A stretch of 64,000 nt of DNA from a bacterium (lineage in GTDB: Bacteria; Bacteroidota; Ignavibacteria; Kapaibacteriales; UBA7675), in contig JAUIKM010000014.1 in the NCBI GenBank assembly GCA_030430495.1, positions 1 through 64,000 on the forward strand, in the 5' to 3' direction. The notes beneath the pieces were generated by a model that was given only the letters and a program-made list of their open reading frames with translations, ran no database searches and was not told the origin of the DNA. Shown here piece after piece: positions 1-64,000 of the stretch. The position numbers and the translations under genes were made by a program. Each line of letters starts with the position of its first letter. Positions within the stretch are counted from its first letter, which is position 1.

Positions 1-1
1 G

Positions 2-17
2 GTACGATCAATCGTAC
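2..17. repeat. Short perfect inverted repeat at the window edge
   Basis: GTACGAT and ATCGTAC are separated by two bases, a perfect 7-bp inverted repeat. It lies about 190 bp before the tandem array. No gene context is visible because the window starts here, so its role is unknown. Confidence 0.4.
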
Positions 18-203
18 GGCGCAGGGGGGCTACGTCTCTAAAACACCGGTCGGGATAAATTCCTTGCTTTTTAACATACCGGCGGCGGGGCGGGCGATGG
101 GGCAGGCGGGCCCCTTGATCTCGCAGGGGTGCGTCCTGAAAATCCGAGCCAGGGAAATTGTTCCTGAGCGTCATCCATGTGCGAAGACCAATGTCAATTG
201 TCT

Positions 204-654
204 GCAGCAAATCGACTCCAACATCCAGTGCTATTCACCTGAGGCTCCGATCAGATTCGTCGCCGGGCCGATGATGAGTTCTCGTGCAGCAAATCGACTC
301 CAACATCCAGTGCTATCCACCTGAGGCGTTGAGCAGGTTCGTCGCCGGCTCGATGATGAGTTCTCGTGCAGCAAATCGACTCCAACATCCAGTGTTATTC
401 ACCTGAGGCTCCGATCTGATTCGTCGCTGGCTCGATGATGAGTTCTCGTGCAGCAAATCGACTCCAGCATCCAGTGCTATTCACCTGAGACTCCGATCTG
501 ATTCGTCACCGGGCCGATGATGAGTTCTCGTGCAGCAAATCGACTCCAACAGCAGTGCTATTCACCTGAGGCTCCGATCTGATTCGTCACCGGGCCGATG
601 ATGAGTTCTCGTGCAGCAAATCGACTCCAGCATCCAGTGCTATTCACCTGAGGC
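204..654. repeat. 82-bp tandem repeat array (five units plus a partial sixth)
   Basis: Units begin with GCAGCAAATCGACTCC at 204, 286, 368, 450, 532 and 613. The period is exactly 82 bp, except for an 81-bp fifth unit that lost one base. The sixth unit stops after about 42 bp. Units differ by scattered substitutions, and there are no unique spacers, so this is not CRISPR. The period is not a multiple of three and reading frames are interrupted, so it is not coding. Each unit contains a 9-mer resembling a DnaA box (CTATTCACC, CTATCCACC or TTATTCACC against TTATNCACA). The array lies about 380 bp beyond the 3' end of dnaA. A role in replication origin function is an inference only. Confidence 0.9.
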
Positions 655-970
655 GCCGGAGTTGCAAGAGGGCTCCGCCTCCGTTTTCGTCCCTATTTAC
701 ACGAGTGTTAAACAAGAGGGTATCACCAAGTGGCCGAATACGCTCCACAGCTGAGAGGGACTGCGCCTTCCGAAGCACAACTCCACACCTGCCCGAACAC
801 TTGAACTACCACGCCCGCCAACAATCAAAAAAAACCTTGGAAATTCCTGCAGGCGACCGGCAGGAAGCCTGAAAAGTATATAAATGTTAATGCACATACA
901 TGGTGCCGACGGCAGGCACGAGCGGCAGTGAGTGGCAAGTTCCAGGCTTGCGATCCCACAGCCAGCGTTT
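655..970. other. Gene-free stretch between repeat array and dnaA terminator
   Basis: About 315 bp with no convincing reading frame or RNA gene. It contains an A-rich patch around 827-836 and one GTTAAAC-type heptamer near 708. Nothing further is recognised. Confidence 0.5.
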
Positions 971-1005
971 AAAACAACAACAGCCCGACCAAATGGCGGG
1001 CTGTT
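971..1005 (-). terminator. Rho-independent terminator of dnaA
   Basis: AACAGCCCG (979-987) pairs with CGGGCTGTT (997-1005) around a nine-base loop. Read on the minus strand the hairpin is followed by TTGTTGTTTT, a U-rich tract. It sits 31 bp past the dnaA stop codon. Confidence 0.85.
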
Positions 1006-1035
1006 TAAGAGTCGAAGCCGGATGCCGATGCGCGC

Positions 1036-2547
1036 CTAACGCGAAACGCCGAGCTTGCTGAAGATGTCGTTAACATCCTTTTGAACCTGCGGGTCCGTCT
1101 CCAGATAGTTTTCAATCATCTGGCAGGAGTGGATGACCGTCGTGTGATCGCGGTTGCCGAAGTGAGCCCCAAGCATTTTGAGCGACGACTTGGTCAGTTC
1201 CTTGCAGATGAACATGGCCACCTGACGCGCCAGCACCACGTGGTGTTTGCGCGTTTTACCCGTGATAAGTTCAACCGGGATGTCGAAGTGTTCGCTGACA
1301 GTTTCCTGGATGGAGCCGATTGAGATGACTTTGCGCGGTGTGTTGGACGCAATGCCGCCTACGACTTCCTTGGCCAGGTCCAGGTTGAGCTCGCGCGCGT
1401 CAAGCGAGACTTTTGCAAGAAGACTGATCAGACAGCCTTCGAGCTCGCGGACGCTGGATGTGACGTGGCGCGCCAGGAAGTCGAGCACGTTGCCCGGAAT
1501 CTCGTCGCCGCCCTCGTCGGCCGCCTTGCGCTGCAGAATCGCCAGGCGCATTTCGTAGTCCGGCGCCTGAATGTCTGCCGTCAGACCCCACTGGAAGCGG
1601 GAGATGAGGCGTTCCTGAACGCCCTGCAACTCGCGCGGCGCTTTATCGCTCGTCAGGATGATCTGCGAGCCGGCCTGGTGCAGTGCGTTGAAGGTGTGGA
1701 AGAAGTTGTCCTGCGTCTTTTCCTTGGCGCTGAAAAACTGGATGTCGTCGACGATGAGGATGTCGACGTTGCGATAGAAGTTCGTGAACTCGTTGATTTT
1801 GTTATTCTGAACGGCGCTGACGTATTCCATCGTGAAACGCTCGCTGTTCGTGTAAACCACGCGCAGGTCGCCGTTCATTTTCAGGGCGGAGTTGCCGATG
1901 GCCTGAGCAAGGTGCGTCTTGCCAAGTCCGGTATCGCCGTAGAGGACGAGGGGGTTGTAACGCGTGCCGCCCGGATTTTTGGACACGGCCACGGCTGCGG
2001 CGTGCGCCAGCTGGTTGCTGTCCCCCTGAATGAAATTCTCAAAGGTATAACGCGGATTCAGATAAGAGGGCAGGTCGTTTTGTTTGTCGGCTCTGGGAGC
2101 CGCGGAATTGGGCAACGCCTTTTTGGGCGCTGCCGGCGCCTGGCGGAAAGCCGGGAGACGCATCGTCTGCTGCGGCGTTTCTTCCTCACTGGTGTCCATG
2201 ACGACCTGATATTGCAGGCGCGATTCCGGACCGAGAATTTGTTTAATGGTTTTCTGCAGCAATCCGTAGTAGTGCTCTTCTATCCACTCATAGAAGAACT
2301 GGCTGGGAACCTGAATGGTCAGTTGGTTGTCCATCCAGGTTTTGGCGTGAATTGGTTCAAACCAGGTTTTGTATACGCGAGCATTGACGTTGTCCTTGAT
2401 AATTGCGAGACAACGCGACCACATGGCCTGCGGTTCTGTTGGGTTATCAAGGTGCAAATGGCCTTCTTCCGGCATATTGCTGTTCACGTCTTTTCCGACC
2501 GCATCTTCAGTATCAGAGACAAAAAAGTCCATAGACTTAGAGCTCAT
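1036..2547 (-). CDS. dnaA: Chromosomal replication initiator DnaA
   Basis: DnaA binds DnaA boxes at the origin, assembles an ATP-dependent filament, melts the duplex and loads the replicative helicase. Visible in the 503-residue protein: an N-terminal domain I around residues 42-95 (MWSRCLAIIKDNV onward); the P-loop GDTGLGKT (204-211); Walker B VDILIVDDIQ (261-270); an arginine-finger segment LISRFQW near 314-320; and the C-terminal DNA-binding signature GNRDHTTVIHS around 464-474. It is slightly longer than typical because of a roughly 35-residue acidic extension at the N terminus. The start at 2547 (MSSKSMDFF) is the natural ATG. It is transcribed alone, away from tatC, and ends at a clear terminator. 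The adjacent tandem array makes this a candidate origin region. Confidence 0.98.
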   Translation of the reverse strand: MSSKSMDFFVSDTEDAVGKDVNSNMPEEGHLHLDNPTEPQAMWSRCLAIIKDNVNARVYKTWFEPIHAKTWMDNQLTIQVPSQFFYEWIEEHYYGLLQKTIKQILGPESRLQYQVVMDTSEEETPQQTMRLPAFRQAPAAPKKALPNSAAPRADKQNDLPSYLNPRYTFENFIQGDSNQLAHAAAVAVSKNPGGTRYNPLVLYGDTGLGKTHLAQAIGNSALKMNGDLRVVYTNSERFTMEYVSAVQNNKINEFTNFYRNVDILIVDDIQFFSAKEKTQDNFFHTFNALHQAGSQIILTSDKAPRELQGVQERLISRFQWGLTADIQAPDYEMRLAILQRKAADEGGDEIPGNVLDFLARHVTSSVRELEGCLISLLAKVSLDARELNLDLAKEVVGGIASNTPRKVISIGSIQETVSEHFDIPVELITGKTRKHHVVLARQVAMFICKELTKSSLKMLGAHFGNRDHTTVIHSCQMIENYLETDPQVQKDVNDIFSKLGVSR

Positions 2548-3273
2548 AGTCTAGCCTTTTGCTCACCTAAAGCCGATTCAGTTGTGTCGATTAATTTGGG
2601 ACGATGGGCCACGTCTTACAGCCGACTAAGTACGACGCTGCGCCGCCCGATCTGGAGCAGGGAAGCGAGCCATATCAGGCAGCTCCCTGGTAGGAATCAA
2701 TACAAGCAAGGTGCGCTCTTGTTGAAGAACGCTGAAGTTTATCACTTTCCGTTTTCAGAGGCAAGCAGAATAATTTGCCGCGGGCGAATTAATGTCTTGC
2801 TGTCGATCATTGAAAGTTACTTCGACCATTTTCAGGAATTTCTACCCGTCGAGCCAATTTCGACGGATGCGAAGCGCCCCGGGAAAAATTGGGCTTCGAA
2901 AATACAAAAAACATGCTACTGTCCACGCCCCCGAGGGGATTTTCTCCTGAACTTTTTCGCGATGCGTGGTTTGAAGCGGAGTCACCGGGCTGTCGACATT
3001 CTGACAATCGCTGCTCGGCGGCTGTTCCGTCCCGGCGGACCCGAATCCCGACGCGCCGCATTCGTCGACTGCCCGGAGAATCTGCGGCGTCGCGCCAAAT
3101 GACAAACAGGAAAATCAGACAAGAGCGTAAATCAGGGGCGCTTTCTGCGTAAAAAGCGCGAATCGCCGCCGCGTTGGCAGACTCCCGACAATTCTTCGTA
3201 ATTTGATCGTCCCTTGCCTGTACCCGGTCCGACAGGCGGCATGCCCGGGACGTATGCAATCGAATGTAATTTT
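2548..3273. other. Divergent dnaA-tatC intergenic region
   Basis: About 725 bp between divergently transcribed dnaA and tatC, so it must hold both promoters. I found no perfect DnaA box (TTATCCACA) here on either strand. One copy of the dispersed GACAAACA motif is at 3101. Several open frames cross the region, but none shows a recognisable protein. Confidence 0.5.
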
Positions 3274-4059
3274 ATGGCGGAAACAAGCGAAGAACAACGC
3301 GGAGAGGACGAAGGCCGCCTCGGGAACATGGGGTTTCTGGGCCATCTGGAAGAACTGCGCAAGCGGGTCATCTACGCCGTGCTCGGCATAGCCGGCGGGT
3401 GCATTATCGCCAGTCTCTTCGGCGAGTTCATCATCTCCGACGTCGTGCTGGCGCCGGTGCGCGACGCGGGTATGCAGATGCAGAACCTGCGCCCGATGGG
3501 ACAGCCCTTCTTCTACTTCAAGATCATCCTGGTGGCGGGCGTTATAATCGGCTTCCCCTTTGTGCTGCACCAGCTCTGGAAATTCGTCTCGCCCGGTCTG
3601 TACGACAGTGAGCGGCGCTGGGCTTCGCGCATTACCTTTCTTTCGTCGCTCTGTTTTATCGTCGGCATCCTGTTCGCCTATTACGTCATGATGCCGCTCA
3701 TGCTCGGTTTTGCCGCCAGTATGGTGTTTGAAGGCGTCAGCAACGATATTGAAATCAATTTTTACTTCAGTTTCCTGGCGATGACCGTCCTGAGTGCGGG
3801 CCTGATCTTTGAGCTGCCGATGGTCTCCTGGGTGCTGGCGCGCATTGGAATCCTCAAGCCCAAATTCCTGCGCACCTACCGGCGTCATGCCTATGTGCTC
3901 ATCCTGATCATCGCCGCGATTCTGACGCCTTCGCCCGATCCGATCGGGCAATTGACCTTTGCCATACCCGTTGTGATGCTGTATGAACTGAGTGTGGTTA
4001 TAACTAAATACGCTGCCAAACCCTCGCAGGAAGGTGAGCAGGCGGCAGTCTCCAGTTAG
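3274..4059 (+). CDS. tatC: Sec-independent protein translocase subunit TatC
   Basis: TatC is the polytopic inner-membrane receptor of the twin-arginine pathway. It binds RR signal peptides and exports folded, often cofactor-containing proteins with TatA/B. The protein (about 261 residues) shows the family landmarks: FLGHLEELRKRV near the N terminus (residues 20-31), the KFVSPGLYDSERR segment after the second membrane span, six hydrophobic spans, and the ILTPSPDP element before the last spans. An upstream in-frame ATG at 3214 exists, but the MAETSEEQ start at 3274 places the conserved E-E-L-R-K motif at the expected distance. No Shine-Dalgarno is visible, as usual in Bacteroidota. No tatA is in the window. 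It is followed after 20 bp by the prenyl synthase, so the two are probably co-transcribed. Confidence 0.96.
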   Translation: MAETSEEQRGEDEGRLGNMGFLGHLEELRKRVIYAVLGIAGGCIIASLFGEFIISDVVLAPVRDAGMQMQNLRPMGQPFFYFKIILVAGVIIGFPFVLHQLWKFVSPGLYDSERRWASRITFLSSLCFIVGILFAYYVMMPLMLGFAASMVFEGVSNDIEINFYFSFLAMTVLSAGLIFELPMVSWVLARIGILKPKFLRTYRRHAYVLILIIAAILTPSPDPIGQLTFAIPVVMLYELSVVITKYAAKPSQEGEQAAVSS

Positions 4060-4079
4060 TCGAACCATCCTGGCAACCC

Positions 4080-5051
4080 ATGGATCTCAAGCAAATCTCC
4101 AGGCCCGTCGCCGCTGAAATAGAAGAATTTACCAAGGTCTACCGCTCGCAGATCGATTCCAAGGTCATGCTGCTCGAAACCATCGTGCGCTATATGACCC
4201 GGCGAACCGGCAAACGCGTGCGGCCCATGCTCGTCCTGCTCAGCGCCGCCGCCTGCGGCAAAGCCGGACCGCGCAGTTATATCGGCGCAACCATGGTTGA
4301 ATTGCTGCACACCGCCGCCCTTGTGCACGACGACGTCGTCGACCAGGCGTCGGAACGACGCGGTATCGCGTCCATCAACGCCGTCTGGAAAAACAAGGTG
4401 TCGGTTCTGTTGGGCGACTATCTGCTGGCACGCGGTCTTCTGGCCGCCGTCGATGCCGGCGAGTTCCGTTTTCTGCAGATCACCAGCCGCGCCGTGCAGC
4501 GCATGAGCGAAGGCGAACTGCTGCAAATTCAAAAGTCCAAGCTGCTGGACATCGATGAAGAAACCTACTTCAAAATTATAGGCGATAAAACCGCGTCGCT
4601 CATCGCCTGCAGCTGTGAAATCGGCGCGGTCAGCGCCACGGACGACGAGCAGGTGCAGGCCAACCTGCGCGACTACGGCGAGCTGATCGGCTGCGCCTTC
4701 CAGATCCGCGACGATATTTTTGACTACCTCGGCAGCGGATTCACCATCGGCAAACCCGTCGGCAACGACCTGAAACAGAAAAAACTGACTTTGCCGCTCA
4801 TACACTCTTTTGCCAACGCACCGCGCGCCGAATCAAAGGCGATCATGAAAATCGTCAAGGGCAAACCCACGCGCGACGACGTCAAACGCGTGGCCCGTTT
4901 TGTCATGGATCGCGGCGGCATCGACTACGCCCAGAAACGCGCCCGCGACCTGGTGGACGAGGCCAGGTCGAAGTTGGCCGGGCTGCCGATGAGCGATGCA
5001 CGCGCGGCGCTGGAGGCCTTTGCGGAGTTCACGATCGAGCGTTCGGCCTGA
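4080..5051 (+). CDS. Polyprenyl diphosphate synthase (trans-isoprenyl, IspB/octaprenyl type)
   Basis: It condenses isopentenyl diphosphate onto an allylic diphosphate to build the long prenyl chain of menaquinone or related lipids. In the 323-residue protein the substrate loop GKRVRP is at residues 44-49. The first aspartate-rich motif is DDVVD at 84-88, within LVHDDVVDQASERRG. The second is DDIFD at 211-215, followed by GKPVGNDLKQKKLTLP. The length matches bacterial medium/long-chain synthases. The residues before the first motif (A-A-L) lack bulky aromatics, which fits a long-chain product, but the exact chain length cannot be read from sequence. It lies 20 bp after tatC. A GC-rich hairpin with ACGGCCGT arms follows. 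Confidence 0.95.
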   Translation: MDLKQISRPVAAEIEEFTKVYRSQIDSKVMLLETIVRYMTRRTGKRVRPMLVLLSAAACGKAGPRSYIGATMVELLHTAALVHDDVVDQASERRGIASINAVWKNKVSVLLGDYLLARGLLAAVDAGEFRFLQITSRAVQRMSEGELLQIQKSKLLDIDEETYFKIIGDKTASLIACSCEIGAVSATDDEQVQANLRDYGELIGCAFQIRDDIFDYLGSGFTIGKPVGNDLKQKKLTLPLIHSFANAPRAESKAIMKIVKGKPTRDDVKRVARFVMDRGGIDYAQKRARDLVDEARSKLAGLPMSDARAALEAFAEFTIERSA

Positions 5052-5102
5052 CGGCCGTTAATTCCGGCTAACGTGCATTCCGGCCGGACGGCCGTTCTTT
5101 CG
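5051..5102 (+). terminator. Possible terminator hairpin after the prenyl synthase
   Basis: Two copies of ACGGCCGT, a self-complementary octamer, flank CCGG-containing arms and are followed by TCTTT. The stem is strong but the U-tract is short, so termination here is plausible rather than certain. Confidence 0.45.
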
Positions 5103-5179
5103 CGGCGCTGTTTGTTCAGTCGCTGTTCAATGGCTAAGTTTCCGCGCATCACGTCTGGATTTTCTGCGAGTACAAGCTA

Positions 5180-6520
5180 ATGGCGCCTGAGCGGGGCATT
5201 TCTCCAATGTTTTTAATGGAAGCGGCCGAGTTGCTGAATCAATCGCAACCTGCCGCCGCATTCGACCTGTGCCGTCGGGGCCTGGCGCAGTACCCGGAAT
5301 ACGCCACCGCCTATCTTGTAGCCGCACGCGCGGCCGTCCAGCTAAGGGACTTCAACTCCGCCATTTCTCTACTTGCCGACGGCACACGCCGCTTTCCGCA
5401 GAACCGCTCACTCGCCCAACTGGCGGAGGATCTGGGTCGCCTGGATCTCGACGCCGCCCGCGACGTTTTTCCAAACCAGGAAAAGCCCATCTTGTTAGTC
5501 GACGAGATCGAATCAGCCGAATCTCAGGCCGGTCCCGCGCCTCTCGGCGATTCTACTGTGGAGCCTGCCCCCGAACCGGAAATCATCGAACCGGAAGACA
5601 AACAAGACGAAGTCATCGCCCCGGAAGACGAGGCGGCAGAATCGGAAGCCCCCGAACCGGAAATCATCGAACCGGAAGACAAACAAGACGAAGTCATCGC
5701 CCCGGAAGACGAGGCGGCAGAATCGGAAGCCCCGGAGCCGGAAATCATCGAACCGGAAGACAAACAAGACGAAGTTGTCGAACCGGAAGACGAGGCGGCA
5801 GAATCGGAAGCCACCGAGCCGGAAATCATCGCCCCGGAAGACGAGGCGGCAGAATCGGAAGCCCCCGAGCCGGAAGTCATCGCCCCGGAAGACAAACAAG
5901 ACGAAGTCAGCGAGCCTGCCCCCGAGCCGGAAATCATCGCCCCCGAAACTCCGGCCAAAAGTCCCGGGCACAGTTCGCATCTGCGCATTATTGAGACCGC
6001 GCCCAACGATCGGCCGACGGGCAGCGCCTGGCGCAGCCGCAATATTCGACTGATTCCCGGGCTTGAATTCACGCCGCTGCGCTTTGAAAGCCACGCCGGC
6101 CGCACCTTTGACCGCTCTGTTTCGATGCCGGAGCCGCCCGCTTTTCCGAATATTTCCACGCCCCAGGAGGACCAGCCGCCGTCGGCGACGGACAGCCGCG
6201 CCGACGAAAGGCCGCCGGAAATGCCCCAACGCCGCGTGGAAGAATCGCAGGCGCGCGACAACCTGAAGGAATTTGCGCGGCAGATGCGCGAACTCAACAG
6301 CGCCTTGCCGCACGATGCAATCAGCGGTAAAAAAGCGCCTCAACCGCCCGTGCCGCGCATGGGCGAGCTTCCCGTCAGCGAGACGCTGGCTAATCTATAT
6401 GTAGGCCAAAAAGCCTGGTCCGAAGCCATCCACGCCTTTGAAGTACTGGCACGGTACTACCCGGATCGCGCCGCCGAATTCGAGGCGCGCATCGCCGAAC
6501 TGCGTGCAAAATCGAAGTAA
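5180..6520 (+). CDS. TPR protein with an acidic EPE tandem-repeat linker
   Basis: A 446-residue protein in three parts. Residues 1-90 form two or three TPR-like helix pairs (AAFDLCRRGLAQYPEYATAY). Residues about 132-256 are an imperfect tandem repeat of a 27-residue unit beginning EPEIIEPEDKQDE, strongly acidic and Pro-rich. After a basic, low-complexity section, the C terminus is another TPR (SEAIHAFEVLARYYPDRAAEFEARIAELR). There is no signal peptide, so it is probably cytosolic. Such TPR-acidic linker-TPR proteins are common in this group without a known function; a scaffold role is an inference. ATG at 5207 (MFLMEAAELL) is an alternative start and would begin directly with the first TPR helix. 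Confidence 0.85.
   Translation: MAPERGISPMFLMEAAELLNQSQPAAAFDLCRRGLAQYPEYATAYLVAARAAVQLRDFNSAISLLADGTRRFPQNRSLAQLAEDLGRLDLDAARDVFPNQEKPILLVDEIESAESQAGPAPLGDSTVEPAPEPEIIEPEDKQDEVIAPEDEAAESEAPEPEIIEPEDKQDEVIAPEDEAAESEAPEPEIIEPEDKQDEVVEPEDEAAESEATEPEIIAPEDEAAESEAPEPEVIAPEDKQDEVSEPAPEPEIIAPETPAKSPGHSSHLRIIETAPNDRPTGSAWRSRNIRLIPGLEFTPLRFESHAGRTFDRSVSMPEPPAFPNISTPQEDQPPSATDSRADERPPEMPQRRVEESQARDNLKEFARQMRELNSALPHDAISGKKAPQPPVPRMGELPVSETLANLYVGQKAWSEAIHAFEVLARYYPDRAAEFEARIAELRAKSK
5573..5947 (+). repeat. 81-bp in-frame coding repeats (EPE units)
   Basis: Units start at 5573, 5654, 5735, 5816 and 5867. The first three are 81 bp, the fourth is shortened to 51 bp, and the fifth is degenerate. Neighbouring units are nearly identical in DNA, with only a few substitutions, so the array is recent and likely to vary in copy number between strains. 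All unit lengths are multiples of three, so the reading frame is preserved. Confidence 0.9.
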
Positions 6521-7116
6521 AATCCGCCGCCACGCCTTTTTCCGCATACATTATTCTTCCCGTTCAGCAGCGCAAAAGTCGCGCTGACCCATGTGCTCAT
6601 GCCGTTCAGTTTTAAAGCGATTGAAAAGTGGGAACGCCGTGTTAGACTCTGCTATGCGAACGGCCGGGAACGCGTGTCCGGCACTCGTTGATCTGTGAAG
6701 CGGCGCAATTGCCGTTCCATTCCCGCCCGGGCGGGTAAGGGAAGGCGTGTGTGGTGGAGGTCAAAACAGCCGGCGGCGGGGCGGCCCCCGTTGATCACGC
6801 AAAAAACCGCACTTTTTTAACTTATGCCCGCTCACACACCAAAACCGCCCGCTCAGGCGCTGAAACGGACCAATCATCCAACGCGATTCGCCCGGGCAAA
6901 CCTGTAACAACAAACCGCCTTTTTGAGGTGATATTCTATTGCCGGGTTCGCATCTTGTGTCTCCGGTGTTTTGCGTATCACAGCGCGCGTCGGTACTGCC
7001 GCTCGCTCGCGGCGCCGTAAATTAATTGTGTGCGGCAGTGACGAAAACCGGCGCTGCGCCGTCTGCACAACTCCCGGTTGCTTCGCTACGGATAGGCTGA
7101 ATTTCCGACAACGCCC
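6521..7116. other. Non-coding stretch before the LptF/G gene
   Basis: About 600 bp without a credible gene. An 89-codon frame at 6751-7020 has no family resemblance and unnatural composition. A perfect 14-bp GC palindrome (CCCGCCCGGGCGGG) lies at about 6722-6735, without a U-tract. The promoter of the downstream permease must lie here. Confidence 0.5.
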
Positions 7117-8484
7117 ATGTCCATCATTTCACGCTACATTCTTTCCGCTCATATTGGCCCGTTCCTGTTTGGATCGGTGACCGTGATGTTCCTCTTTCTG
7201 CTGCAATTCCTCTACAAGTTTGTCGATCAACTGGTCGGCAAGGGGCTGGGGCTGTGGATCATCGTGCAGTTGATCGGCCTCAACCTGGCGTGGATGGTCG
7301 TGCTGGCCGTGCCGATGGGCGTGCTCGTGGCTACGCTGATGGCCTTCGGCAATATGTCCGGCGCGAACGAAGTGACGATCATCAAATCCGGCGGCGGCAG
7401 TCTGATCCGCATGATGATGCCCGTGTCGGCGGCGGCCATCGCAATTTTTATTCTGCTCTTTCTGTTCAATGACAAAGTCCTGCCGGACGCGAACCACCAG
7501 GCCAAGATCCTGCTGCACGATATTCAACGCAAGAAACCGACCTTTGCCATTCAGCAAGGGCAGTTCAGCTCGGCGATAGAAGGCTACAGCATTCTCTCGC
7601 GTTCGATCGACTCCGTCGACGGAAGCATGCACGGCGTGACGATCTACGACAAAACCAATGCCAACGAACGGAGCATCATCTCGGCCGACAGCGGTTTTGT
7701 GGCCTTTTCATCCGACATGGGGCACCTGATTGTCAGCCTGTATCACGGAGAGATCCACCAGAGCAAAACGATGGATCCGAACGAATTCAGGCGTATCAAC
7801 TTCGAGCGGCATCGCGTGGTGATGCAAACCAAGGGTTTTGAGTTCACGCGCTCCGAGTCCGACGTTTTTTCGCGCGGCGACCGCGAGATGCGCGTGGCCG
7901 ATATGCAGGCGCGCGTAGATGAGAACATCAAAAAACAGAACAGCATCGATTCCAGCATCAACGCGCAGATGCAGAAACACTTTGACTTCCTCTTTACCGA
8001 GGGACCGGATTCCGTCGTGCGCCGCAGTTCCAATTTTGCCGAGAATCTGACGCGTCAGGAAGCGGCAGGCCGCGCCGAAAAACGCCTGCGCGTCATCCGT
8101 TCGACGCTGGAGGCGGACATTGCCATGCTGGCGCAGGAAAGCCGCGAAGAAAACCGTCTGCTGGTGGAAATCCACAAAAAATACGCGATACCTTTTGCCT
8201 GTGTCGTGTTTATGTTGGTCGGCTGTCCCCTGGGCATCATAACCAAAAAGGGCAACTTCGGCATCAGTGCGGCGATTACGCTGGGATTTTACATCGTGTA
8301 CTGGGCCGGTTTGATCGGCGGCGAAAAACTCGCGGATCGCGGACTTATCTCGCCGATATTCATGTGGTTCGCCAATGTGTTGATCGGCGTGACCGGAATA
8401 ATACTGACGCTGCGCGTCTCCAATGAAAACATGTCCTTTGGTTTCCTGCGCCGCGGCCGGCGCAAAGCGCAGCGCGACGGATAG
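7117..8484 (+). CDS. LptF/LptG-family lipopolysaccharide export permease
   Basis: The YjgP/YjgQ family forms the membrane part of the LptB2FG transporter, which extracts LPS from the inner membrane and feeds it to the periplasmic bridge. The 455-residue protein has the expected plan. An N-terminal pair of spans opens with SRYILSAHIGPFLFGSV. A third span contains the family segment VPMGVLVATLMAFGNMSGANEVTIIKSGG (first 20 residues from VPMG). A large periplasmic beta-jellyroll-like region follows (about 120-300), and the last three spans begin with the FACVVFMLVGCPLGI element. The long charged insert around 265-330 (IKKQNSIDSSINAQ) is typical of Bacteroidota versions. No second permease or lptB is adjacent. 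Confidence 0.92.
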   Translation: MSIISRYILSAHIGPFLFGSVTVMFLFLLQFLYKFVDQLVGKGLGLWIIVQLIGLNLAWMVVLAVPMGVLVATLMAFGNMSGANEVTIIKSGGGSLIRMMMPVSAAAIAIFILLFLFNDKVLPDANHQAKILLHDIQRKKPTFAIQQGQFSSAIEGYSILSRSIDSVDGSMHGVTIYDKTNANERSIISADSGFVAFSSDMGHLIVSLYHGEIHQSKTMDPNEFRRINFERHRVVMQTKGFEFTRSESDVFSRGDREMRVADMQARVDENIKKQNSIDSSINAQMQKHFDFLFTEGPDSVVRRSSNFAENLTRQEAAGRAEKRLRVIRSTLEADIAMLAQESREENRLLVEIHKKYAIPFACVVFMLVGCPLGIITKKGNFGISAAITLGFYIVYWAGLIGGEKLADRGLISPIFMWFANVLIGVTGIILTLRVSNENMSFGFLRRGRRKAQRDG

Positions 8485-8619
8485 TTCGGCGCCGCGCCGA
8501 CGCGGCCCGTCGGTTCGACATTTCCGGCGCGCCGGCAAACAAGAAAATTCATAAAGCGTGCGGGGCACGCAATTCAGGCAGCAAACAGAAACGGACAAGA
8601 TACATTGTCGAAGAAGAGA

Positions 8620-9513
8620 ATGCCGCGGGCGAACCCTGTGGTTCTGATGTCGGCGCTGCTGGTGCTGGCGGCCTGTGCGACGACGCAGGAAAGCGAACTG
8701 ACGACCGAGCATTCGCGAATCTGGCGTTTTTACCAGCCGGGTTCGGCCGATACCAACACGCTGTTCGGCACGATTCACGTGCAGGACGAGCGCGCATTCG
8801 GTGATGAAAAGCTGTTGCGGCGGCTGGTGCCGCGCCACGAGCTGCTGGCGATCGAGCTTCATCCCGATTCGCTGGGAAGCGCCAACCTCTCCAACCTGAT
8901 CAGCATGCAGGACACCACCTTGTCCGACCTGATTTCCGCTGCGGACGTGATTCTGCTCGACAGCACCCTGAAGAGTGCGGTTGGCAGCGGCATCGAGAGC
9001 TATTCCAGCATAAAACCCATTTTTGTCGCGGCGCTGCTGACGACGGGCAATATGAAAGCGGATCGGGATCTGCCGCTCGACATGTTTGTGGCGCAGCTGG
9101 GCGCGGAAGCGGGGCTGGAACTGGCCGGTCTGGAAACGCCGACGGAACAGATTAACGCCGTTGCCGGGACCTCGCTGCAGGAACAGGCCGAAATCCTCGT
9201 TGGGGTTCTGCACGATATGGACGGTCAACTGGAACTGGCTGAATCTTTGATTAATGCTTTTGCGCGCCACGATCTGCCGGCGCTCGACTCGCTGCTGCAG
9301 ATGAGCATGGGCGATACGCCGACCGGCAAGGAAATCAATCGTCGCATATTCGGCGAGCGCAACAAAGTGATGTTGGAACGTATTCTCGGCTTGCTGGAAC
9401 GCGGTCGCGTTTTTGTGGCGGTCGGCAGCGGGCACCTGAGCGGTCGCGGCGGTCTGATCGACCTTCTGCGCCGGCGCGGTTTCCTCGTGACGGCCGTTGA
9501 ACCGGAATTGTAA
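8620..9513 (+). CDS. TraB/GumN-family lipoprotein
   Basis: This family (PF01963 type) has a conserved GxxH fold related to Tiki/EreA-like hydrolases; its bacterial substrate is unknown. The N terminus has a lipoprotein signal ending LLVLAAC, so the mature protein is lipid-anchored. Mature landmarks are NTLFGTIHVQDE, where the GTIH motif carries the putative catalytic histidine, the ELLAIELHPDS segment, and the C-terminal FVAVGSGHLSGRGGLIDLLRRRG, which closes the fold with G-x-G-H-L. I chose the ATG at 8620 over the TTG at 8605 because it starts right at the basic n-region of the signal. It is followed closely by the SanA-like gene. Confidence 0.85.
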   Translation: MPRANPVVLMSALLVLAACATTQESELTTEHSRIWRFYQPGSADTNTLFGTIHVQDERAFGDEKLLRRLVPRHELLAIELHPDSLGSANLSNLISMQDTTLSDLISAADVILLDSTLKSAVGSGIESYSSIKPIFVAALLTTGNMKADRDLPLDMFVAQLGAEAGLELAGLETPTEQINAVAGTSLQEQAEILVGVLHDMDGQLELAESLINAFARHDLPALDSLLQMSMGDTPTGKEINRRIFGERNKVMLERILGLLERGRVFVAVGSGHLSGRGGLIDLLRRRGFLVTAVEPEL

Positions 9514-9588
9514 ATTTTGCCGATCCGACCGGTCGGGGGCGGAGGTTCCGCATCGGATTGCGGTACGTTGCGCCTCTGGTATGCACCT

Positions 9589-10239
9589 ATGATCACGCTG
9601 CTCAAACGCATATTGCGCTACGGTTTGTTCGCTGCTTTTGCGGCCGTTTTGTTTGTCGCCGCGTGCAATGTGTGGGTGGTGTACAGCACAAACGAGCGCG
9701 TGTTCGGCGGGTTGGATTCCGTGCCGCACAACCAGGTCGGTCTTGTGCTGGGCGCGAGCAAACGCATGCGCGGCGGCAATCCGAACCCCTATTTTCACAA
9801 CCGCATGCGGGCCGCGGCCGATCTGTATCACTCCGGCAAGGTGCGCCACCTCCTGCTCAGCGGCGATAATTCCGAGATGTCGTACAACGAACCGATCGAC
9901 ATGCAGAACGCCCTGCTCGATCTGGGCGTGCCGGCGGAAGACATCACACTCGACTATGCCGGTTTCCGCACGCTCGACGCCGTGGTGCGTTCGAACAAGG
10001 TCTTTGGACAGCAGAGTCTGACAATCATTTCACAGGAATTTCACACCTACCGCGCGCTTTTCCTGAGCGACCACTACGACATCGATGCCGTGGCCTTTTG
10101 CGCCGACGATGCCGACGTGCCCTGGGATTTGATGATGAACGTGCGCGAGTACCTGGCGCGCGTCAAGGCCGTGCTGGACATCTACATTCTGGGCAAAGAG
10201 CCGAAGTTCCTGGGCGAGCAGATCGAAATCCCCGTGTGA
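9589..10239 (+). CDS. SanA/ElyC-type DUF218 envelope protein
   Basis: The SanA/YdcF family consists of membrane-anchored proteins. E. coli SanA affects exclusion of vancomycin, and ElyC affects envelope carrier-lipid homeostasis; the biochemical reaction is unsettled. The 216-residue protein has an N-terminal membrane anchor (YGLFAAFAAVLFVAACNVWVVY) and then the DUF218 core: VGLVLGASKRMRGGNPNPYF, the LLLSGDNSEMSYNE loop, the LDYAGFRTLDAVVR region and SQEFHTYRALFLSDHY. The frame is open upstream to a TTG at 9517, but those residues are low complexity, and the ATG at 9589 starts the anchor. The regulator's operator begins almost at its stop codon. Confidence 0.88.
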   Translation: MITLLKRILRYGLFAAFAAVLFVAACNVWVVYSTNERVFGGLDSVPHNQVGLVLGASKRMRGGNPNPYFHNRMRAAADLYHSGKVRHLLLSGDNSEMSYNEPIDMQNALLDLGVPAEDITLDYAGFRTLDAVVRSNKVFGQQSLTIISQEFHTYRALFLSDHYDIDAVAFCADDADVPWDLMMNVREYLARVKAVLDIYILGKEPKFLGEQIEIPV

Positions 10240-10279
10240 AAGTTTTTTCGTAAGAAACTTTCAATAAGTTTTGAAAGTT
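10238..10279. promoter_or_regulatory. Interlocking palindromes upstream of the GbsR/MarR-like gene
   Basis: GAAAGTTT (10238-10245) mirrors AAACTTTC (10255-10262). The overlapping AACTTTCAA (10256-10264) mirrors TTGAAAGTT (10271-10279) across six bases. Three alternating half-sites thus sit 26 bp before the regulator start, the expected layout for an autoregulated winged-helix dimer. The first palindrome could also serve as a terminator for the SanA-like gene. Confidence 0.6.
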
Positions 10280-10304
10280 CATTTCAGCGCCGTAAGTTGC
10301 AGCC

Positions 10305-10814
10305 ATGGAATTAGCAGAAGCCAGACAGCAATTCATTCAATCCTGGGGCGTAATGGGCTCCCAGTGGGGCATCAATCGCACGATGTCCCAGGTGCACGCG
10401 CTGTTGTTGATTTCCGAAGAAGCGCTCTGCGCCGACGACATCATGGCTGAGCTGAATATCTCGCGCGGCAACGCCAACATGAACATCCGCGCCCTGCTCG
10501 ACTGGGGTCTGGTGTACAAACACTTCAAGGCCGGCGAGCGCAAGGAGTTTTTCGTGGCCGAAAAAGACCTCTGGACGGCAGCCCGCAAAGTGATCAAAGA
10601 GCGCAAAAAACGCGAGCTGGAGCCGGTGCTCGACATGCTTGAAACGCTCAACAGCACAGAGTTCACAGGCGATGAGGAAAAAGTGCGCCAGTTCAGCAAA
10701 CGCGTTGCCGATGTGCGCACCTTTGCGCGCCAGTCCGACAAACTGCTGAGCGGCATCGTCAAGTCCGATCGAAAGTGGTTCCTCGGTGGATTTGCCAGGC
10801 TCTTCGGCAAATAA
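10305..10814 (+). CDS. GbsR/MarR-like winged-helix transcriptional regulator
   Basis: GbsR-type regulators are dimeric winged-helix proteins. In Bacillus GbsR senses choline, while the ligand in Bacteroidota is unknown. The 169-residue protein has the family start (FIQSWGVMGSQWGINRTMSQVHALLLI), a helix-turn-helix around residues 45-70 (CADDIMAELNISRGNANMNIRALLDWGLV), the wing (KHFKAGERKEFFVAE) and a C-terminal dimerisation helix region. Its closest upstream DNA carries three alternating half-sites of the AACTTTC type, suggesting it represses itself. No transporter or osmoprotectant gene is adjacent, so its regulon is probably elsewhere. Confidence 0.9.
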   Translation: MELAEARQQFIQSWGVMGSQWGINRTMSQVHALLLISEEALCADDIMAELNISRGNANMNIRALLDWGLVYKHFKAGERKEFFVAEKDLWTAARKVIKERKKRELEPVLDMLETLNSTEFTGDEEKVRQFSKRVADVRTFARQSDKLLSGIVKSDRKWFLGGFARLFGK

Positions 10815-10943
10815 ATCGAAATTTTTTTTGACAGGTATTTTCAGAAATAACTGAACAATTTGGAAGCTCTGTTGCAATTGAAATATCAGAGCGACCGGTA
10901 ATCAGCTCAAAGCCGGCGTCGTGCCGTTCAAACGGAAGTCTAC

Positions 10944-11660
10944 ATGCGCATTATCCTGTTTCACACCGACGAGATTCTCGCAGCCGCTCTGAGCGAGCGT
11001 CTGTGCGCCGCGCATGCCGGAGTATGCATCGACGATTATTACTGCCTGGAGAGCGGCGACGACATCCAGCCCGCGCCGCGCGGCAAGACCTTTGATCCCT
11101 TTTATCACAGCTGGACACAGCCGGCAACCGCGGATGTTGTTTTGAACGTGGTAAACCGCGCCATCAGGAGCGACGAGTATTGCTACGAGCGCTATCATTT
11201 CGGATTGCCGGGACTGCTGCTGGCCAACCGGCATTTTCTCGGCAATCCCTATATCCTGCACGTTTCCGCGCCCGGCAAGGCTGCCGGCACGGTCGATACG
11301 GAAAACATGAGCGCGCAGAACGACTGGTTGCTCTCGCGCAACAAAGGCGATGCGCTGCTGCGGTCGGAACCGCGGGTTGAAATCATCGCGTGTCCGCTTT
11401 TCCGCGCAGCGGAGTCAAGGCCGCGCGGCCTGTTCGCAGGATTGTTCGGCGCTGCGCCGCCCGCGGCTGCGCGGCACGGCAACGAGAATTTTGAACGCGA
11501 GGTCGACAAACTGGCACGCCGCATCGGCGACAGCCTGGAGCGCCTGGCGGAGGTCCATCCGCGCCTGCGGCCGCAGGGCGACTGTGTTGCCGCCGCGGAA
11601 CACGGGGAAGCGATGGAAGCCGACTCTGCACCACAACGCGGAGATCAGAAAGCAGCCTGA
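10944..11660 (+). CDS. Hypothetical cytosolic protein
   Basis: I do not recognise this family. The 238-residue protein starts MRIILFHTDEILAAALSERL and has no signal peptide or membrane span. The first 150 residues look ordered (DVVLNVVNRAIRSDEYCYERYHFGLPGLL; only part quoted as key pattern) and include several cysteines and histidines. The last 90 residues are charged and low complexity, with a probable amphipathic helix EREVDKLARRIGDSLERLAE. Codon use and G+C resemble the neighbours, and it ends 40 bp before a clear terminator, supporting a real gene. It could belong with the preceding regulator, but a gap of about 130 bp separates them. Confidence 0.65.
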   Translation: MRIILFHTDEILAAALSERLCAAHAGVCIDDYYCLESGDDIQPAPRGKTFDPFYHSWTQPATADVVLNVVNRAIRSDEYCYERYHFGLPGLLLANRHFLGNPYILHVSAPGKAAGTVDTENMSAQNDWLLSRNKGDALLRSEPRVEIIACPLFRAAESRPRGLFAGLFGAAPPAAARHGNENFEREVDKLARRIGDSLERLAEVHPRLRPQGDCVAAAEHGEAMEADSAPQRGDQKAA

Positions 11661-11701
11661 CTCGCGCAAACGCGCCGCGAACGACCAAGGTCGATTCGCT
11701 C

Positions 11702-11737
11702 AAGCCTTGCGGTTCCTTCCCCGCAGGGCTTTTTTTA
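11702..11737 (+). terminator. Rho-independent terminator
   Basis: AAGCC-TTGCGG pairs with CCGCA-GGGCTT around a short loop and is followed by a run of seven T. It closes the transcript of the hypothetical gene ending at 11660. Confidence 0.85.
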
Positions 11738-11814
11738 TGCAGAAAATCTTTCTCTGGCTATCTTGAGCGGCGCTCAGGCGCAAAGCATCACAGGCAAACA
11801 AAGCGGGAAGTACC

Positions 11815-12183
11815 ATGCGCACGTTTTTAGCGAGACTGCTTATCAACTCAGCCGGGCTGTGGGCCGCCACCGAATGGGTCACCGGGGTCTCGATCGACCC
11901 GGGCCTCGGCACGCTCATATTTGTGGCTTTTATCTTTGGACTGATCAATGCACTGATTAAACCGATTGTTCAATTTTTGTCTTTTCCGCTGATCTTCCTG
12001 ACGCTGGGTTTGTTCACACTGGTGATCAACACGCTGATGTTCATGCTGACGGACTGGATGCTCGACGCTTTTCACGTCACCGGATTTGAGGCGGCCTTCT
12101 GGGGCGCATTGGTTGTAAGCCTCGTCAGCTGGCTGCTCAGCATGATATTCGACGAGAAAAAAACGAAGAAAAACGACGACTGA
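11815..12183 (+). CDS. Small four-span membrane protein, PF04020 phage-holin-like family
   Basis: A 122-residue integral membrane protein of the family annotated as phage holin family IV / DUF360. Despite the name, it is widespread on chromosomes and its role is unknown. Four hydrophobic segments are visible, with the family motif FIFGLINALIKPI between the first two and LTLGLFTLVINTLMF in the third. The C terminus is charged (DEKKTKKNDD) and probably cytosolic. There are no phage genes nearby, so a lysis role is unlikely. It starts 75 bp after a terminator, so it has its own promoter. Confidence 0.88.
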   Translation: MRTFLARLLINSAGLWAATEWVTGVSIDPGLGTLIFVAFIFGLINALIKPIVQFLSFPLIFLTLGLFTLVINTLMFMLTDWMLDAFHVTGFEAAFWGALVVSLVSWLLSMIFDEKKTKKNDD

Positions 12184-12568
12184 TTGCGCGGCGTCGGCTG
12201 CCGGACTTCGCCCGTTTACCCACGTTTTAATGCCCGTTCAGCAGCGAAAGATTGCCGTTTACTCTTTTGCGCTTGTGACGACCGGACCGGCAGTGCAGAT
12301 TGCCTGCGTGGATCCTCCGGAGGGTTCGCCGCGCAACCGGGCGTCGCCATGCGGCGCCGTTTTGATTCTAAAAAAATCACCTGCTTGCGGGGTTGGCGGG
12401 GTGTGTTCTGTGAGGTGGAAAATTTGAAAAAATGGTCAGGTGGTGGAGGGGGAGGGGGCCCCATGTAATGGGGCCAACTTCACGGCCGCTCAAGTCTCGG
12501 AGTCTTCAGTCTTCACCCCCGACTCCTGCGTCTTCGCAATCAAAAACCTGTCCGCTCCAAAACACAAA
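12184..12568. other. Non-coding stretch with G-rich tract and hairpin
   Basis: About 385 bp with no gene. A G-rich run (GGTGGTGGAGGGGGAGGGGG) at about 12439-12458 could form a G-quadruplex. It overlaps a perfect hairpin, GGCCCCAT/ATGGGGCC, at 12457-12475. No U-tract follows. Confidence 0.55.
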
Positions 12569-12606
12569 GCGCGCGATCACACATGTCTTCACATGTCGTC
12601 GCGCGC
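12569..12606 (-). terminator. Terminator hairpin of the LpxH-like gene
   Basis: On the minus strand GCGCGCGA and an internal ACATGT pair with ACATGT and TCGCGCGC. The hairpin is followed by TTTGTGTTTTGG. It lies about 30 bp after the stop of the minus-strand phosphoesterase. Confidence 0.65.
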
Positions 12607-12635
12607 CGTAATTATTTGACCTGTCCTTTGCCGCG

Positions 12636-13397
12636 TCAGGCTTCGCAGACCTCTACCTGGCCGCGGTCGATGCTCAGGAAGTGCGAGGGGAAGTCCGTCC
12701 AGCAGCCGCTGTTGTAGTAAATCAGATCGTCGGTTTTGATCTGCACCGAGCGGTGCGTGTGGCCGCAGAAGACCACGTCGGCGCCCTTTTTCGAGGCGTA
12801 CTGGAGTGCGTCGTTTCCGAGCGATTCGGATACCCGCAGCCACTTTTTGCTGCGCTGTTTGATCCAGCGACTGAAGCGTTGATTTTTGCCGTCCAGACGC
12901 TGTAGCACGATGTAAAACGCACAGGCGATCGACGTCAGGACAAGGTGATTCGTAATGTACTTGTCAAATTGATGCCCGTGGATCGCCAGGAATTTCCGGC
13001 CGTGCGACTCCCACATGTACTCCTCAAAAACCTGCACGCCCAGCAGGTGGGACAGGATCTCCGCCGCGCCGTCGTGGTTGCCCGCTACCCACACCACCTC
13101 GCACTCGCGCCTGGGATTGGCCAGCTTGCGCAGGTACGACAGAAATTCCCAGTCACTCTTGTTCAGACGCTTGAAATTCAGGTCGTCAAACACATCGCCG
13201 TTGAGTATCAGGCGTTTCATGTCGTGTTTCTTCAGCGTCTTCAGCAGGTCTTTTGAACGCGAAACGTACGAACCAAGATGGATGTCCGAGACGATCAGCG
13301 TGTCGACCACCGTAACCCGGCCGTCAGCTCTCTCCTGATGCCCGTCCGCGCTGTCCGTTTCCAGCAGAATGTTGTACTGGTCAAGTTCCATTGCCAT
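12636..13397 (-). CDS. LpxH-like metallophosphoesterase (UDP-2,3-diacylglucosamine diphosphatase family)
   Basis: Calcineurin-type phosphoesterases of this group hydrolyse UDP-diacylglucosamine in lipid A synthesis or related substrates. All metal motifs are present in the 253-residue protein: SDIHLGS (residues about 37-43), NGDVFDDL, GNHDGAA, IHGHQFD and CGHTHRS. Between the metal motifs lies a helical, basic insert (LQRLDGKNQRFSRWIKQRSK) as in the LpxH and LpxG-like group. Whether it is the true lipid A enzyme or a paralogue cannot be told here, because no other lpx genes are nearby. The start at 13397 is the first ATG of a short non-conserved leader. Confidence 0.88.
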   Translation of the reverse strand: MAMELDQYNILLETDSADGHQERADGRVTVVDTLIVSDIHLGSYVSRSKDLLKTLKKHDMKRLILNGDVFDDLNFKRLNKSDWEFLSYLRKLANPRRECEVVWVAGNHDGAAEILSHLLGVQVFEEYMWESHGRKFLAIHGHQFDKYITNHLVLTSIACAFYIVLQRLDGKNQRFSRWIKQRSKKWLRVSESLGNDALQYASKKGADVVFCGHTHRSVQIKTDDLIYYNSGCWTDFPSHFLSIDRGQVEVCEA

Positions 13398-14029
13398 TCG
13401 TCATTCAGTTTCTTGTCTCTCCCGCCGGCGTCCCCCGCCGAACAGGTGTTTCCTGGATAACTACGCTGCCCAACTTAATCGAATTATTCCGCGTCGACAA
13501 GTTAAAGATTTGCAATAATTCGGTTGCGACGATGTGAATGACACGCAGCCTCGTTTAATAGTTGCAAAGCGCCGTTTTTTGCCACTTTTCCGCGGTTTTG
13601 CCGGGAAATTCGCTCGCGCTCCCTTCATGCATGACTTTTTTGTTAGTCGCTCCGAGCCTCGCAGAGGCGGGCCGCAGAGTTGATTGTGTGTGCAGCCACG
13701 CAGAGTTTTCAGCCTTCAGTCACAGCGTTCCAGCCTGTCGACACCTGTGTTGGAATCCACCGGGACTGCCGCTCAGCTTAACGTTGGATAACAATGAAAC
13801 TGCAACAATCCGGCAATCGGAAACTGCAACTCGTTGTCGTCAGATTGCACATCCGTTAAATTTCCAGGATGTGTTTTGCCTTTTGTGCTCCGTTGGACTT
13901 CAATAATTAAACATTCGCTCGTTTCATGCATTTGCCGCAGCGGCGTGTTTAATTCGGTTCCAATGCGCATCCATAACCTTTAAACAAACTCGTTGCTCCC
14001 GACACCTGACCAGTCGGCGTCCGTCTTGT
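13398..14029. other. Gene-free region with an AT-rich inverted repeat
   Basis: About 630 bp between two minus-strand genes. CGAATTATT (13480-13488) mirrors AATAATTCG (13514-13522), an inverted repeat about 85 bp upstream of the phosphoesterase start that could be an operator. Several GTTTAA/TTAAAC hexamers cluster at 13533-14033. No protein or RNA gene is recognised. Confidence 0.5.
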
Positions 14030-15403
14030 TTAACGCAGCTCGCTCGCTTTGATACTGTGTGTCACGAGTTCCGTTCCGTCGGCGGCATAGATGTGAATGT
14101 CCATCACACGCTCTTCCTTCGGTCCGCTGAACGACAGTACGGCAAAATTGCGCTGTCCGACGCTTGAGCCTTCAAGGCGGAAATAGTTCGGCTCATTGGA
14201 AATTCCATACGTGCCGGACGTCAGCGGGGAAACCGTTAACTCGTGCAGCGGATACGTCCCGGAGCGATCCATTTTGCTGATATCCGAATGGTGTCTGTCG
14301 CCGCTGACAAACACAACCCCGCTGATCTTGTTCTGCTCTATTTCGCCCAGCAGGCGGGCGCGCTCCTCGTGATAGTTGGCGTAGTTCTCGTAGCGCGCCA
14401 CCGGGTTGAGCACCTGCCCGCCGATACACACGAGTTTAAACGGCGCGTCACTGAATGTCAGGGCGCTGATCAGCCATTCGAGTTGTTCGTCGCCCAGTAT
14501 CTGCCGCTTGCCGGTTTTTCGTTTGTTGGGACTGCGGTTGTAGCGGTTGTCCAGCAGAAAAATATCCACGTCGTTCCACTCCGCCAGGCTCGTGACGCCG
14601 GGCATGTTGCTGAAACCATAGGAGGGATTGGCCCAGAACAGCTTAAACACTTCCAGTGCGGTTTCTTTGTTCCAGAAGCTCCCATCCGAATCGTTCGGGC
14701 CGAAGTCGTGGTCGTCCCAGATAGCAAGGTGATTGCAGGCAGCCAGCAGCTCCTGCATTTCCGGAATGCTGCGCCCGTGAGTGTAGCGGTAAGCCATGCC
14801 GCTGAAGGTGTTCCAGTCCGGCTCGCGGAAGTACACGTTGTCGCCCAGCCAAACCATCACGTCGGGTTTTTTGGTGACAATACTTTCAAAAATACGGTAG
14901 TCGCCGCCGTAGGCTTTGCCGGGGCGGTCGTAGGTCGAGTCGTTGATGAAGGCGCAGGAGCCCAGCGCCACCTTGAAGGCGGGCGGATCCTCGCGGTACT
15001 GCCACAGCTTTTGAGTTGTGAATTCCGTGGCGTATTCGAAGTCCTGTTTGCGGCCGTCCACGTAGACGTCGTAACTGTAGCGGCGGCCCGGCTCCAGTCG
15101 ATCCAGCACGAACAGTGCGGTAAATGCCGTTGAACGCGAAGTATTGATCGTTTCGGACTGCATCTCCGCGCCGCCCTGCACATCGCGGTACACCAGGTGA
15201 ACCGCATGCGCCTCCCTGGTCTGCAGCCAGACTTTCACCTCAAACATGTCGGCATATCCAGGCATCGGGCCGGCCTGAAGCAGCGACTCGTTCGCCTGCG
15301 CCGCCGGCATGCGGAACAGCAGACAAAGGGCGGCAAACATCAACAAGGCCGAACGGCGAATCATCATTTTAACACCCGGGTACTGGTCCGAAAATATTTT
15401 CAC
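14030..15403 (-). CDS. Secreted PhoD-like alkaline phosphatase/phosphodiesterase
   Basis: PhoD-type metallophosphoesterases hydrolyse phosphomono- and diesters outside the cytoplasm. The 457-residue precursor has a signal peptide (SALLMFAALCLLFRMPAAQA) and a fibronectin-like N-terminal domain (about 45-130). The catalytic domain has LGSCAF, VWLGDNVYFREPDW, WDDHDFGPND, DIFLLDNRYNR and the C-terminal FVSGDRHHSDI. These supply the expected Asp/Asn/His ligands and the PhoD-typical DDHDFGPND block. It lacks an obvious twin-arginine motif, so Sec export is likely. There are two start options: 15403, or the MMIRRS methionines near 15367-15370, which give a more conventional signal. No phosphate-regulon box is recognised. 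Confidence 0.92.
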   Translation of the reverse strand: MKIFSDQYPGVKMMIRRSALLMFAALCLLFRMPAAQANESLLQAGPMPGYADMFEVKVWLQTREAHAVHLVYRDVQGGAEMQSETINTSRSTAFTALFVLDRLEPGRRYSYDVYVDGRKQDFEYATEFTTQKLWQYREDPPAFKVALGSCAFINDSTYDRPGKAYGGDYRIFESIVTKKPDVMVWLGDNVYFREPDWNTFSGMAYRYTHGRSIPEMQELLAACNHLAIWDDHDFGPNDSDGSFWNKETALEVFKLFWANPSYGFSNMPGVTSLAEWNDVDIFLLDNRYNRSPNKRKTGKRQILGDEQLEWLISALTFSDAPFKLVCIGGQVLNPVARYENYANYHEERARLLGEIEQNKISGVVFVSGDRHHSDISKMDRSGTYPLHELTVSPLTSGTYGISNEPNYFRLEGSSVGQRNFAVLSFSGPKEERVMDIHIYAADGTELVTHSIKASELR

Positions 15404-15638
15404 AACAGACAGTGCGGAAACAGCGCTGCCGCAAGCCGCAATTTAAGCTCGACCGGAATCAGAATTCAAATCCAATCCAAAATACCCGATCGGAGTTTTA
15501 GTGTGCTGTTGGAGTTGTTTAACAGTGTTTGTGTTCATGTGTCCCCAAAACTTTCACCGGCGTAGAAGGTTGATTAAACGGTCCTGGACGCATTGCCCGT
15601 CATTCGGATTGGCCGGAATTTAACAAGCTGTTCAGCGG

Positions 15639-16205
15639 TTGGCCGTTAAAACATCGTACGTGAGAGGAATTGTGAATATGTTAAACCACCTGACCGGGAG
15701 CGGTCTTGCTCCCGGCCGGAATCACCGTCCGCGACACGCACGTTCCGACCGGCTGCGCCTCATCTTTGTACCCGATTCGCAGGACGACTTCGAGTATCAG
15801 GTCGATACCCGGGAAGAAGCCGACGCCATGTGGGCCGAGCTGGACGCCTATATTTCCGCCGACGAGACGCTGAGCGAATACCGCGGCCAGATCATGCCGC
15901 GCAACGGCGCACGCGAGCCCTGGATCGAGAATCCGGACCTGCGCCTGGCCCAGGAAATTCCGACGTTCAACGGTCAGCGCATCTCCTTTACTTTTGACAT
16001 TCTGAACTTTATGAACCTGCTCAACGGCGACTGGGGGCATCAGGAATACGTCAACTTCCAGGCCTACTCGCTGATCAATGTTAGCGGTCGCAATTTCGAA
16101 AGCGGCAAGCCGATCGTCACATTCTCCGCTCCGAATACGATCTACGCCAGAGACAACTTGCCGAGTCGCCTGCAAATGCAGTTCGGCGTGCGTTACTCGC
16201 TCTGA
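15639..16205 (+). pseudogene. C-terminal remnant of an Oar-like TonB-dependent receptor
   Basis: Residues from about 15750 on match the end of Oar-type TonB-dependent outer-membrane receptors: an AELDAYISADETLSEYRGQI-type segment, PRNGAREPW, ISFTFDILNFMNLLNGDWG, and the final barrel strand RLQMQFGVRYSL. A normal receptor of this kind has around a thousand residues with signal, carboxypeptidase-like and plug domains. None of these is present upstream, where the preceding bases are intergenic and the neighbour reads the other way. The first 35 codons (MAVKTSYVRG onward) show no relation to the family. The fragment is therefore a deletion remnant, not a working receptor. A perfect terminator still follows it. 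Confidence 0.8.
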
Positions 16206-16246
16206 GCCTTCCGCCGCCACCGGTGAAATGGTTGAATCCGGATACG

Positions 16247-16278
16247 AGCCGCTCCTCAACCGAGGGGCGGCTTTCCCT
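16247..16278 (+). terminator. Terminator of the receptor remnant
   Basis: AGCCGC-TCCTC pairs with GAGGG-GCGGCT around AACC and is followed by TTCCCTTT. It lies 41 bp after the remnant's stop and before the glycosyltransferase. Confidence 0.7.
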
Positions 16279-16372
16279 TTATCCGGAAGTGCGCAAATGC
16301 AAAAACTGCGGCCAATTTTGTACCTTGCACGTTGTTCAAAAGCGTAATCATCGTACTGCCGACGCCATCCTG

Positions 16373-17377
16373 ATGCGCATATACTTTATCGGCCCCCTGA
16401 ATTTGACCTTCGTCAGAAACGATATTTCGATTCTGGAGCGGGAGCACGATCTGCAACAATTCGACACCGAATTCAGCGCCGGCAAGGCGGGTCTGAAATC
16501 CTTCCTGCACCTGTTCATGGGGACCTTCAAGGCCGTGCTGCGCAGCCGCGTCGTCTATTGCTGGTTTGCCGACTATGCCACGCTTCTACCGGCGCTTTTG
16601 GCGCGCATGCTGCGCAAACCCGTGTATGTCGTCGCCGGCGGATTTGACTCGCGATGGTTGCCGCAGCTCAACTACGGCGCCAAAGCCAAACCATATCGTT
16701 GGTTCTGTATCCGCCATACCTTCCGCCTGGCTACGCGCATCTTTGCCGTGTCGCAGTCGACGGCCGACTCGCTGGACGAACTGACCGAGGGGCGCCACGG
16801 GCCGATTCAGGTGCTGTACAACGGCGTCAATCTCGGTCGCCTGCACGCAGCCATGACTGCGCCCGCGCCGCAGCGGGATATAGTCCTGACTGTCTCCCGG
16901 GCAAACATCCCGCTGGAAATGCACATCAAAGGCGTCGACCGATTTGTCAAGCTGGCCGAGCAGGCGCCCGATCAGCAATTTGTCGTCGCCGGGATGCGCG
17001 GCCCGGCGCTGGAGTTGATCCAATGGGCCGCCGAACCGCTCGAAAACGTTCGCGTCATACCCGGCCCTCTCGATCTGGAAACAGAGCTGATTCCGCTTTA
17101 TCGCCGCGCCACGGCATACTGCCAGCTCTCGCGCGATGAAACATTCGGCGTGACCGTGGTAGAAGCTATGGCCTGTGGCTGTGCGCCCGTCGTCACCAGC
17201 GCCGGCGGCCTGCCCGAAGTCGTGGGTGAGATCGCCGTACCGGTCGACACCGATGAGGGAATCCTGGCCGCCATCCGCGCAGCAGCCGATGTGCGCGACC
17301 GCAGCGTCTACCGCCTCCAGGCGCAGCGCTTCGACATCTCACACCGCGCGGCCGACCTGCTGGCCGCCCTGGGCTGA
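16373..17377 (+). CDS. Glycosyltransferase, GT4-like
   Basis: A GT-B retaining glycosyltransferase, 334 residues. The C-terminal nucleotide-sugar half has the family signature SRDETFGVTVVEAMACGCAP, where the E-x(7)-E-type glutamates bind the donor, followed by VVTSAGGLPEVVGE. The N-terminal acceptor half includes VYCWFADYATLLPALLARML and YVVAGGFDSRWLP. VLYNGVNLGR marks the domain junction. Donor and acceptor cannot be read from sequence; polysaccharide or glycolipid synthesis is typical. The frame is open to 16223, but the terminator of the remnant lies in that stretch, so the ATG at 16373 (MRIYFIGPLN) is the likely start. No other sugar genes are adjacent. Confidence 0.9.
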   Translation: MRIYFIGPLNLTFVRNDISILEREHDLQQFDTEFSAGKAGLKSFLHLFMGTFKAVLRSRVVYCWFADYATLLPALLARMLRKPVYVVAGGFDSRWLPQLNYGAKAKPYRWFCIRHTFRLATRIFAVSQSTADSLDELTEGRHGPIQVLYNGVNLGRLHAAMTAPAPQRDIVLTVSRANIPLEMHIKGVDRFVKLAEQAPDQQFVVAGMRGPALELIQWAAEPLENVRVIPGPLDLETELIPLYRRATAYCQLSRDETFGVTVVEAMACGCAPVVTSAGGLPEVVGEIAVPVDTDEGILAAIRAAADVRDRSVYRLQAQRFDISHRAADLLAALG

Positions 17378-17506
17378 AAAGCGAGCCGCCCGCCTCCGCG
17401 ATTTGCATAAGTGCCCCGATCCTGCGCATCTTTCGCCGCGCGGATTCGCTCGGCCGCGCTACAGTATTGTGTCTCTCGAAACCTTCAGCACTGGTTGTGT
17501 CCGCCC

Positions 17507-18499
17507 ATGAAAATTGGAGTGTTCAGCGTTACCGATCACTATCCGGGTGAATTGGGACGCTCGCCGCAGCGCCTCTACGAAGAACTGCTCGAACAGATCG
17601 TCCGCGCCGATGAACTCGGCTTTGATTCCTTCTGGCTGGCCGAGCATCACTTTCACGAATACGGCATCATCCCGCGTCCGGCCGTGATGCTGGCCGCCGC
17701 CGCCGCGCGTACCAAACGCATCAAACTCGGCGCCGGCGTCGTGGTCCTGCCCTTCGACAATCCGCTGCGCGTGGCTGAAGACTACGCCATGGTCGACGTC
17801 ATTTCCGGCGGCCGCCTCGTGCTCGGCGTCGGCTCGGGTTATCTGCAGCACGAGTACGAGGGCTTCGGCGTCGACCCCGCGCAGAAACGCGCCCGTTTTG
17901 ACGAGTCGCTCGACATCCTGATGAAAGCCTGGACCGGCGAACGCTTCGACCACGCGGGCGACTTCTACCATCTCAGGGGCGTTCAGCTCAATGTTGCGCC
18001 GCTGCAACATCCCATGCCGCCCACGGCCGTCGCAATTCTGCGCAATGAAGCCGCGCGCTTCGTCGGTGCGCGACGCATGCCGATCATGATGATCCCCTAT
18101 GCCACGACCGAGCAGGTCGACGAACTGCGCGACACCGTCGACGCCTGGCGCTCCGCATATACTGCCGCCGGCGGTGCTGCCGATCAGGCGATGCTGCCTT
18201 TCGGCCTGCACGTTCTGTGCGCCCCCCGCCGTCGCGAAGCTCTTTCCCTGGCGCGTCCGGCAATGGAGCGCTACGTTCGCACCCGTTTGTTTGCCCGCCA
18301 ACGTTCCTTTGACGACCTCGTCGACAAGGATCTCGTCGCCTTCGGCACGCCGGAGGACATCGTTCGGATTGCTCGCCGTTACCGCGACGCCGGTCTGACG
18401 CACATGCTCGCCATTCTCAATTTCGGCGGCATGGAACACGAACAGGTTTTGCGTTCGATGGATCTGCTGGCGCGGGAAGTGCTGCCGCATCTCTCGTGA
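17507..18499 (+). CDS. LLM-class flavin-dependent oxidoreductase (bacterial luciferase-like)
   Basis: A TIM-barrel flavoenzyme of the luciferase-like monooxygenase superfamily, using FMNH2 or F420 to oxidise an unidentified substrate. The 330-residue protein has MKIGVFSVTDHYPG at the start and the conserved ADELGFDSFWLAEHHFHEYG. Next come KLGAGVVVLPFDNPLRVAEDYAMVD, of which the VAEDYAMVD block is diagnostic, and GRLVLGVGSGYLQHEYEGFG. The C-terminal FGTPEDIVRIARRYRDAGL is the usual last barrel segment. Start 17507 is chosen over 17411 because homology begins exactly at MKIGVFS. An F420-type reductase is encoded 22 kb away, but no link is shown. Confidence 0.92.
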   Translation: MKIGVFSVTDHYPGELGRSPQRLYEELLEQIVRADELGFDSFWLAEHHFHEYGIIPRPAVMLAAAAARTKRIKLGAGVVVLPFDNPLRVAEDYAMVDVISGGRLVLGVGSGYLQHEYEGFGVDPAQKRARFDESLDILMKAWTGERFDHAGDFYHLRGVQLNVAPLQHPMPPTAVAILRNEAARFVGARRMPIMMIPYATTEQVDELRDTVDAWRSAYTAAGGAADQAMLPFGLHVLCAPRRREALSLARPAMERYVRTRLFARQRSFDDLVDKDLVAFGTPEDIVRIARRYRDAGLTHMLAILNFGGMEHEQVLRSMDLLAREVLPHLS

Positions 18500-18667
18500 C
18501 TTCTCTCCCGTTGACAAACAAGAAGGGCTTTGTCAGGATTTCGACGAAGCAAGAGCAAGCTACCGCAGCATTCCGCCATGTGAATTCTGCTCAGGCCGTG
18601 CATCTCCGCCTCAAAAGCCACTGCTGCCCGGCGTTAATATTTTGACAACATTTTTCCGGAGCAGGTC
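18500..18667. repeat. Intergenic copy of the GACAAACA repeat with hairpin
   Basis: TGACAAA (18512-18518) mirrors TTTGTCA across ten bases (CAAGAAGGGC), making a 7-bp stem 13 bp after the LLM gene stop. The left arm is one of the dispersed GACAAACA motifs. It may act as a weak terminator, though no U-tract follows. Confidence 0.45.
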
Positions 18668-20686
18668 ATGACCAGACCTTTGACCGGCTGCGCGCTGTGT
18701 GCGCTGGCCTCCATGATTTTCTTGTTTGCCATAGATGTGGAAGCGCAAAAACTGTCGTGGCGTTTCGGCCTGGAAGACACCTGGTCGCAGGTGGGCGGGC
18801 TGTTGAGCCGCGAACAAAAGGACACAATGCTGGCGCGCCTGGCGGAAGTGACGGAGGCGCAGGAACAGGGCGGCGATATCAACATCAACGGAACGGCGGG
18901 CGGCTGGCATCAGATGCAGCCGACGGAGGGCGCGCCCTATCAGTTCAACAAGAGCGATGAGCTGGTGCAGACCCTGCAGGCCCACGGTTTTACGATGATG
19001 TGGAACCTGCGCATCAACGCGGAGTGGGCCATTGCCGGCAGCGAGACCTGCCGCAGTCCGGTGCGCGCCACGGAATGTGCGCCCGGCCCGGAATTCGAGG
19101 ACGATCTGTACAACTACATCTACGCCCTGGTGGAGCGCTACGACGGCGACGGCATCGACGACATGGGCGACGAAACGCCGGACTACGACGGCGACGACCT
19201 GCTTTATCCGATCGAGTTTTACCTGCTGACAGGTGAGATTGAGTTTGCCGGCGCGACGCCCGGTCCCGGCGATGACGAGGGCTACGGCGATCTGGGCGAC
19301 GGCATCGGCTTCTGGTCGGACGATATAGAGCCGCTGTTGCGCACGCACCGCATTGTGTACAGCGCCATCCACGACGCCGATCCGAGCGGCCACACCAAAC
19401 TGGTCAGCTCCGGCGGAATCTTCTGGGACCTCTACACGGACTTTCCCGATTATCCCGCCATCGACGGACCGACGGTGACGGCGCGCCTGCAGGGCCAGAA
19501 CAACCACGATGCGCCCTACACGGAGAGCATCGGCAGACTGCGGCGGATGCTGACGAGTTTCGGCGATGACGGCGACGGCATCGAATGCGACTACATCGGC
19601 TGGCACCCGCACATGGCCTGGCGCGAGGTGGAGCAGAGTTTTGGTTTTATCAAACAATACGCGCCCGACAAACCTATCTACGTGGACGACATGTGGGCCA
19701 ATATTTTCCTGCAGGACCGCGAAGATGCGCCGGGCAACAGCCAGTTTTTCAAGGACGGGCGGAGCCGCGAGGGCGACTTCCCGAACGACCTGATCGGCAG
19801 TTATACGGACCTGCGCCGCGGCGTGGTGTTTGATCAGATCCCCGGAGCGCGGACCTGGTATCTGGAACGCGGCGCCCGGCATCTGGTCAAGGCGTTTGCC
19901 TCGGCTTTCGGCGAGGGGGCCGAACGCGTCTGTTATTCCGGCACGGCCGACTTTGCGTTGGACCGGGCGGCGCTGACGGGCTGGATCAATCTGATGGGAA
20001 CGGCCGGCGAGGACTGGAAGCGCAAGCCCTCTTTTTACGCGATGCAACACATGGTGGCCAGGCTGCACGACTTTACCGCGGTCAGCGAAGTCGACGTTTC
20101 GAACAGTCCGCTGACGCGTTGTTATCGCTTTGAGCGCGAAAACCGCAATCCGGTTTACGTGCTGTGGAGCGAGACCGGGCCGCCGCCGCCGGACCTGGAC
20201 TACGCGATTCCGAACGGCGAGACGGTAGACCTGGAGCTGGAGTTTGACAGCGCATACATGGAGATTGTGACGGGCAGGACGGACGCGGAGGTTTCAACCC
20301 CGGCGGTTGTGGCGGCGACGAGCGGCCGGTCTTTCAGCCTGAAACTCGGCTATGCGCCGATGTATCTGGAGCCTTTTGACGTGAATACTTCCGTCGCGGA
20401 CGCGGAGGCTGAAAACACGACGCTCGGCGACCTGACGCTGCATCCGCAACCGGCGACGACGGCGTTGAACATTGGTTTCCGCTTGCGGCGCGCGGCGGAA
20501 TACGAGTTGCAGCTCTACGACGTCTTTGGTCGTCGTCTGGCGCAGCGGCGAGGATCTGCGAGTTCCGGCGCGCAGCAGGTCGTCTGGAACCTGGACAAAC
20601 ATGCAGTGCCGGCGGCGGGAATGTACCTGTTGAAAGTCTGCGCGGCGCGTGAATGTCTCACCGCCGCGGTATTGATCGAGCGATAA
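18668..20686 (+). CDS. Secreted TIM-barrel-like protein with T9SS type A sorting domain
   Basis: A 672-residue exported protein. After the signal peptide (ALASMIFLFAIDVEA), residues about 25-480 look like a clan-A glycoside hydrolase barrel: GFTMMWNLRINAEWAI, FYLLTGEIEFAG at the strand-4 acid/base position, CDYIGWHPHMAW, and KPIYVDDMWANIF at the strand-7 position. There Asp stands where a catalytic Glu is usual. A DGDGIDDMGDETPDYDGDD stretch (about 158-176) resembles calcium-binding type 3 repeats. A jelly-roll-like region follows, then a T9SS sorting domain at the C terminus (LHPQPATTALNIGF through AGMYLLKV). The domain directs export by the Por system and surface attachment or release. The substrate is unknown. 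Confidence 0.75.
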   Translation: MTRPLTGCALCALASMIFLFAIDVEAQKLSWRFGLEDTWSQVGGLLSREQKDTMLARLAEVTEAQEQGGDININGTAGGWHQMQPTEGAPYQFNKSDELVQTLQAHGFTMMWNLRINAEWAIAGSETCRSPVRATECAPGPEFEDDLYNYIYALVERYDGDGIDDMGDETPDYDGDDLLYPIEFYLLTGEIEFAGATPGPGDDEGYGDLGDGIGFWSDDIEPLLRTHRIVYSAIHDADPSGHTKLVSSGGIFWDLYTDFPDYPAIDGPTVTARLQGQNNHDAPYTESIGRLRRMLTSFGDDGDGIECDYIGWHPHMAWREVEQSFGFIKQYAPDKPIYVDDMWANIFLQDREDAPGNSQFFKDGRSREGDFPNDLIGSYTDLRRGVVFDQIPGARTWYLERGARHLVKAFASAFGEGAERVCYSGTADFALDRAALTGWINLMGTAGEDWKRKPSFYAMQHMVARLHDFTAVSEVDVSNSPLTRCYRFERENRNPVYVLWSETGPPPPDLDYAIPNGETVDLELEFDSAYMEIVTGRTDAEVSTPAVVAATSGRSFSLKLGYAPMYLEPFDVNTSVADAEAENTTLGDLTLHPQPATTALNIGFRLRRAAEYELQLYDVFGRRLAQRRGSASSGAQQVVWNLDKHAVPAAGMYLLKVCAARECLTAAVLIER

Positions 20687-20704
20687 AGCGGAAAGACGAG
20701 TGGT

Positions 20705-21175
20705 TTGAAGAACGACGGCGCTTACAGTCTTGAATCTCGGTGGCGCATAGCGGCGGATCGCGCCGCCGTCTGGGCGGCCGTGAGCGACGCGGCGGCGTGG
20801 AGCGCGTGGTGGCCCGCTTTGCTGCAGGCCCGCGAACTGGAGGCGGGCGACGCCGACGGCCGCGGCGCGTACTGGCGTTTCACCTGGCGTTCGCGGCTCT
20901 TGTACCGCCTGCGGTTCGGCGTGAAAATCACCCGGCTGGACCATCTGGAGCGCATGGAAGGGCGCATCGACGGCGATCTCAACGGTTTTGGTGCGTGGAC
21001 TTTCAGCGAGGCGGGCGGCGTCTGCACAGTGTTGCACAGCTGGCAGGTTCAGCTGAACAAAGGCTGGATGCGCGCGCTGGATCCCCTGGCGCGTCCGGTG
21101 TTTGAGTGGAATCACCACGCTGTGATGCGCCAGGGCGAGCGCGGTTTGAGCGACTATGTGCGTCGGGCCGGATAA
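20705..21175 (+). CDS. SRPBCC-superfamily (polyketide cyclase/START-like) protein
   Basis: A 156-residue protein with a helix-grip fold, predicted from the opening YSLESRWRIAADRAAVWAAVSD, the WSAWWPALLQARELEAGD segment, the central strands (YWRFTWRSRLLYRLRFGVKI, LERMEGRIDGDL, GAWTFSEAGG) and a long C-terminal helix ending in NHHAVMRQGERGLSDYVRR. These proteins bind hydrophobic ligands in a cavity; some are cyclases or hydrolases, but no ligand can be named. The start is a TTG at 20705, since there is no nearby in-frame ATG. It begins only 18 bp after the T9SS gene, suggesting read-through. Confidence 0.75.
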   Translation: MKNDGAYSLESRWRIAADRAAVWAAVSDAAAWSAWWPALLQARELEAGDADGRGAYWRFTWRSRLLYRLRFGVKITRLDHLERMEGRIDGDLNGFGAWTFSEAGGVCTVLHSWQVQLNKGWMRALDPLARPVFEWNHHAVMRQGERGLSDYVRRAG

Positions 21176-21219
21176 CAAGCTGTGAGCGTGGAGAGCTCAG
21201 AACCGACTAACCCGCGGCC

Positions 21220-22188
21220 CTATCTCCCCGAGTTCCGCTCCCAGAACACGCCGTCTTCATATCCCTGAATCACCGCGTTTTCCTGCGCGTTCTCCAGGCG
21301 CTTGAGACTCCAGCAGCAGTACTCCAGGTTTTGTTCGATGCCGATGTAGCGGCGGCCGAGTTTGCGCGCCACGACGGCGCTGGTGCCGCTGCCCAAAAAA
21401 GGGTCGAGTACAATGTCGTCGGGTCTGGAGGAAGCCAGAATCAACTTGGCGATCAGTTTCTCCGGTTTTTGCGTCGGGTGGTCCGTGTTTTCAGGCATCG
21501 ACCAGAATGGCACCGTGATGTCCGTCCACAGATTGGACGGAAACGTCAGGCGGTAGCGGCCGTCGTTGCCGTCCTCCCAGCCCTTGGGTTCGCCGGACTG
21601 CGTCTTGTAGGGCGCTATAACGCGACGCTTCTGTTTAACGGCTTCCGTATCGAAAAAATAGTCGTTGGACACGGTGCAGAACCAGATGTCTTCCGAGGCG
21701 TTTTTCCAGTTGGCGCGCGCGCCGCGCCCCTTTTCGCGCTCCCAGGTGATGCGATTGCACAGCTCAAAATGACGCGCCAGCACCGGCGCAATCAGAATGG
21801 ACGTGCGCCACTCGGCACAGACGTACAGCGCCGCCGTCGGCCGCAGACAGTGTTTGAGCTCGAGGATCAGGCGCTCAAACCAGGCGGTGTAGTCGTCCGC
21901 GTGTTTTTCGTAAAAATGTGAACCGTTGTAGTTCTTGGACATGTTGTACGGCGGGTCCAGAATCACCAGATCGGCAAAGTTGGACGGCAGCACGCCGAGC
22001 GCTGTAAAGGTGTCGCCGTGAATGACGGAGTTCACCAGATCCGCCAGAGAGCTGGCGGCGTCGGCTTGCCGCAGTCCCTGTTTAAGCCGCTCAAGCTCGT
22101 CGGCGGTGCAGGTCAGTGTCCGGTTGTTGGCAGACCGCGATTTGGCGGTTCCGCTTGTCGCGGCGGCAGTTGTTGCTGTGTCGGCCAT
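21220..22188 (-). CDS. Type II-like DNA methyltransferase, beta class
   Basis: It transfers a methyl group from S-adenosylmethionine to adenine N6 or cytosine N4 within a specific site. In the 322-residue protein the catalytic motif IV DPPY (78-81, in LVILDPPYNMSKNY) precedes the AdoMet motif DPFLGSGTSAVVARKLGRRYIG (core 262-269). This order defines the beta class. The PTQKPEKLIAKLI segment (motif X region) lies just before motif I. The N terminus is a low-complexity Ala/Thr tail. No restriction endonuclease is adjacent, so it may be an orphan regulatory methylase; the recognition sequence cannot be predicted. Confidence 0.92.
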   Translation of the reverse strand: MADTATTAAATSGTAKSRSANNRTLTCTADELERLKQGLRQADAASSLADLVNSVIHGDTFTALGVLPSNFADLVILDPPYNMSKNYNGSHFYEKHADDYTAWFERLILELKHCLRPTAALYVCAEWRTSILIAPVLARHFELCNRITWEREKGRGARANWKNASEDIWFCTVSNDYFFDTEAVKQKRRVIAPYKTQSGEPKGWEDGNDGRYRLTFPSNLWTDITVPFWSMPENTDHPTQKPEKLIAKLILASSRPDDIVLDPFLGSGTSAVVARKLGRRYIGIEQNLEYCCWSLKRLENAQENAVIQGYEDGVFWERNSGR

Positions 22189-22220
22189 AGGCTCGGCGCC
22201 GCTGTCGGCGGATTCTCAAT

Positions 22221-22811
22221 TTAGTTGCCGGGAAAGTCGGGATGTTTGCGCAGGCGTGCGGCCTGGTTCAGGTGGCGCTCGGCATGTGCGGGCAGGATGC
22301 TGAAGGCATCGCCCAGATTGATTCGCAGCAGCCCGGAGACCGGAGACGCGATCGTCAGCTTGCGCGTGTTCAGACCGTCGGACTGCTCCAGCAGCCGCAG
22401 CAGTTTTTCGTTGCAGTCCAGATATTGGCGTCGCTGTTCATCAGTTGCCATTTCCCGCGGCACAAAGGAGCGGAATGTTTTGACTTTGAACTTGCCGGCC
22501 GGGTCGACCACGCTGCGGATCATTCCGCCGACGAATCCCGACTTGTGTTTTTCCAGCCAGGGCGGATTGTTGCGCCCCTGCGCCAGTGCCGTTTCAATCA
22601 GCGGCTTCAGCCTTTCATAGTACAACTGGTTGCTCGCCAGCAGGTGACCGATATTTTCGGCCGTGCTCCACTGCTGCTTCGCCGGTTTCCAGCGCAACTG
22701 CTCTTCGCTGAGACCATCCGTCACTTCGTGGAAGAGGTCGAGAGTTTTGTCAAAATGATGGTGGCAGGCCTCAAGATGCGGGTTGCTGAATTGTTTGTTC
22801 TGGTCAGACAT
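22221..22811 (-). CDS. DinB-family protein
   Basis: A 196-residue four-helix-bundle protein of the DinB/YfiT superfamily. It opens with HHFDKTLDLFHEVTDGLSEEQLRWKP, typical of the first two helices, continues with STAENIGHLLASNQLYYERL, where the first metal-site histidine lies, and ends with FSILPAHAERHLNQAARL, whose H-x-x-R-H element supplies the remaining ligands. Members bind a divalent metal, and some act as thiol-dependent transferases, for example with bacillithiol. That fits a bacilliredoxin gene 18 kb away, but the link is only an inference. The ATG at 22811 is used; the frame extends to 22925 through non-homologous sequence containing a dispersed GACAAACA repeat. Confidence 0.82.
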   Translation of the reverse strand: MSDQNKQFSNPHLEACHHHFDKTLDLFHEVTDGLSEEQLRWKPAKQQWSTAENIGHLLASNQLYYERLKPLIETALAQGRNNPPWLEKHKSGFVGGMIRSVVDPAGKFKVKTFRSFVPREMATDEQRRQYLDCNEKLLRLLEQSDGLNTRKLTIASPVSGLLRINLGDAFSILPAHAERHLNQAARLRKHPDFPGN

Positions 22812-22935
22812 GAATACTCTCCGGTTTTGCGATGAAGTTTGGATGCAGAATTCATTGTTCCTGTTTCGGGGACGCTCAGGGAAGCATTGTCGTGCTCCGG
22901 CTCGCTGCTCCAAACGCATTGACAAACAAAAATTT

Positions 22936-23493
22936 TCAGAGGGCCAGGCTCATGTAGATCTCCGCATGCGCCGTCGTGCCGACGACCAGAGCGTCCGGTT
23001 CGCAGCCGTATTCGCGGAAACCGCGCGCCGTGTACAATTGCGCCGCCGCCGCGTTGCCTTCCACGTGACAGAGGGTCAGCCGCCGCAGGCCGTCGACCTT
23101 GCGCGCCCTCTCGATCAGCCCGTGGACCAAAGCGCCCGCCACGCCTTGTTTTTGGTGAGTCGGCCGAACAAACATGCCCCAGACTTCCGCTTTGTGCTGG
23201 AATTTGGCTCCGTTGCGGCGTTTGAGAGCGGCCACGCCCACCAGATGATCGCCGTCAAAAGCGCCCAGGATAAATGTGCCGTTCGCGGCGGAGCGGTCGT
23301 CCAGAATGGCGCCGACCTCGTCCAGGCTGCGAGCGCGCCAGTCGGCCGCCGCCTCGCCAAAAGCCAGGGGATACAATTCCAGTCCCTGCAAACGCAGGTC
23401 GTAAAAGACTGCGGCGTCCGCGGGCGTCAGTATGCGAATGATCGGATTCACGGTGTTCCGGTCGGTTTTGTCGTCAACACGAAGGTAATTCAA
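22936..23493 (-). CDS. GNAT-family N-acetyltransferase
   Basis: An acetyl-CoA-dependent acyltransferase of 185 residues; the substrate is unknown. The GNAT core is visible as IRILTPADAAVFYDLRLQGLELYP (N-terminal strand and helix), TFILGAFDGDHLVGVAALKRRN, the acetyl-CoA loop VRPTHQKQGVAGALV (Q-x-x-G-x-A version), and LRRLTLCHVEGNAAAAQLYTARGF with the usual N-x-x-A-x-x-L-Y-x-x-x-G-F. A 14-bp palindrome lies just upstream of the start. It is upstream of the DinB gene on the same strand, with about 125 bp between them including a dispersed repeat. Confidence 0.9.
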   Translation of the reverse strand: MNYLRVDDKTDRNTVNPIIRILTPADAAVFYDLRLQGLELYPLAFGEAAADWRARSLDEVGAILDDRSAANGTFILGAFDGDHLVGVAALKRRNGAKFQHKAEVWGMFVRPTHQKQGVAGALVHGLIERARKVDGLRRLTLCHVEGNAAAAQLYTARGFREYGCEPDALVVGTTAHAEIYMSLAL

Positions 23494-23502
23494 CAGTCGT
23501 CA

Positions 23503-23516
23503 GTTGTTCGAACAAC
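23503..23516. promoter_or_regulatory. 14-bp perfect palindrome between divergent genes
   Basis: GTTGTTCGAACAAC lies 10 bp upstream of the GNAT start and about 180 bp before the divergent pirin gene. It could be an operator for either gene; no regulator is adjacent. Confidence 0.4.
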
Positions 23517-23698
23517 AGAGCAGTTGTCGGGCGGTACAACTTAACAAATCCGGGGCGAACCCGATCGGCGAGTGCTGCCGGAATGCACGGGTTTTTCCAC
23601 GGATCTGACCCGACCCGGCTGATTCTCCTGTTAACCAGGGAAGCTCAAACTACACGTTAACAGCTGGACTTCAGATTACAACCGCAGGAACCGCAAGC

Positions 23699-24409
23699 AT
23701 GATCAGCGACGTACACAAAGCCGCCGAGCGCGGACACTTTAACTTCGGCTGGCTGGACACGCGCCACTCGTTCAGTTTCGGGCGCTACTACAACCCGGAT
23801 CGCATGGAATTCGGCAAACTGCGCGTCCTGAATGACGATATCGTCAAAGGCGGTGCGGGTTTTGAGTCGCATCCGCATGATAACATGGAAATAGTCTCGA
23901 TTCCGCTGCGGGGTGCAATGGAACACCGCGACAGCATGGGCAACGGGACGGTAATTCACACCGGCGACGTGCAGCTGATGTCGGCCGGATCGGGCATCGT
24001 ACACTCGGAGTTTAATCACTCGCGCACGGAAGATCTGAACTTCCTGCAAATCTGGGTGCGCCCGCTGGAGCGCGACATCACGCCGCGCTACGACCAGAAG
24101 ACCTTCAAACGAAGCGAGAGGATGAACAAGATCCAGACCGTCGTGGCGCCGGAATTGGGGCGCAACACGTTAAAAATCAACCAGCAAGCCTGGTTCAGTC
24201 TGGCGGCGCTGGAGAAAGGCCGAAGGCTGGAATACCAGACGCATGCGCCGGGCGTCGGCCTCTACGCATTTGTGATCGAAGGCGCGGCCGACGTGGCCAA
24301 CGTTCAACTGAACAGGCGCGACGCCGTGGCGCTGAGCGACTTTAGCGAGGCGGGAATCGAAGCGCTCGAAGACTGCGATCTGCTGCTGATTGAAGTTCCG
24401 GTGGATTGA
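23699..24409 (+). CDS. Pirin family protein (YhhW-like bicupin)
   Basis: Pirins are iron-containing bicupins; bacterial members such as YhhW have quercetin 2,3-dioxygenase activity, though the physiological substrate is unclear. The 236-residue protein keeps the four metal ligands in the N-terminal cupin, His58 and His60 in ESHPHDNMEI and His102 and Glu104 in GIVHSEFNHS. The spacing agrees with the known family ligands. The GHFNFGWLDTRHSFSFGRYY opening is diagnostic. The second cupin (about 130-236) lacks a full metal set, as usual. A hairpin follows the gene. Confidence 0.95.
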   Translation: MISDVHKAAERGHFNFGWLDTRHSFSFGRYYNPDRMEFGKLRVLNDDIVKGGAGFESHPHDNMEIVSIPLRGAMEHRDSMGNGTVIHTGDVQLMSAGSGIVHSEFNHSRTEDLNFLQIWVRPLERDITPRYDQKTFKRSERMNKIQTVVAPELGRNTLKINQQAWFSLAALEKGRRLEYQTHAPGVGLYAFVIEGAADVANVQLNRRDAVALSDFSEAGIEALEDCDLLLIEVPVD

Positions 24410-24416
24410 TACTTCG

Positions 24417-24443
24417 GCGGTCCGGGCGCGGCGTCCGGACCGC
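24417..24443 (+). terminator. Hairpin after the pirin gene
   Basis: GCGGTCCGG (24417-24425) and CCGGACCGC (24435-24443) form a perfect 9-bp stem, followed by TCTGCTTTGC. The U-tract is weak. It lies between convergent genes and could serve both. Confidence 0.5.
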
Positions 24444-24466
24444 TCTGCTTTGCGCAGCAGCGCAGA

Positions 24467-24970
24467 TCAGTTGTTGTCGCGAATTTTATCCACCCAGAAG
24501 GTTTGACCTTCATGCGCCGCCATGTGCAGCGTGCGCGCCATCACGGCGTCGTCCATGGCGGCGTGATTGGACACCACCACTCGATTGCCGTCCCCGTCGC
24601 GCGTGTACAGGCGAAAGTCATAACTGTCGAAGGCGTCGTTGCGCCACATGATTTCCCTGTCTTCCAGCCCGAGCGCGGCCTTGAGGTTTTGCTCCATATC
24701 GGCCGGATTGCCGAAATCGGCGTGAATGGAAACCGACAATTTCTCCGTGCCGTCGCTGCCCTCGGGGTGGCACATAAGAAAGTACTGATCGCCGTTCTCC
24801 AGCACGAGGCTGCACATGGCGAATTTCTCCTTGTCCGTCTCGTATTCCCCGCGTTCCAGCTTCCAGCCCCAGCGTTCCTCGGCCTGGTCGGCGGTTTGGT
24901 CTATCACCACCAGGTGGACGGGAACTTCGATGCGGCGGAAATCGTCGACGGGAATCTGTTTTGCGGTCAT
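24467..24970 (-). CDS. Hypothetical cytosolic protein
   Basis: An unrecognised 167-residue protein without signal peptide or membrane span. It looks like an alternating alpha/beta protein: VPVHLVVIDQTADQAEERWGW, FAMCSLVLENGDQYFLMCHP, KLSVSIHADFGNPADMEQNL, then SYDFRLYTRDGDGNRVVVSN and a last helix DDAVMARTLHMAAHEGQ. Composition and codon use match neighbours, and the frame is bounded on both sides by genes, supporting reality. It shares the minus strand with the nitroreductase 84 bp upstream and may be co-transcribed with it. No function is proposed. Confidence 0.7.
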   Translation of the reverse strand: MTAKQIPVDDFRRIEVPVHLVVIDQTADQAEERWGWKLERGEYETDKEKFAMCSLVLENGDQYFLMCHPEGSDGTEKLSVSIHADFGNPADMEQNLKAALGLEDREIMWRNDAFDSYDFRLYTRDGDGNRVVVSNHAAMDDAVMARTLHMAAHEGQTFWVDKIRDNN

Positions 24971-25054
24971 GCGCTCTTCTCCAGTGAATGTGATTGTGTC
25001 GGTCTCCCGATGATCAAAGAAAGGTTGCGGGCTGCCCGCAACCGGTGTCGGTCC

Positions 25055-25681
25055 TCAGTTGCGGACCCATTCGATTTTGCGGTCGACGGGGCCGCGGCGG
25101 CCGCTGCGCGGTTCCGCCGGCACGCTGCCCAGATAGAAAAAGCCGAGGCAGCGGTCGTCGGCGGAGAGGCCCAGCCACTCCGCCATGTGCGGCGTAAAGG
25201 CGCCGGAGCCGGTGCTCCAGTAACCGCCCGCGCCGGGGAAGTCGGCCAGCGCCAGGTGCATGTTCTGCACGGCGCAGGCAACGGCGCAAATCTCCTCAAT
25301 TTCCGGCACGCGCCGCGCCGGGTCGCGCCGCATGATTAAAGCGACCACGTGGGACACCTTGTCCGGCAGCGCGGCAAACTTGTCCAATTTAGCCTGCACC
25401 TGTCGTTCGGGCGGCGTCGTTTCGCGATAAATCCGCGCAAATTGGTCGAAGAGGCGCGGCAACGCATCGTCGCAGTACACGGCAAAACGCCAGGGCTCGG
25501 TCAACTTGTGCGTCGGCGCCCAGTTGGCGCATTCGAGCACCTGCCGCACCACGTCGTCGTCCAGGCGCGCACCGGTGTATTCGGCCGGGAAACGCGAGCG
25601 CCGCGCGCGGATCACGGCGCGGATGCCGCCGGATTCTGTCTGCATGTCCTGCTGTTGAGCCACTTCTGATTGCATGGTCAT
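25055..25681 (-). CDS. Nitroreductase family protein
   Basis: An FMN-dependent NAD(P)H oxidoreductase of 208 residues; family members reduce nitroaromatics, quinones or enones. The family pattern is IRAVIRARRSRFPAEYTG, where the R-R-S element binds the FMN phosphate, ECANWAPTHKLTEPWRFAVY, a helical cap region around residues 85-125, and CAVQNMHLALADFPGAGGYWSTG with the usual glycine-rich bend. The last block GFFYLGSVPAE ends the fold. It resembles the YdjA-like compact subgroup in having a short C terminus. There are two near-adjacent start codons (25681 and 25675). Confidence 0.92.
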   Translation of the reverse strand: MTMQSEVAQQQDMQTESGGIRAVIRARRSRFPAEYTGARLDDDVVRQVLECANWAPTHKLTEPWRFAVYCDDALPRLFDQFARIYRETTPPERQVQAKLDKFAALPDKVSHVVALIMRRDPARRVPEIEEICAVACAVQNMHLALADFPGAGGYWSTGSGAFTPHMAEWLGLSADDRCLGFFYLGSVPAEPRSGRRGPVDRKIEWVRN

Positions 25682-25740
25682 AGCGTTTGAAACCCGTCTG
25701 TTTCACGTGAGATGATGGCGCGGCAGCGCCGGGCGCGATG

Positions 25741-28338
25741 TCAGACGTCGGTTTGCGGCGACTTGTTGTTTGCGGCCGGATTTTCATCGGCGGCCGGCCG
25801 CAGCGCCTGTTTCAGCGGCAGGCGGATCGCAAAGGTTGAGCCCCGGCCCTCGACGCTGTCGACCGCAATGCTGCCGCCGTGATTCTCGATGATTCCAAAG
25901 GAGATCGACAGGCCGAGTCCCGTCCCCTGGCCGACGCCTTTGGTTGTGTAAAAGGGCTCAAAGATGCGCCGCCGTATTTCTTCGCTCATGCCCGAACCCG
26001 TGTCGCGAATTTCCACCAGGACCTTGTCGCCTTCCGGACGCGTTGACACAAAAATGTCGCCCTTGTCTTTGATCGCCTGATGAGCGTTGGTCAGGATGTT
26101 CATAAACACCTGATTGATTTTGCCGGGCAGACATTCGACGGGCGGAACCGGCTGGTAGTCGCGGTGGACCTCCACGCGGTGTTTGAGTTTGTTGCGCAGC
26201 AGCAGCAGCGTCGACTCGAGGCCCTGCTGCAAGTCGGTCGGCTTGAAGTCGTTTTCGTCCGCGCGCGAGAAGTTGCGAAGCCCCAGGACGATGTCGCGCG
26301 TGCGGCGCGCGCCCTCTTCTATGCCCGTCAACAGGTCGCGAATTTCGTCCGCCAGCATTTCCGGATCGTACTCATCGCGCAGCGCGGCGACTTCGACCAA
26401 TTCGGCGGCCGGATCGGCCGACTCGTGCAGCTGTTCGTAGCGCTGCAGCAGTTCAAAAATCTCGTTGAGATCCTTTTTCAGCGGGCCGACGTTGGAGCTG
26501 ACGAAGTTGATCGGGTTGTTGATTTCATGCGCAATGCCGGCCGTCAGCTGACCGAGCGAGGCCATTTTTTCCGCTTCGACCAGCTGCGACTGGGCCTGCT
26601 GCAACTGTTTGTGGGCGGCATCCAGTTGGCGGTAGGACTCCGCGACGGCGTCGCGCTGACTGGCCAGTTTGCGGTTGTCGCGCCGTTTCTGGAAAAAGCT
26701 CCAGCTCACCACGGCCAGGAGAATGAAAGCGAGCATGAGACCGATGCGCAGGCCCGTGGTGCGGGTTTCGTTGCGGTCGGCGCGCGCAGCTTCGAGCGCC
26801 CGTTCTTTTTCGGCCAGGGACTTCTGATTTTCGAGCAGTTCGATTTCGTTGGCGCGTTCGCGTTCCTGCAGACGGCGGGTTTCCAGCTCGGCGCGTTGCG
26901 CCTCTTCGAGGCGGCGCAGTTCGGCCAGCTCGCGATCGCTTTGTTCGTTTTCGAGTTGTTCGCGGGCAATCTGGAGGGCCTGCATGGCCTGGCGCCGCTC
27001 CAGTTCGCGTCGCGTCAGCTCGGCTTCTTTCAGCTGGTCTTCGCGGCGCAGCAGCTCAAGTTCGCGCTCGGCGCGTTCCTGCTCCAGCTGCACGCGTTTG
27101 AGCTCCAGATCCCTGACCGCCTGATCGGCGAAGAGCAGGCGCATTTCGTTTTCGCGCTGTTCCACATCGCGTCGGCGCTCCTGGCGTTCGGCCTGGCGCA
27201 GACGCTGCTCAAAGTTGATGGAATCGCGGATGAGGTACTGGCGGCGGTAGTAGACCAGCGCGTCCTCAAAATCGCCGCGCGCCTGCAGCGCCTCGGCATA
27301 GACGGAATAAACATCCTGCATGATCTCGGGATCGGAACAGGCGTCGAGTGATTTGACGGCGTTGGCGGCGTATTCGGCGGCGTTGTAGTAATCGTTGCGG
27401 CGCAGGTACAGCTCGGAAATGATGCTGCGCACCACGGCCAGGTCGCAGTCGGCGCCGTCGTCCAGGTTGTGGCGCTCGGCGGCGCGCAGCAGGTCCAGGG
27501 CCTCCTCAAAATTGCCGAGATTCTGATAGGCGATGCCCAGGTTGCGATAGGCGTCGGCGCTGGCGCGTCCGTCCACCGCCATGGTTTCCTCTATCTGGAT
27601 GGCGCGGCGGAAGTGCTGCAAGGCCGCCACGTGATCGCCCATGCGCGTGTAGAGATACCCGATATTGTTGAGCGCGATAGCAATTTCCGGCAGATAGGCG
27701 CGGCGGCGCGCCAGTTCCAGAATTTCCAGGGCGTGCTGCAGCGCCGCGGGGAAATCGCCGCGCCGGATCTGCGTGCGCGAAGCCAGACGCAGGCTGCCCA
27801 TCAGTGCGATGCTGTCGCCGCGCGAGCGCTGGATGTCGAGAACGCGGTCCAGCGCCGCCAGCGCGCTGTCGTATTCCTGTGTATTCAGAAAACTTTCGGC
27901 GATGCGCCGATGAGTGATCGCCAGATCAGGCGCTGCACCGCGGGCGGTTTGCAGCCTGACGACTTTGCGGCGATATTCGACCGATCGCGCCGGCGAAGCC
28001 AGCTTGTCGTAAATACCGGCGACCGCTTCGTACAGGCGCTCCAGCGAACCGTTGTCCTTCGCCTGTTCGTGCAGGTGAATGGCGCGCAGGAAATAACCGA
28101 CCGCGCGGGAGGTGTCGCCGGTTTCGGCGTAGGAGCAGGCCAGCAGGACCAGGGCGCTGCGGTGCAGCGGGCTGAAGGTGCTGTCCGCCGCGCCGGCTTC
28201 CAGCAGGACGTTGGCGGAGTCGATTGCGGCGCTGTAAGCTCCGCCCTCGTAGGCCCGCCAGGCGCTGTCGAGCCGCGCTCCGTCACTCTGCGCCACGGCG
28301 GCCGCGGCCGGGCCAAACAAGAGAATGGCAAGGAACAT
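25741..28338 (-). CDS. TPR-containing sensor histidine kinase
   Basis: A membrane sensor kinase of 865 residues. A signal peptide (residues 1-17) is followed by a periplasmic region of about eight TPR-like repeats (20-370), then a long charged coiled coil (about 375-525, rich in E/R/L). One membrane span (529-549) and a second short coiled coil lead to the dimerisation/phosphoacceptor box ASLGQLTAGIAHEINNP with His604. The ATPase domain shows the N box (MNILTNAHQAIKD), G1 (IRDTGSGMSEE) and G2 (GTGLGLSISFGI). The Ala-His-Glu-Ile-Asn-Asn type is common in stand-alone kinases. No response regulator is encoded next to it. The TonB receptor gene ends 45 bp upstream, so they probably form an operon and a signalling pair. 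Confidence 0.95.
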   Translation of the reverse strand: MFLAILLFGPAAAAVAQSDGARLDSAWRAYEGGAYSAAIDSANVLLEAGAADSTFSPLHRSALVLLACSYAETGDTSRAVGYFLRAIHLHEQAKDNGSLERLYEAVAGIYDKLASPARSVEYRRKVVRLQTARGAAPDLAITHRRIAESFLNTQEYDSALAALDRVLDIQRSRGDSIALMGSLRLASRTQIRRGDFPAALQHALEILELARRRAYLPEIAIALNNIGYLYTRMGDHVAALQHFRRAIQIEETMAVDGRASADAYRNLGIAYQNLGNFEEALDLLRAAERHNLDDGADCDLAVVRSIISELYLRRNDYYNAAEYAANAVKSLDACSDPEIMQDVYSVYAEALQARGDFEDALVYYRRQYLIRDSINFEQRLRQAERQERRRDVEQRENEMRLLFADQAVRDLELKRVQLEQERAERELELLRREDQLKEAELTRRELERRQAMQALQIAREQLENEQSDRELAELRRLEEAQRAELETRRLQERERANEIELLENQKSLAEKERALEAARADRNETRTTGLRIGLMLAFILLAVVSWSFFQKRRDNRKLASQRDAVAESYRQLDAAHKQLQQAQSQLVEAEKMASLGQLTAGIAHEINNPINFVSSNVGPLKKDLNEIFELLQRYEQLHESADPAAELVEVAALRDEYDPEMLADEIRDLLTGIEEGARRTRDIVLGLRNFSRADENDFKPTDLQQGLESTLLLLRNKLKHRVEVHRDYQPVPPVECLPGKINQVFMNILTNAHQAIKDKGDIFVSTRPEGDKVLVEIRDTGSGMSEEIRRRIFEPFYTTKGVGQGTGLGLSISFGIIENHGGSIAVDSVEGRGSTFAIRLPLKQALRPAADENPAANNKSPQTDV

Positions 28339-28383
28339 CAGGCCGAGATATGTGCGCGGTTTGCAGATGAGTTTGCTCCGACC

Positions 28384-30711
28384 TCAGTCCAGTTCAAAGT
28401 TCCAGCCCACGCGGATGCGCCGCAGGCGTTGCGGGTTGTAGTGCAGATCGACGTCCCAGCCGATAGAGCCGATGCCGCCGTATTCCGTGTTGAACACGTT
28501 GTCGACGTTGAAGAGAACGTAGATGCGCTCGTCGATGTGATAACGCAGGAGCAGGTCGAGCGTCGCGTAGCCGTCGACCCGTGAAAATTCTTCGTCTTCG
28601 TATGCCGCCGGCGTCGGCGTAAAGCGGCGCGTCCACGGCCCGGACCAGACCACGTCGGCGCGCAGATGCCAGTTGCGCCAGGGGTTGACGGAGAGCGAGA
28701 GCTGGCCCAGGAACTGCGGCGCCATGCGAAAGACCGGCAGCTCGCCGCCATCGTCCGGCAGGGTTTCGCGGCCGACGGACCAGGTGGCCGCCGCGTTGAG
28801 ATCAAGACCTATACTCGGCACGAGATTGCGCAGACGCAGCGAGGCCTGCGCGCTCATCAACTGCGAGGGATCGCCGATGCCGTTCGCGTAGGTGCGCGCC
28901 ACGGAGTCGATACTGCGCGGATAGAGATTGCGATCGATCGTGTCGATAATGCCGGCGATGCGTTTGTCCACACTGTTGAAAAAGAGCACAAGGTCCAGCT
29001 GTGCATCGGGGCTGAACGTTTTGCTGATGCCCAGCTCCGTGGCGTGAATCTGTTCGGCTTCCAGGTTGGGCGAGGGCAGAATAGCGTAGTATATCGAATC
29101 ATGCGCTTCCGGAATGACAAAGGCGGTTGAGCTGCGTGAATACCAGGTGGAAGGCGCGCGGAAAGCGCGGCCCCACGAAGCGCGCAGACTCGTCTGACGA
29201 TCCAGCCGCCAGAGCGCGGCCAGCCGCGGATTGACCGAGGAACCGTAAAGCGAGTTGTCGTCGATGCGCACGCCGGCGATAAACACAAAGTCGTTCCAGC
29301 GCTGATACAACTGCGCAAAAGCCGCCAGGTTCTCAAATGTCAGCGACTTAAACCCAAAGTCGCCCAGCAGCGAATCGGTATAAAACGTTTCCTCTTCAAA
29401 TGCCTCGTACAGATCCGTGTCGAAAGGCTCGGGCAGCTCGTTGGTGCGCGGCAGATTGCTGGAAACCTGGGACGAAAATCCGCCGATCAATTCCGTGTCG
29501 TCCCCCGCTCGCAGCGTAAACAACTGCTCCGCAAAGAAATCGTCGGAAGCATGCCACACGTAGGACCGGCCATTATTGCTGTAGGTGGTGGCATAGGACG
29601 ACAGCGGATTGGCGCGCATCTGCAGGTTGGACAGGGTCGACGTAGCCAGTACCGGCCCGATGTTGTAATCCAGGCTCACGGTGGAGCGCTGAATCGTCTC
29701 GCCAAAAAAAATGGCCGGATTGTTGTAGTTGTACACGATGGCCGACTGCCCGATAGAAGAGTGATCGCGCCGCTCCATGCGTTCAAAACTTAAACTCAAA
29801 CCCTTATAGGCCAGGCGAATGCCGAGTTGATTGCTGTGGTGCGGCATATTGCCGAATTCCGGCTCGGTTTCGGTGCCGCGGTAGTAGGGCTGAAACGTCG
29901 TGTCGTTTAAAATTCCGGTGCGGACATCTTCGATGTCGAACACCTTGAAATATTCGAGCGGATTGTACACCCCGCTTTTGCTGTGTTTAACTCCTATGTC
30001 GTCTTCGTCGGCTACGCTGCCGTAAAAGGAATAGTTAAACACCTCGTCGTCGAGCCCGGCTTTGCCGCCGACCATAAAATTGGCGTATTTGTATTCGCGG
30101 TTGCCGCGTGCAATGTCCGCCACGACAAACAGGTCGTCCACCGCTTCCCGCGTCACGATGTTAATAACGCCGGCAAAAGCATCCGCACCGTAAATTGCCG
30201 AAGCCGGACCGATAATTATCTCAATGCGTTCGGCCTGGCGCACGGGCAGTTGCGCGCCGATGGGCATGCCGGATCCGGTGCTGGGCTGCACGGGGATATT
30301 GTTTATCAGGAATTTGGTGTAGCTGTTGCCGACAAGCCCGCGCATCAGGAAGGTCTCGCCCTCGGCTCCTCCGCCGGGCTGGGACACGCGAATGCCGGGC
30401 ACGCTTTTCAAGACATCGACCAGCGTCGTCCAGCCGTTCTCCAGGATTTCATCGCGTTTAACAACGTACACGGTCAGCGGCAGCTCGTCGACGCGTTTGG
30501 CGGAACGGCTGGCGGAAAAGATTTCAACTTCACCGTCTTTGTCGACATGCACAACATCGGAGCGGCCGAGTACATCGCGGTCGAGCGCCGTACCCTCGTC
30601 CTGCGCCGCAAGTTTAACGCCACATGTTAACACGAGGCAGCAGCACGACGCCAAAAGGAGCGCAACTTTTCGCGCGGTCCATGTTCCGACTGGTGTTCTG
30701 TTCAGTTTCAT
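28384..30711 (-). CDS. TonB-dependent outer-membrane receptor
   Basis: A 22-strand barrel importer of 775 residues, energised by TonB; the substrate is unidentified. The signal peptide ends near LAAQ. The plug domain (about 65-180) has the order VDELPLTVYVVKRDEILENGW, LVDVLKSVPGIRVSQPGGG, FLMRGLVGNSYTKFLINN and the GPASAIYGADAFAGVINIVT block, typical of colicin-I receptor or vitamin B12-type plugs. The barrel ends in the signature YVLFNVDNVFNTEYGG and a final strand RIRVGWNFELD. There is no N-terminal carboxypeptidase-like domain and no SusD partner, so it is not a Sus-type system. It lies immediately upstream of the TPR histidine kinase on the same strand. Confidence 0.95.
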   Translation of the reverse strand: MKLNRTPVGTWTARKVALLLASCCCLVLTCGVKLAAQDEGTALDRDVLGRSDVVHVDKDGEVEIFSASRSAKRVDELPLTVYVVKRDEILENGWTTLVDVLKSVPGIRVSQPGGGAEGETFLMRGLVGNSYTKFLINNIPVQPSTGSGMPIGAQLPVRQAERIEIIIGPASAIYGADAFAGVINIVTREAVDDLFVVADIARGNREYKYANFMVGGKAGLDDEVFNYSFYGSVADEDDIGVKHSKSGVYNPLEYFKVFDIEDVRTGILNDTTFQPYYRGTETEPEFGNMPHHSNQLGIRLAYKGLSLSFERMERRDHSSIGQSAIVYNYNNPAIFFGETIQRSTVSLDYNIGPVLATSTLSNLQMRANPLSSYATTYSNNGRSYVWHASDDFFAEQLFTLRAGDDTELIGGFSSQVSSNLPRTNELPEPFDTDLYEAFEEETFYTDSLLGDFGFKSLTFENLAAFAQLYQRWNDFVFIAGVRIDDNSLYGSSVNPRLAALWRLDRQTSLRASWGRAFRAPSTWYSRSSTAFVIPEAHDSIYYAILPSPNLEAEQIHATELGISKTFSPDAQLDLVLFFNSVDKRIAGIIDTIDRNLYPRSIDSVARTYANGIGDPSQLMSAQASLRLRNLVPSIGLDLNAAATWSVGRETLPDDGGELPVFRMAPQFLGQLSLSVNPWRNWHLRADVVWSGPWTRRFTPTPAAYEDEEFSRVDGYATLDLLLRYHIDERIYVLFNVDNVFNTEYGGIGSIGWDVDLHYNPQRLRRIRVGWNFELD

Positions 30712-30797
30712 ACACCGCCCTGTTTAACACTCCACCTGCTTTATAAAGGCCATTTTGTTTGGCCCGGCCCGGGGGCCTGCGTGTTTTCAGTTGCGGG

Positions 30798-32447
30798 TCA
30801 CAAAGCGGCCGCGGAGGGCATGGCCGCAAAGACCGAATCGACGATGGCCTGGGCTTCCTGCTGGATAGCCGCCAGATGCGCGGCGTCGCGGAAACTTTCG
30901 GCGTAGATTTTGTAAATCTCTTCCGTTCCCGAGGGTCGCGCGGCGAACCAGCCGTTTTTGGTCTGGACTTTCAGGCCGCCGAGGGCCGCGCCGTTGCCGG
31001 GCGCATTCGTCAGAATCGCTTCGATTTTCTCGCCGGCGAGGACGTCGACGCGCAGGTCTTCCGCCCGCAGTTTTTTCAGCGCGCTTTTTTGCGCCGCGTT
31101 GGCGGGCGCGTCCAGGCGTTCGTACATGGGCGCGCCGTGGCGTTCGGTCAGCTCATGGTAGAGTTCGGCGATGTCGCGGCCGCGCGCGGACATAATTTCG
31201 GCCGCCAGCAGATCCATAATAATGCCGTCTTTATCGGTGGACCAGGCGCCGCCGGTGCGCCGCACGAAGGACGCTCCGGCGCTTTCTTCGCCGCCGAAGG
31301 CCAGTTCACCCGAGAACAGGCCGGGGGCGAACCACTTGAAACCGACCGGCGTCTCGTAGACTTTGCGCCCGAGGGCGGTGGCCACGCGGTCGATCATCGA
31401 ACTTGTGACGAGGGTTTTGCCGACGGCCGCGGCGGGCGCCCAGTCGCGCGCGCTGAACAGATAGTCGCAGGCGACGGCCAGGTAGGCGTTGGGCTGCATC
31501 AGCCCGCCGCCGCGCGTGACGATGCCGTGGCGGTCAAAATCGGGGTCGTTGCCGAATGCCACATCAAACCTGTCCTTGTTGGCAATCAGGCCGGCCATGG
31601 CCCAGGGTGAGGAGCAGTCCATGCGAATGACGCCGTCGCGGTCGAGCGTCATAAAACGAAAGGTTGGATCGGCATGCGGATTGACGACCTGGATGTCGAG
31701 GCCGTAGGTTTCGGCAATCGGCTCCCAGTAGGCCAGGCCGGCGCCGCCCATGGGATCCGCGCCAATTTTGAGGCCGCCGGATCGGATCAGGTCCATGTCC
31801 AGCACGTTCCGCAGGTCGTCGACGTAGGCGCGCATCATATCGCGTGCGGCGGCTTTGGCGGCGGCGCGCGTCCAGGGCAGGCGGCGCACGTCGCGCAGGC
31901 CGTCCGTTAAAAGTCGATTGGCGCGTTCTTCAATCCAGGCGGTCGCTTCCGCTGCGGCGGGGCCGCCGTTGACGCCGTTGTACTTAAATCCGCCGTCGGC
32001 CGGCGGATTGTGGGAGGGCGTAATCACAACGCCGTCGGCCAGGCCGCTCGTACGGCCGTGATTATAGGTCAAAATTGCATGGGAGATTACCGGGGTCGGG
32101 GTAAATCCACCGCCGGCCTGCACGACAAAATTGAGATCGTTGGCGGCAAAGACTTCGGCGGCGCTGCGTTCGGCGGCTTCGGAAAGCGCGTGAGTGTCTT
32201 TGCCGATAAACAGCGGGCCATCGATCTGTTGCAGGCGGCGGTAGTCACAGATGGCCTGTGAGATCGCCAGGATGTGATTCTCGTTGAAACTGCCGCGCAA
32301 AGCCGTACCGCGATGACCCGAGGTGCCGAATGCCACGCGCCCCGCGGGGTCGTCGGCCTGCGGCCTGCGCGTGTAGTAATCGGCCATGAGTTGCGGAATA
32401 TTCGTCAGGATGTCTGCGGGAGCGGGCTGACCGGCAAGTTCGTGCAT
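30798..32447 (-). CDS. pgm: Phosphoglucomutase (alpha-D-glucose phosphate-specific)
   Basis: It interconverts glucose 1-phosphate and glucose 6-phosphate, linking glycolysis with UDP-glucose and glycogen synthesis. The 549-residue protein matches the E. coli Pgm length. The phosphoserine loop is ITPSHNPP with Ser145. The metal loop is FGNDPDFDRHGIV (three Asp), the sugar-specificity loop is AFGGEESAGAS, and the phosphate-binding end is ARPSGTEEIYKIY. The frame is open up to 32813, but the upstream 122 codons have no relation to the family, and MHELAGQPAPADIL at 32447 is the start expected for Pgm. A copy of the dispersed GACAAACA repeat lies about 250 bp upstream. Confidence 0.96.
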   Translation of the reverse strand: MHELAGQPAPADILTNIPQLMADYYTRRPQADDPAGRVAFGTSGHRGTALRGSFNENHILAISQAICDYRRLQQIDGPLFIGKDTHALSEAAERSAAEVFAANDLNFVVQAGGGFTPTPVISHAILTYNHGRTSGLADGVVITPSHNPPADGGFKYNGVNGGPAAAEATAWIEERANRLLTDGLRDVRRLPWTRAAAKAAARDMMRAYVDDLRNVLDMDLIRSGGLKIGADPMGGAGLAYWEPIAETYGLDIQVVNPHADPTFRFMTLDRDGVIRMDCSSPWAMAGLIANKDRFDVAFGNDPDFDRHGIVTRGGGLMQPNAYLAVACDYLFSARDWAPAAAVGKTLVTSSMIDRVATALGRKVYETPVGFKWFAPGLFSGELAFGGEESAGASFVRRTGGAWSTDKDGIIMDLLAAEIMSARGRDIAELYHELTERHGAPMYERLDAPANAAQKSALKKLRAEDLRVDVLAGEKIEAILTNAPGNGAALGGLKVQTKNGWFAARPSGTEEIYKIYAESFRDAAHLAAIQQEAQAIVDSVFAAMPSAAAL

Positions 32448-33382
32448 GGGCTTTGTGGCCTGGATTTGCTGTAAAAAGTGTCGTTTAACCCGCAAAATGG
32501 CCAAAAAATCGGCAGCCGACAAGCCCGCGCGGCCTGCGCTGATTGCGCGCCGCACAAGGCGGCGTTGCGGAGCGGGGAGCCGTGGACTTTGTGCGACACA
32601 ACGCCGGGACAAAGAAAGCCCGTTCACCCTGAAATGCAGACCGACGACCATGCACCCTGGTGCATCAGACACGGAACGAAACCGACAACACAATGACAAA
32701 CAAAAGCGGATTTGGAAGAATTCATGCGAACGATATGCGAGAATGGACAGCATTTCCGCGGCGGGAGGGAGCTTGATGACGAATCGGAAGACCCAGGACG
32801 CATTGAAAGGCAAAATGCGGCAAATTTGAACGCATTCGCCGAATGCGACGGGAAAGAGCGAATGACGGGAGGCTGTATTTTGGCGCTTGAATTAGTTTAT
32901 GTGTAACACATAGTTTGGATGCGTGCACATTTTTCGCAAAAAGATTTGCATTTGACTACATGCGCTAGTATGTTAACCCCCACTGCCACTGTTCAATGTG
33001 AGGTGTCGACGAGACTTAACAGGAACAAGACAACACTGCAGCTTGTCGACCCACTAACGAACAGATCATTATCAGAAACTAGCGGACCGCCCAAACCGCC
33101 GGAACCAGGTTTAACAACTAAGCCACTGTAGCGTGCGCATCGCATTCGACCGTGAATACTATTCGTCTCGGGTTTGATGCGGTCATGCCCTGTTATGCCT
33201 GTATGCTCTATCCGTCCCGAACTGTTAATCCGGGGCGGAGACCACACACACTTAAACAGCAACAGCTGAATTTTGGCTGCCGAGTTCTGGAATCCACAAC
33301 TATGCATATGGGCTCGGCGCACCAGAATCCACTTTAATAACTCAACCTCAATTCCACATTTGATTTCTGCAAGGAAAACTGC
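32448..33382. other. Long divergent intergenic region
   Basis: About 935 bp between pgm (minus) and the first Cys/Trp-motif gene (plus). Contents recognised: a dispersed repeat copy at 32694-32715, several GTTTAA/TTAAAC hexamers, and an AT-rich tract at 32880-32970 that is a likely promoter zone. Small open frames here (for example 32722-32928) show no protein-like features. No RNA gene is recognised. Confidence 0.5.
32694..32715 (+). repeat. Dispersed repeat copy, GGATTTGG subtype
   Basis: TGACAAACAAAA followed by GCGGATTTGG. It is identical at 20 of 22 positions to the copy at 45880-45901, and both lie outside genes. Confidence 0.75.
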
Positions 33383-33931
33383 ATGAAACGCATGAATATC
33401 TTACTCGCAGCGGCATTTGCCGTTCTGTTTACGTTTTCGTTTACCACACAGCAAGTAATGGCACAGCCCGGCGGATCGGCCAGCGCTGTCGGTGTTGTAA
33501 GCGTTATTCCGTCCAAAGGTCCGGCCACAACGATCGACACGCAATTTGACGTCACGTGGGATGACTTTGTCGAGGTGAACCCCGACCTGCGCCGCGCGAA
33601 TATCGGCGACGCATCAGTTGAAAACGCGCTGTTCCAGGTTGAAACTGAAGTTGGCCCTGAGAACTGGATCGAACTGCGCCGCGACAACGTCACACTGCGC
33701 TACTGGGTCTGGGTATGCCACCGCGTCCGCATCTGCCGCTGGTACTGCGGATGGTGCTGCATCCCGACCTACTACACGATTTGCTGGCGTTCGCGTGCCG
33801 CCTATGTGGCATGGGAGCCGGGTCTGGTCGTCGATCTTGACGTTGTTGACAATGTCGATTTTGAAGACGCCAATGGCGAAATTCTGACGGTTGAAGCCGA
33901 TGCCTCGACCGTATCCTTTGTTGTACCCTGA
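33383..33931 (+). CDS. Secreted Cys/Trp-motif protein, paralogue 1
   Basis: Not a family I recognise. The 182-residue precursor has a clear signal peptide (MNILLAAAFAVLFTFSF, cleavage after VMA) and an acidic mature chain. Residues about 38-95 precede a remarkable segment at 108-136: WVCHRVRICRWYCGWCC, then IPTYYTICWR. It holds six cysteines and five tryptophans. The C-terminal third looks like beta strands (LVVDLDVVDNVDFEDANGEIL) and ends in VSFVVP. The same architecture recurs in the gene 500 bp downstream. In both proteins the mature cysteines are confined to this segment, so it may bind metal, form a disulfide-tied hairpin or insert into membrane; these are guesses. It has no T9SS domain and no lipobox. 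Confidence 0.85.
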   Translation: MKRMNILLAAAFAVLFTFSFTTQQVMAQPGGSASAVGVVSVIPSKGPATTIDTQFDVTWDDFVEVNPDLRRANIGDASVENALFQVETEVGPENWIELRRDNVTLRYWVWVCHRVRICRWYCGWCCIPTYYTICWRSRAAYVAWEPGLVVDLDVVDNVDFEDANGEILTVEADASTVSFVVP

Positions 33932-34433
33932 CGCCGCGGCGTTTGTTTAATACAACATTGCGACCAGGATCGCAATTTAACATCATCGGTTTGAAGAAGC
34001 CGGAGGTTCCGTCACCGAGTAACATCAGGCGCGCGAAAACTCTTCCAGCCCAAAGAGGAGTCCGCGCGGACGGAACTGCCGGCTTCGGCCGATCAGGCAA
34101 AATGCAAAGCAGGCGTCTCTTTCAGGCGTCGATGAAATACAAAGTCAGAACGCCTGGATCTGACGTCGGAATTGCGCTCGGCAGCAGCCCCGCAATGGGC
34201 AGCGGGGCTGTTGGCCGGCTGAAAACTTCTCTTGTTTATAAAGCGGATTGTTGCATATAACGCAGCCACGAGTACCATACTACCAATCAGTCCATCACCG
34301 CCTTCGTGTTAACATTTGAGCCGACATCACTAAATGACCGAAACGCGTACCGTGCACGGCGGCATTTACCGATCCATCGAATACCACGAAGAGTACGGTG
34401 TTAATACCCACTCTTTATTACAGGAACAATTCC
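33932..34433. other. Intergenic region between the two paralogues, with hairpin
   Basis: About 500 bp. CAGCCCCGC (34185-34193) and GCGGGGCTG (34202-34210) form a perfect 9-bp stem without a clear U-tract, possibly an attenuator or inefficient terminator. An AT-richer stretch at 34230-34330 probably holds the promoter of the second gene. No reading frame is convincing. Confidence 0.5.
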
Positions 34434-34979
34434 ATGAATTCCACGAAGTTTTTCTCACTCTTGATTATTGCAGCTTTTTGTGCCTGCCCGCTGTTTCTGC
34501 AGGCGCAGGACGCCGGCGATGCCACCGGACAAGCCAGTCTTTCGGCTACTTTTGGCGACAGCGACAACACCAATGCAACGGAACTGAATTCGAGCATTGA
34601 CGTTTCCTGGGAGACGTTCGAGGAAGTCGACAACAAAACGCGACGCGCGCAGATTGTCAGCTCGTCGATGAAGAACATCCTGTTTGAAACGGAAACCAGC
34701 GACGACGGAAAATCGCGTATCGACATCGTTGAAGAGTCGACAGGCCGCTATCGCGTTTACGTTTACCACGTTGTGCGCATTTGCCGCTGGTATTGCGGCT
34801 GGTGCTGTGTACCTAGTTATTACCTCGTGTGTTTCCGCGCCACCTCGCTGATAAGTGATTGGAAATCCGGCACGCGTCTGACGCTGGCGTTGGAAGAGGA
34901 TGTGACGTTTGAAGACAGCGACAAAAACACGATTACCGTGGTCGCCGGCAATAGCACGCTCGGCTTTGTAGTTCCGTAA
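34434..34979 (+). CDS. Secreted Cys/Trp-motif protein, paralogue 2
   Basis: A 181-residue paralogue of the preceding gene. Signal peptide FFSLLIIAAFCACPLFLQAQ. The mature protein shows matching blocks in the same order: SIDVSWETFEEVDNKTRRAQI (compare TQFDVTWDDFVEVNPDLRRANI), NILFETET, then the motif segment at about 112-136 (VVRICRWYCGWCC, VPSYYLVCFR), and a C terminus TLGFVVP. The 12 residues VRICRWYCGWCC are identical in both, while flanking sequence has diverged heavily, so this core is under strong constraint. Start 34434 (MNSTKFF) gives a proper signal; the frame opens at 34398. It ends just before a very strong hairpin terminator. Function unknown. Confidence 0.87.
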   Translation: MNSTKFFSLLIIAAFCACPLFLQAQDAGDATGQASLSATFGDSDNTNATELNSSIDVSWETFEEVDNKTRRAQIVSSSMKNILFETETSDDGKSRIDIVEESTGRYRVYVYHVVRICRWYCGWCCVPSYYLVCFRATSLISDWKSGTRLTLALEEDVTFEDSDKNTITVVAGNSTLGFVVP

Positions 34980-35011
34980 ACCGTCCCCCGACCTACAACG
35001 ACCGTATGCGG

Positions 35012-35049
35012 AAAAAACGCCGGTGCATGCAGATGCACCGGCGTTTTTT
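35012..35049. terminator. Strong bidirectional terminator
   Basis: A 17-bp perfect stem: A6 plus CGCCGGTGCAT pairs with ATGCACCGGCG plus T6 around loop GCAG. The A- and T-runs make it work on both strands. It ends the Cys/Trp-motif paralogue 2 transcript and faces the convergent propeller gene. Confidence 0.92.
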
Positions 35050-35194
35050 TGTTTAACAGCGCCGGATACCACCCGCGGGCAGAAGCGCGGATATGGTTTT
35101 AACAAACTGATGAACGCGGTGGGTTAAGGCAGAACCCGAAGGAAGGTGCATTGGCAGGACCTTTGAATTTGTGTGTTTGTTTCCCGATGATTAA

Positions 35195-35235
35195 CAAAAA
35201 AATGGGCCTGCCGCACCCGCAGGTACGGCAGACCC
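35195..35235 (-). terminator. Terminator of the large T9SS propeller gene
   Basis: On the minus strand GGGTCTGCCG pairs with CGGCAGGCCC, followed by ATTTTTTTG. It lies 27 bp past the stop codon of the propeller protein. Confidence 0.88.
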
Positions 35236-35261
35236 TCTCGCGTCACAGGATGGATGACGGA

Positions 35262-38200
35262 TTAACGAAGCAGGAGAATCGATGTCGTTTCAGTTCCCAC
35301 ATCTGTCTGCAGGCGCAGCATGTACACGCCGCCGGCGATGTTGTCGACGGCAGGCACAGCGTCGGAAAGCGGTATGTTAAACAGTCCCGCCGGCAGATCG
35401 CCGTTAAAGAGCGTTGCGACAAATTGTCCGCGGAGGTCAAGCAGTTCGACAGCTACGTGACCGGGGCGTTTAACTTCGAGTTCAACCCGTGCTTCGGTGG
35501 TCGCCGGGTGTGGATAAACTCCGGCAATCGCAGCGCCGGCGGACATGGCGGCGCCGCTGTTGTGTACGGAGGTTGCGTTTGGTTGTACGTCCAGGTTGTC
35601 AATGGTCCAGCCCCAGGCATTGGCGGCGGCGTCCGTTCCGAGGCGGAAGCGGACAAAGATCAAATCACCCGGATTGAAGGTCTCCTGCAGATTGATAACG
35701 CGGCGCTCAAAGAGGGCGGTGCTGCCCGGCGTCGTGGAGTTGCCTCCTCCATCCAGGCCTGCGCGATACGAGGCCGAGGCAGATTCGTAGGCGCGGGAGT
35801 CGTACCCGGGAATCAGCGGCACCCAGTTGCACCCGTCCGAACTCCCCTCAACGATCGCAAAGTCAAAAAAGCTCTGGTCCTGCCAGTCGGGGGCGGTTCC
35901 CTCTTCGACCAACACAACCTCGTCGTATTCAAGTGTTGCATTGTCCTGCGCCACGCGGATGGCAAAACGCGGCCACAATACCATATTGCTTGCATTCGGG
36001 TAGGGATGCGGTGTGTGGAAAGCGTGATTGGAAAAACCCGGCGGCGTGGCGACCGACCAGCCGAACATGCGGAAGTCGGCGGCGTCGGTGGAGTCGTTCA
36101 GATCTGTTGAGTAGGACACCACTTCTTCCGGCGACCAGATAAAGATCTGTCGATCCGGCGAGCGATACACCTGCCCGTCCACAAAAGCCTGGGCATAGAC
36201 CGTCACGACGCCCTCACTCTCTATCGCGCTTTCAAAGTGGTAGTTGGCCGGTTCGTCATTTGCTTCCAGCGTTCCGATGCGGAATCCGTTTCTGAAGATC
36301 CTCGTGGAGTCGTAGGCGCTGCGCTGGTCTACGGACACCGTCAGCATGCCGTCGGGACTGACCGCGAGTTTGCCGATACGCGGCATCAGGGGACGCTGCG
36401 GCGCGACGTAGTCGTCCAGTTGCGTCAGTTCGGTCGACCAGATGCCGCGTCCGTAGGTGGCGGCCACGACCTGGTTGTCCACAACATTAAGCTGGAAGAT
36501 GCAGACGGCGGGCAGACCGTTGTCCGAGTACTCCCAGGAAGCGCCGCCGTCGGACGTCGTGAACAATCCAATCTCGGTCGCCGCCCACATGACCTGCGGA
36601 TCAAAGGGCATCACCAGCAGGTCAAAGACCGCCACGTCGGGAAAGCCGGTCGTACTGACGCCGTCGACAAATCCGCTGAAATCTTCCCAGCTGCTGCCGA
36701 AATCGGTTGTGCGCAGGATTTTGCCCTGGCGCGGCGCGGAATACAGCAGGTAAGCGGTGCCGGGTTCGTCGGGATGCGTGGCGATGCCCGACGCTTCGAT
36801 GAAGCCATCGGGGATGTTGTGCGTGACTTCTTCAAATCGCGAGCCGCCGTCGGTCGAGATATGCACGCCGCCGGAGCGGTTTGACGGCGCATCGACGGTG
36901 ACTTTGGACGAGGCCCAGACGACACGCGCATCAGCCTGAGACGCCTCGACATTACAGAATGGTCGATAGCCAAGCCAACTCGCCGGAATGGCTGTTTGCG
37001 ACCACGTCAGTCCAAAGTCGTCCGAACGCAGAATGCCGTTGGCATTCACACTGAAAACCAGGTCTGGGTCCATGCGCGACTGCGCCACCTTGGTAATAAA
37101 CGAGGAGCGCACGTTGCCGCCGGGAATGACACGCAGCCAGTTTTTACCGCCGTCGGACGAGCGATGGAAAATGTTGAACTGGGAGGTTGCCAACAGCAGG
37201 TTCCCGTCGCGTTTATTCCAGGCTACTTCAAATCCGTCGCCGCCACCGGCCGGGTTCCAGGGCGTCGCCGCGGTTGGGTTTGAAGGTGAATACACACTGC
37301 CGTTGTCCTGTAGTCCGCCGATGTAAGCGTCTTCTCCCGGTTTTTTGTCTGCGCCGTAGAACTGGCTTGTACCCATTCCCACCAGGTGGACCCAGTTCGT
37401 TCCGCCGTCCTGCGAATAGCCGACACCGCCGTCATTTGCAACCACGATGCGAAATGTCTGGTTGGCGTGATCGGGAATAGTAACAAGGTCGTGCTGGTCG
37501 GAGTGGACACGACCGAGCCCCGAGTTATTGGCCAGCCACCAGGTGAGCGGCGAGGCCAGGCGATTGAGATTTTGCGTGTCGACATCGATGCGATAAATGT
37601 TAACACCGCCGACAAAGACAACATCCGGGTCAAAGGGATGGACGACGATTGTGTTGTCGAACCAACCGGCCGTATACATTCCGGGAGTAGCGCCGGACTG
37701 TCCAAAGGCGTTAAACCAGTTCGGGTCGGCGCCGGTGTCCGGCAGCTCAACCCAGTTGTCGCCGGCGTCGGTAGTCATGAAAATGTCGGAAATTCCGCGC
37801 GGTCGTTCAACCGCGGCATAGAGGCGGTTCGGATCGCTCGGTGAAATGGCGAGCTCGGTGCGCACGCTGACGCCTGCCAGTCCAAACCCGCCGTCGGTGG
37901 GAAGGCCGACATCGCCGGGCAGAGCAAAGTTATCGGCTGAAATGGTCCAGGTATCGCCGGCATCGACAGACCTGATGACTCCGACCTCGTTAACGGCGGC
38001 GTAGAGTTTGTTGAAGTCGGAAGGGTCGTAGATGATCTGCTGGACGCGGTTGTCGGTATTGGCCGGCAGGACGCCTTCCGGATCAAACACCAGCGTCCAG
38101 GATTCCCCGCCGTCGGTTGACTTGTAGATGCCGCTGTGTTTGGCGGCCGGCGGTTTGGCGTACTGATGCGCCCGCGAATCGTTGCCGCACAGGAGAACGA

Positions 38201-38978
38201 CGTCGGGATTTGCGGGATCGACGACAATGCGATTGATGGCGCCGAACAGCTTGCCGTCGGCGGTGGAGGCCAACTGCCGCCAGGTCTGCCCGTGGTCGGT
38301 CGATTTCCAGACGCCCGATCCTTCGATATCAACGACGCGACCGTAGCCCATCCCGGTTCCGGCATAGAGAATGTCTGGATTTGACTGCGACTGTTCGAGT
38401 GAACTGGTCGAGAGGTTGGGAAGATCCGCGGTCATATCGGACCAGTTCTGGCCCTGGTCGCTGGTGTACCAGATTCCGCCGCCGACCGATGCTATGAACC
38501 ACGAATTGCCGCCGGGGTCGCCCGCATCCACGACAATAGCACGGGCGCGACCGCTGATATTGCCGGGGCCGCGCTCCGTCCAGGGCAGGGGATCGCCGGC
38601 AATCACATCGCCGCTGTTTTTTCGGGCCAGGGCTTTGCGGCGTTCTTCGATGCGATAACCGGGGGAATAGGTTTGTCCGTCGGCGCCTGTTTTAATTTCG
38701 GCCATCGCTTCGATTAACGCTCCGGGGTTTTCGGCTTTGATGCGGTCTTTCGACTGTTTGGCCGCCAGTTTGTTCAGCGCCGCCCGGATCTCGGCCGCCG
38801 CCTGTGAACCTGGTTCGGCGTCGGCCAACATTTCCTGCAATTCGGCCTGCATCTGACCGGCGGATGTCACTCCACTAAACCTTGGTGAACTGTTGTTAAA
38901 CGGATTGGTTAATACGACAAAACCGGTTAACAGACACGTCAATCCCAGGGACCAAAAAAGTAGTTTTTTCGTCCTCAT
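35262..38978 (-). CDS. Large secreted BNR/Vps10-like beta-propeller protein with T9SS sorting domain
   Basis: A 1238-residue exported protein. It has an N-terminal hydrophobic signal (LLFWSLGLTCLLTGFVVLT), a propeptide-like helical region (40-125), and then about a dozen Asp-box-type propeller blades. Examples are WYTSDQGQNWSDM, WKSTDHGQTWRQL, YKSTDGGESWTLV, FMTTDAGDNWVEL, FHRSSDGGKNWLR, ILRTTDFGSSWEDF and LFTTSDGGASWEY. These form a double sialidase/Vps10-like propeller (about 135-860). Next come a fibronectin-like stretch, a jelly-roll-like domain (about 960-1130) and the C-terminal T9SS sorting domain (VYPHPATTEARVELEV to GVYMLRL). It is probably cell-surface or released. In related proteins these propellers bind glycans or proteins; no catalytic residues for sialidase are visible. 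Confidence 0.9.
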   Translation of the reverse strand: MRTKKLLFWSLGLTCLLTGFVVLTNPFNNSSPRFSGVTSAGQMQAELQEMLADAEPGSQAAAEIRAALNKLAAKQSKDRIKAENPGALIEAMAEIKTGADGQTYSPGYRIEERRKALARKNSGDVIAGDPLPWTERGPGNISGRARAIVVDAGDPGGNSWFIASVGGGIWYTSDQGQNWSDMTADLPNLSTSSLEQSQSNPDILYAGTGMGYGRVVDIEGSGVWKSTDHGQTWRQLASTADGKLFGAINRIVVDPANPDVVLLCGNDSRAHQYAKPPAAKHSGIYKSTDGGESWTLVFDPEGVLPANTDNRVQQIIYDPSDFNKLYAAVNEVGVIRSVDAGDTWTISADNFALPGDVGLPTDGGFGLAGVSVRTELAISPSDPNRLYAAVERPRGISDIFMTTDAGDNWVELPDTGADPNWFNAFGQSGATPGMYTAGWFDNTIVVHPFDPDVVFVGGVNIYRIDVDTQNLNRLASPLTWWLANNSGLGRVHSDQHDLVTIPDHANQTFRIVVANDGGVGYSQDGGTNWVHLVGMGTSQFYGADKKPGEDAYIGGLQDNGSVYSPSNPTAATPWNPAGGGDGFEVAWNKRDGNLLLATSQFNIFHRSSDGGKNWLRVIPGGNVRSSFITKVAQSRMDPDLVFSVNANGILRSDDFGLTWSQTAIPASWLGYRPFCNVEASQADARVVWASSKVTVDAPSNRSGGVHISTDGGSRFEEVTHNIPDGFIEASGIATHPDEPGTAYLLYSAPRQGKILRTTDFGSSWEDFSGFVDGVSTTGFPDVAVFDLLVMPFDPQVMWAATEIGLFTTSDGGASWEYSDNGLPAVCIFQLNVVDNQVVAATYGRGIWSTELTQLDDYVAPQRPLMPRIGKLAVSPDGMLTVSVDQRSAYDSTRIFRNGFRIGTLEANDEPANYHFESAIESEGVVTVYAQAFVDGQVYRSPDRQIFIWSPEEVVSYSTDLNDSTDAADFRMFGWSVATPPGFSNHAFHTPHPYPNASNMVLWPRFAIRVAQDNATLEYDEVVLVEEGTAPDWQDQSFFDFAIVEGSSDGCNWVPLIPGYDSRAYESASASYRAGLDGGGNSTTPGSTALFERRVINLQETFNPGDLIFVRFRLGTDAAANAWGWTIDNLDVQPNATSVHNSGAAMSAGAAIAGVYPHPATTEARVELEVKRPGHVAVELLDLRGQFVATLFNGDLPAGLFNIPLSDAVPAVDNIAGGVYMLRLQTDVGTETTSILLLR

Positions 38979-39467
38979 AATGCCTCACGTACTGATATGG
39001 GGAAAACGATTAAAGAGTAGCTATCGGCAGCCCCTGAAAGCATTGCGTGCGGCGATCCGTCCAACGCCGCGAAATGGAGTTGTGTATATAGGTTAGACGA
39101 TTGGCAGGCGTATCAATGCACGCACCGCCGCGGTGCACGCGAGCAGCACCGACCTTTAAGGCTAGTTAAATTGAAGTAGCACATGCCGGTGTTTAATCGC
39201 TTTGTGTAATGATCCATCCTGTGTGCCCACGACGAACCCGGCATATGCTGTGTATGGAGAGGTTGACAAGCGGCCAAACAAAAGGGTTACATGCGCACGT
39301 AAAAAAATGCAAAAATCAATCCCTGTGCATAAAGGACCGGCGATGGCATGAACACAGCAGAAACGGCCGATCGTTGGCGATGAGTGGAGCGTTTGGCTGG
39401 TTAAACCGGCGCATGTCGTCGACTGATATTCCCGTTGTCCGGCCGCCGTCCGGCCGCCTTGAATCAT
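38979..39467. other. Gene-free region upstream of the propeller gene
   Basis: About 490 bp between two minus-strand genes. It holds the promoter of the propeller gene and an A-rich patch around 39300-39320. Open frames here (39162-39467, 39209-39673) look like chance frames. Two GTTTAA/TTAAAC hexamers are present. Confidence 0.5.
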
Positions 39468-40103
39468 CTACTCTGAGTCGCGACGCAGGAGACCAAACGC
39501 GAAGTCGCGGCCGAGCTCCTGCTTGTAGGCCAGGTGAATCCACATCATCGCAAAAGGCTCCAGGTAGCGCGCGGCATAGAGCGGTCCCGCGTCGACGGCG
39601 TCAAAACCGATTTCGGCCGCGAGATCGAGAACTGTCCGGCGCGCGTTGTCGTCGTCGCCGCAAACCAGCATGAGTGCTTTGCGTCCATTGAAGTCCGGAT
39701 TGCGCATGTTCTCCGCGCCGGTGCTGTTGAACGCTTTTACCAGCCTGGCCTGCGGCGCCAGCGCTGCCAGGTGTTCCGCGGCGGAGGTTTCCGTGCCGAC
39801 GGCCAGGCCCTGCAAGCCGGGATTGAGCGGGTTGGTGACGTCCACCAGAATACGGCCGCTCAGATCGCCGGCGGCGGCAATCGCTTCCGCCGCCGCGGTC
39901 CATGGTGTGGCCAGAACAACGATGTCGGCGTCGCTGCAGGCGGCTTCTATATCTTTGATGTCGGCATTCGGGTGCGCGAGGCGTTCTTTCAGGTTCGCGT
40001 CGTCGGGGCGGCGGACGCCGAAACAGATGGAATGTCCGTTGGCCGCCCAATGCTCGCCGAGAGCTGTGCCGACGTTGCCGGCGCCGATAATTGCAATATT
40101 CAT
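39468..40103 (-). CDS. NADPH-dependent F420 reductase-like protein
   Basis: A Rossmann-fold oxidoreductase of 211 residues. The dinucleotide-binding loop is MNIAIIGAGNVGTALGEHWA, with GxGxxG at residues 8-13. FGVRRPDD follows strand 2, where Arg residues suggest NADP preference. DADIVVLATPWTAAAEAI and the RILVDVTNPLNPGLQGLAVG block are typical of the FNO/NpdG group and its non-F420 relatives. VKAFNSTGAENM matches the conserved K-x-F-N-T element. In Bacteroidota, which generally lack F420, such proteins act on other substrates. It is the third gene of an operon behind bacilliredoxin and PAP2 phosphatase, 33 bp after the latter. Confidence 0.88.
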   Translation of the reverse strand: MNIAIIGAGNVGTALGEHWAANGHSICFGVRRPDDANLKERLAHPNADIKDIEAACSDADIVVLATPWTAAAEAIAAAGDLSGRILVDVTNPLNPGLQGLAVGTETSAAEHLAALAPQARLVKAFNSTGAENMRNPDFNGRKALMLVCGDDDNARRTVLDLAAEIGFDAVDAGPLYAARYLEPFAMMWIHLAYKQELGRDFAFGLLRRDSE

Positions 40104-40136
40104 GGTTGTTTCCTTTCGAATCACTTAAACAGCGGG

Positions 40137-41078
40137 TCAGTCCAGCTGCGGAACAACAAAACCAAAAACGGTTCCAACGATTGCGCCGACGACAATATCA
40201 CTGGGAAAATGTTTGCCTGCTTCGTAGCGCAGGTAGCCGGTCAGCGCGGCCGTGCCGAAGCTCAGGACGCCGACGAGATAGCGCGAGTCGCGATCCGGAT
40301 AGAGCTCCGCATATGAACTTGTTAAAAATGCCGCTGAAGTAAAAGCGATTGATGTATGTCCGGAGTAAAATGATCTGGTGTAGTCCGGTTTGTAGCTGAG
40401 TTTTTTATCCAGACTCAGATCAGTGTTAAACAGATAAGGCCGCCGACGCGAAATGAGATTTTTAACCAGAAGATTCAGGCCGACGCTCAGCGAAAGCGTC
40501 TGAGCGTAAGCCCCGATGTAGTCGCCCGCGCCGCCCGGGTCCAAAGCGGCGGATTTATCCGGCATAAAAAACGCGCCGGTCGCCAGCGGTGCGGCCACGC
40601 TCAGGTACATGCCCCAGTCGCTCAGGTCGGAAGCGGCGGGACTCCAGTTGTAGGCCGCCGAGCGATCCATCTGCTCAAAGAAGAGGACGGACCGCACTGA
40701 ATCGGGTGTTAAACGCTGTATCTCCGCGCCGCTGATGTCGTCCGTACCGATCAGGTAATGACTGAACAGGGCCAGCGCCACGCCGCCCGCGATGCCGATC
40801 AGTTCGGGTTCGTTAAACTCGTAGACCTGCCTGAAACTGCTGCGGGCGTCGATCACCCGCAGGCCGCGTCCGGCGGCGTAGAGCATCAGTGCGGCCTGCA
40901 ATGACTCGGAATCCGCGTCCCGCGGCTGTGATAAATGCGGCAGGATTTCTGCTTCGGCGGCGCGCAGCTGCGGGACAGATGCAATGACTTGCAGCGTCGC
41001 ACACAGTGACAAACAAAAAAATGCCTTTAAAAGGCGAAAGCCGCCAACCGCCGGAGAGCGATCAGAAAGAAAAAACAT
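40137..41078 (-). CDS. PAP2-family membrane phosphatase
   Basis: A lipid-phosphate phosphatase of 313 residues with a signal/anchor (LLKAFFCLSLCATLQVIASV). The three PAP2 motifs are complete: KNLISRRRPY (motif 1), RSFYSGHTS (motif 2, with catalytic His) and RYEAGKHFPSDIVVGA (motif 3, R-x5-H-x3-D). The N-terminal 110 residues form a periplasmic extension before the membrane domain. Likely substrates are prenyl diphosphates or phosphatidic acids; the family cannot distinguish them. The MFFLSD start at 41078 lies 13 bp after the bacilliredoxin stop, so the two are translationally close. The signal-peptide codons happen to contain one copy of the dispersed GACAAACA motif. Confidence 0.92.
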   Translation of the reverse strand: MFFLSDRSPAVGGFRLLKAFFCLSLCATLQVIASVPQLRAAEAEILPHLSQPRDADSESLQAALMLYAAGRGLRVIDARSSFRQVYEFNEPELIGIAGGVALALFSHYLIGTDDISGAEIQRLTPDSVRSVLFFEQMDRSAAYNWSPAASDLSDWGMYLSVAAPLATGAFFMPDKSAALDPGGAGDYIGAYAQTLSLSVGLNLLVKNLISRRRPYLFNTDLSLDKKLSYKPDYTRSFYSGHTSIAFTSAAFLTSSYAELYPDRDSRYLVGVLSFGTAALTGYLRYEAGKHFPSDIVVGAIVGTVFGFVVPQLD

Positions 41079-41091
41079 GTGCGGAAACCGT

Positions 41092-41559
41092 TTAAACGTC
41101 AAGAACTTCGGCGTGCAGAGCCTTGTCCAGATTGTCGGCGTTGATTTGCCCGTGGGAAGCGTGCCAGCGCACGTCTCCATCGACCAACAAAAAGACCTGT
41201 GGGCTTTCGTGCCGGATGCCGAACTCCTCAGCCACCCGGTTGGAGAGATCGCGCGCACCCTGGACCACTATGAGAGCCGCCGTTTCGCCCTCGTGCGCCG
41301 CAAGAAAGCGGCTGAATTCCTGACAGGCATAGGCCGAAACGGAACAGGCAACCGAATGTTTGAAAATCCAGCGGCGGCCGCCGCCCTGCAGAAAAGCGGT
41401 CAGTTCGTCCTGCGTTTGCGGTTGGTCGAAGCCGGGAGGGAGTTCACCTGGATGCATGCGCGTTCTCAGATTGGTTATGGCTGCGTAAAAAAGAGCCGCA
41501 CCCAACAAGCCCATTATCACGACATCGACGAAGACATTTGTTGTTGTCATAACCGCCAT
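41092..41559 (-). CDS. Membrane-anchored YtxJ-type monothiol bacilliredoxin
   Basis: YtxJ proteins remove bacillithiol from S-bacillithiolated proteins. The 155-residue protein has an N-terminal membrane anchor (FVDVVIMGLLGAALFYAAI), which is unusual because most members are soluble, and then a thioredoxin-like domain (45-155). The diagnostic block is WIFKHSVACSVSAYACQEF: Cys72 in the K-H-S-x-x-C-x-x-S context is the redox cysteine, and there is no second cysteine of a CxxC. The C-terminal ESPQVFLLVDGDVRWHASHG keeps the cis-Pro equivalent. This implies that the organism uses bacillithiol. It is the first gene of a three-gene operon with the PAP2 phosphatase and an F420-type reductase. Confidence 0.85.
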   Translation of the reverse strand: MAVMTTTNVFVDVVIMGLLGAALFYAAITNLRTRMHPGELPPGFDQPQTQDELTAFLQGGGRRWIFKHSVACSVSAYACQEFSRFLAAHEGETAALIVVQGARDLSNRVAEEFGIRHESPQVFLLVDGDVRWHASHGQINADNLDKALHAEVLDV

Positions 41560-41728
41560 TGATGTTTGGTAGGGAATAGCCGGTATTGCTCAGACAATAC
41601 GACTCCGTGACAGCCGGATTGTTGTCTACTTGCTAAGCGAACGTTAAAATGTGGAATTGGCATTACAAAATCAGCATTGTGTAGCAGGCACGGCGGGAAA
41701 GGCCGCGCAAAGAGGTACATTTGAGCAG

Positions 41729-42502
41729 ATGAAATCCGGCGACCGCGTCATATCGTTCGACTACAGCGACAGCATTCGCATTCTGCGCGCCATTCAGCGC
41801 GCCATTGTACGGGCGGGCCTGAATTGTGAGTTCGACTCCGCCGTTTTGCGCTGCATTTTCCGCGACGCTGAGGGACGCGAGTACGCCCGTTTCCGCTGTC
41901 CGCCCGCTTTCCCCGTCGCATCCGCACAAAGCGATCCGGCGGACTACAGCCGCCAACTGAACGCCGAGCCGCCCGAGGCTTTTGTTTTGGTTCTGCAGTC
42001 CGGCCAGGCGGCGCTGGCCCGCACGCGACGCGGCCTGCTGTACGACCACCGCATCATCCGCAAATACATGGTGCGCAAAAGCCAGGGAAAGTCGCAACTG
42101 ACGCATCTGAAAACGAAAGGAAAATCGCGTCTGGGATCGCGCATCAGGCTGCAGCAGTCGGTCGAGTTTTTCGAGGAGATCAACGGCTGGCTGGCGGAAC
42201 AGGACGAGGAGTGTACGCCCGGACGCATTCTGTACGCCTGCGCCGCGAGTCTGTGGCCGCACCTCTTTCACAGTCGCGTCACCCCGCCTTTTGACAAAAA
42301 AGATGCTCGCCTGATGAAGATTCCGCGCGATTTCCGCAAGGCGACCCTGGAGGAACTGGAACGCATGTGCCGTTTTGTCCTGCGCGGCCAACTGGTGTTC
42401 AATCCGGCCGCGGCGGAGGTTCAGGCGCTGCTGCGGACGCTGGAAATCGCGGACGACGGCGCGGATAAAAGCGACCGCCACGAGCTTGACGACGAGTTCT
42501 GA
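41729..42502 (+). CDS. VLRF1-type (Vms1/ANKZF1-like) peptidyl-tRNA release factor homologue
   Basis: VLRF1 domains are eRF1-related and release nascent chains from stalled large subunits in ribosome quality control. Bacterial VLRF1 families, including ones in Bacteroidota, have been described by sequence analysis. In this 257-residue protein the core is RRGLLYDHRIIRKYMVRKSQ with GKSQ at 120-123. It fits the GxxQ catalytic motif, followed by the basic KTKGKSRLGSRIRLQQSVEF and FFEEINGWL helix, as in Vms1 (RKxGGSQ, then G-rich basic loop, then helix). The rest (160-257) is a helical tail with no zinc finger. I favour the ATG at 41729 over the GTG at 41651. It stands alone and diverges from the bacilliredoxin operon. 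The assignment rests on motif pattern only. Confidence 0.68.
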   Translation: MKSGDRVISFDYSDSIRILRAIQRAIVRAGLNCEFDSAVLRCIFRDAEGREYARFRCPPAFPVASAQSDPADYSRQLNAEPPEAFVLVLQSGQAALARTRRGLLYDHRIIRKYMVRKSQGKSQLTHLKTKGKSRLGSRIRLQQSVEFFEEINGWLAEQDEECTPGRILYACAASLWPHLFHSRVTPPFDKKDARLMKIPRDFRKATLEELERMCRFVLRGQLVFNPAAAEVQALLRTLEIADDGADKSDRHELDDEF

Positions 42503-42620
42503 CGGGCCCAGCCCACGATCAGCATTGAACGGTTTGGTCAGCTCGGTGCCTCACCGTAAGTTCCAGCGCTCTTTTTGCTTCTGCCATGTTTTACCAACCA
42601 TTAATCACTGGGATTACCGT

Positions 42621-42863
42621 ATGATTCTCAACAACGCAACCAGCTCCACGGCTACGTGGTCTGTCAGCAATTCCACTGCATCCGAAGCCGGCTCCAAAAG
42701 CGCCAACTCCTGGGGAACCATTGTACCGCCTTCGGGGCCATTTAATTACTCGGCGCAGTTCTCGGGACCGGAAGGCACGGCCAAGGCGGACAATATCACA
42801 AATCCAGACGCCTGCCTTACCTACACCGGCACCGAATTGCTGGTGACTTATCCGGGCGCATAA
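42621..42863 (+). CDS. Small Ser/Thr/Asn-rich orphan protein
   Basis: An 80-residue protein starting MILNNATSSTATWSVSNSTA and ending LTYTGTELLVTYPGA. It has no signal peptide, no membrane span and a single cysteine. Composition is rich in S, T, N, A and G with regularly spaced aromatics, suggesting an all-beta small protein. I do not recognise it. The ATG at 42621 follows a stretch without coding character, and a strong terminator 66 bp past the stop supports a real short transcript. It may also be transcribed from the VLRF1 gene 118 bp upstream. Confidence 0.65.
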   Translation: MILNNATSSTATWSVSNSTASEAGSKSANSWGTIVPPSGPFNYSAQFSGPEGTAKADNITNPDACLTYTGTELLVTYPGA

Positions 42864-42928
42864 TTGCCGCCGCGGCGCGGAATCTGTCCACATCGTTCGC
42901 TCGTGATTCAGGCTGACAGTGCACAATT

Positions 42929-42975
42929 CAAGCCCCTCACGTTCAGGCTTTGCCTGCGTGGGGGCTTTTTTCTTT
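42929..42975 (+). terminator. Strong terminator after the small protein
   Basis: AAGCCCC-TCACG pairs with CGTG-GGGGCTT around a loop, followed by TTTTTTCTTTTTG. It terminates the small-protein transcript. Confidence 0.85.
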
Positions 42976-44147
42976 TTGTTCGGCCCGCCGCGTTGGGCGC
43001 GGCTGCGCGAGCGAAATCGCGCGTGCGACGGTCGGTTGCAATCGCACATCTTCCCGGCGATTCAGTTATTCAATGCGTGCAACAACGACGCGGCAACAAA
43101 ATTCAGGTGGAGAGGACATGCGCCGCCGGGTGCGGTCGGCGGCGGAACGGCGCATCGCAGGCGCGGCGCAATTTGAGCGTCGAGCACAAACACTCCGGCC
43201 GTTCAGGCGTAACCAACGCCCGTTCAGACACGATGAGCGCATCGTTTAACTTTTTACGCTGGGAAAGTAGGGGTGGTGGTATTAAGCTTGTCGTGACGGC
43301 GCGCGGCATGCGGTGCGCCGCTCCGCGACGGCATTTACTCAGGAGAATCTGCACGAAAACATTGCAGGGTGGGAGGAGTGTGTTGTGAGCGCGGAGGTAG
43401 ATACCGTGGCGGCGGCGGGGTGGGCCCCTGGATCAAGCCCGAAGTGTGCCCAAAATCGAAGTCGACGCGCCGGGAGTCGCCCTAAGTCCTTTTATATCAA
43501 CATCTTACGTCGATGCGGGTAAGCGCCCGAACCGCATGATTCCCAACGCATCGGCAGATTTTTCACCGTCAGATTGCTCGATTTGCAGCGGACGTTGCGA
43601 CCGCCACGGCTCTGCTCTTCGACGTTCGCACTCAGCTTTTGTCCGCGTGAAACATCCCCGGCACCGTGCGCGACAGCGCTCGCGGAACCGGACGCGTCAT
43701 GGAGACTCAATGCTTGTTGATGCTGCCCGGAATGATAAGGGCGCGATTGCGACGGAAACCGCAATAACCCGCGCGCGCCGTCTGCTCGGCGACACTGCCG
43801 GCAGGCGGTAAAAAGCGTCCGTTTGTGACGCCATTTCCTGTGAGAGCCTATTCCTCTCGCCATGCGCGATCACTCATGCATGGCCCCGGAGTCGCGCGAT
43901 CATTAACCCCAGGGTTGAACAACAGTTGTTGTCTGAAATGACATGTCGACACATGGTAGTTGAAAAGTTTTGGGAAAGTCCGATAAAAACGCAACAATCC
44001 GGAACGGCCCGCGTAGCGCCGAAAATTCGGAGATTCCCGCCGCTGTCAACAGCGGACACAAAACGCCGCCTGAAGCCCACAGGGGTATTACCGCTCAACT
44101 CCGGACTAAATCACTATTGTCAACTAAAAGTATTTCTACCGACGCTT
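42976..44147. other. Gene-free 1.2-kb region upstream of the PDZ gene
   Basis: No credible gene on either strand; the longest frames (43492-43863, 42864-43388) are compositionally random. Inverted repeats AACAAC-A-GTTGTT (43918-43930) and CATGT-CGAC-ACATG (43942-43955) lie about 200 bp before the PDZ gene and may be regulatory. An unusually long gap for this window; a decayed gene is possible but not recognisable. Confidence 0.5.
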
Positions 44148-45773
44148 ATGCAACGTGCACGAATCCCTTTGATTGGAGTTGTTACGTGCGCCATGCTTGC
44201 CATGACCATTGCGATTGGTTCAGGGACGGCGCAGGCAACGACATCCTCGGAAACTCCCGAAAAACAGGTTAACGTCAAAGTAGTCACAACCGACAACGGA
44301 ACGTCCGAAACAGTAGACAAAATCCTCACGCTCGACAAGAATGCTTCCATTGAGTCCATCCTGCGCGACATGGGTGTCATTGATGAATTCGGCCAGATTG
44401 CCGACAATGAATCCGTAGAAATCATCGTGCGCCGCAAGCGCCACGATGCACTGCTGCAAGACATCAACGTTCAGCTGGAGCCGGCGCCGGGCCCGCCTGT
44501 CTTCCGCACGCCGCCGGTCCAGACCGGCAGCGGCTTCCTGGGCGTTAATATCGCCGACGTGCGTGTTCTCGGCGATGCCGATCAAGGCACGAGCAAAATC
44601 GGCGTGGCCATTCGCTCGATTATTCCCAACACCGGTGCGGCCGATTCAGACCTGCAAGGCGGCGACGTGATCGTAAGCATCGACGGCATCCCCGTGGCGA
44701 GCGTCGATCAGATGGTCAAAACCATCCAGGCGCTCAAACCGGGCAGCAAAGTGGAAATCGAGTTTCTGCGCGACGACAAAAAGATGACGACCGAAGCGAC
44801 GTTGGGTTCGCGTGCCGAATACATGCAACGCCAGCGCGAGCAGAACATCGAGCGCATGTTGCACCGCGAGCGCGAGCGCAGCCAACGGCAACTCGAACGC
44901 AAATCCACTCCTTTTCTCGGAATCGGCCACAAGATCGGCCAGGGCGGCTCCACGGAAGTGACCTACGTCGTTCCCAATACCACGGCGCAAGAAATCGGCA
45001 TTCAGCAGGGCGACAAGATTGTCGGCGTCAACGGTAAAAAAGTCGGCAAACCGATGGAACTGCAAGTGATACTACGCCACTTCGTGACCGTCGGCGAGCC
45101 AATTACCGTCGACGTCGAACGCGACGGCGTCGTTCAAAGTCTCAGCGGCACAGCCAAAGCACGTGAAATGAGGATCCGCTCAAACGTGATGAGGGGTCAA
45201 TGGCACCGGGCTCCCTCCGTGGACATGGAAGAAGCTCAACGCAACATGGAAGAAGCCCGGGAAAACCTTGAGAAAGCCGCTGGTCAAATGGAAGAATACG
45301 CTGCTTTCTGGGAAAACGATTCCGAGATTGTGTTCCTCGAAGCGCCGCACATTGATCCGGATCTCTTTGCTGAACACATGGCCAAGTTCAACCTGGCTCC
45401 GATGGATCAGCCCGAAGTTATCCGCGAAGTGCGCGTCAGCATTTCCGTGCTGGACCTGGGACAGGAAGACATTAACACGCTCAGCCGCCAGATTGGCGGC
45501 GATCTGGCCAACGATCTTGAAGTCCAGGACCTGACGCTCTATCCGAACCCGAGTGATGGACGTTTTAACCTGAACTTTGAACTGCCGGGCGACGGCCTCA
45601 GCGTCGTGAAAATCTTCGACGTCGGCGGCAACGAGATCTATGCCGAAACGCTCAACGGCGTCGACGGCAACTACGAGCGCATGATTGATATCAGCGACAA
45701 ACCGACGGGCGCTTACTTCCTGCAGGTGACGCGCAACGGCCAGTCCTTCACGAAAAAACTGGTGATCGACTGA
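44148..45773 (+). CDS. Secreted double-PDZ protein with T9SS sorting domain
   Basis: A 541-residue exported protein. The signal peptide is IPLIGVVTCAMLAMTIAIGSG. Residues about 25-110 form an unidentified beta-rich domain (VNVKVVTTDNGTSETVDKIL). PDZ 1 (about 125-215) has GFLGVNIADV, TGAADSDLQGGDVIVSIDGI and VEIEFLRDDK. A charged helix (RQREQNIERMLHRERERSQ) links to PDZ 2 (about 250-335: FLGIGHKIGQGG, TTAQEIGIQQGDKIVGVNG). A second helix (EEAQRNMEEARENLEKAAGQ) follows, and the last 80 residues are a T9SS type A sorting domain (LTLYPNPSDGRFNLNFELPG to GAYFLQVTRNG, KKLVID). There is no protease domain, so it is an adaptor. The frame is open to 43926, but the start at 44148 gives the signal peptide. 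Confidence 0.88.
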   Translation: MQRARIPLIGVVTCAMLAMTIAIGSGTAQATTSSETPEKQVNVKVVTTDNGTSETVDKILTLDKNASIESILRDMGVIDEFGQIADNESVEIIVRRKRHDALLQDINVQLEPAPGPPVFRTPPVQTGSGFLGVNIADVRVLGDADQGTSKIGVAIRSIIPNTGAADSDLQGGDVIVSIDGIPVASVDQMVKTIQALKPGSKVEIEFLRDDKKMTTEATLGSRAEYMQRQREQNIERMLHRERERSQRQLERKSTPFLGIGHKIGQGGSTEVTYVVPNTTAQEIGIQQGDKIVGVNGKKVGKPMELQVILRHFVTVGEPITVDVERDGVVQSLSGTAKAREMRIRSNVMRGQWHRAPSVDMEEAQRNMEEARENLEKAAGQMEEYAAFWENDSEIVFLEAPHIDPDLFAEHMAKFNLAPMDQPEVIREVRVSISVLDLGQEDINTLSRQIGGDLANDLEVQDLTLYPNPSDGRFNLNFELPGDGLSVVKIFDVGGNEIYAETLNGVDGNYERMIDISDKPTGAYFLQVTRNGQSFTKKLVID

Positions 45774-45827
45774 TCTGAGACAGACAGTACGTGCAGCGCT
45801 TCAAGGCGCGGCACAGACGTGCAAATA

Positions 45828-45865
45828 AAGGGTGTGTCGGTTTCTGCCGGCACGCCTTTTTTTGT
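45828..45865 (+). terminator. Terminator of the PDZ-T9SS gene
   Basis: GGTGTGTCGG pairs with CCGGCACGCC (two G-U pairs) around a short loop, followed by a run of seven T. It lies about 55 bp after the stop. Confidence 0.8.
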
Positions 45866-45879
45866 GGCTTCGCTCGCGC

Positions 45880-45901
45880 TGACAAACAAAAATGGATTTG
45901 G
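45880..45901 (+). repeat. Dispersed repeat copy, GGATTTGG subtype
   Basis: TGACAAACAAAA followed by ATGGATTTGG. It matches the copy at 32694-32715 at 20 of 22 positions. It lies between a terminator and a small minus-strand gene. Confidence 0.75.
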
Positions 45902-45905
45902 TATT

Positions 45906-46091
45906 TCAGTGAAGGCGAGGATCGAGTTTGCCGCTGCCGCCGCATTTGCGACAGGTTTCCTTCATCCGCACGCCCTCGTACCAACCGCGGCCATGGCAGG
46001 AGGGGCAGGCGTGGCGCATGTTGTGGATGATGCGCACGGCGGCATAGACAACGGCAGAAACAACGACCAGAACAAGCAGATAGCGAAACAT
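45906..46091 (-). CDS. Tiny membrane-anchored DnaJ-type zinc-finger protein
   Basis: A 61-residue protein. An N-terminal membrane span (YLLVLVVVSAVVYAAVRII) is followed by a short domain with two CxxCxGxG-type units, CPSCHGRGW (29-37) and CRKCGGSGK (47-55). Paired units of this kind form one zinc site in the DnaJ cysteine-rich domain, but here there is no J domain and no chaperone fold. Four Cys fit a single zinc ion. Topology suggests an anchored zinc knuckle, possibly on the cytosolic side. Function unknown; a role in protein quality control is a guess. It is flanked by other-strand genes, so it is a monocistronic small gene. Confidence 0.8.
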   Translation of the reverse strand: MFRYLLVLVVVSAVVYAAVRIIHNMRHACPSCHGRGWYEGVRMKETCRKCGGSGKLDPRLH

Positions 46092-46267
46092 GGCAACGCC
46101 GTAGAATGTCGGACAAAAACGGAGAAGGAAAATGTGTTTCGTACGAAACAGCCCGACAGACGACCGTGGTCCACAAAGCGTTTAAAAGGCAAACAATCCA
46201 AGCGCTTGCGCGATCAGATTGTCCGCCAGTCAAGAAGAATTTCACCGTTTTCGGAAATTTCGCCGCA

Positions 46268-46636
46268 TCAGGCCCGCGAATGGAAAGCAACTTTGTTGCC
46301 TTCGGAATCCATGAAAATCGCAAAGTAGCCGATTTCATCGGTGATTTTGGTCTTCGGCATCAGCACTTTCCCGCCGGCGCTTTCCACGCGGCTCAGCGGC
46401 GTGTCCAGGTTGTCGCCGCCATTGAGGAAAATCAGCGAACCGTCGGCGGAGGGCACATAACCTTCACCGGCCACTACGGCGCCGGAGACGCCGCCTTCGG
46501 CATAGGGGAAAAATGCCATTTGGCTGCCCATCATTTCCTGGGCGGGCATATCGGTGGCGAGCACTTCGGAGTAGAACTTGACGGCGCGGTCGAATTTGGC
46601 CGCCGGGATTTCAAACCAATTGATGGCGTTTGCCAT
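46268..46636 (-). CDS. VOC-family (glyoxalase-fold) protein
   Basis: A 122-residue single-module glyoxalase/bleomycin-resistance/dioxygenase-fold protein. It has the paired beta-alpha-beta-beta-beta units: NAINWFEIPAAKFDRAVKFY (start of the first), FFPYAEGGVSGAVV, then SLIFLNGGDNLDTPLSRVES and IGYFAIFMDSEGNKVAFHS. The opening WFEIPAAKFDRAVKFYSEVL is the pattern of YycE/PhnB-like small VOC proteins that are common in this group. The metal-ligand pattern is incomplete: the first strand lacks the usual His, so enzymatic activity is uncertain. Homodimerisation is expected. Confidence 0.9.
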   Translation of the reverse strand: MANAINWFEIPAAKFDRAVKFYSEVLATDMPAQEMMGSQMAFFPYAEGGVSGAVVAGEGYVPSADGSLIFLNGGDNLDTPLSRVESAGGKVLMPKTKITDEIGYFAIFMDSEGNKVAFHSRA

Positions 46637-46820
46637 GACTATTGTTCCTGGATAAATTGAAAGATCAGATCGGAGTTACGAAGGCCAATCTAGCTCGTTC
46701 CTGCAGGCCGCTAAAAACAAACTTTGGCCGGTTCGTAAACTTTCAAGCAGACCGGAATTGCGCCATAACGGCGATATTTTGCAAATTTGAGCGTTTTACC
46801 GTCTCTCAAACGTAGGTTTT

Positions 46821-48335
46821 ATGCCTCGCAACACAGACCTGTTCGACCTGATCAAGAGCATGACGCCGGCGGAAAAGCGTCAGTTGCGCCTCTCGGCGGG
46901 CAGCCGCGCGGACGACAGCAACTACCTGCAGCTCTTTGATGCGATCGACGCGCAGGAGGAGTACGACGAGGGCGCGATCAAGGGGCACTTTGCCGACAAG
47001 GCCTTTGTGCGTCAGCTGCACGTCACCAAAAACTACCTGTGGCGTCAGATCATGAAGTGCCTGCGTCCGCGTTACGGCGCGGCGTCGCGTCAGCACGAAA
47101 TCCGCGAACTGATTGTCGAGGCGGAGATTCTCTACGACCGCGAGCTCTTTGACCAGTGCCGCCGCATTCTGGACAAAGCGGAAAACCTGGCGCGCGAGTT
47201 TGAGTGTTTTGCCGAGCTGCTGAGCGTGCTGAGCTGGCAGCGCAAACTGACGATCCAGCTTTCGACCGTCGGCAACAACCGCAACCTTCTGCTGGACGTG
47301 ATCGGGCAGGAAAACGAGTTGCTGCACGTGCTGCTCAATCTCAACGACTACAACCGACTTTCGGCCGGCATTTACGACACGCTGGACCGCGAGCGCGCCA
47401 ATCCCGACGATCCCGAGGTGCGGCGCGAGCTGGCCATGCTGGAATCCGCCGACCAGGCGCTGAGCCTCAACGCGCGCATCCTCTACTACTACGCGGCGCA
47501 GACCTACGCTTTTTTCCAGAACCGCCACGACCAGGCCTGCGAAGCCATTGAAGCCAAGATCGCCATGCTGGAGGGCCGTCCGCGCTACATCCGCGAATAC
47601 CCGCGCGTCTACGTTACGACGCTCACCAATTACGCCGCCGTCCTGCTGCATCTCAAACGCTATGACAAACTGGAGGCGACGCTGCAGCGCATTCGCGAGC
47701 TGCCGGAGGAGCTGCGCTGGAAGGAGCGCAGCCCCACGATGGTCAAGGTGTTGTTGCAGACATACAATCTGGAGCTGGAGATGTACCGCGATCGCGGCTT
47801 AAACAAACGCGGCCTGGCGCTGCAGGAAGAGACCACGGCGCTGTTAAACAGATACCGCGTCAGCGCCGCACGCGACTACCACATTCTGTTCGCGTATCAA
47901 TACGCCTACCTGCATTTCCGCCAGGGCGCGTTTAACGAGGCGCTGGAGCAGCTTAACATGATGTTCAGCTTCGGCAAGGAGACCGAGCGCATTCACGTGG
48001 CGGCATACGGCCACATGCTGCGTCTGCTGATTTACTTTGAGCTGGGGCACATTACGGTGCTCAAATACTCAATTGAATCGTACCGCCGCTACATTAACAA
48101 GCGCGCCGCGCCGATGCTGTTTGAGCGCGAGATTTTACGCTTTTTTGCGCGCATCTGCCAGGCTCCGCCGGACGACTACAACAGCATCCTGCACGAGTTG
48201 TGGCACAAGCTGTTCGACAGCGCCGACGGCATGGCGGCCGAGCACGCCGACCACTTTGCCCTGTTTAACGACTATCTGAACATTCGCCAATGGCTCGGCG
48301 AGCGACTTGACATTCTCTCCCGGCCCGCAGCTTGA
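46821..48335 (+). CDS. Conserved Bacteroidota protein of unknown function, helical-repeat
   Basis: A 504-residue, almost entirely alpha-helical protein without signal peptide. The opening TDLFDLIKSMTPAEKRQLRL followed by NYLQLFDAIDAQEEYDE and FVRQLHVTKNYLWRQIMKCL is a pattern I know from many Bacteroidota genomes as an uncharacterised family of similar length. The middle and C-terminal parts contain TPR-like helix pairs (LTNYAAVLLHLKRYDKLEATL, QYAYLHFRQGAFNEALEQL). The start region resembles a small DNA- or protein-binding helical domain. It is monocistronic. No function is proposed. Two L-N pairs use the rare-looking TTA-AAC codons at 47811 and 47844. Confidence 0.85.
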   Translation: MPRNTDLFDLIKSMTPAEKRQLRLSAGSRADDSNYLQLFDAIDAQEEYDEGAIKGHFADKAFVRQLHVTKNYLWRQIMKCLRPRYGAASRQHEIRELIVEAEILYDRELFDQCRRILDKAENLAREFECFAELLSVLSWQRKLTIQLSTVGNNRNLLLDVIGQENELLHVLLNLNDYNRLSAGIYDTLDRERANPDDPEVRRELAMLESADQALSLNARILYYYAAQTYAFFQNRHDQACEAIEAKIAMLEGRPRYIREYPRVYVTTLTNYAAVLLHLKRYDKLEATLQRIRELPEELRWKERSPTMVKVLLQTYNLELEMYRDRGLNKRGLALQEETTALLNRYRVSAARDYHILFAYQYAYLHFRQGAFNEALEQLNMMFSFGKETERIHVAAYGHMLRLLIYFELGHITVLKYSIESYRRYINKRAAPMLFEREILRFFARICQAPPDDYNSILHELWHKLFDSADGMAAEHADHFALFNDYLNIRQWLGERLDILSRPAA

Positions 48336-48456
48336 GCGCTTCGCCGTCGCAGACTCCCGGCTTGCTTTTTTCTTTTTGTTAACCAATGCACGCAGAGCCG
48401 GAAGCCGCGCAATTTGTGCGCAGCCTCGGGCTCTTCAACAGCGTTTTATTAAACAG

Positions 48457-49011
48457 CTAGAAGTAGATGTTAACGCTGAATTGACTGGCTGTCCTGACGT
48501 TTGTGCGCGTGTCCTCCAGGGTTAGCGGCACACCCGGCGATACAAATGTTGTGCGGCGCACCGTACTTTGTGTGGCCGTCAGATTCAATTCCGCACCAAA
48601 ACTGAGGCTGCGCGTAACAAAGAACTCCGCGCCAAAGCCCAGACTGGCGTTCCAGCCCGAGGTATTGCCGTTCTCTTCGGTCACGCGCAGCACGTACATT
48701 GCCGACGCTGCAGCAAAGAGGAATACATCCTTGTCGACTTCGTCCGGCACCTCGCTGAAGTACTTGCGGGCATTGCAGCCCAGTGAATAGGTGTCGACGC
48801 CCTCCATCCAGTTGCCGGCAAAGGCGGGTGCAATCGTGAAAGCATCGCCGATCCAAACGGGCATGCTCAGGGTCGAAGATACGGAGTTAATCGACGCGGT
48901 GATCCCGATGTCGTCTTCGGCAAACAGCGGGGTACAGCAGCCGAACAGGAACAATGCAGACAGAATTGCGCGGCACAGAGCGCCGCGTTTAACAAACATC
49001 AAAGCCAGCAT
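48457..49011 (-). CDS. Small outer-membrane beta-barrel protein
   Basis: An approximately 184-residue exported protein. The signal peptide (LCRAILSALFLFGCCTPLFA) is followed by alternating amphipathic strands (GITASINSVSSTLSMPVWIG, AFTIAPAFAGNWMEG, ASAMYVLRVTEENGNTSG, NASLGFGAEFFVTRSLSFGA, SQFSVNIYF). It ends in a C-terminal phenylalanine, the outer-membrane insertion signal. About eight strands are expected, as in OmpA/OmpW-size barrels. Starts at 49011 or 48999 both give a signal peptide; the upstream extension to 49119 does not look coding. Specific function unknown. Confidence 0.8.
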   Translation of the reverse strand: MLALMFVKRGALCRAILSALFLFGCCTPLFAEDDIGITASINSVSSTLSMPVWIGDAFTIAPAFAGNWMEGVDTYSLGCNARKYFSEVPDEVDKDVFLFAAASAMYVLRVTEENGNTSGWNASLGFGAEFFVTRSLSFGAELNLTATQSTVRRTTFVSPGVPLTLEDTRTNVRTASQFSVNIYF

Positions 49012-49347
49012 AATACTACTCCAGATTTGAGTAAAAGAGCCGCCATGCCCGCAGTGATTCGGACCTGTCGCCAAGACGCAACCGATACAACATGTCAATG
49101 CCGTGGCCGCAGTCCGCAAGCGTCGATGTCAGAGTGGGAAGTGAACCGGAGCGGCGAGCTCCGCGGCATCTGCTGTGCCGACGTTCAAACAAACAGTGGA
49201 AAGTGAAGTGACGCTTACTGCAGCGGGCGATCCGGGAGCCTGGCGGCGCAGCACGATAAAAGCCGGAAAGCGCGAAGGTAATCAAAGATCGAGTATCGGC
49301 AAAGTCACAAAACGGGGGATATGTCAGCCACACCACACCACAGCCCC
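49012..49347. other. Non-coding gap
   Basis: About 335 bp between two minus-strand genes; no RNA, repeat or convincing frame is recognised. The promoter of the outer-membrane protein should lie near 49012-49100. Confidence 0.4.
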
Positions 49348-51477
49348 TCACTCCACCATCACCTTGTCTTCATAACACCACACCCAGGTCTCGCCGGGCT
49401 CCGCCGAGCGTATCAGCGGATGCCCGCTGCTCTGCGCGTGTTTGCTCGCGTGACGATTTGGTGAGTCGTCGCAGCAGCCGACGTGCCCGCAGCTTAAACA
49501 CACACGCAGGTGCACCCAGCTGTCGCCGCTGCGCAGACATTCCTCGCAGCCGTCCGATCGCGGGATCACTCTGATCTCCGACGTTAAATGAGAACACCCG
49601 CTTACATCCCCCGCAGCGGCCGGTACTACGATCGTGCTTTCCGTGTCGACGCGCGTGCGCGCGCCGTGACGGCGCGGCGCAGGTGCCGGAACGGTGTTCT
49701 CCTTTTTCAGGACCGCGGCGTAGTTGTTCTCGCGGATGCGCTGTACCTCCGCGTTGATCATGCCCTCGTCCACCTTGTAGTCGCGCAGCAGCTCGGCAAA
49801 GAGCTGCACGATGCTTTCGTGCTCTTCGGCGATAACGCAGTGTGCACCCGCCTGATGCAGATGATCGACCTCCGAAACGTAGCGCGTGCGCGCCACGATG
49901 CGCAGCGCCGGATTCATCGCGCGCGCCACGCCGATGATATGCGCCGTCGTCTCGGGCTTGTCGTCCGCTATCACCAGCAGGCGCGCCGCGCCCGCGCCCG
50001 CACGCTGCAACGTCATGTTTTTTGTGGAGTCGCCGCGCAGGACGGGCAGTCCCTCCGCCTCGGCTTCCAGCGCGCCCTCCGGGCTCAGCGTCGTGATGAC
50101 ATAGGGCACATCTGCGTTGCGCAGGACCCGCACCAGATGGCGCGCAGCGTTGCCGTATCCCGCAATGATAATGTGATCGCTCAGATCGATGCCGTGTCCG
50201 TCTTCAACGCTTTCCATCTCCGCATGCATCGACTCCACCATTTTGTCTTCGCTGCGGCGGCGCAGCCGCTCCGCTCCGCGCGCGCCGGCGATGCGCAGGA
50301 AGGGCGTCATCACCATCATAATGACGGTCGCGGCGATAAAAGCCTGCGAGCCCAGTCCTTCCATGCCCGCCGGAAACAGACCCGCCTCACGGCCGACGCG
50401 CTCAAGCACAAAAGAAAACTCGCCGATCTGCGCCAGCAGCATGCTCGACGCAAACACCACCGGCATGGCGTAACCCAGCAGACGCACGCTCACCGCCGTT
50501 GTAAGCAGTTTGATCAGAAATACCACCAGCACGCAGGCCAGCACCAGCGGCAGATTGTTCAACAGAAAACTCAGGTCCAGCAGCATGCCGACGGAAACAA
50601 AAAAGGTCGCGCTGAAGATGATCTGCAGCGGCATGATTTCGCTCATCGCATGTTCGCTGAATCGGCTCTCGCTGACAATCAGACCGGCCAGGAAAGCGCC
50701 GAGCGAGAGGCTGACGTCGGCCAGACTGGTCAGGTAGGCCGTGCCGAGACAGATGCCGATCACCGTCAGCAGGAAGATCTCCGGCGAACAGGTGCGCGCC
50801 ACCGCTTCCAGTAATCTGGGCATCACGCGCCGCGCCACAAGCAGAACCAGAACGATGATCACGCCGGCCTTGCCCAGGGCCAGCACGATGTCCAGCGGCG
50901 AACCCGATCCGCCCTCGCCCAGAAAAGGCACGAGCATGACCATGACGATGATCGCCAGATCCTGAAATATCAACAGGCCCAGACCGACCTGGCCGTGCTC
51001 CGAATTGATCTCGCCGCCGTTGTTGAGCACTTTCAGCACGATGGCGGTGGACGACAAGGCCACCAGAAAACCGGTAAACACACCCGCCTGCCAGGAGACG
51101 CCGCAGAGTACTAGAATGCCGGTCGTCAAGCCCGTCACAAGCAGGACCTGAAGTCCCCCGCCGCCGAAAATCAGTCGCTGGATGCGCGCCAGTTTTTCGA
51201 GGCTGAATTCAATCCCGATCGTGAACAGCAGCAGAATCACGCCGACCTCGGCGGCGGCGTCCACGAGCGCCTGGTCCCGCACCAGCGCCAATCCCATGGG
51301 GCCGATAACCACGCCGGCCAGCAAAAAGCCGACGATCGGCAGGATGCCGATGCGCTGGCAGACAAAAGCGATCAACGCGCCCGCAATAATCAGCGCCGCG
51401 ATCTCCACAAAAAATTCGGGCGCCGCGCCCGCGGCAAGAAAGAGATTCATCATTTGGTGAGCTTTCGATTCAGACAT
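49348..51477 (-). CDS. CPA2 cation:proton antiporter (KefB/YbaL-like) with TrkA-N and UBP-type zinc-finger domains
   Basis: A 709-residue inner-membrane antiporter exchanging K+ or Na+ for H+. Residues 15-400 carry about 12 spans, including the CPA2 core GILPIVGFLLAGVVIGPMGL, TIGIEFSL and GLGLLIFQDLAIIVMVMLVP (with the essential Gln-Asp pair). A TrkA-N Rossmann domain at about 425-540 (HIIIAGYGNAARHLVRVLRN, GxGxxG-like) senses nucleotide or glutathione-like ligands. The C terminus is a UBP-type zinc finger (about 635-700: CEECLRSGDSWVHLRVCLSC, HVGCCDDSPNRHASKH). Such fusions recur in bacteria; the finger may bind a peptide C terminus. It ends the mutM operon, 65 bp downstream of mutM. Confidence 0.93.
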   Translation of the reverse strand: MSESKAHQMMNLFLAAGAAPEFFVEIAALIIAGALIAFVCQRIGILPIVGFLLAGVVIGPMGLALVRDQALVDAAAEVGVILLLFTIGIEFSLEKLARIQRLIFGGGGLQVLLVTGLTTGILVLCGVSWQAGVFTGFLVALSSTAIVLKVLNNGGEINSEHGQVGLGLLIFQDLAIIVMVMLVPFLGEGGSGSPLDIVLALGKAGVIIVLVLLVARRVMPRLLEAVARTCSPEIFLLTVIGICLGTAYLTSLADVSLSLGAFLAGLIVSESRFSEHAMSEIMPLQIIFSATFFVSVGMLLDLSFLLNNLPLVLACVLVVFLIKLLTTAVSVRLLGYAMPVVFASSMLLAQIGEFSFVLERVGREAGLFPAGMEGLGSQAFIAATVIMMVMTPFLRIAGARGAERLRRRSEDKMVESMHAEMESVEDGHGIDLSDHIIIAGYGNAARHLVRVLRNADVPYVITTLSPEGALEAEAEGLPVLRGDSTKNMTLQRAGAGAARLLVIADDKPETTAHIIGVARAMNPALRIVARTRYVSEVDHLHQAGAHCVIAEEHESIVQLFAELLRDYKVDEGMINAEVQRIRENNYAAVLKKENTVPAPAPRRHGARTRVDTESTIVVPAAAGDVSGCSHLTSEIRVIPRSDGCEECLRSGDSWVHLRVCLSCGHVGCCDDSPNRHASKHAQSSGHPLIRSAEPGETWVWCYEDKVMVE

Positions 51478-51542
51478 CGGACAACCAGCAATTGCGGCGA
51501 TAAATTACCGGTGCGGCAGGCTAATTACAAACGGACGCCGCT

Positions 51543-52379
51543 TCAGTCCGGCGCGGCCTGACAGCGCGGGCAGACGTGCGTGGAACGCTGCGCCAGCACC
51601 AGGCGAACTACCGTCTCGCCGCAGCGCGGGCAGGCTTCGCCCGTGCGCCGGAAAACGCGCAGATCTTCCTTGTTGCCGCCGCGGCGCCCGGCCACCGAGT
51701 AAAAAGTCGTTTTGCCCGTGCCCAGCGTCGTGCCCAGATTCTTCAGCCCGCGCCGCAGCACCAGCGGGATGGCCTTGTACAGGCGCTTCAGTTCGGCGCT
51801 TGTGAGCGTGTCGGCGCGACGCGACGGATGCAGTTTTGCCTCCCACAGCGCCTCGTCGATGTAGATATTGCCCAGCCCCGCCACAATTTCCTGGTCGAAG
51901 AGCAGCGCTTTGATCATGCGCGAGCGCCCCGCCAGCAAAGCCTCGAATGTTTTCAGGTCAAAGTCCGCGCCGAGCGGCTCCACGCCCAGTTTGCCAAGTA
52001 TCTCCCGCGGCTCGCGCGTCAGGATCACGCGCCCGAATTTGCGCGTGTCGTGGAAGCGCAGCTCGCGTCCGTCGTCCAGTGTCAGCGCTACGTGTTCGTG
52101 TTTGGAGCGCGGCTCCTCCGGTGCGGTGAAGTGCAGCCGACCGGACATGCGCAGGTGAATCAGGAGTGTGTAGTCCTCGCTCAGGTCGGCCGTGATCCAC
52201 TTGGCGCGGCGGCCCAGCGCTTCAAAGCGCCGCCCCGCGATCGCCGCGGCAAATTCCTCCGGCGTCATGCCGCGCACCGTGCGCGGCCAGCTTACGTCCG
52301 CGGCCAGGACGCGGCGGCCGGTCAGTCCGGCGGCGTCAAGATCGTTGACGACTGTTTGTACTTCGGGCAGTTCGGGCAT
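51543..52379 (-). CDS. mutM: Formamidopyrimidine-DNA glycosylase
   Basis: Bifunctional glycosylase/AP lyase that excises 8-oxoguanine and Fapy lesions. The mature N terminus is PELPEVQTVV, with catalytic Pro1 and Glu2 after Met removal. Further landmarks are LGRRAKWI (the conserved Lys, near residue 58 of the precursor), HLRMSGRL, FHDTRKFGR, the helix-two-turn-helix region IVAGLGNIYIDEALWEAKLHP, and the zinc finger CPRCGETVVRLVLAQRSTHVC, of which the CPRC and final CPRC pairs bind zinc. The 278-residue length is typical. Start 52379 is fixed by the catalytic N terminus; the frame continuing to 52547 is not used. It probably forms an operon with the antiporter. Confidence 0.97.
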   Translation of the reverse strand: MPELPEVQTVVNDLDAAGLTGRRVLAADVSWPRTVRGMTPEEFAAAIAGRRFEALGRRAKWITADLSEDYTLLIHLRMSGRLHFTAPEEPRSKHEHVALTLDDGRELRFHDTRKFGRVILTREPREILGKLGVEPLGADFDLKTFEALLAGRSRMIKALLFDQEIVAGLGNIYIDEALWEAKLHPSRRADTLTSAELKRLYKAIPLVLRRGLKNLGTTLGTGKTTFYSVAGRRGGNKEDLRVFRRTGEACPRCGETVVRLVLAQRSTHVCPRCQAAPD

Positions 52380-52534
52380 GCCGGCGCTCCGCAATGTTGT
52401 CTGGTTAAAGTGAAAAGCGGCCCGCAACTGCCGGTCCGCATGGCCGCAAAGCGGGCGAACGGCGCGGCGACTTATTGTACATGTGCGCCCGTCGCGGTTC
52501 GGAGAACTGCCGCTTCCGTCTCGGTGACGAACAT

Positions 52535-52570
52535 AAAAAAGCCGCAAACGACAATCATGTCATCTGCGGC
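52535..52570 (-). terminator. Terminator of the ten-cysteine protein gene
   Basis: On the minus strand GCCGCAGATGAC pairs with GTCGTTTGCGGC (one mismatch region), followed by TTTTTTATG. It is 35-70 bp after the stop codon at 52604. Confidence 0.8.
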
Positions 52571-52603
52571 CGCGGCATTCGGCGCTCCACTACCTGGTCA
52601 GAA

Positions 52604-52981
52604 TCAGTCCGGACAGTCGATGCAGCAGTAGGTCACGGTGATCGTTACACCGCAGGAATAACCGCCCTTCACCACTTCGCGCTCAATGGAGCGAACGTGG
52701 ATGCCGCCGCAGCCGCGCGTGCGACATTCCTCGCGCGCGCATTGCAGCGCCGCGCGCGTCAGTTCTTCGGTTTTGGCTTCAATCGACGCGTCGTCGCATT
52801 CCGTGTGGCCGGCGCGCACGCAGGTCAGATAGTCCGTGTCGCATACGGGTTCGTCGCCCGTGTCGTTCTGCATCAGCATTTCAATGTGTACGGTCGGCTC
52901 TTCGGCGGGTGCGTCGGCATTGACGGCCGGAACGGCCAGAATCAGTGCAAAGCAGGCAAGTATCCCTATAAAGCGTTTCAT
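52604..52981 (-). CDS. Secreted ten-cysteine protein
   Basis: A 125-residue precursor with a signal peptide (FIGILACFALILAVPAVNA) and a mature chain of about 100 residues. The mature chain has ten cysteines in the order VCDTDYLTC, TEC, QC-x3-EC, RGCGG, YSCG, YCC and DC near the C terminus. An even number of Cys in a secreted small protein suggests five disulfides. The last third looks like beta strands (GGYSCGVTITVTYCCIDCPD). Not a family I recognise. The frame upstream to 53263 is not needed. It has its own terminator. Confidence 0.8.
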   Translation of the reverse strand: MKRFIGILACFALILAVPAVNADAPAEEPTVHIEMLMQNDTGDEPVCDTDYLTCVRAGHTECDDASIEAKTEELTRAALQCAREECRTRGCGGIHVRSIEREVVKGGYSCGVTITVTYCCIDCPD

Positions 52982-53281
52982 GTGAGTTATCCTGTAATGA
53001 GTTATAAGATCAGTTGGTTGGCCCATTGTGTGGGGGCAGTGTTTCATCCGCGCATTGCATTGGGTCGGCCGGTTGTTCCGCTGCGCTGATGCGTCGGCAA
53101 ACGGCGCCTGCGGCGGGTCGCGGGTACGCGCTCCGGCTTCGGTCTCAGAGTCGTGTCGGGTCGTCGGCAGTTGGTCGGTGCGCCGTCCGGGTGTTGAACT
53201 CGGCAGTTGATCGGATGCGCTGAACGCCGCGTCAAGTATACGCAGCCGCGCGTTGCCAAACAATTGATTGCGGTGGTAAAA
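52982..53281. other. Non-coding gap
   Basis: About 300 bp without a recognisable gene or structure; it should hold the promoter of the ten-cysteine protein. Confidence 0.4.
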
Positions 53282-54064
53282 TCACTGTCTGGTCATGAGC
53301 GGCACAAAGGGATCGCCGCCCGGCAGCAGGTCCGGCATCGACGCGGCGCCCGCGATGTCCGTCAGTTCCAGGTCCAGAAATGCAATGCGGTGTTTCTGTG
53401 CAATTTTTGCGCCGCCCGGCAGCCGCTGCCAGTCTTCCCATGACGCTTCAAGGCCGCCGAGGGGAAACAGCGACACCCACATTTTCCAGCTGGTCGGCAG
53501 GCCGTTTTTGTCGCAGCGGATCAGATAGGAATCGCCCGGCGTTGCACCGCCCCGGCCAAAACGCAGCAGCAGTTCGTCCACGCCGTCGCTGCGCCGCACG
53601 ATTTCGCGCCGTACGCCCGGGTCGAACATTTTGGCAAAAGGATTGAGCCAGAAGGAGTCGTTGATCCAGTATTCGCGCGCCGTGGCGAGCAGCTCGGCTT
53701 CCCGTTCCGCGTCGTGTATGCGCTCGCCGCCGCTCATCGCCACTCCCTGTTCCACATCCGCGCCGCCGTAGAGATGCAGGTAGACCTCGTATTCGTCAAA
53801 CTGCACGCGCAGCATGTTGCGGTCGCGGTCCCACAGGTGGGTGCGCCGCCCGGCAAAAGTCCAGCGCAGGGCGCGTATATCGTCCCACTCTTCCGTTCCC
53901 ACGGCCCGCATAATGGCGCGCGCCAGGCTGTCGGCATCCGCGTGTTCTTCCCCCCGCGGCAGCGATTCATCCATGACAAACCAGGCGGCGGCCGCCCCGA
54001 TCACCAGCAGCGCGGCGGCGATTATAAGTGTGCGCCGACGCCGTCGTCGTTTTTCCAGATCCAC
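53282..54064 (-). CDS. Membrane-anchored hypothetical protein
   Basis: A 260-residue protein with a basic N terminus (EKRRRRRRTLIIAAALLVIG) and a single span at residues about 11-32, so the rest is probably periplasmic. The exported part contains SLARAIMRAVGTEEWDDIRALRW and a beta-rich section (LRVQFDEYEVYLHLYGGADV, DELLLRFGRGG, SYLIRCDKNGLPTSWKMWVS) reminiscent of LolA/LolB-like half-barrels, but the resemblance is only to general pattern. I recall similar hypothetical proteins in Bacteroidota. It is transcribed toward the ten-cysteine gene, 300 bp away. Function unknown. Confidence 0.7.
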   Translation of the reverse strand: MDLEKRRRRRRTLIIAAALLVIGAAAAWFVMDESLPRGEEHADADSLARAIMRAVGTEEWDDIRALRWTFAGRRTHLWDRDRNMLRVQFDEYEVYLHLYGGADVEQGVAMSGGERIHDAEREAELLATAREYWINDSFWLNPFAKMFDPGVRREIVRRSDGVDELLLRFGRGGATPGDSYLIRCDKNGLPTSWKMWVSLFPLGGLEASWEDWQRLPGGAKIAQKHRIAFLDLELTDIAGAASMPDLLPGGDPFVPLMTRQ

Positions 54065-54647
54065 GTCTCTCTCGTTCCTCCCGCTCTTCCAGCTGTTCTC
54101 GTCGCCGGGCAGTGACGCACCAAAATGCGCTTTGGTGCCGCGCGGTGCATTTTATCCGGCTTACTGCCGCTCGCCGGTCGCGTTGGACCTGTCGTTCATG
54201 AGCACTTCGCCGTCGGCTCGGGCCGCGGCTTGTTGTTTCCTTTTGCTCGTCATCGGGATGGAAAGCACGCGGCGGCGGGCCGGTTTTTGGGCTGTTCAGC
54301 CTCGCACCCCGGGGCAAACTCCGAGCGTTGCACGCGGCGTCTTCGAACCGTGCTCACAGGCCTTCAGTGTCAAACCCGCCGACAAACACAAGCGTCAAAA
54401 GAGCCTGAGACCGCCGTGAAGCGCAAGCGCAACAAGGGCTCAAAGCGATCGGGAAGGCCTTTGGCGCGACGCAGAATACAAGCCCGATTCCCTTGCGGCG
54501 GATGTTAAACAACTTAAACAACAGCGGGCGGCGCACGCGGCCGTGAAACAAAGCGTAAAATTCGGCGCGCGGGGAGCCGTCGCATGCTGTGACGCGCGCA
54601 TGCGCCGACCTGCGACATTAAATGTTTAACAAATCTGCGCTGTTCCG
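54065..54647. other. Divergent intergenic region with dispersed repeat
   Basis: About 580 bp between the membrane-anchored hypothetical (minus) and the CNNM-like gene (plus). It includes the long dispersed repeat copy at 54381-54452 and three GTTTAA/TTAAAC hexamers around 54508-54625. No gene is recognised. Confidence 0.5.
54381..54452 (+). repeat. Long dispersed repeat, copy A
   Basis: It starts with GACAAACA, continues with AGCGTCAAAAGAGCCTGAGA and ends with GCTCAAAGCGATC. The same blocks in the same order occur at 62477-62536 with a 17-bp internal deletion. Both copies are outside genes. Confidence 0.75.
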
Positions 54648-55733
54648 ATGACGCTGCTGATCCTGTTTGTTTTTGTGGCCCTGGCCTTTTCCTTTTTCTG
54701 TTCGATAGCCGAGGCCGTACTGCTGAGCCTGACGCCGAGTTATGTCGCCACGCTGGAAGCGCGCAATCCCAAAGCGGGGCGGCGGCTGGCGCACCTGAAG
54801 GAAAATGTGGATCGGCCGCTCTCAGCCATCCTGAGCCTGAACACTATCGCGCATACCATCGGCGCGGCGGGCGCGGGCGCGCAGGCCGCGATCGTTTTTG
54901 GCGAGGCCTGGCTGGGCGCGGCTTCGGCCGTGCTGACGCTGCTGATCCTCGTATTCTCCGAAATCATCCCGAAAACGCTGGGCGCGGTGCATTGGCGCAG
55001 AATGGCGCCGTCCATCGGCAGGATGCTGGAAATGCTCGTGACCGCGCTGAAACCCTTTGTGTGGCTGTCGGAAATCATCACGCGCGCCATCGGCGGCAAG
55101 AAAAAGACGGCGGTGTTCGACCGCGAGGAGTTTACGGCGCTGGCGGACATCGGCAAACGCGAGGGCGAGCTGCACGCGGACGAGTCGCAGATCCTGCGCA
55201 ATCTGATGCGTTTTTCGTCGGAAAATATTCGCAGCATCATCACGCCGCGCCCGGTGGTCTTTATGCTGCCGCAGGAGATGACGGCGGCCGAATTTGTGGC
55301 GCAGCACCTCAACGTGCCCTTTTCCCGCATTCCGCTGTACGCCGGCGACCGCGACCACGTAGCGGGTTTTGTGCTGCGGCGCGACGTCCTGCAGACCTAT
55401 GTGCGCGGTGAAGGCGCGCGGCCGTTGCAGGACCTGCACCGCGACATCCGCGCGGTGCCCGACAACCTGGCGCTGATGCACCTGTTCAACCTGCTGATGC
55501 GCGAGCGCCGTCACATCGCCCTCGTGCAGGACGAGTACGGCGGATTTGCCGGCATCGTCACGCTGGAAGACGTCATCGAGACGCTGCTGGGAATGGAAAT
55601 TGTCGATGAGCAGGACACCTCGGTGGACATGCAGACGCTGGCGCGGCAGCGCTGGCAGCGCAAAGCCGAACAGATGGGCATTGCTCTCAGCGACGACGGC
55701 CGCATTCTGCTGCCCGACTCCTCCGCGGAGTAA
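54648..55733 (+). CDS. CNNM/CorC-type membrane protein with CBS pair (HlyC/CorC family)
   Basis: A 361-residue protein of the DUF21/CNNM family, linked to Mg2+ or Co2+ homeostasis. Residues 1-140 form the DUF21 membrane domain: FVALAFSFFCSIAEAVLLSL (start), HLKENVDRPLSAILSLNTIA and VFSEIIPKTLG. Two CBS domains (about 200-335) follow: SIITPRPVVFMLPQEM, then RRHIALVQDEYGGFAGIVTL. LEDVIETLLGMEIVDEQD ends the pair. The usual C-terminal CorC_HlyC domain is absent, leaving only about 30 residues after the CBS pair, which makes it a short version. CBS pairs typically bind adenosyl nucleotides. It has its own upstream region and is followed by the TPR lipoprotein. Confidence 0.92.
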   Translation: MTLLILFVFVALAFSFFCSIAEAVLLSLTPSYVATLEARNPKAGRRLAHLKENVDRPLSAILSLNTIAHTIGAAGAGAQAAIVFGEAWLGAASAVLTLLILVFSEIIPKTLGAVHWRRMAPSIGRMLEMLVTALKPFVWLSEIITRAIGGKKKTAVFDREEFTALADIGKREGELHADESQILRNLMRFSSENIRSIITPRPVVFMLPQEMTAAEFVAQHLNVPFSRIPLYAGDRDHVAGFVLRRDVLQTYVRGEGARPLQDLHRDIRAVPDNLALMHLFNLLMRERRHIALVQDEYGGFAGIVTLEDVIETLLGMEIVDEQDTSVDMQTLARQRWQRKAEQMGIALSDDGRILLPDSSAE

Positions 55734-55867
55734 GGCGCGCCGCCCGATCAATTTGCGGCGCGCTTTTGCCGCCGACCAAAAAAAAGGCGATTTTCGCAGT
55801 GGTCCGCGCCGCCCGCCGGGCGCTTTGTTCCCCGCGGCGGTTCTTTGTGTCATTCGGGAAGCTCTGT

Positions 55868-57232
55868 ATGAACTCCAGCCTCTGTTTGCCGCGGTCCGGC
55901 ACGACCGTCGCAGCCTCTCTGACTTTTTGCCTGCTTCTGGCGTTGTCCGGCTGCGGCGGCGCTTCCGACGAGGAACCCGCGCCGCAAACGGCCGAAACAA
56001 GCGCGCCGGCGGTGAAATCCAACACAAGCGCCAACCTGATGGCGCCGCGGCCGCCCACGACCAGCACGCTCAACGCGCCCAAAGGCAAGCCGACGCGCGC
56101 GGCCAAAGCGCGCGTGGAAGCCGCCCGCACCCGCGTGCAGAACACGCCGGACAGCGCCGCCGCGGTCATCGAACTGGGCGAGGCGCTGCTGGAGGAAGGC
56201 AGCACCAAAGAAGCCGCCGAAAACTTTGAACGCGTGCTGCAGAAAAACGAGGCCGACGTCAGCGCCATCCTCGGCCTGGCGCGCACCGCCATCGCCGACG
56301 GCGAGACCAAAACGGCCATCAGCCAGGTCAAAAAAGCGCTGGCCATCGACTCGCTCAACGCGCAGGCCTGGAACGAGTGGGGCCGCGCGCTCTACAACTC
56401 GGGCGAATCCAAAGAGGCGCTGAGCAAACACCGCCGCGCCCTGGAACTCGACTCCAGCTACACCAACGCGCGCATGAATCTGGGCATCGCGTTGAACGCG
56501 CGCGGCAAGAGCAACGACGCCGTCCGCGAACTGACGCGCGCCGTGCAGGAAACGCCCGGCGACTATCTGGTGCACTACAATCTGGGCATCGTTCTGAAAG
56601 ACGCGGGCGAGAACGCGCGCGCCGCCGACTTCCTGCGGCGCAGCACGGAACTGAACGCCGAATTTTTTCCCGCCTTTGTGGAGTGGGGCAACGCCCTGAT
56701 GAACCTGGGCAACTTTGAAGAATCGATCGACAAAAGCCGCCAGGCGATCGAGGTCAATCCGCAGTGCGACCGCGCCTATCTCAACTGGGGCGTGGCGCTC
56801 TACAACATGAAACAACTCGACGCCTCGGTCGAAAAGTACCGCAAGGTGATAGAACTCAACCCGAGTTTTGCCTTTGCCTACAACAACCTGGGTTACACGC
56901 TGACGGACCTGGAGCAGTACGACGAAGCGATCGAGCAGTTCAGTAAGGCGGTGGACCTGGATCCGCAAAACGCCATTTTTTACAACAACTGGGGCCGCGC
57001 CCTCAATGGCCAGGGCAAGTTCAACCTGGCGATCGACAAAATCACGCAGTCGATCAAACTGGCGCCAAAGAACCCCTTTGCATTCATGAACTGGGCCGAC
57101 GCCCTGCTGGGTCTCGGCAGGAACGCGGAGGCGCGCCGCAAGCTGTTTGAAGTCATTAAACTGGATCCGCAGCGCCTCGGGCCGATCGCCCAGGCCAAGA
57201 TCAACGACCTGAACGCGCGCGGCAACGAATAG
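55868..57232 (+). CDS. TPR lipoprotein
   Basis: A 454-residue envelope lipoprotein. The lipobox LLALSGC lies at residues about 21-27 after the signal, followed by a low-complexity linker (about 30-80, rich in A, P, T). About nine consecutive canonical TPRs follow (about 90-440), for example AQAWNEWGRALYNSGESKEAL, YTNARMNLGIALNARGKSND, DYLVHYNLGIVLKDAGENAR, FAYNNLGYTLTDLEQYDEAI and AIFYNNWGRALNGQGKFNLA. The repeats are of the O-GlcNAc transferase-like type but without a catalytic domain, so it is a protein-binding scaffold on the periplasmic membrane face. The frame opens at 55766, but the ATG at 55868 places the lipobox correctly. It ends at a strong terminator. Confidence 0.9.
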   Translation: MNSSLCLPRSGTTVAASLTFCLLLALSGCGGASDEEPAPQTAETSAPAVKSNTSANLMAPRPPTTSTLNAPKGKPTRAAKARVEAARTRVQNTPDSAAAVIELGEALLEEGSTKEAAENFERVLQKNEADVSAILGLARTAIADGETKTAISQVKKALAIDSLNAQAWNEWGRALYNSGESKEALSKHRRALELDSSYTNARMNLGIALNARGKSNDAVRELTRAVQETPGDYLVHYNLGIVLKDAGENARAADFLRRSTELNAEFFPAFVEWGNALMNLGNFEESIDKSRQAIEVNPQCDRAYLNWGVALYNMKQLDASVEKYRKVIELNPSFAFAYNNLGYTLTDLEQYDEAIEQFSKAVDLDPQNAIFYNNWGRALNGQGKFNLAIDKITQSIKLAPKNPFAFMNWADALLGLGRNAEARRKLFEVIKLDPQRLGPIAQAKINDLNARGNE

Positions 57233-57285
57233 TCGCCGAATGCCGGGATTCCGGCGCTGTGCCCTTCAAAATTCTCAAAGCATAA

Positions 57286-57315
57286 AAAAAGGGCTCCCGA
57301 TTCGGGAGCCCTTTT
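57286..57315. terminator. Bidirectional terminator between convergent genes
   Basis: A5-GGGCTCCCG pairs with CGGGAGCCC-T5 around a two-base loop, a 14-bp perfect stem with A- and T-runs on either side. It serves both the TPR lipoprotein (plus) and the ferritin-like gene (minus). Confidence 0.92.
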
Positions 57316-57352
57316 TCATTTCTGATCGTCGGGCGCGTACGCCGCCGGCGCC

Positions 57353-57778
57353 TTAGAGGGGCCAGTCGCGCAGCATGCGTTCGGATTCTTCCGCATGGCC
57401 GCTCTCGTCTTTGAGCATGTCTTCCAGCATGACGGCCAGGCCTTTGTCGCCGTAGTCGGCTGCTTGCTGGGCGCGTTCTTCGTACTGGGCAATCGCGGCC
57501 CGTTCGGATTTCAGGACCGCCTGCAGCATTTCGCGATTGGTGCCGGCCGGGGGAACCGCGGAGGGAACCGTCGTCGGCTCGCCGCCGAGCGCCACAATTT
57601 TGTTGGCCAGGAACTGGGCGTGCGTCGACTCGTCGGTCACTTCTTCAAGAAAGAATTGCGCCAACTGCGGACGGAACGGTCCCGTCGCTTTGGCGGCATA
57701 GGTGATGTACTGAATGACAGCCGCCAGTTCGTTCGCCAGGTCCTTGTTCAGATTGTCGATTAATGTCTGCTTGTCCAC
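57353..57778 (-). CDS. Ferritin-like diiron protein (bacterioferritin/DUF2383-like)
   Basis: A 141-residue four-helix bundle. Helix 1 is DKQTLIDNLNKDLANELAAVIQY, where Glu18 is a likely iron ligand. Helix 2 is FFLEEVTDESTHAQFLANKI, with the E-x-x-x-E/H ligand set. Helix 3 is LQAVLKSERAAIAQYEERAQQ, with the E-R-x-x-I-x-x-Y element. Helix 4 is MLEDMLKDESGHAEESERML, with the D-E-x-x-H pair. These are the ExxH pairs of ferritin-like proteins, so iron storage or oxidative stress defence is likely. The start is a GTG at 57778; no ATG lies near, and the frame before it is non-homologous. Confidence 0.88.
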   Translation of the reverse strand: MDKQTLIDNLNKDLANELAAVIQYITYAAKATGPFRPQLAQFFLEEVTDESTHAQFLANKIVALGGEPTTVPSAVPPAGTNREMLQAVLKSERAAIAQYEERAQQAADYGDKGLAVMLEDMLKDESGHAEESERMLRDWPL

Positions 57779-57914
57779 AAATACTCCCGTTAGCAAGTTT
57801 TCAGTCTTCAGTGAGTTTGTTGTGACGAGAAATTGGCCTGAAAATTGTTTGTCCAGGCTGGAAGGCGCAGTCCGCCCCACGCACCAAATTACGCGCCGAA
57901 GGGCAATTATCCGA

Positions 57915-57950
57915 CACAAAAACGCCCCCGGATCAAGATCCGGAGGCGCT
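57915..57950 (-). terminator. Terminator of the secreted hypothetical gene
   Basis: On the minus strand CGCCTCCGGATC pairs with GATCCGGGGGCG (one mismatch) around a two-base loop, followed by TTTTTGTG. It lies about 45 bp past the stop at 57996. Confidence 0.85.
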
Positions 57951-57995
57951 GTGTACATGTTCCGCCACAAACGAGTTTCGCAAGCCGCACGCGCT

Positions 57996-58640
57996 TCAGT
58001 ACAGGTACACCGGCCCATTGCAATCGTTGACGCACACGGTGCGCGCTTTGATTGTCAGCGTGCGCACCAACTCCGAAAAATCGAGCCAGTCGCTCTTGAC
58101 GCGGAAAGCGCCGCAGGTAGTTGTAATCAAGGTCATCGTCGTGCCGGAGCCGATCAGGATAAAAGGCGGCGCCTTTGAATTTTTGGTCCGCGCCGTCGTG
58201 TACAGCTGTCTGTGGTTGATGTCGTAGACCTCGTAGAGCGCCGTCACTGCGAACTTGAGTTCGTGCTCTTCCTTGAAGTGCATGATCGTCAGATCAAAGC
58301 CGAAGTCGTACTCCTGCGCGTCGTGGTCCAGCGCCTTGCCGTGATAGTGATACTGCTCCGTGCTGTCCACCATCAGCAGCAGCGTCGACATGCGTTCGAC
58401 CACTCCGGCCACGCTGCCGGTCGTGTCGTAGCGTTCGTAGTGCTCGTCGAGCAGCTTGACCATGCGCTCGTGAATGGGCGGCAGTTTGCCGTGGCGGCCA
58501 TCCTGGTCATTGTTTTGAGCCGTCAGGCCCGGAAGCGATACCGCCGCACACATCAGCGCCGTCGCCAGCAAACAGATCAGTTTCGCCGAACGGCGTCGCC
58601 GGCGGCCATCTGCGTTGAAGTCGTTTGTCATACCGTGCAT
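57996..58640 (-). CDS. Secreted hypothetical protein
   Basis: A 214-residue precursor with a basic n-region and signal peptide (LICLLATALMCAAVSLPGLTA). The mature protein begins with a charged helix (LPPIHERMVKLLDEHYERYD) and continues as mixed alpha/beta (STLLLMVDSTEQYHYHGKAL, EYDFGFDLTIMHFKEEHELK, FAVTALYEVYDINHRQLYTT, TTMTLITTTCGAFRV). The last 30 residues hold two cysteines (VCVNDCNGPVYLY). No lipobox or T9SS domain. Not recognised. It has its own terminator; the next upstream gene on this strand is the TPR lipoprotein 137 bp away. Confidence 0.75.
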   Translation of the reverse strand: MHGMTNDFNADGRRRRRSAKLICLLATALMCAAVSLPGLTAQNNDQDGRHGKLPPIHERMVKLLDEHYERYDTTGSVAGVVERMSTLLLMVDSTEQYHYHGKALDHDAQEYDFGFDLTIMHFKEEHELKFAVTALYEVYDINHRQLYTTARTKNSKAPPFILIGSGTTMTLITTTCGAFRVKSDWLDFSELVRTLTIKARTVCVNDCNGPVYLY

Positions 58641-58777
58641 GTAATTCTCCTGCTGTCCGTATTCTGCCGCAGCGACACCGGGAACGTGTGCGGGTCACGC
58701 AAGCAGACGAAAACAGTTCAATTCTCTTTGATCGGCGTCGCGACGGCCTGATTCGGCGTCGCGACGTCAAGTGCATT

Positions 58778-59488
58778 TCAGTGTGAGAGATCGCCCAGAT
58801 TGTATGCCGCGCTGAACTGTTCCGCCGTCGTTTCATCGCCCAGTTCAAGCGCGTACGTGGCAATCTTGCGGCCCAGCGCGGAGTCGGGACCGCCGATTTC
58901 GTGCGCAAACGTCAGCACGGCCAGGCTGTAGCGAAATTGATTCTTCATCTGCTCCGGTTCGTCTTCCTTGCCGTGAATGACGCCGATGCCGTGCGCCTCG
59001 GTGCCGATGCGGTCGAGTTCGCGCATCGTCAGCAAACGCGCCTGCGGATTGTCCACCTGGCTGATCGACTCATTGATGTTCTGTTTGCCCTGCGGCACCT
59101 GTCCGTCCGCTATCTGCGCAATTCCCAGTTGACGGCGCGCCTCCGCCAGCGTCGGGTCGAGCGACAAGGCGCGGCGGAACCAGGGAATCGCCGGTTCAAA
59201 GTCGTTTGCCATCATGTAGCTGAAGCCGACGGCGCTCATGGCTTTGACGTTGGTCGAATCCTTTTTGAGCACTTCCAGAAACATGTTGAGCGCGTCGAAG
59301 TTGAGCTGTATCGCGCTGTCGAGGCGCTGTTCCGCATAGTAGCGCCCGGCGCGTTTGGAGGTCTCGATGGCGCGCTTCATCAGCTCCTGCGCCGGATCTT
59401 CCTGATTCGTTTGTTCCTCGCCGCAGGCCGCAAGGCCGACCAGGGCCGCAAAGACACAACTCAGAAACTTCAGGCTGGATGTTGACAT
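58778..59488 (-). CDS. TPR lipoprotein, small
   Basis: A 236-residue lipoprotein. The signal ends in LVGLAACGEE, with the lipobox cysteine at residue 22. The mature region has three TPR-like units: ETSKRAGRYYAEQRLDSAIQL, FEPAIPWFRRALSLDPTLAE and ARRQLGIAQIADGQVPQGKQ. The C-terminal section is helical (KNQFRYSLAVLTFAHEIGGP, IATYALELGDETTAEQF). It likely lines the periplasmic side of a membrane and binds a partner; none is identifiable. A variant dispersed repeat (GACAAAACA, 59519) lies 30 bp upstream, with AACGCATTGACAAA shared with the region upstream of the DinB gene. Confidence 0.82.
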   Translation of the reverse strand: MSTSSLKFLSCVFAALVGLAACGEEQTNQEDPAQELMKRAIETSKRAGRYYAEQRLDSAIQLNFDALNMFLEVLKKDSTNVKAMSAVGFSYMMANDFEPAIPWFRRALSLDPTLAEARRQLGIAQIADGQVPQGKQNINESISQVDNPQARLLTMRELDRIGTEAHGIGVIHGKEDEPEQMKNQFRYSLAVLTFAHEIGGPDSALGRKIATYALELGDETTAEQFSAAYNLGDLSH

Positions 59489-59675
59489 GGTATTGCTGTC
59501 CGCAGTTTCTAACGCATTGACAAAACAGAAGGCAAGGTAAACGGGAAGCCGCCCATGCAATTGTCCCTTCCCCGCGGCACGTGCCCGCACCCCGCGGCAA
59601 ATACCCGGTCGTCCCGCCTCTCTCGATTGTGAAGCAGACGGATGAACTCGATTGCGGAAAAGTTACCGCGCACCC

Positions 59676-60248
59676 TCACAGCAGGGACGCCCGGCGCGGA
59701 TTCAGGAAATCCACGGAAGCGCGTTCCATGCGGCGCTCCAGTTCCTGCGGGCCGTATTCACGTGCAAAACGCGACTCGTTCTCCGTCAGCGGCAGCATCC
59801 ACAAAAATCGCACGGTCGCACCGGCCGGCGTGGAGGGCATCCACTCCAGGTCCGGGTTCTCAAGATGCGGCCGCGTCAGGAAGCCATGCGAGCAGGTGGA
59901 ATCGGGCTGCCAGGCGCGCCCGAAGCGCAGGCGGTGGTGCAGGTCCAGCCGGACGACGTTGTGGTGGTAGTGCACCGCCATCGCCAGAATGTCGCGCTGT
60001 GAGCGGTCCGGTTCGCGCGTCACGACAAAAATCTCCAGCGGGCGAAATTGATCGCCCGTCGACATGCCGCAGGTGGCGTAGGACCAGACGGAACGAGACT
60101 CCGTCGGCGCAAATTCCAGCACGGCCAGCCCCTCGGGCAGCTGCGGCGGCATACCCCGTTCCACGTTCAGCACATTGGGCACCGCGCCCCAGAAACGCCG
60201 ATAGTGTTCCAGCACATGCAGCAGATGGTGTTGACGATTCTCACTCAT
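59676..60248 (-). CDS. Suppressor-of-fused (SUFU) domain protein
   Basis: A 190-residue cytosolic protein of the SUFU family (PF05076 type). Its blocks are PPQLPEGLAVLEFAPTESRS, SVWSYATCGMS, RPLEIFVVTREPDRSQ, ILAMAVHYHHN and RAWQPDSTCSHGFLTRPHLE. The end is VRFLWMLPLTENESRFAREY, in which the L-P-L-T-E-x-E region is the family signature, and a final helix GPQELERRMERASVDFLN. In bacteria, SUFU-like domains have been proposed as immunity proteins to polymorphic toxins, but no toxin gene is near, so the role here is open. It is on the same strand as the TPR lipoprotein, 187 bp upstream. Confidence 0.82.
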   Translation of the reverse strand: MSENRQHHLLHVLEHYRRFWGAVPNVLNVERGMPPQLPEGLAVLEFAPTESRSVWSYATCGMSTGDQFRPLEIFVVTREPDRSQRDILAMAVHYHHNVVRLDLHHRLRFGRAWQPDSTCSHGFLTRPHLENPDLEWMPSTPAGATVRFLWMLPLTENESRFAREYGPQELERRMERASVDFLNPRRASLL

Positions 60249-61578
60249 GCTCTACCTCTTCCGTTTTGTGCTTGCACAGGCCGCATCGCGCTCGTCGCAC
60301 CGGCCTGCCTCAGTTCGCCTGCCCCGTCTTTGGCGACGAAACATTTGCCCGGGCCCTGATCTGGCGACGTAATCAACGGCCTTTTTATGTTTTGCCCGCG
60401 CCGGGTCGTTGGGTCGCCGCACTGCAGGCGTCCGGTCGGGGCGCCGGCGGCGCTGCGCGTCGGAAGCCCGCAGCCCGCGCGTGGTCGCCGCATGTGAAAG
60501 CTGCGTGCCGCCCAGGAGTCGTCAAGAGCCGTCAAGGGCCGACGAATGAATCCCGCCGCGTGCATGCAGATATACACCGAAAATCTTAAACTTGCCGTCA
60601 AACCTCACACAGTGTTGAATCCCGTTCGACGAATAGTCCCCGCCTGTAACCGGAGCGGCATTTGGCCCAATGCCGCCGGCCCGTCTTTTGTCTCCGGTTT
60701 TGAGCTGGTATCCGACATGCAATTCACGTCGCTTCGTCATTGCGGCGCGCACTCTCCGCGCCGGTCAGCTTCACCAGCGGCAGGGGGCGGCCGCCTCCTG
60801 GTGCGCCGTGCCTTCACAATTGCGCCGACGGCCGCCGCCCGCGGTGAGCGCGGTTTATCGGCGTTTCACGTCGCGATCGAAGCCGGGAATCAGTCGGTGC
60901 ACTCCGCCCGCTTCGGCCGCCCGACGCTTCAGTCCGGAATTATCACGATTCGCTCTTTTAGCGCTGGCGGCGTCGCCCGGGCCGTTGCATATTGCGTCCA
61001 CTTCATGAGTGTGTTGGAATTGTTGGTTACGCTGAGTCGAGAGATACCTGCCAGATCTTTCGGCTCAGCGTTTTTTTTTCGTTGGTCTGCGAACAGGGAC
61101 CGAAAGGCGCGGAATCGGTCGATCAAAGCAATGCCGCATTCGATCGCGGCAATTGCACACGCGGCCGGCCGCCGACTGCAAGGCGACAGCGCCCGGTGTC
61201 CGCATCGCGCACTTAAACAGACTGCACTGTCCGCGATTCACGTGGAACTCAGGACTGCGGACTCAGAGCTTGTCTCGCCGACTTTTGACTGAAAGACTCA
61301 ACAACCGCCTCACTTGTTTAAACATCTCCTGCTGAATAATTGCGGCTCTGTTTAAGTCGGGCTTCACAGTTCGGGCGCTGTCTCACTGCAATTGATCTTT
61401 GCCGCAGCCTCACCAGAACATCGCGCCGCCATTGCGACTTTAACGCCGTGCTTCCGCGCTGTTAAATTTCCGTTGTCTTGACTTTCGGCACTTTTTGAAC
61501 TCGCTGAATATTTTTGTGGTGTTAACACACATCGCCGGCTTGCAACCCGATGTTTTTTCAACATACCGATTGGCTGAT
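60249..61578. other. Long non-coding stretch with an orphan terminator
   Basis: About 1.3 kb between the SUFU gene (minus) and the broken cytochrome gene (plus). Frames such as 60546-61292 have random composition and no family match. A strong plus-strand terminator at 61029-61079 implies a transcript ending there, although no gene is recognised upstream. The rest is featureless to me. Confidence 0.5.
61029..61079 (+). terminator. Strong orphan terminator
   Basis: ACGCTGAG pairs with CTCAGCGT, continuing inward with CGAGAGAT against ATCTTTCG (one G-U pair), followed by a run of nine T. No protein gene precedes it on the plus strand within 800 bp. Confidence 0.9.
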
Positions 61579-62371
61579 ATGCGTATTCCGGCACGTCTGT
61601 TTGCTCCGGTGGTTTTTCTCTGTCCGGCCTGTAATTCCGGCGACACGGCCGAACAAGCCGAACCAACGACCGATCCTCTGGTGAATTTGTCCGGCGAACA
61701 GCTGGCCGGCATGTTTTGCGTTTCCTGTCACCTCTACCCCGAGCCGGCGCTGCTGGACAAAACGAGCTGGCGCGAATCGATTCTGCCGCGCATGGCTGAG
61801 TTCATGGGCATGTACGCCACCGATTCAACGCGCGCCGGATTGATCGAAGAGGGGCCCGGCGGCGCGGAGGTCGAGGCGGCGAATGTTTATCCCAAAACGC
61901 CGATGCTGTCGGCCGCGGCTTTCGGCAAGATCAAAGACTTCTACCTGCAGAACGCGCCGGACACGCCGCCGAGCCGGCACATCGCCACCGGGCTCAAACA
62001 GTTTAAAGTGGAGAAATCGCCGATGCGCCTCTCCCCGCCCGTCACGACCATGATAGAAGTAAGCGACGAAGGCGACATCCACATCGGCGACGGCGAAACG
62101 GATATCGCGGCCATTTCCTTTTTCCGCGCCCGGGGAGGGTTTTGTCTACCTGGAAAACCAGGGTGACTTCAACTTCACGGCCGCAACGTTTGAAGGCGTC
62201 GCCGAACTCGGCCGCTGGATTGTTATGGACAAGGGCGACATCGACCACGACGGCGACATGGACCTCGTCCTCGGTTCGCTGGCATTTGAGGTCGTTGCCG
62301 AAGGAAATTGGGTGCAGAACCGGGTTGAGGGCGGCGTGCCGTTTGTGGTGCTGCGCAATACGCGCAAATAA
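61579..62371 (+). pseudogene. Broken heme c / FG-GAP repeat lipoprotein
   Basis: The first frame (61579-62166) gives a lipoprotein signal ending FLCPAC, then GEQLAGMFCVSCHLYPEPAL with a CxxCH heme site, and on to SPPVTTMIEVSDEGDIHIGD. It then runs into non-matching residues and a stop. From about 62132 a second frame continues the same protein type: FVYLENQGDFNFTA, the FG-GAP/VCBS calcium loop DIDHDGDMDLVLGS, and a terminal PFVVLRNTRK before TAA at 62371. Intact members carry several FG-GAP blades between these ends; here most are missing. So the gene suffered a deletion with frameshift near 62115-62140. The product of the first frame alone could still be a truncated heme lipoprotein. Confidence 0.78.
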
Positions 62372-62476
62372 CACAGCCCGTCGCAGTTTGCTGGTCGTTG
62401 GTTTTGAGCGCGAAGACCCTGTTGTTTCAATCCTCAGGCCGCTTCCAGCGCGGTTGCCGGCGGTTTCTCCCGCTGT

Positions 62477-62536
62477 GACAAACAAAAGAGTCATAAGAGC
62501 CTGAGATGCGAACGCAGCTCAAAGCGATCATGGAAT
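62477..62536 (+). repeat. Long dispersed repeat, copy B
   Basis: GACAAACAAAAGAGTCATAA, then GAGCCTGAGA, then GCTCAAAGCGATC: the blocks of the copy at 54381 in order, shortened by about 17 bp inside. It lies between the broken cytochrome gene and a minus-strand outer-membrane gene. Confidence 0.75.
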
Positions 62537-62555
62537 AAGTCGTAGGCGGCGGCGC

Positions 62556-63155
62556 TTAGCGAAAAGCGTAGCGCAGGGCCAGGCGCGCGGAAAAGGCGTT
62601 GAGGTCCAGATCCGCAGTTGCGAGCTCCGCGTCCTCCGCTGCGGCTGTGTTGAAGCTGTAGGCGACAGGTGTCTCGATGCTGAAATTGTCGTCGAAACGA
62701 AAAATCGGGCCGACCTCCAGGCCGAAGTGCGGCCCCGTAAAATCGATGTCGCTCAGGTTCGGTCCCGGCGTCAATGTCAACCAACGGAAACCGCCGAAGC
62801 CGCCGACGACAAATCCGACGTTGTGCTCGAACCAAAGCCAACCGAGACCGAAGATATCAGATTCGAGATACCAGCGTCCCGAAACCCGCGCGTTCATTTC
62901 CACGAACTGCACCTCCGCGTCGCCGTCGCGGCTGGAGTAAAAACCGCCGTCGATCGAGCAGCTCCAGTCGTCATCCTCGGCCATGAAGCCGGCTTCCATG
63001 TCAAACACGAGACCATCTTTAATATCCTTCGGGAACAAGAGTTGCAGTTGCGGGCGAATGAAAAGTCCGGCGTCCTCGGCGGCCAAACGATCGGACGGAA
63101 AAACCAGAAGAGCGCCGGTGCAGAGCAGGAGGGTACAGAGCATCAAGTTCTTCAT
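62556..63155 (-). CDS. Outer-membrane beta-barrel protein
   Basis: A 199-residue precursor with a signal peptide (NLMLCTLLLCTGALLVFPSD). The mature part consists of alternating strands with aromatic girdles: GLFIRPQLQLLFPKDIKDG, GLVFDMEAGFMAEDDDWSCS, VSGRWYLESDIFGLGWLWFE, HNVGFVVGGFGGFRWLTLTP and FSARLALRYAFR. About eight to ten strands are expected. It ends in Phe-Arg rather than Phe. The ATG at 63155 (MKNLML) is preferred to 63167 because it gives a clean signal. Function not identifiable. Confidence 0.8.
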   Translation of the reverse strand: MKNLMLCTLLLCTGALLVFPSDRLAAEDAGLFIRPQLQLLFPKDIKDGLVFDMEAGFMAEDDDWSCSIDGGFYSSRDGDAEVQFVEMNARVSGRWYLESDIFGLGWLWFEHNVGFVVGGFGGFRWLTLTPGPNLSDIDFTGPHFGLEVGPIFRFDDNFSIETPVAYSFNTAAAEDAELATADLDLNAFSARLALRYAFR

Positions 63156-63521
63156 TTTACAGCTCACAGGGTGTGTTAAAGAGACGATTCCATCGTATTG
63201 GATGAAACTTCAGGTGTAAAATTTTCAGACACTTAATATAACAAAAATGAAATAATGAGTTGCAATTCCTGTTCTGCGTCTCCGCACCCGGGCAGTGCCG
63301 GGAGGCTCCGCCGTGCGCGCGACATCAACCTGCCGCGGGCCAGAAACCTGATTTTTGGCGAATTTTGGCGCAACCTCCGCGATCCCGCATGAACACTGCC
63401 TTGGCAGCAGCCCCAAAACCAGAAACCTGATTTTAGCGCAAAACCTGGATTGAATTGCCGCGGCGCAGCGGACAAATTGACCGGCGAAACTGACACAAAC
63501 CATGAAAATGGAAGGTTCGCC
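63156..63521. other. Divergent intergenic region with direct repeats
   Basis: About 365 bp. A 16-bp direct repeat, CCAGAAACCTGATTTT, occurs at 63340-63355 and 63419-63434. Each copy is followed by GCGCAA-rich sequence, the second lacking 11 bp. AT-rich DNA at 63216-63255 is probably the promoter of the minus-strand gene. Confidence 0.55.
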
Positions 63522-64000
63522 GTGAAGGGCTGCCGCAGCTGTATACTGTACTTTTTGATTGTTTGCCTTGTGGCGGGCGGTGCGCGGGCATCGCTGCGGG
63601 CGCAGGACCTGGGCGCCATCGGCGACGGCAATCCGTTTACCATCGACGGTTCGGTGAGCGCCCAATCGACGGCTTACGATGCGAGCGACATCGCGGCGCG
63701 GCGTCAGTCGCTGACCTGGCTGCTGAGCGGCAACCTGAACATCGGCGTCTACGACGTCGCCATTCCCTTGAGCTTCAGCCTCAGCGACCGCGGGTCCGAC
63801 TTCAGCCAGCCGTTCAACCAGTTTGGCCTGAGTCCGCACTACGAGTGGATCACGGCGCACTTCGGGCACCGCAACCTGCGCTTTTCGCGCTACACGCTGG
63901 CGGGGCATCAGATACTCGGGGCGGGGCTGGAGCTGACGCCGGGCATCCTGCGTTTTGCGGTGATCGGCGGGCAGTTCCGCGCGGCGGTGGAGGAAGACAC
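63522..64000 (+). CDS. N-terminal part of a large outer-membrane protein (cut by window edge)
   Basis: A partial frame with GTG start (MKGCRSCILYFLIV...) and a signal peptide ending near SLRAQ. The mature part reads NPFTIDGSVSAQSTAYDASD, ARRQSLTWLLSGNLNIGVYD, VAIPLSFSLSDRGSDFSQPF, NQFGLSPHYEWITAHFGHRN and LAGHQILGAGLELTPGILRF. I recognise this as the start of a large, uncharacterised Bacteroidota outer-membrane protein family with the N-Q-F/Y-G-L-S-P and TAH-x-G-H/Y-R blocks. The C terminus is outside the window. The start is GTG at 63522; upstream ATGs at 63502 and 63508 belong to another frame and encode a seven-residue peptide whose TGA overlaps the GTG. Confidence 0.85.
   Translation, partial: MKGCRSCILYFLIVCLVAGGARASLRAQDLGAIGDGNPFTIDGSVSAQSTAYDASDIAARRQSLTWLLSGNLNIGVYDVAIPLSFSLSDRGSDFSQPFNQFGLSPHYEWITAHFGHRNLRFSRYTLAGHQILGAGLELTPGILRFAVIGGQFRAAVEED

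What the first reader, a model, noticed from the sequence alone, without database searches (positions are those of the whole stretch)
33383..34979. Two paralogous small secreted proteins with an invariant Cys/Trp/Tyr core
Both proteins have signal peptides and similar overall layout, but most sequence has drifted. In contrast, the twelve residues VRICRWYCGWCC are identical, followed by xPxYYxxCxR in both. Six to seven aromatic residues and five to six cysteines in about 25 residues is unusual. It suggests a disulfide-tied aromatic hairpin, a metal site or a membrane-inserting tip. I know no family with this motif. This is the most likely undescribed element in the window.
Basis: partly seen in the sequence, partly recalled or inferred. 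Interest (0 to 1): 0.75.

Follow-up and report, generated by a model that had tools for sequence, protein, structure and literature searches.

The report
Secreted barrel proteins with Cys/Arg/Trp hairpin
Two neighbouring genes of an uncultured Kapaibacterium-related bacterium encode exported acidic beta-proteins, from an undescribed and locally expanded family, in which one surface hairpin has become a positively charged cysteine- and aromatic-rich patch kept almost unchanged while the rest of the protein drifts; what it binds is unknown.

Summary
P0001 (33383-33931 +) and P0002 (34434-34979 +) are 38% identical paralogues with signal peptides. They share the 12-mer VRICRWYCGWCC, with 5 of about 6 possible synonymous sites changed and no amino-acid change. 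No Pfam, NCBIfam, PHROG or PDB sequence family matches. The exact 12-mer was found only here. A reduced pattern (H-x2-R-x-C-x-W-x5-C-x3-Y-x3-C-x-R) recurs in a second tandem pair in another genus of the same family (Candidatus Kapaibacterium MAG JANQRB01). Both pairs belong to an undescribed secreted family with about 21 genes in this genome and about 10 in the other, nearly absent from about 790 sampled genomes of its class and phylum. The core replaces an ordinary beta-hairpin present in the paralogues. AlphaFold2 with four sequences (pLDDT 82) gives an up-and-down beta-barrel, with the core as two 13-residue strands around a WYCGW turn. The invariant Arg/Cys/Trp/Tyr residues project on the solvent face. 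The hairpin holds every cysteine, no Asp/Glu/Lys and net charge +3 to +5; the remainder is Cys-free and acidic. I favour a stapled, surface-exposed cationic/aromatic docking hairpin. A membrane-active hairpin is the most novel live rival. Disulfides, metal and ligand are untested.

The parts
33383..33931 (+). P0001, exported protein, 182 aa; signal peptide about residues 1-27 (VMA|Q), no lipobox, no T9SS tail
   Evidence: ORF and translation; AGGA-type ribosome site at about 33372; homologous to P0002
33701..33796 (+). beta-hairpin of P0001 (YWVWVCHRVRICRWYCGWCCIPTYYTICWRSR): all 6 Cys, +5, no D/E/K
   Evidence: 12-mer VRICRWYCGWCC at 33725-33760
34434..34979 (+). P0002, exported protein, 181 aa; signal peptide about residues 1-24 (LQA|Q)
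   Evidence: AGGA-type ribosome site at about 34422
34749..34844 (+). beta-hairpin of P0002 (YRVYVYHVVRICRWYCGWCCVPSYYLVCFRAT): all 5 mature Cys, +4, no D/E/K
   Evidence: 12-mer at 34773-34808
33932..34433 (+). 502-bp intergenic stretch between the two genes; no consensus promoter was found there, so the transcription unit is unresolved
   Evidence: the scan covers only sigma-70-type promoters
35012..35049 (+). probable intrinsic terminator after P0002: perfect 17-nt arms with A/T-rich ends
   Evidence: inverted repeat I1; a terminator-like site of the convergent gene lies at 35235-35204

Best explanation
P0001 and P0002 are Sec-exported, acidic, soluble up-and-down beta-barrel proteins of the periplasm or cell exterior. 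They belong to a lineage-specific, repeatedly duplicated family. In this branch one exposed beta-hairpin, which in the paralogues is an ordinary polar NG-turn hairpin, has become a docking device. Its inner face stays aliphatic and packs on the barrel. Its outer face carries Arg, Trp/Tyr and Cys. Two Cys pairs near the tip (118/126 and 122/125 in P0001; the second pair moved to positions equivalent to 119/127 in the other genus) staple the turn. The invariant third strand Cys (134) stays free for a partner or a copy of the protein, except in P0001, where Cys112 could pair with it. The rigid cationic/aromatic face then binds an anionic, carbohydrate or protein partner at the cell surface. Shown: homology, export signals by inspection, selection on the core, position on a hairpin, segregation of charge and Cys. 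Inferred: barrel fold (moderate-confidence model), disulfide pairing, partner binding.
For: Conservation of the core with saturated synonymous change. The same pattern occurs in a second genus at about 26-33% overall identity. Homologous position: the hairpin 'YPA..V.I..NGK.YTS.DPLVL.S..SWP' in nine coreless paralogues. Face analysis: in those paralogues odd positions 85-95 are hydrophobic and even positions polar (best of 1,716 arrangements). The invariant R92, C94, W96, C102, Y106, C110 and R112 (P0001 residue number minus 24) all fall on the even, outer face; H89 is the exception. AF2 model: pLDDT 82, pTM 0.78, strands 83-95 and 101-113. Structure neighbours are eight-stranded barrels, DynF 6ubl Z 12.3. 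Charge split: hairpin +3 to +5, rest -8 to -17; no Cys outside the hairpin. Even Cys counts in 24 of 27 relatives point to disulfides in the family.
Against: No VKOR, DsbB or Thioredoxin_4 in either genome. PF01323 was found in G002 only, and its frame (CSWC) shows no clear signal peptide. The model rests on four sequences, two of five models agree well and three score 60-67, and the turn region has pLDDT about 65. Foldseek gave no match below 1e-3. No partner gene is conserved: the neighbourhoods of the two pairs share nothing clear. No direct evidence of ligand or location.
Confidence: 0.45

Rival explanations
1. Membrane-active hairpin: the Arg/Trp/Cys hairpin works like a beta-hairpin antimicrobial peptide mounted on an acidic carrier, inserting into or disturbing membranes of other cells or anchoring the protein to an anionic membrane.
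For: The hairpin matches the composition reported for that class: cationic, Arg instead of Lys, two or more Cys pairs (PMC13001179). Charge is sharply segregated from an acidic remainder, which could act as a shield.
Against: The hairpin is internal, with no processing site seen; its inner face appears to pack on the barrel; no immunity or export partner is conserved next to the genes.
Confidence: 0.18
2. Metal or cofactor site: the Cys cluster of the hairpin binds a soft metal or a thiol-linked cofactor in the periplasm.
For: Five to six Cys and an invariant His in 32 residues; no disulfide-forming enzymes detected; one distant paralogue lies beside a multicopper oxidase.
Against: The three Cys invariant in all four proteins cannot reach one site on an extended hairpin (102 and 110 are 8 residues apart on one predicted strand); His89 is on the other face; the remaining Cys positions shift between genera.
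Confidence: 0.17
3. Purely structural: the disulfides and aromatics only rigidify the hairpin or close the barrel mouth, and the barrel interior binds a hydrophobic ligand as DynF binds palmitate.
For: Nearest fold is DynF, an eight-stranded barrel with palmitate inside (PMC8725005).
Against: Strict conservation lies on the outer face of the hairpin, while the rest of the protein has drifted; a purely structural role does not need invariant surface Arg.
Confidence: 0.15

Closest known systems
DynF (PDB 6ubl), eight-stranded up-and-down beta-barrel that binds palmitic acid
   Same: Best structural neighbour of the model: VIA-align Z 12.3, rmsd 3.1 over 151 residues
   Different: 4% identity, no sequence match; DynF belongs to an enediyne biosynthesis cluster and is dimeric (PMC8725005)
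Beta-hairpin antimicrobial peptides (protegrin, tachyplesin, arenicin class)
   Same: Arg-only cationic, aromatic, Cys-rich hairpin of about 20-25 residues (class features in PMC13001179)
   Different: Here the hairpin is an internal, non-terminal element of a folded domain of about 155 residues; no release site seen and no activity data
Small outer-membrane beta-barrels (OmpA, OmpX, NspA, Ail)
   Same: Up-and-down eight-stranded topology; VIA-align Z 8-11
   Different: Second-half strands of 4-6 residues look too short to span a membrane; strongly acidic; no C-terminal aromatic residue; some family members are two-domain repeats

Membership tests
Any Pfam-A / NCBIfam / PHROGs family | Profile score at or above the curated cut-off (for PHROGs, a significant E-value) | tested here: not met
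   Pfam: no hit for P0001, best hit for P0002 E 0.036 and below cut-off; NCBIfam none near cut-off; PHROGs best E 0.06
Undescribed secreted family of the Kapaibacterium lineage (this report) | Profile match to coreless paralogues over most of the length | tested here: met
   The profile of the four core proteins alone finds the coreless paralogue on C71 at E 1.4e-7; the six-row profile finds the C60 members at E 1e-9 to 1e-11; same layout of strands and hairpin
Beta-hairpin antimicrobial peptide | Cationic, Arg over Lys, at least two Cys pairs at least three residues apart, 11-25 residues | tested here: inconclusive
   Composition fits: against PMC13001179; that the Cys are paired is not shown
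Beta-hairpin antimicrobial peptide | A free short peptide with antimicrobial activity | not testable with these tools
   The hairpin is internal to the domain; processing and activity need experiments
DynF-like beta-barrel | Eight-stranded up-and-down barrel topology | tested here: inconclusive
   Z 12.3 on a moderate-confidence model; best Foldseek E only 3e-3
Small outer-membrane barrel | All strands long enough to span the membrane | tested here: inconclusive
   Model strands 125-130, 134-137, 143-146 and 152-156 are short, but the model is only moderately confident
T9SS cargo | C-terminal Por_Secre_tail domain | tested here: not met
   No Pfam hit of that kind in P0001 or P0002, whereas a nearby protein (43926-45773) has the domain

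The most novel reading that the evidence does not exclude
A lineage-specific family of secreted acidic beta-barrels has evolved an Arg/Trp/Cys hairpin equivalent in design to animal beta-hairpin antimicrobial peptides, used as a membrane-active or surface-binding device by an uncultured bacterium.
Probability: 0.13. Interest if true: 0.75.

Novelty: new variant of a known kind. Interest (0 to 1): 0.45.

Why it matters
It describes an unrecognised, strongly expanded secreted protein family (about 21 genes in one genome, seen in 2 of 3 genomes of the family) in a bacterial group known mostly from metagenomes. It also pinpoints one surface hairpin as the selected functional part. If the hairpin proves membrane-active, it would be a bacterial counterpart of a rare animal peptide design. 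If it forms disulfides without known Dsb or VKOR enzymes, it would raise the question of how these bacteria oxidise exported cysteines.

Tried and rejected
Chance similarity: rejected by codon evidence and the second genus. Recent duplication or gene conversion of the core: rejected, synonymous sites are as diverged in the core as elsewhere. Mobile or viral origin: no match in phage, plasmid or viral-contig collections. Known structures by sequence: none credible. Wider spread of the core: a 32-residue core profile over 395 phylum genomes gave, beyond the window pair (E below 1e-15), only weak matches (E 0.003 or worse), most in short or broken frames. Conserved neighbourhood: none found between the two pairs. 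RNA elements: no Rfam match in the window. Single-sequence structure prediction failed (pLDDT 34). Viral structure library gave no match below 1e-3. The first genome-contig scan with P0001 alone found nothing. The hit in a genome of the same class (G493) is a distant domain without the core. A paper search on disulfide formation in Bacteroidetes returned nothing.

Full report
What was checked. The paralogues are 38% identical over their length. In the 12-mer the codons differ at about 0.79 of synonymous sites and at no nonsynonymous site. In the rest of the alignment nonsynonymous difference is 0.49 per site. The core is therefore old and selected. Outside it identity is 35%. Each gene has an AGGA-type ribosome site and ends its signal peptide in an A|Q cut (by inspection). 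The pair ends in a strong terminator-like repeat at 35012-35049.

Where it comes from. A degenerate scan of reference genomes returned one relative, a contig of a Candidatus Kapaibacterium MAG (JANQRB010000157.1). The window therefore most likely belongs to that lineage of Bacteroidota (for the taxonomy; T9SS sorting domain nearby).

The family. No curated family matches. Searches within the genome show that the pair belongs to a larger set of exported proteins. Related layouts occur at C60 (three tandem genes), C71, C13, C31, C28 (three), C15 (two) and C63 (a tandem array of eight two-domain proteins), about 21 genes in all. G002 has about ten. G001, a third genome of the family, has none. 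In 395 genomes spread over the phylum and 391 over the class, only G000, G002 and a distant domain in one further genome (G493) are credible; two weak matches in the phylum set (E 7e-4 and 0.006) cover partial or broken frames. The link from core proteins to coreless paralogues is statistically sound: the four-sequence profile finds the C71 protein at E 1.4e-7.

The core as a hairpin. In the family alignment the Cys/Trp/Tyr core occupies a hairpin present in the paralogues, typically 'VVKSFVRLEMNGKKYTTKDPLVLKS..SWP'. In nine coreless paralogues the first strand alternates: odd positions hydrophobic (mean hydropathy 2.7), even positions polar (-1.4), the best of 1,716 possible splits. In that register the residues kept in all four core proteins (R92, C94, W96, C102, Y106, C110, R112; add 24 for P0001 numbering) lie on the even face, the solvent side. 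His89 is on the other. For the second strand the face assignment assumes the symmetrical pairing implied by the predicted strand ends. AlphaFold2 with four sequences (window pair plus the L081 pair) gives pLDDT 82 and pTM 0.78, all-beta, with strands 83-95 and 101-113 around the turn WYCGW. A single-sequence run failed. The turn itself is at about 65, and three of five models are poorer, so side-chain geometry should not be over-read; coordinates could not be inspected.

Composition. The 32-residue hairpin contains every cysteine of the mature protein in all four proteins. It has no Asp, Glu or Lys and 3-5 Arg. The rest has net charge -8 to -17. Cys positions differ: 94, 98, 101, 102, 110 (plus 88 in P0001) in the window pair; 94, 95, 102, 103, 110 in G002. 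A reading consistent with both is two tip disulfides whose second pair has moved, plus an invariant odd cysteine at 110. This pairing is an inference. In its favour, 24 of 27 other family members have an even number of mature cysteines (the proteins are related, so the binomial value is not independent evidence). Against it, neither genome has a detectable VKOR, DsbB or Thioredoxin_4 protein, although the same searches ring in control genomes. The only PF01323 match, in G002, shows no clear signal peptide.

Fold neighbours and mechanism. The best structural neighbour is DynF, an eight-stranded antiparallel barrel with palmitate inside (Z 12.3; PMC8725005). Other barrels, designed and outer-membrane, follow. 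Foldseek itself reports nothing below 1e-3, so the shared feature is the barrel arrangement, not demonstrated kinship. Short strands in the second half and the acidic surface argue for a soluble barrel. I favour a surface docking role for the hairpin because selection acts on its outer face. A membrane-active hairpin is the most novel live alternative because its composition resembles that of beta-hairpin antimicrobial peptides (PMC13001179). A single metal centre is less likely on geometric grounds. None of these functions is shown.

Context. The neighbours are a TonB-dependent receptor, a phosphoglucomutase family enzyme and a convergent sortilin/BNR protein. The two tandem pairs do not share neighbours. 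No plasmid, phage or viral copy was found.

Noticed in passing
L063 and L095 (G000:C63, about 36900-47300): Tandem array of eight two-domain paralogues (about 320 aa each, C-x-G-x-G-x-C-x-I-x-I motif) of the same secreted family; the largest cluster in the genome, no Pfam match for the one scanned.
   Followed up: partly
L095 5437-7149: A 570-aa protein beside the array with a weak match to the family's hairpin/SWP region and a C-terminal transmembrane-like segment; a possible membrane-anchored partner of the array.
   Followed up: no
G000 and G002 whole genomes: VKOR, DsbB and Thioredoxin_4 are not detected although the exported family carries paired cysteines; how exported thiols are oxidised here is unexplained.
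   Followed up: partly
window 52604-53263, - strand: Another small exported protein rich in Cys near its C-terminus (CAREECRTRGCGG and YCCIDCPD), no Pfam match.
   Followed up: partly
window 49348-51477, - strand: Na+/H+ exchanger with TrkA-N domain and a C-terminal zf-UBP zinc finger (E 4e-14), which looked like an uncommon combination.
   Followed up: no
L024 7269-9104: Multicopper oxidase with a T9SS tail directly beside the C71 coreless paralogue.
   Followed up: no
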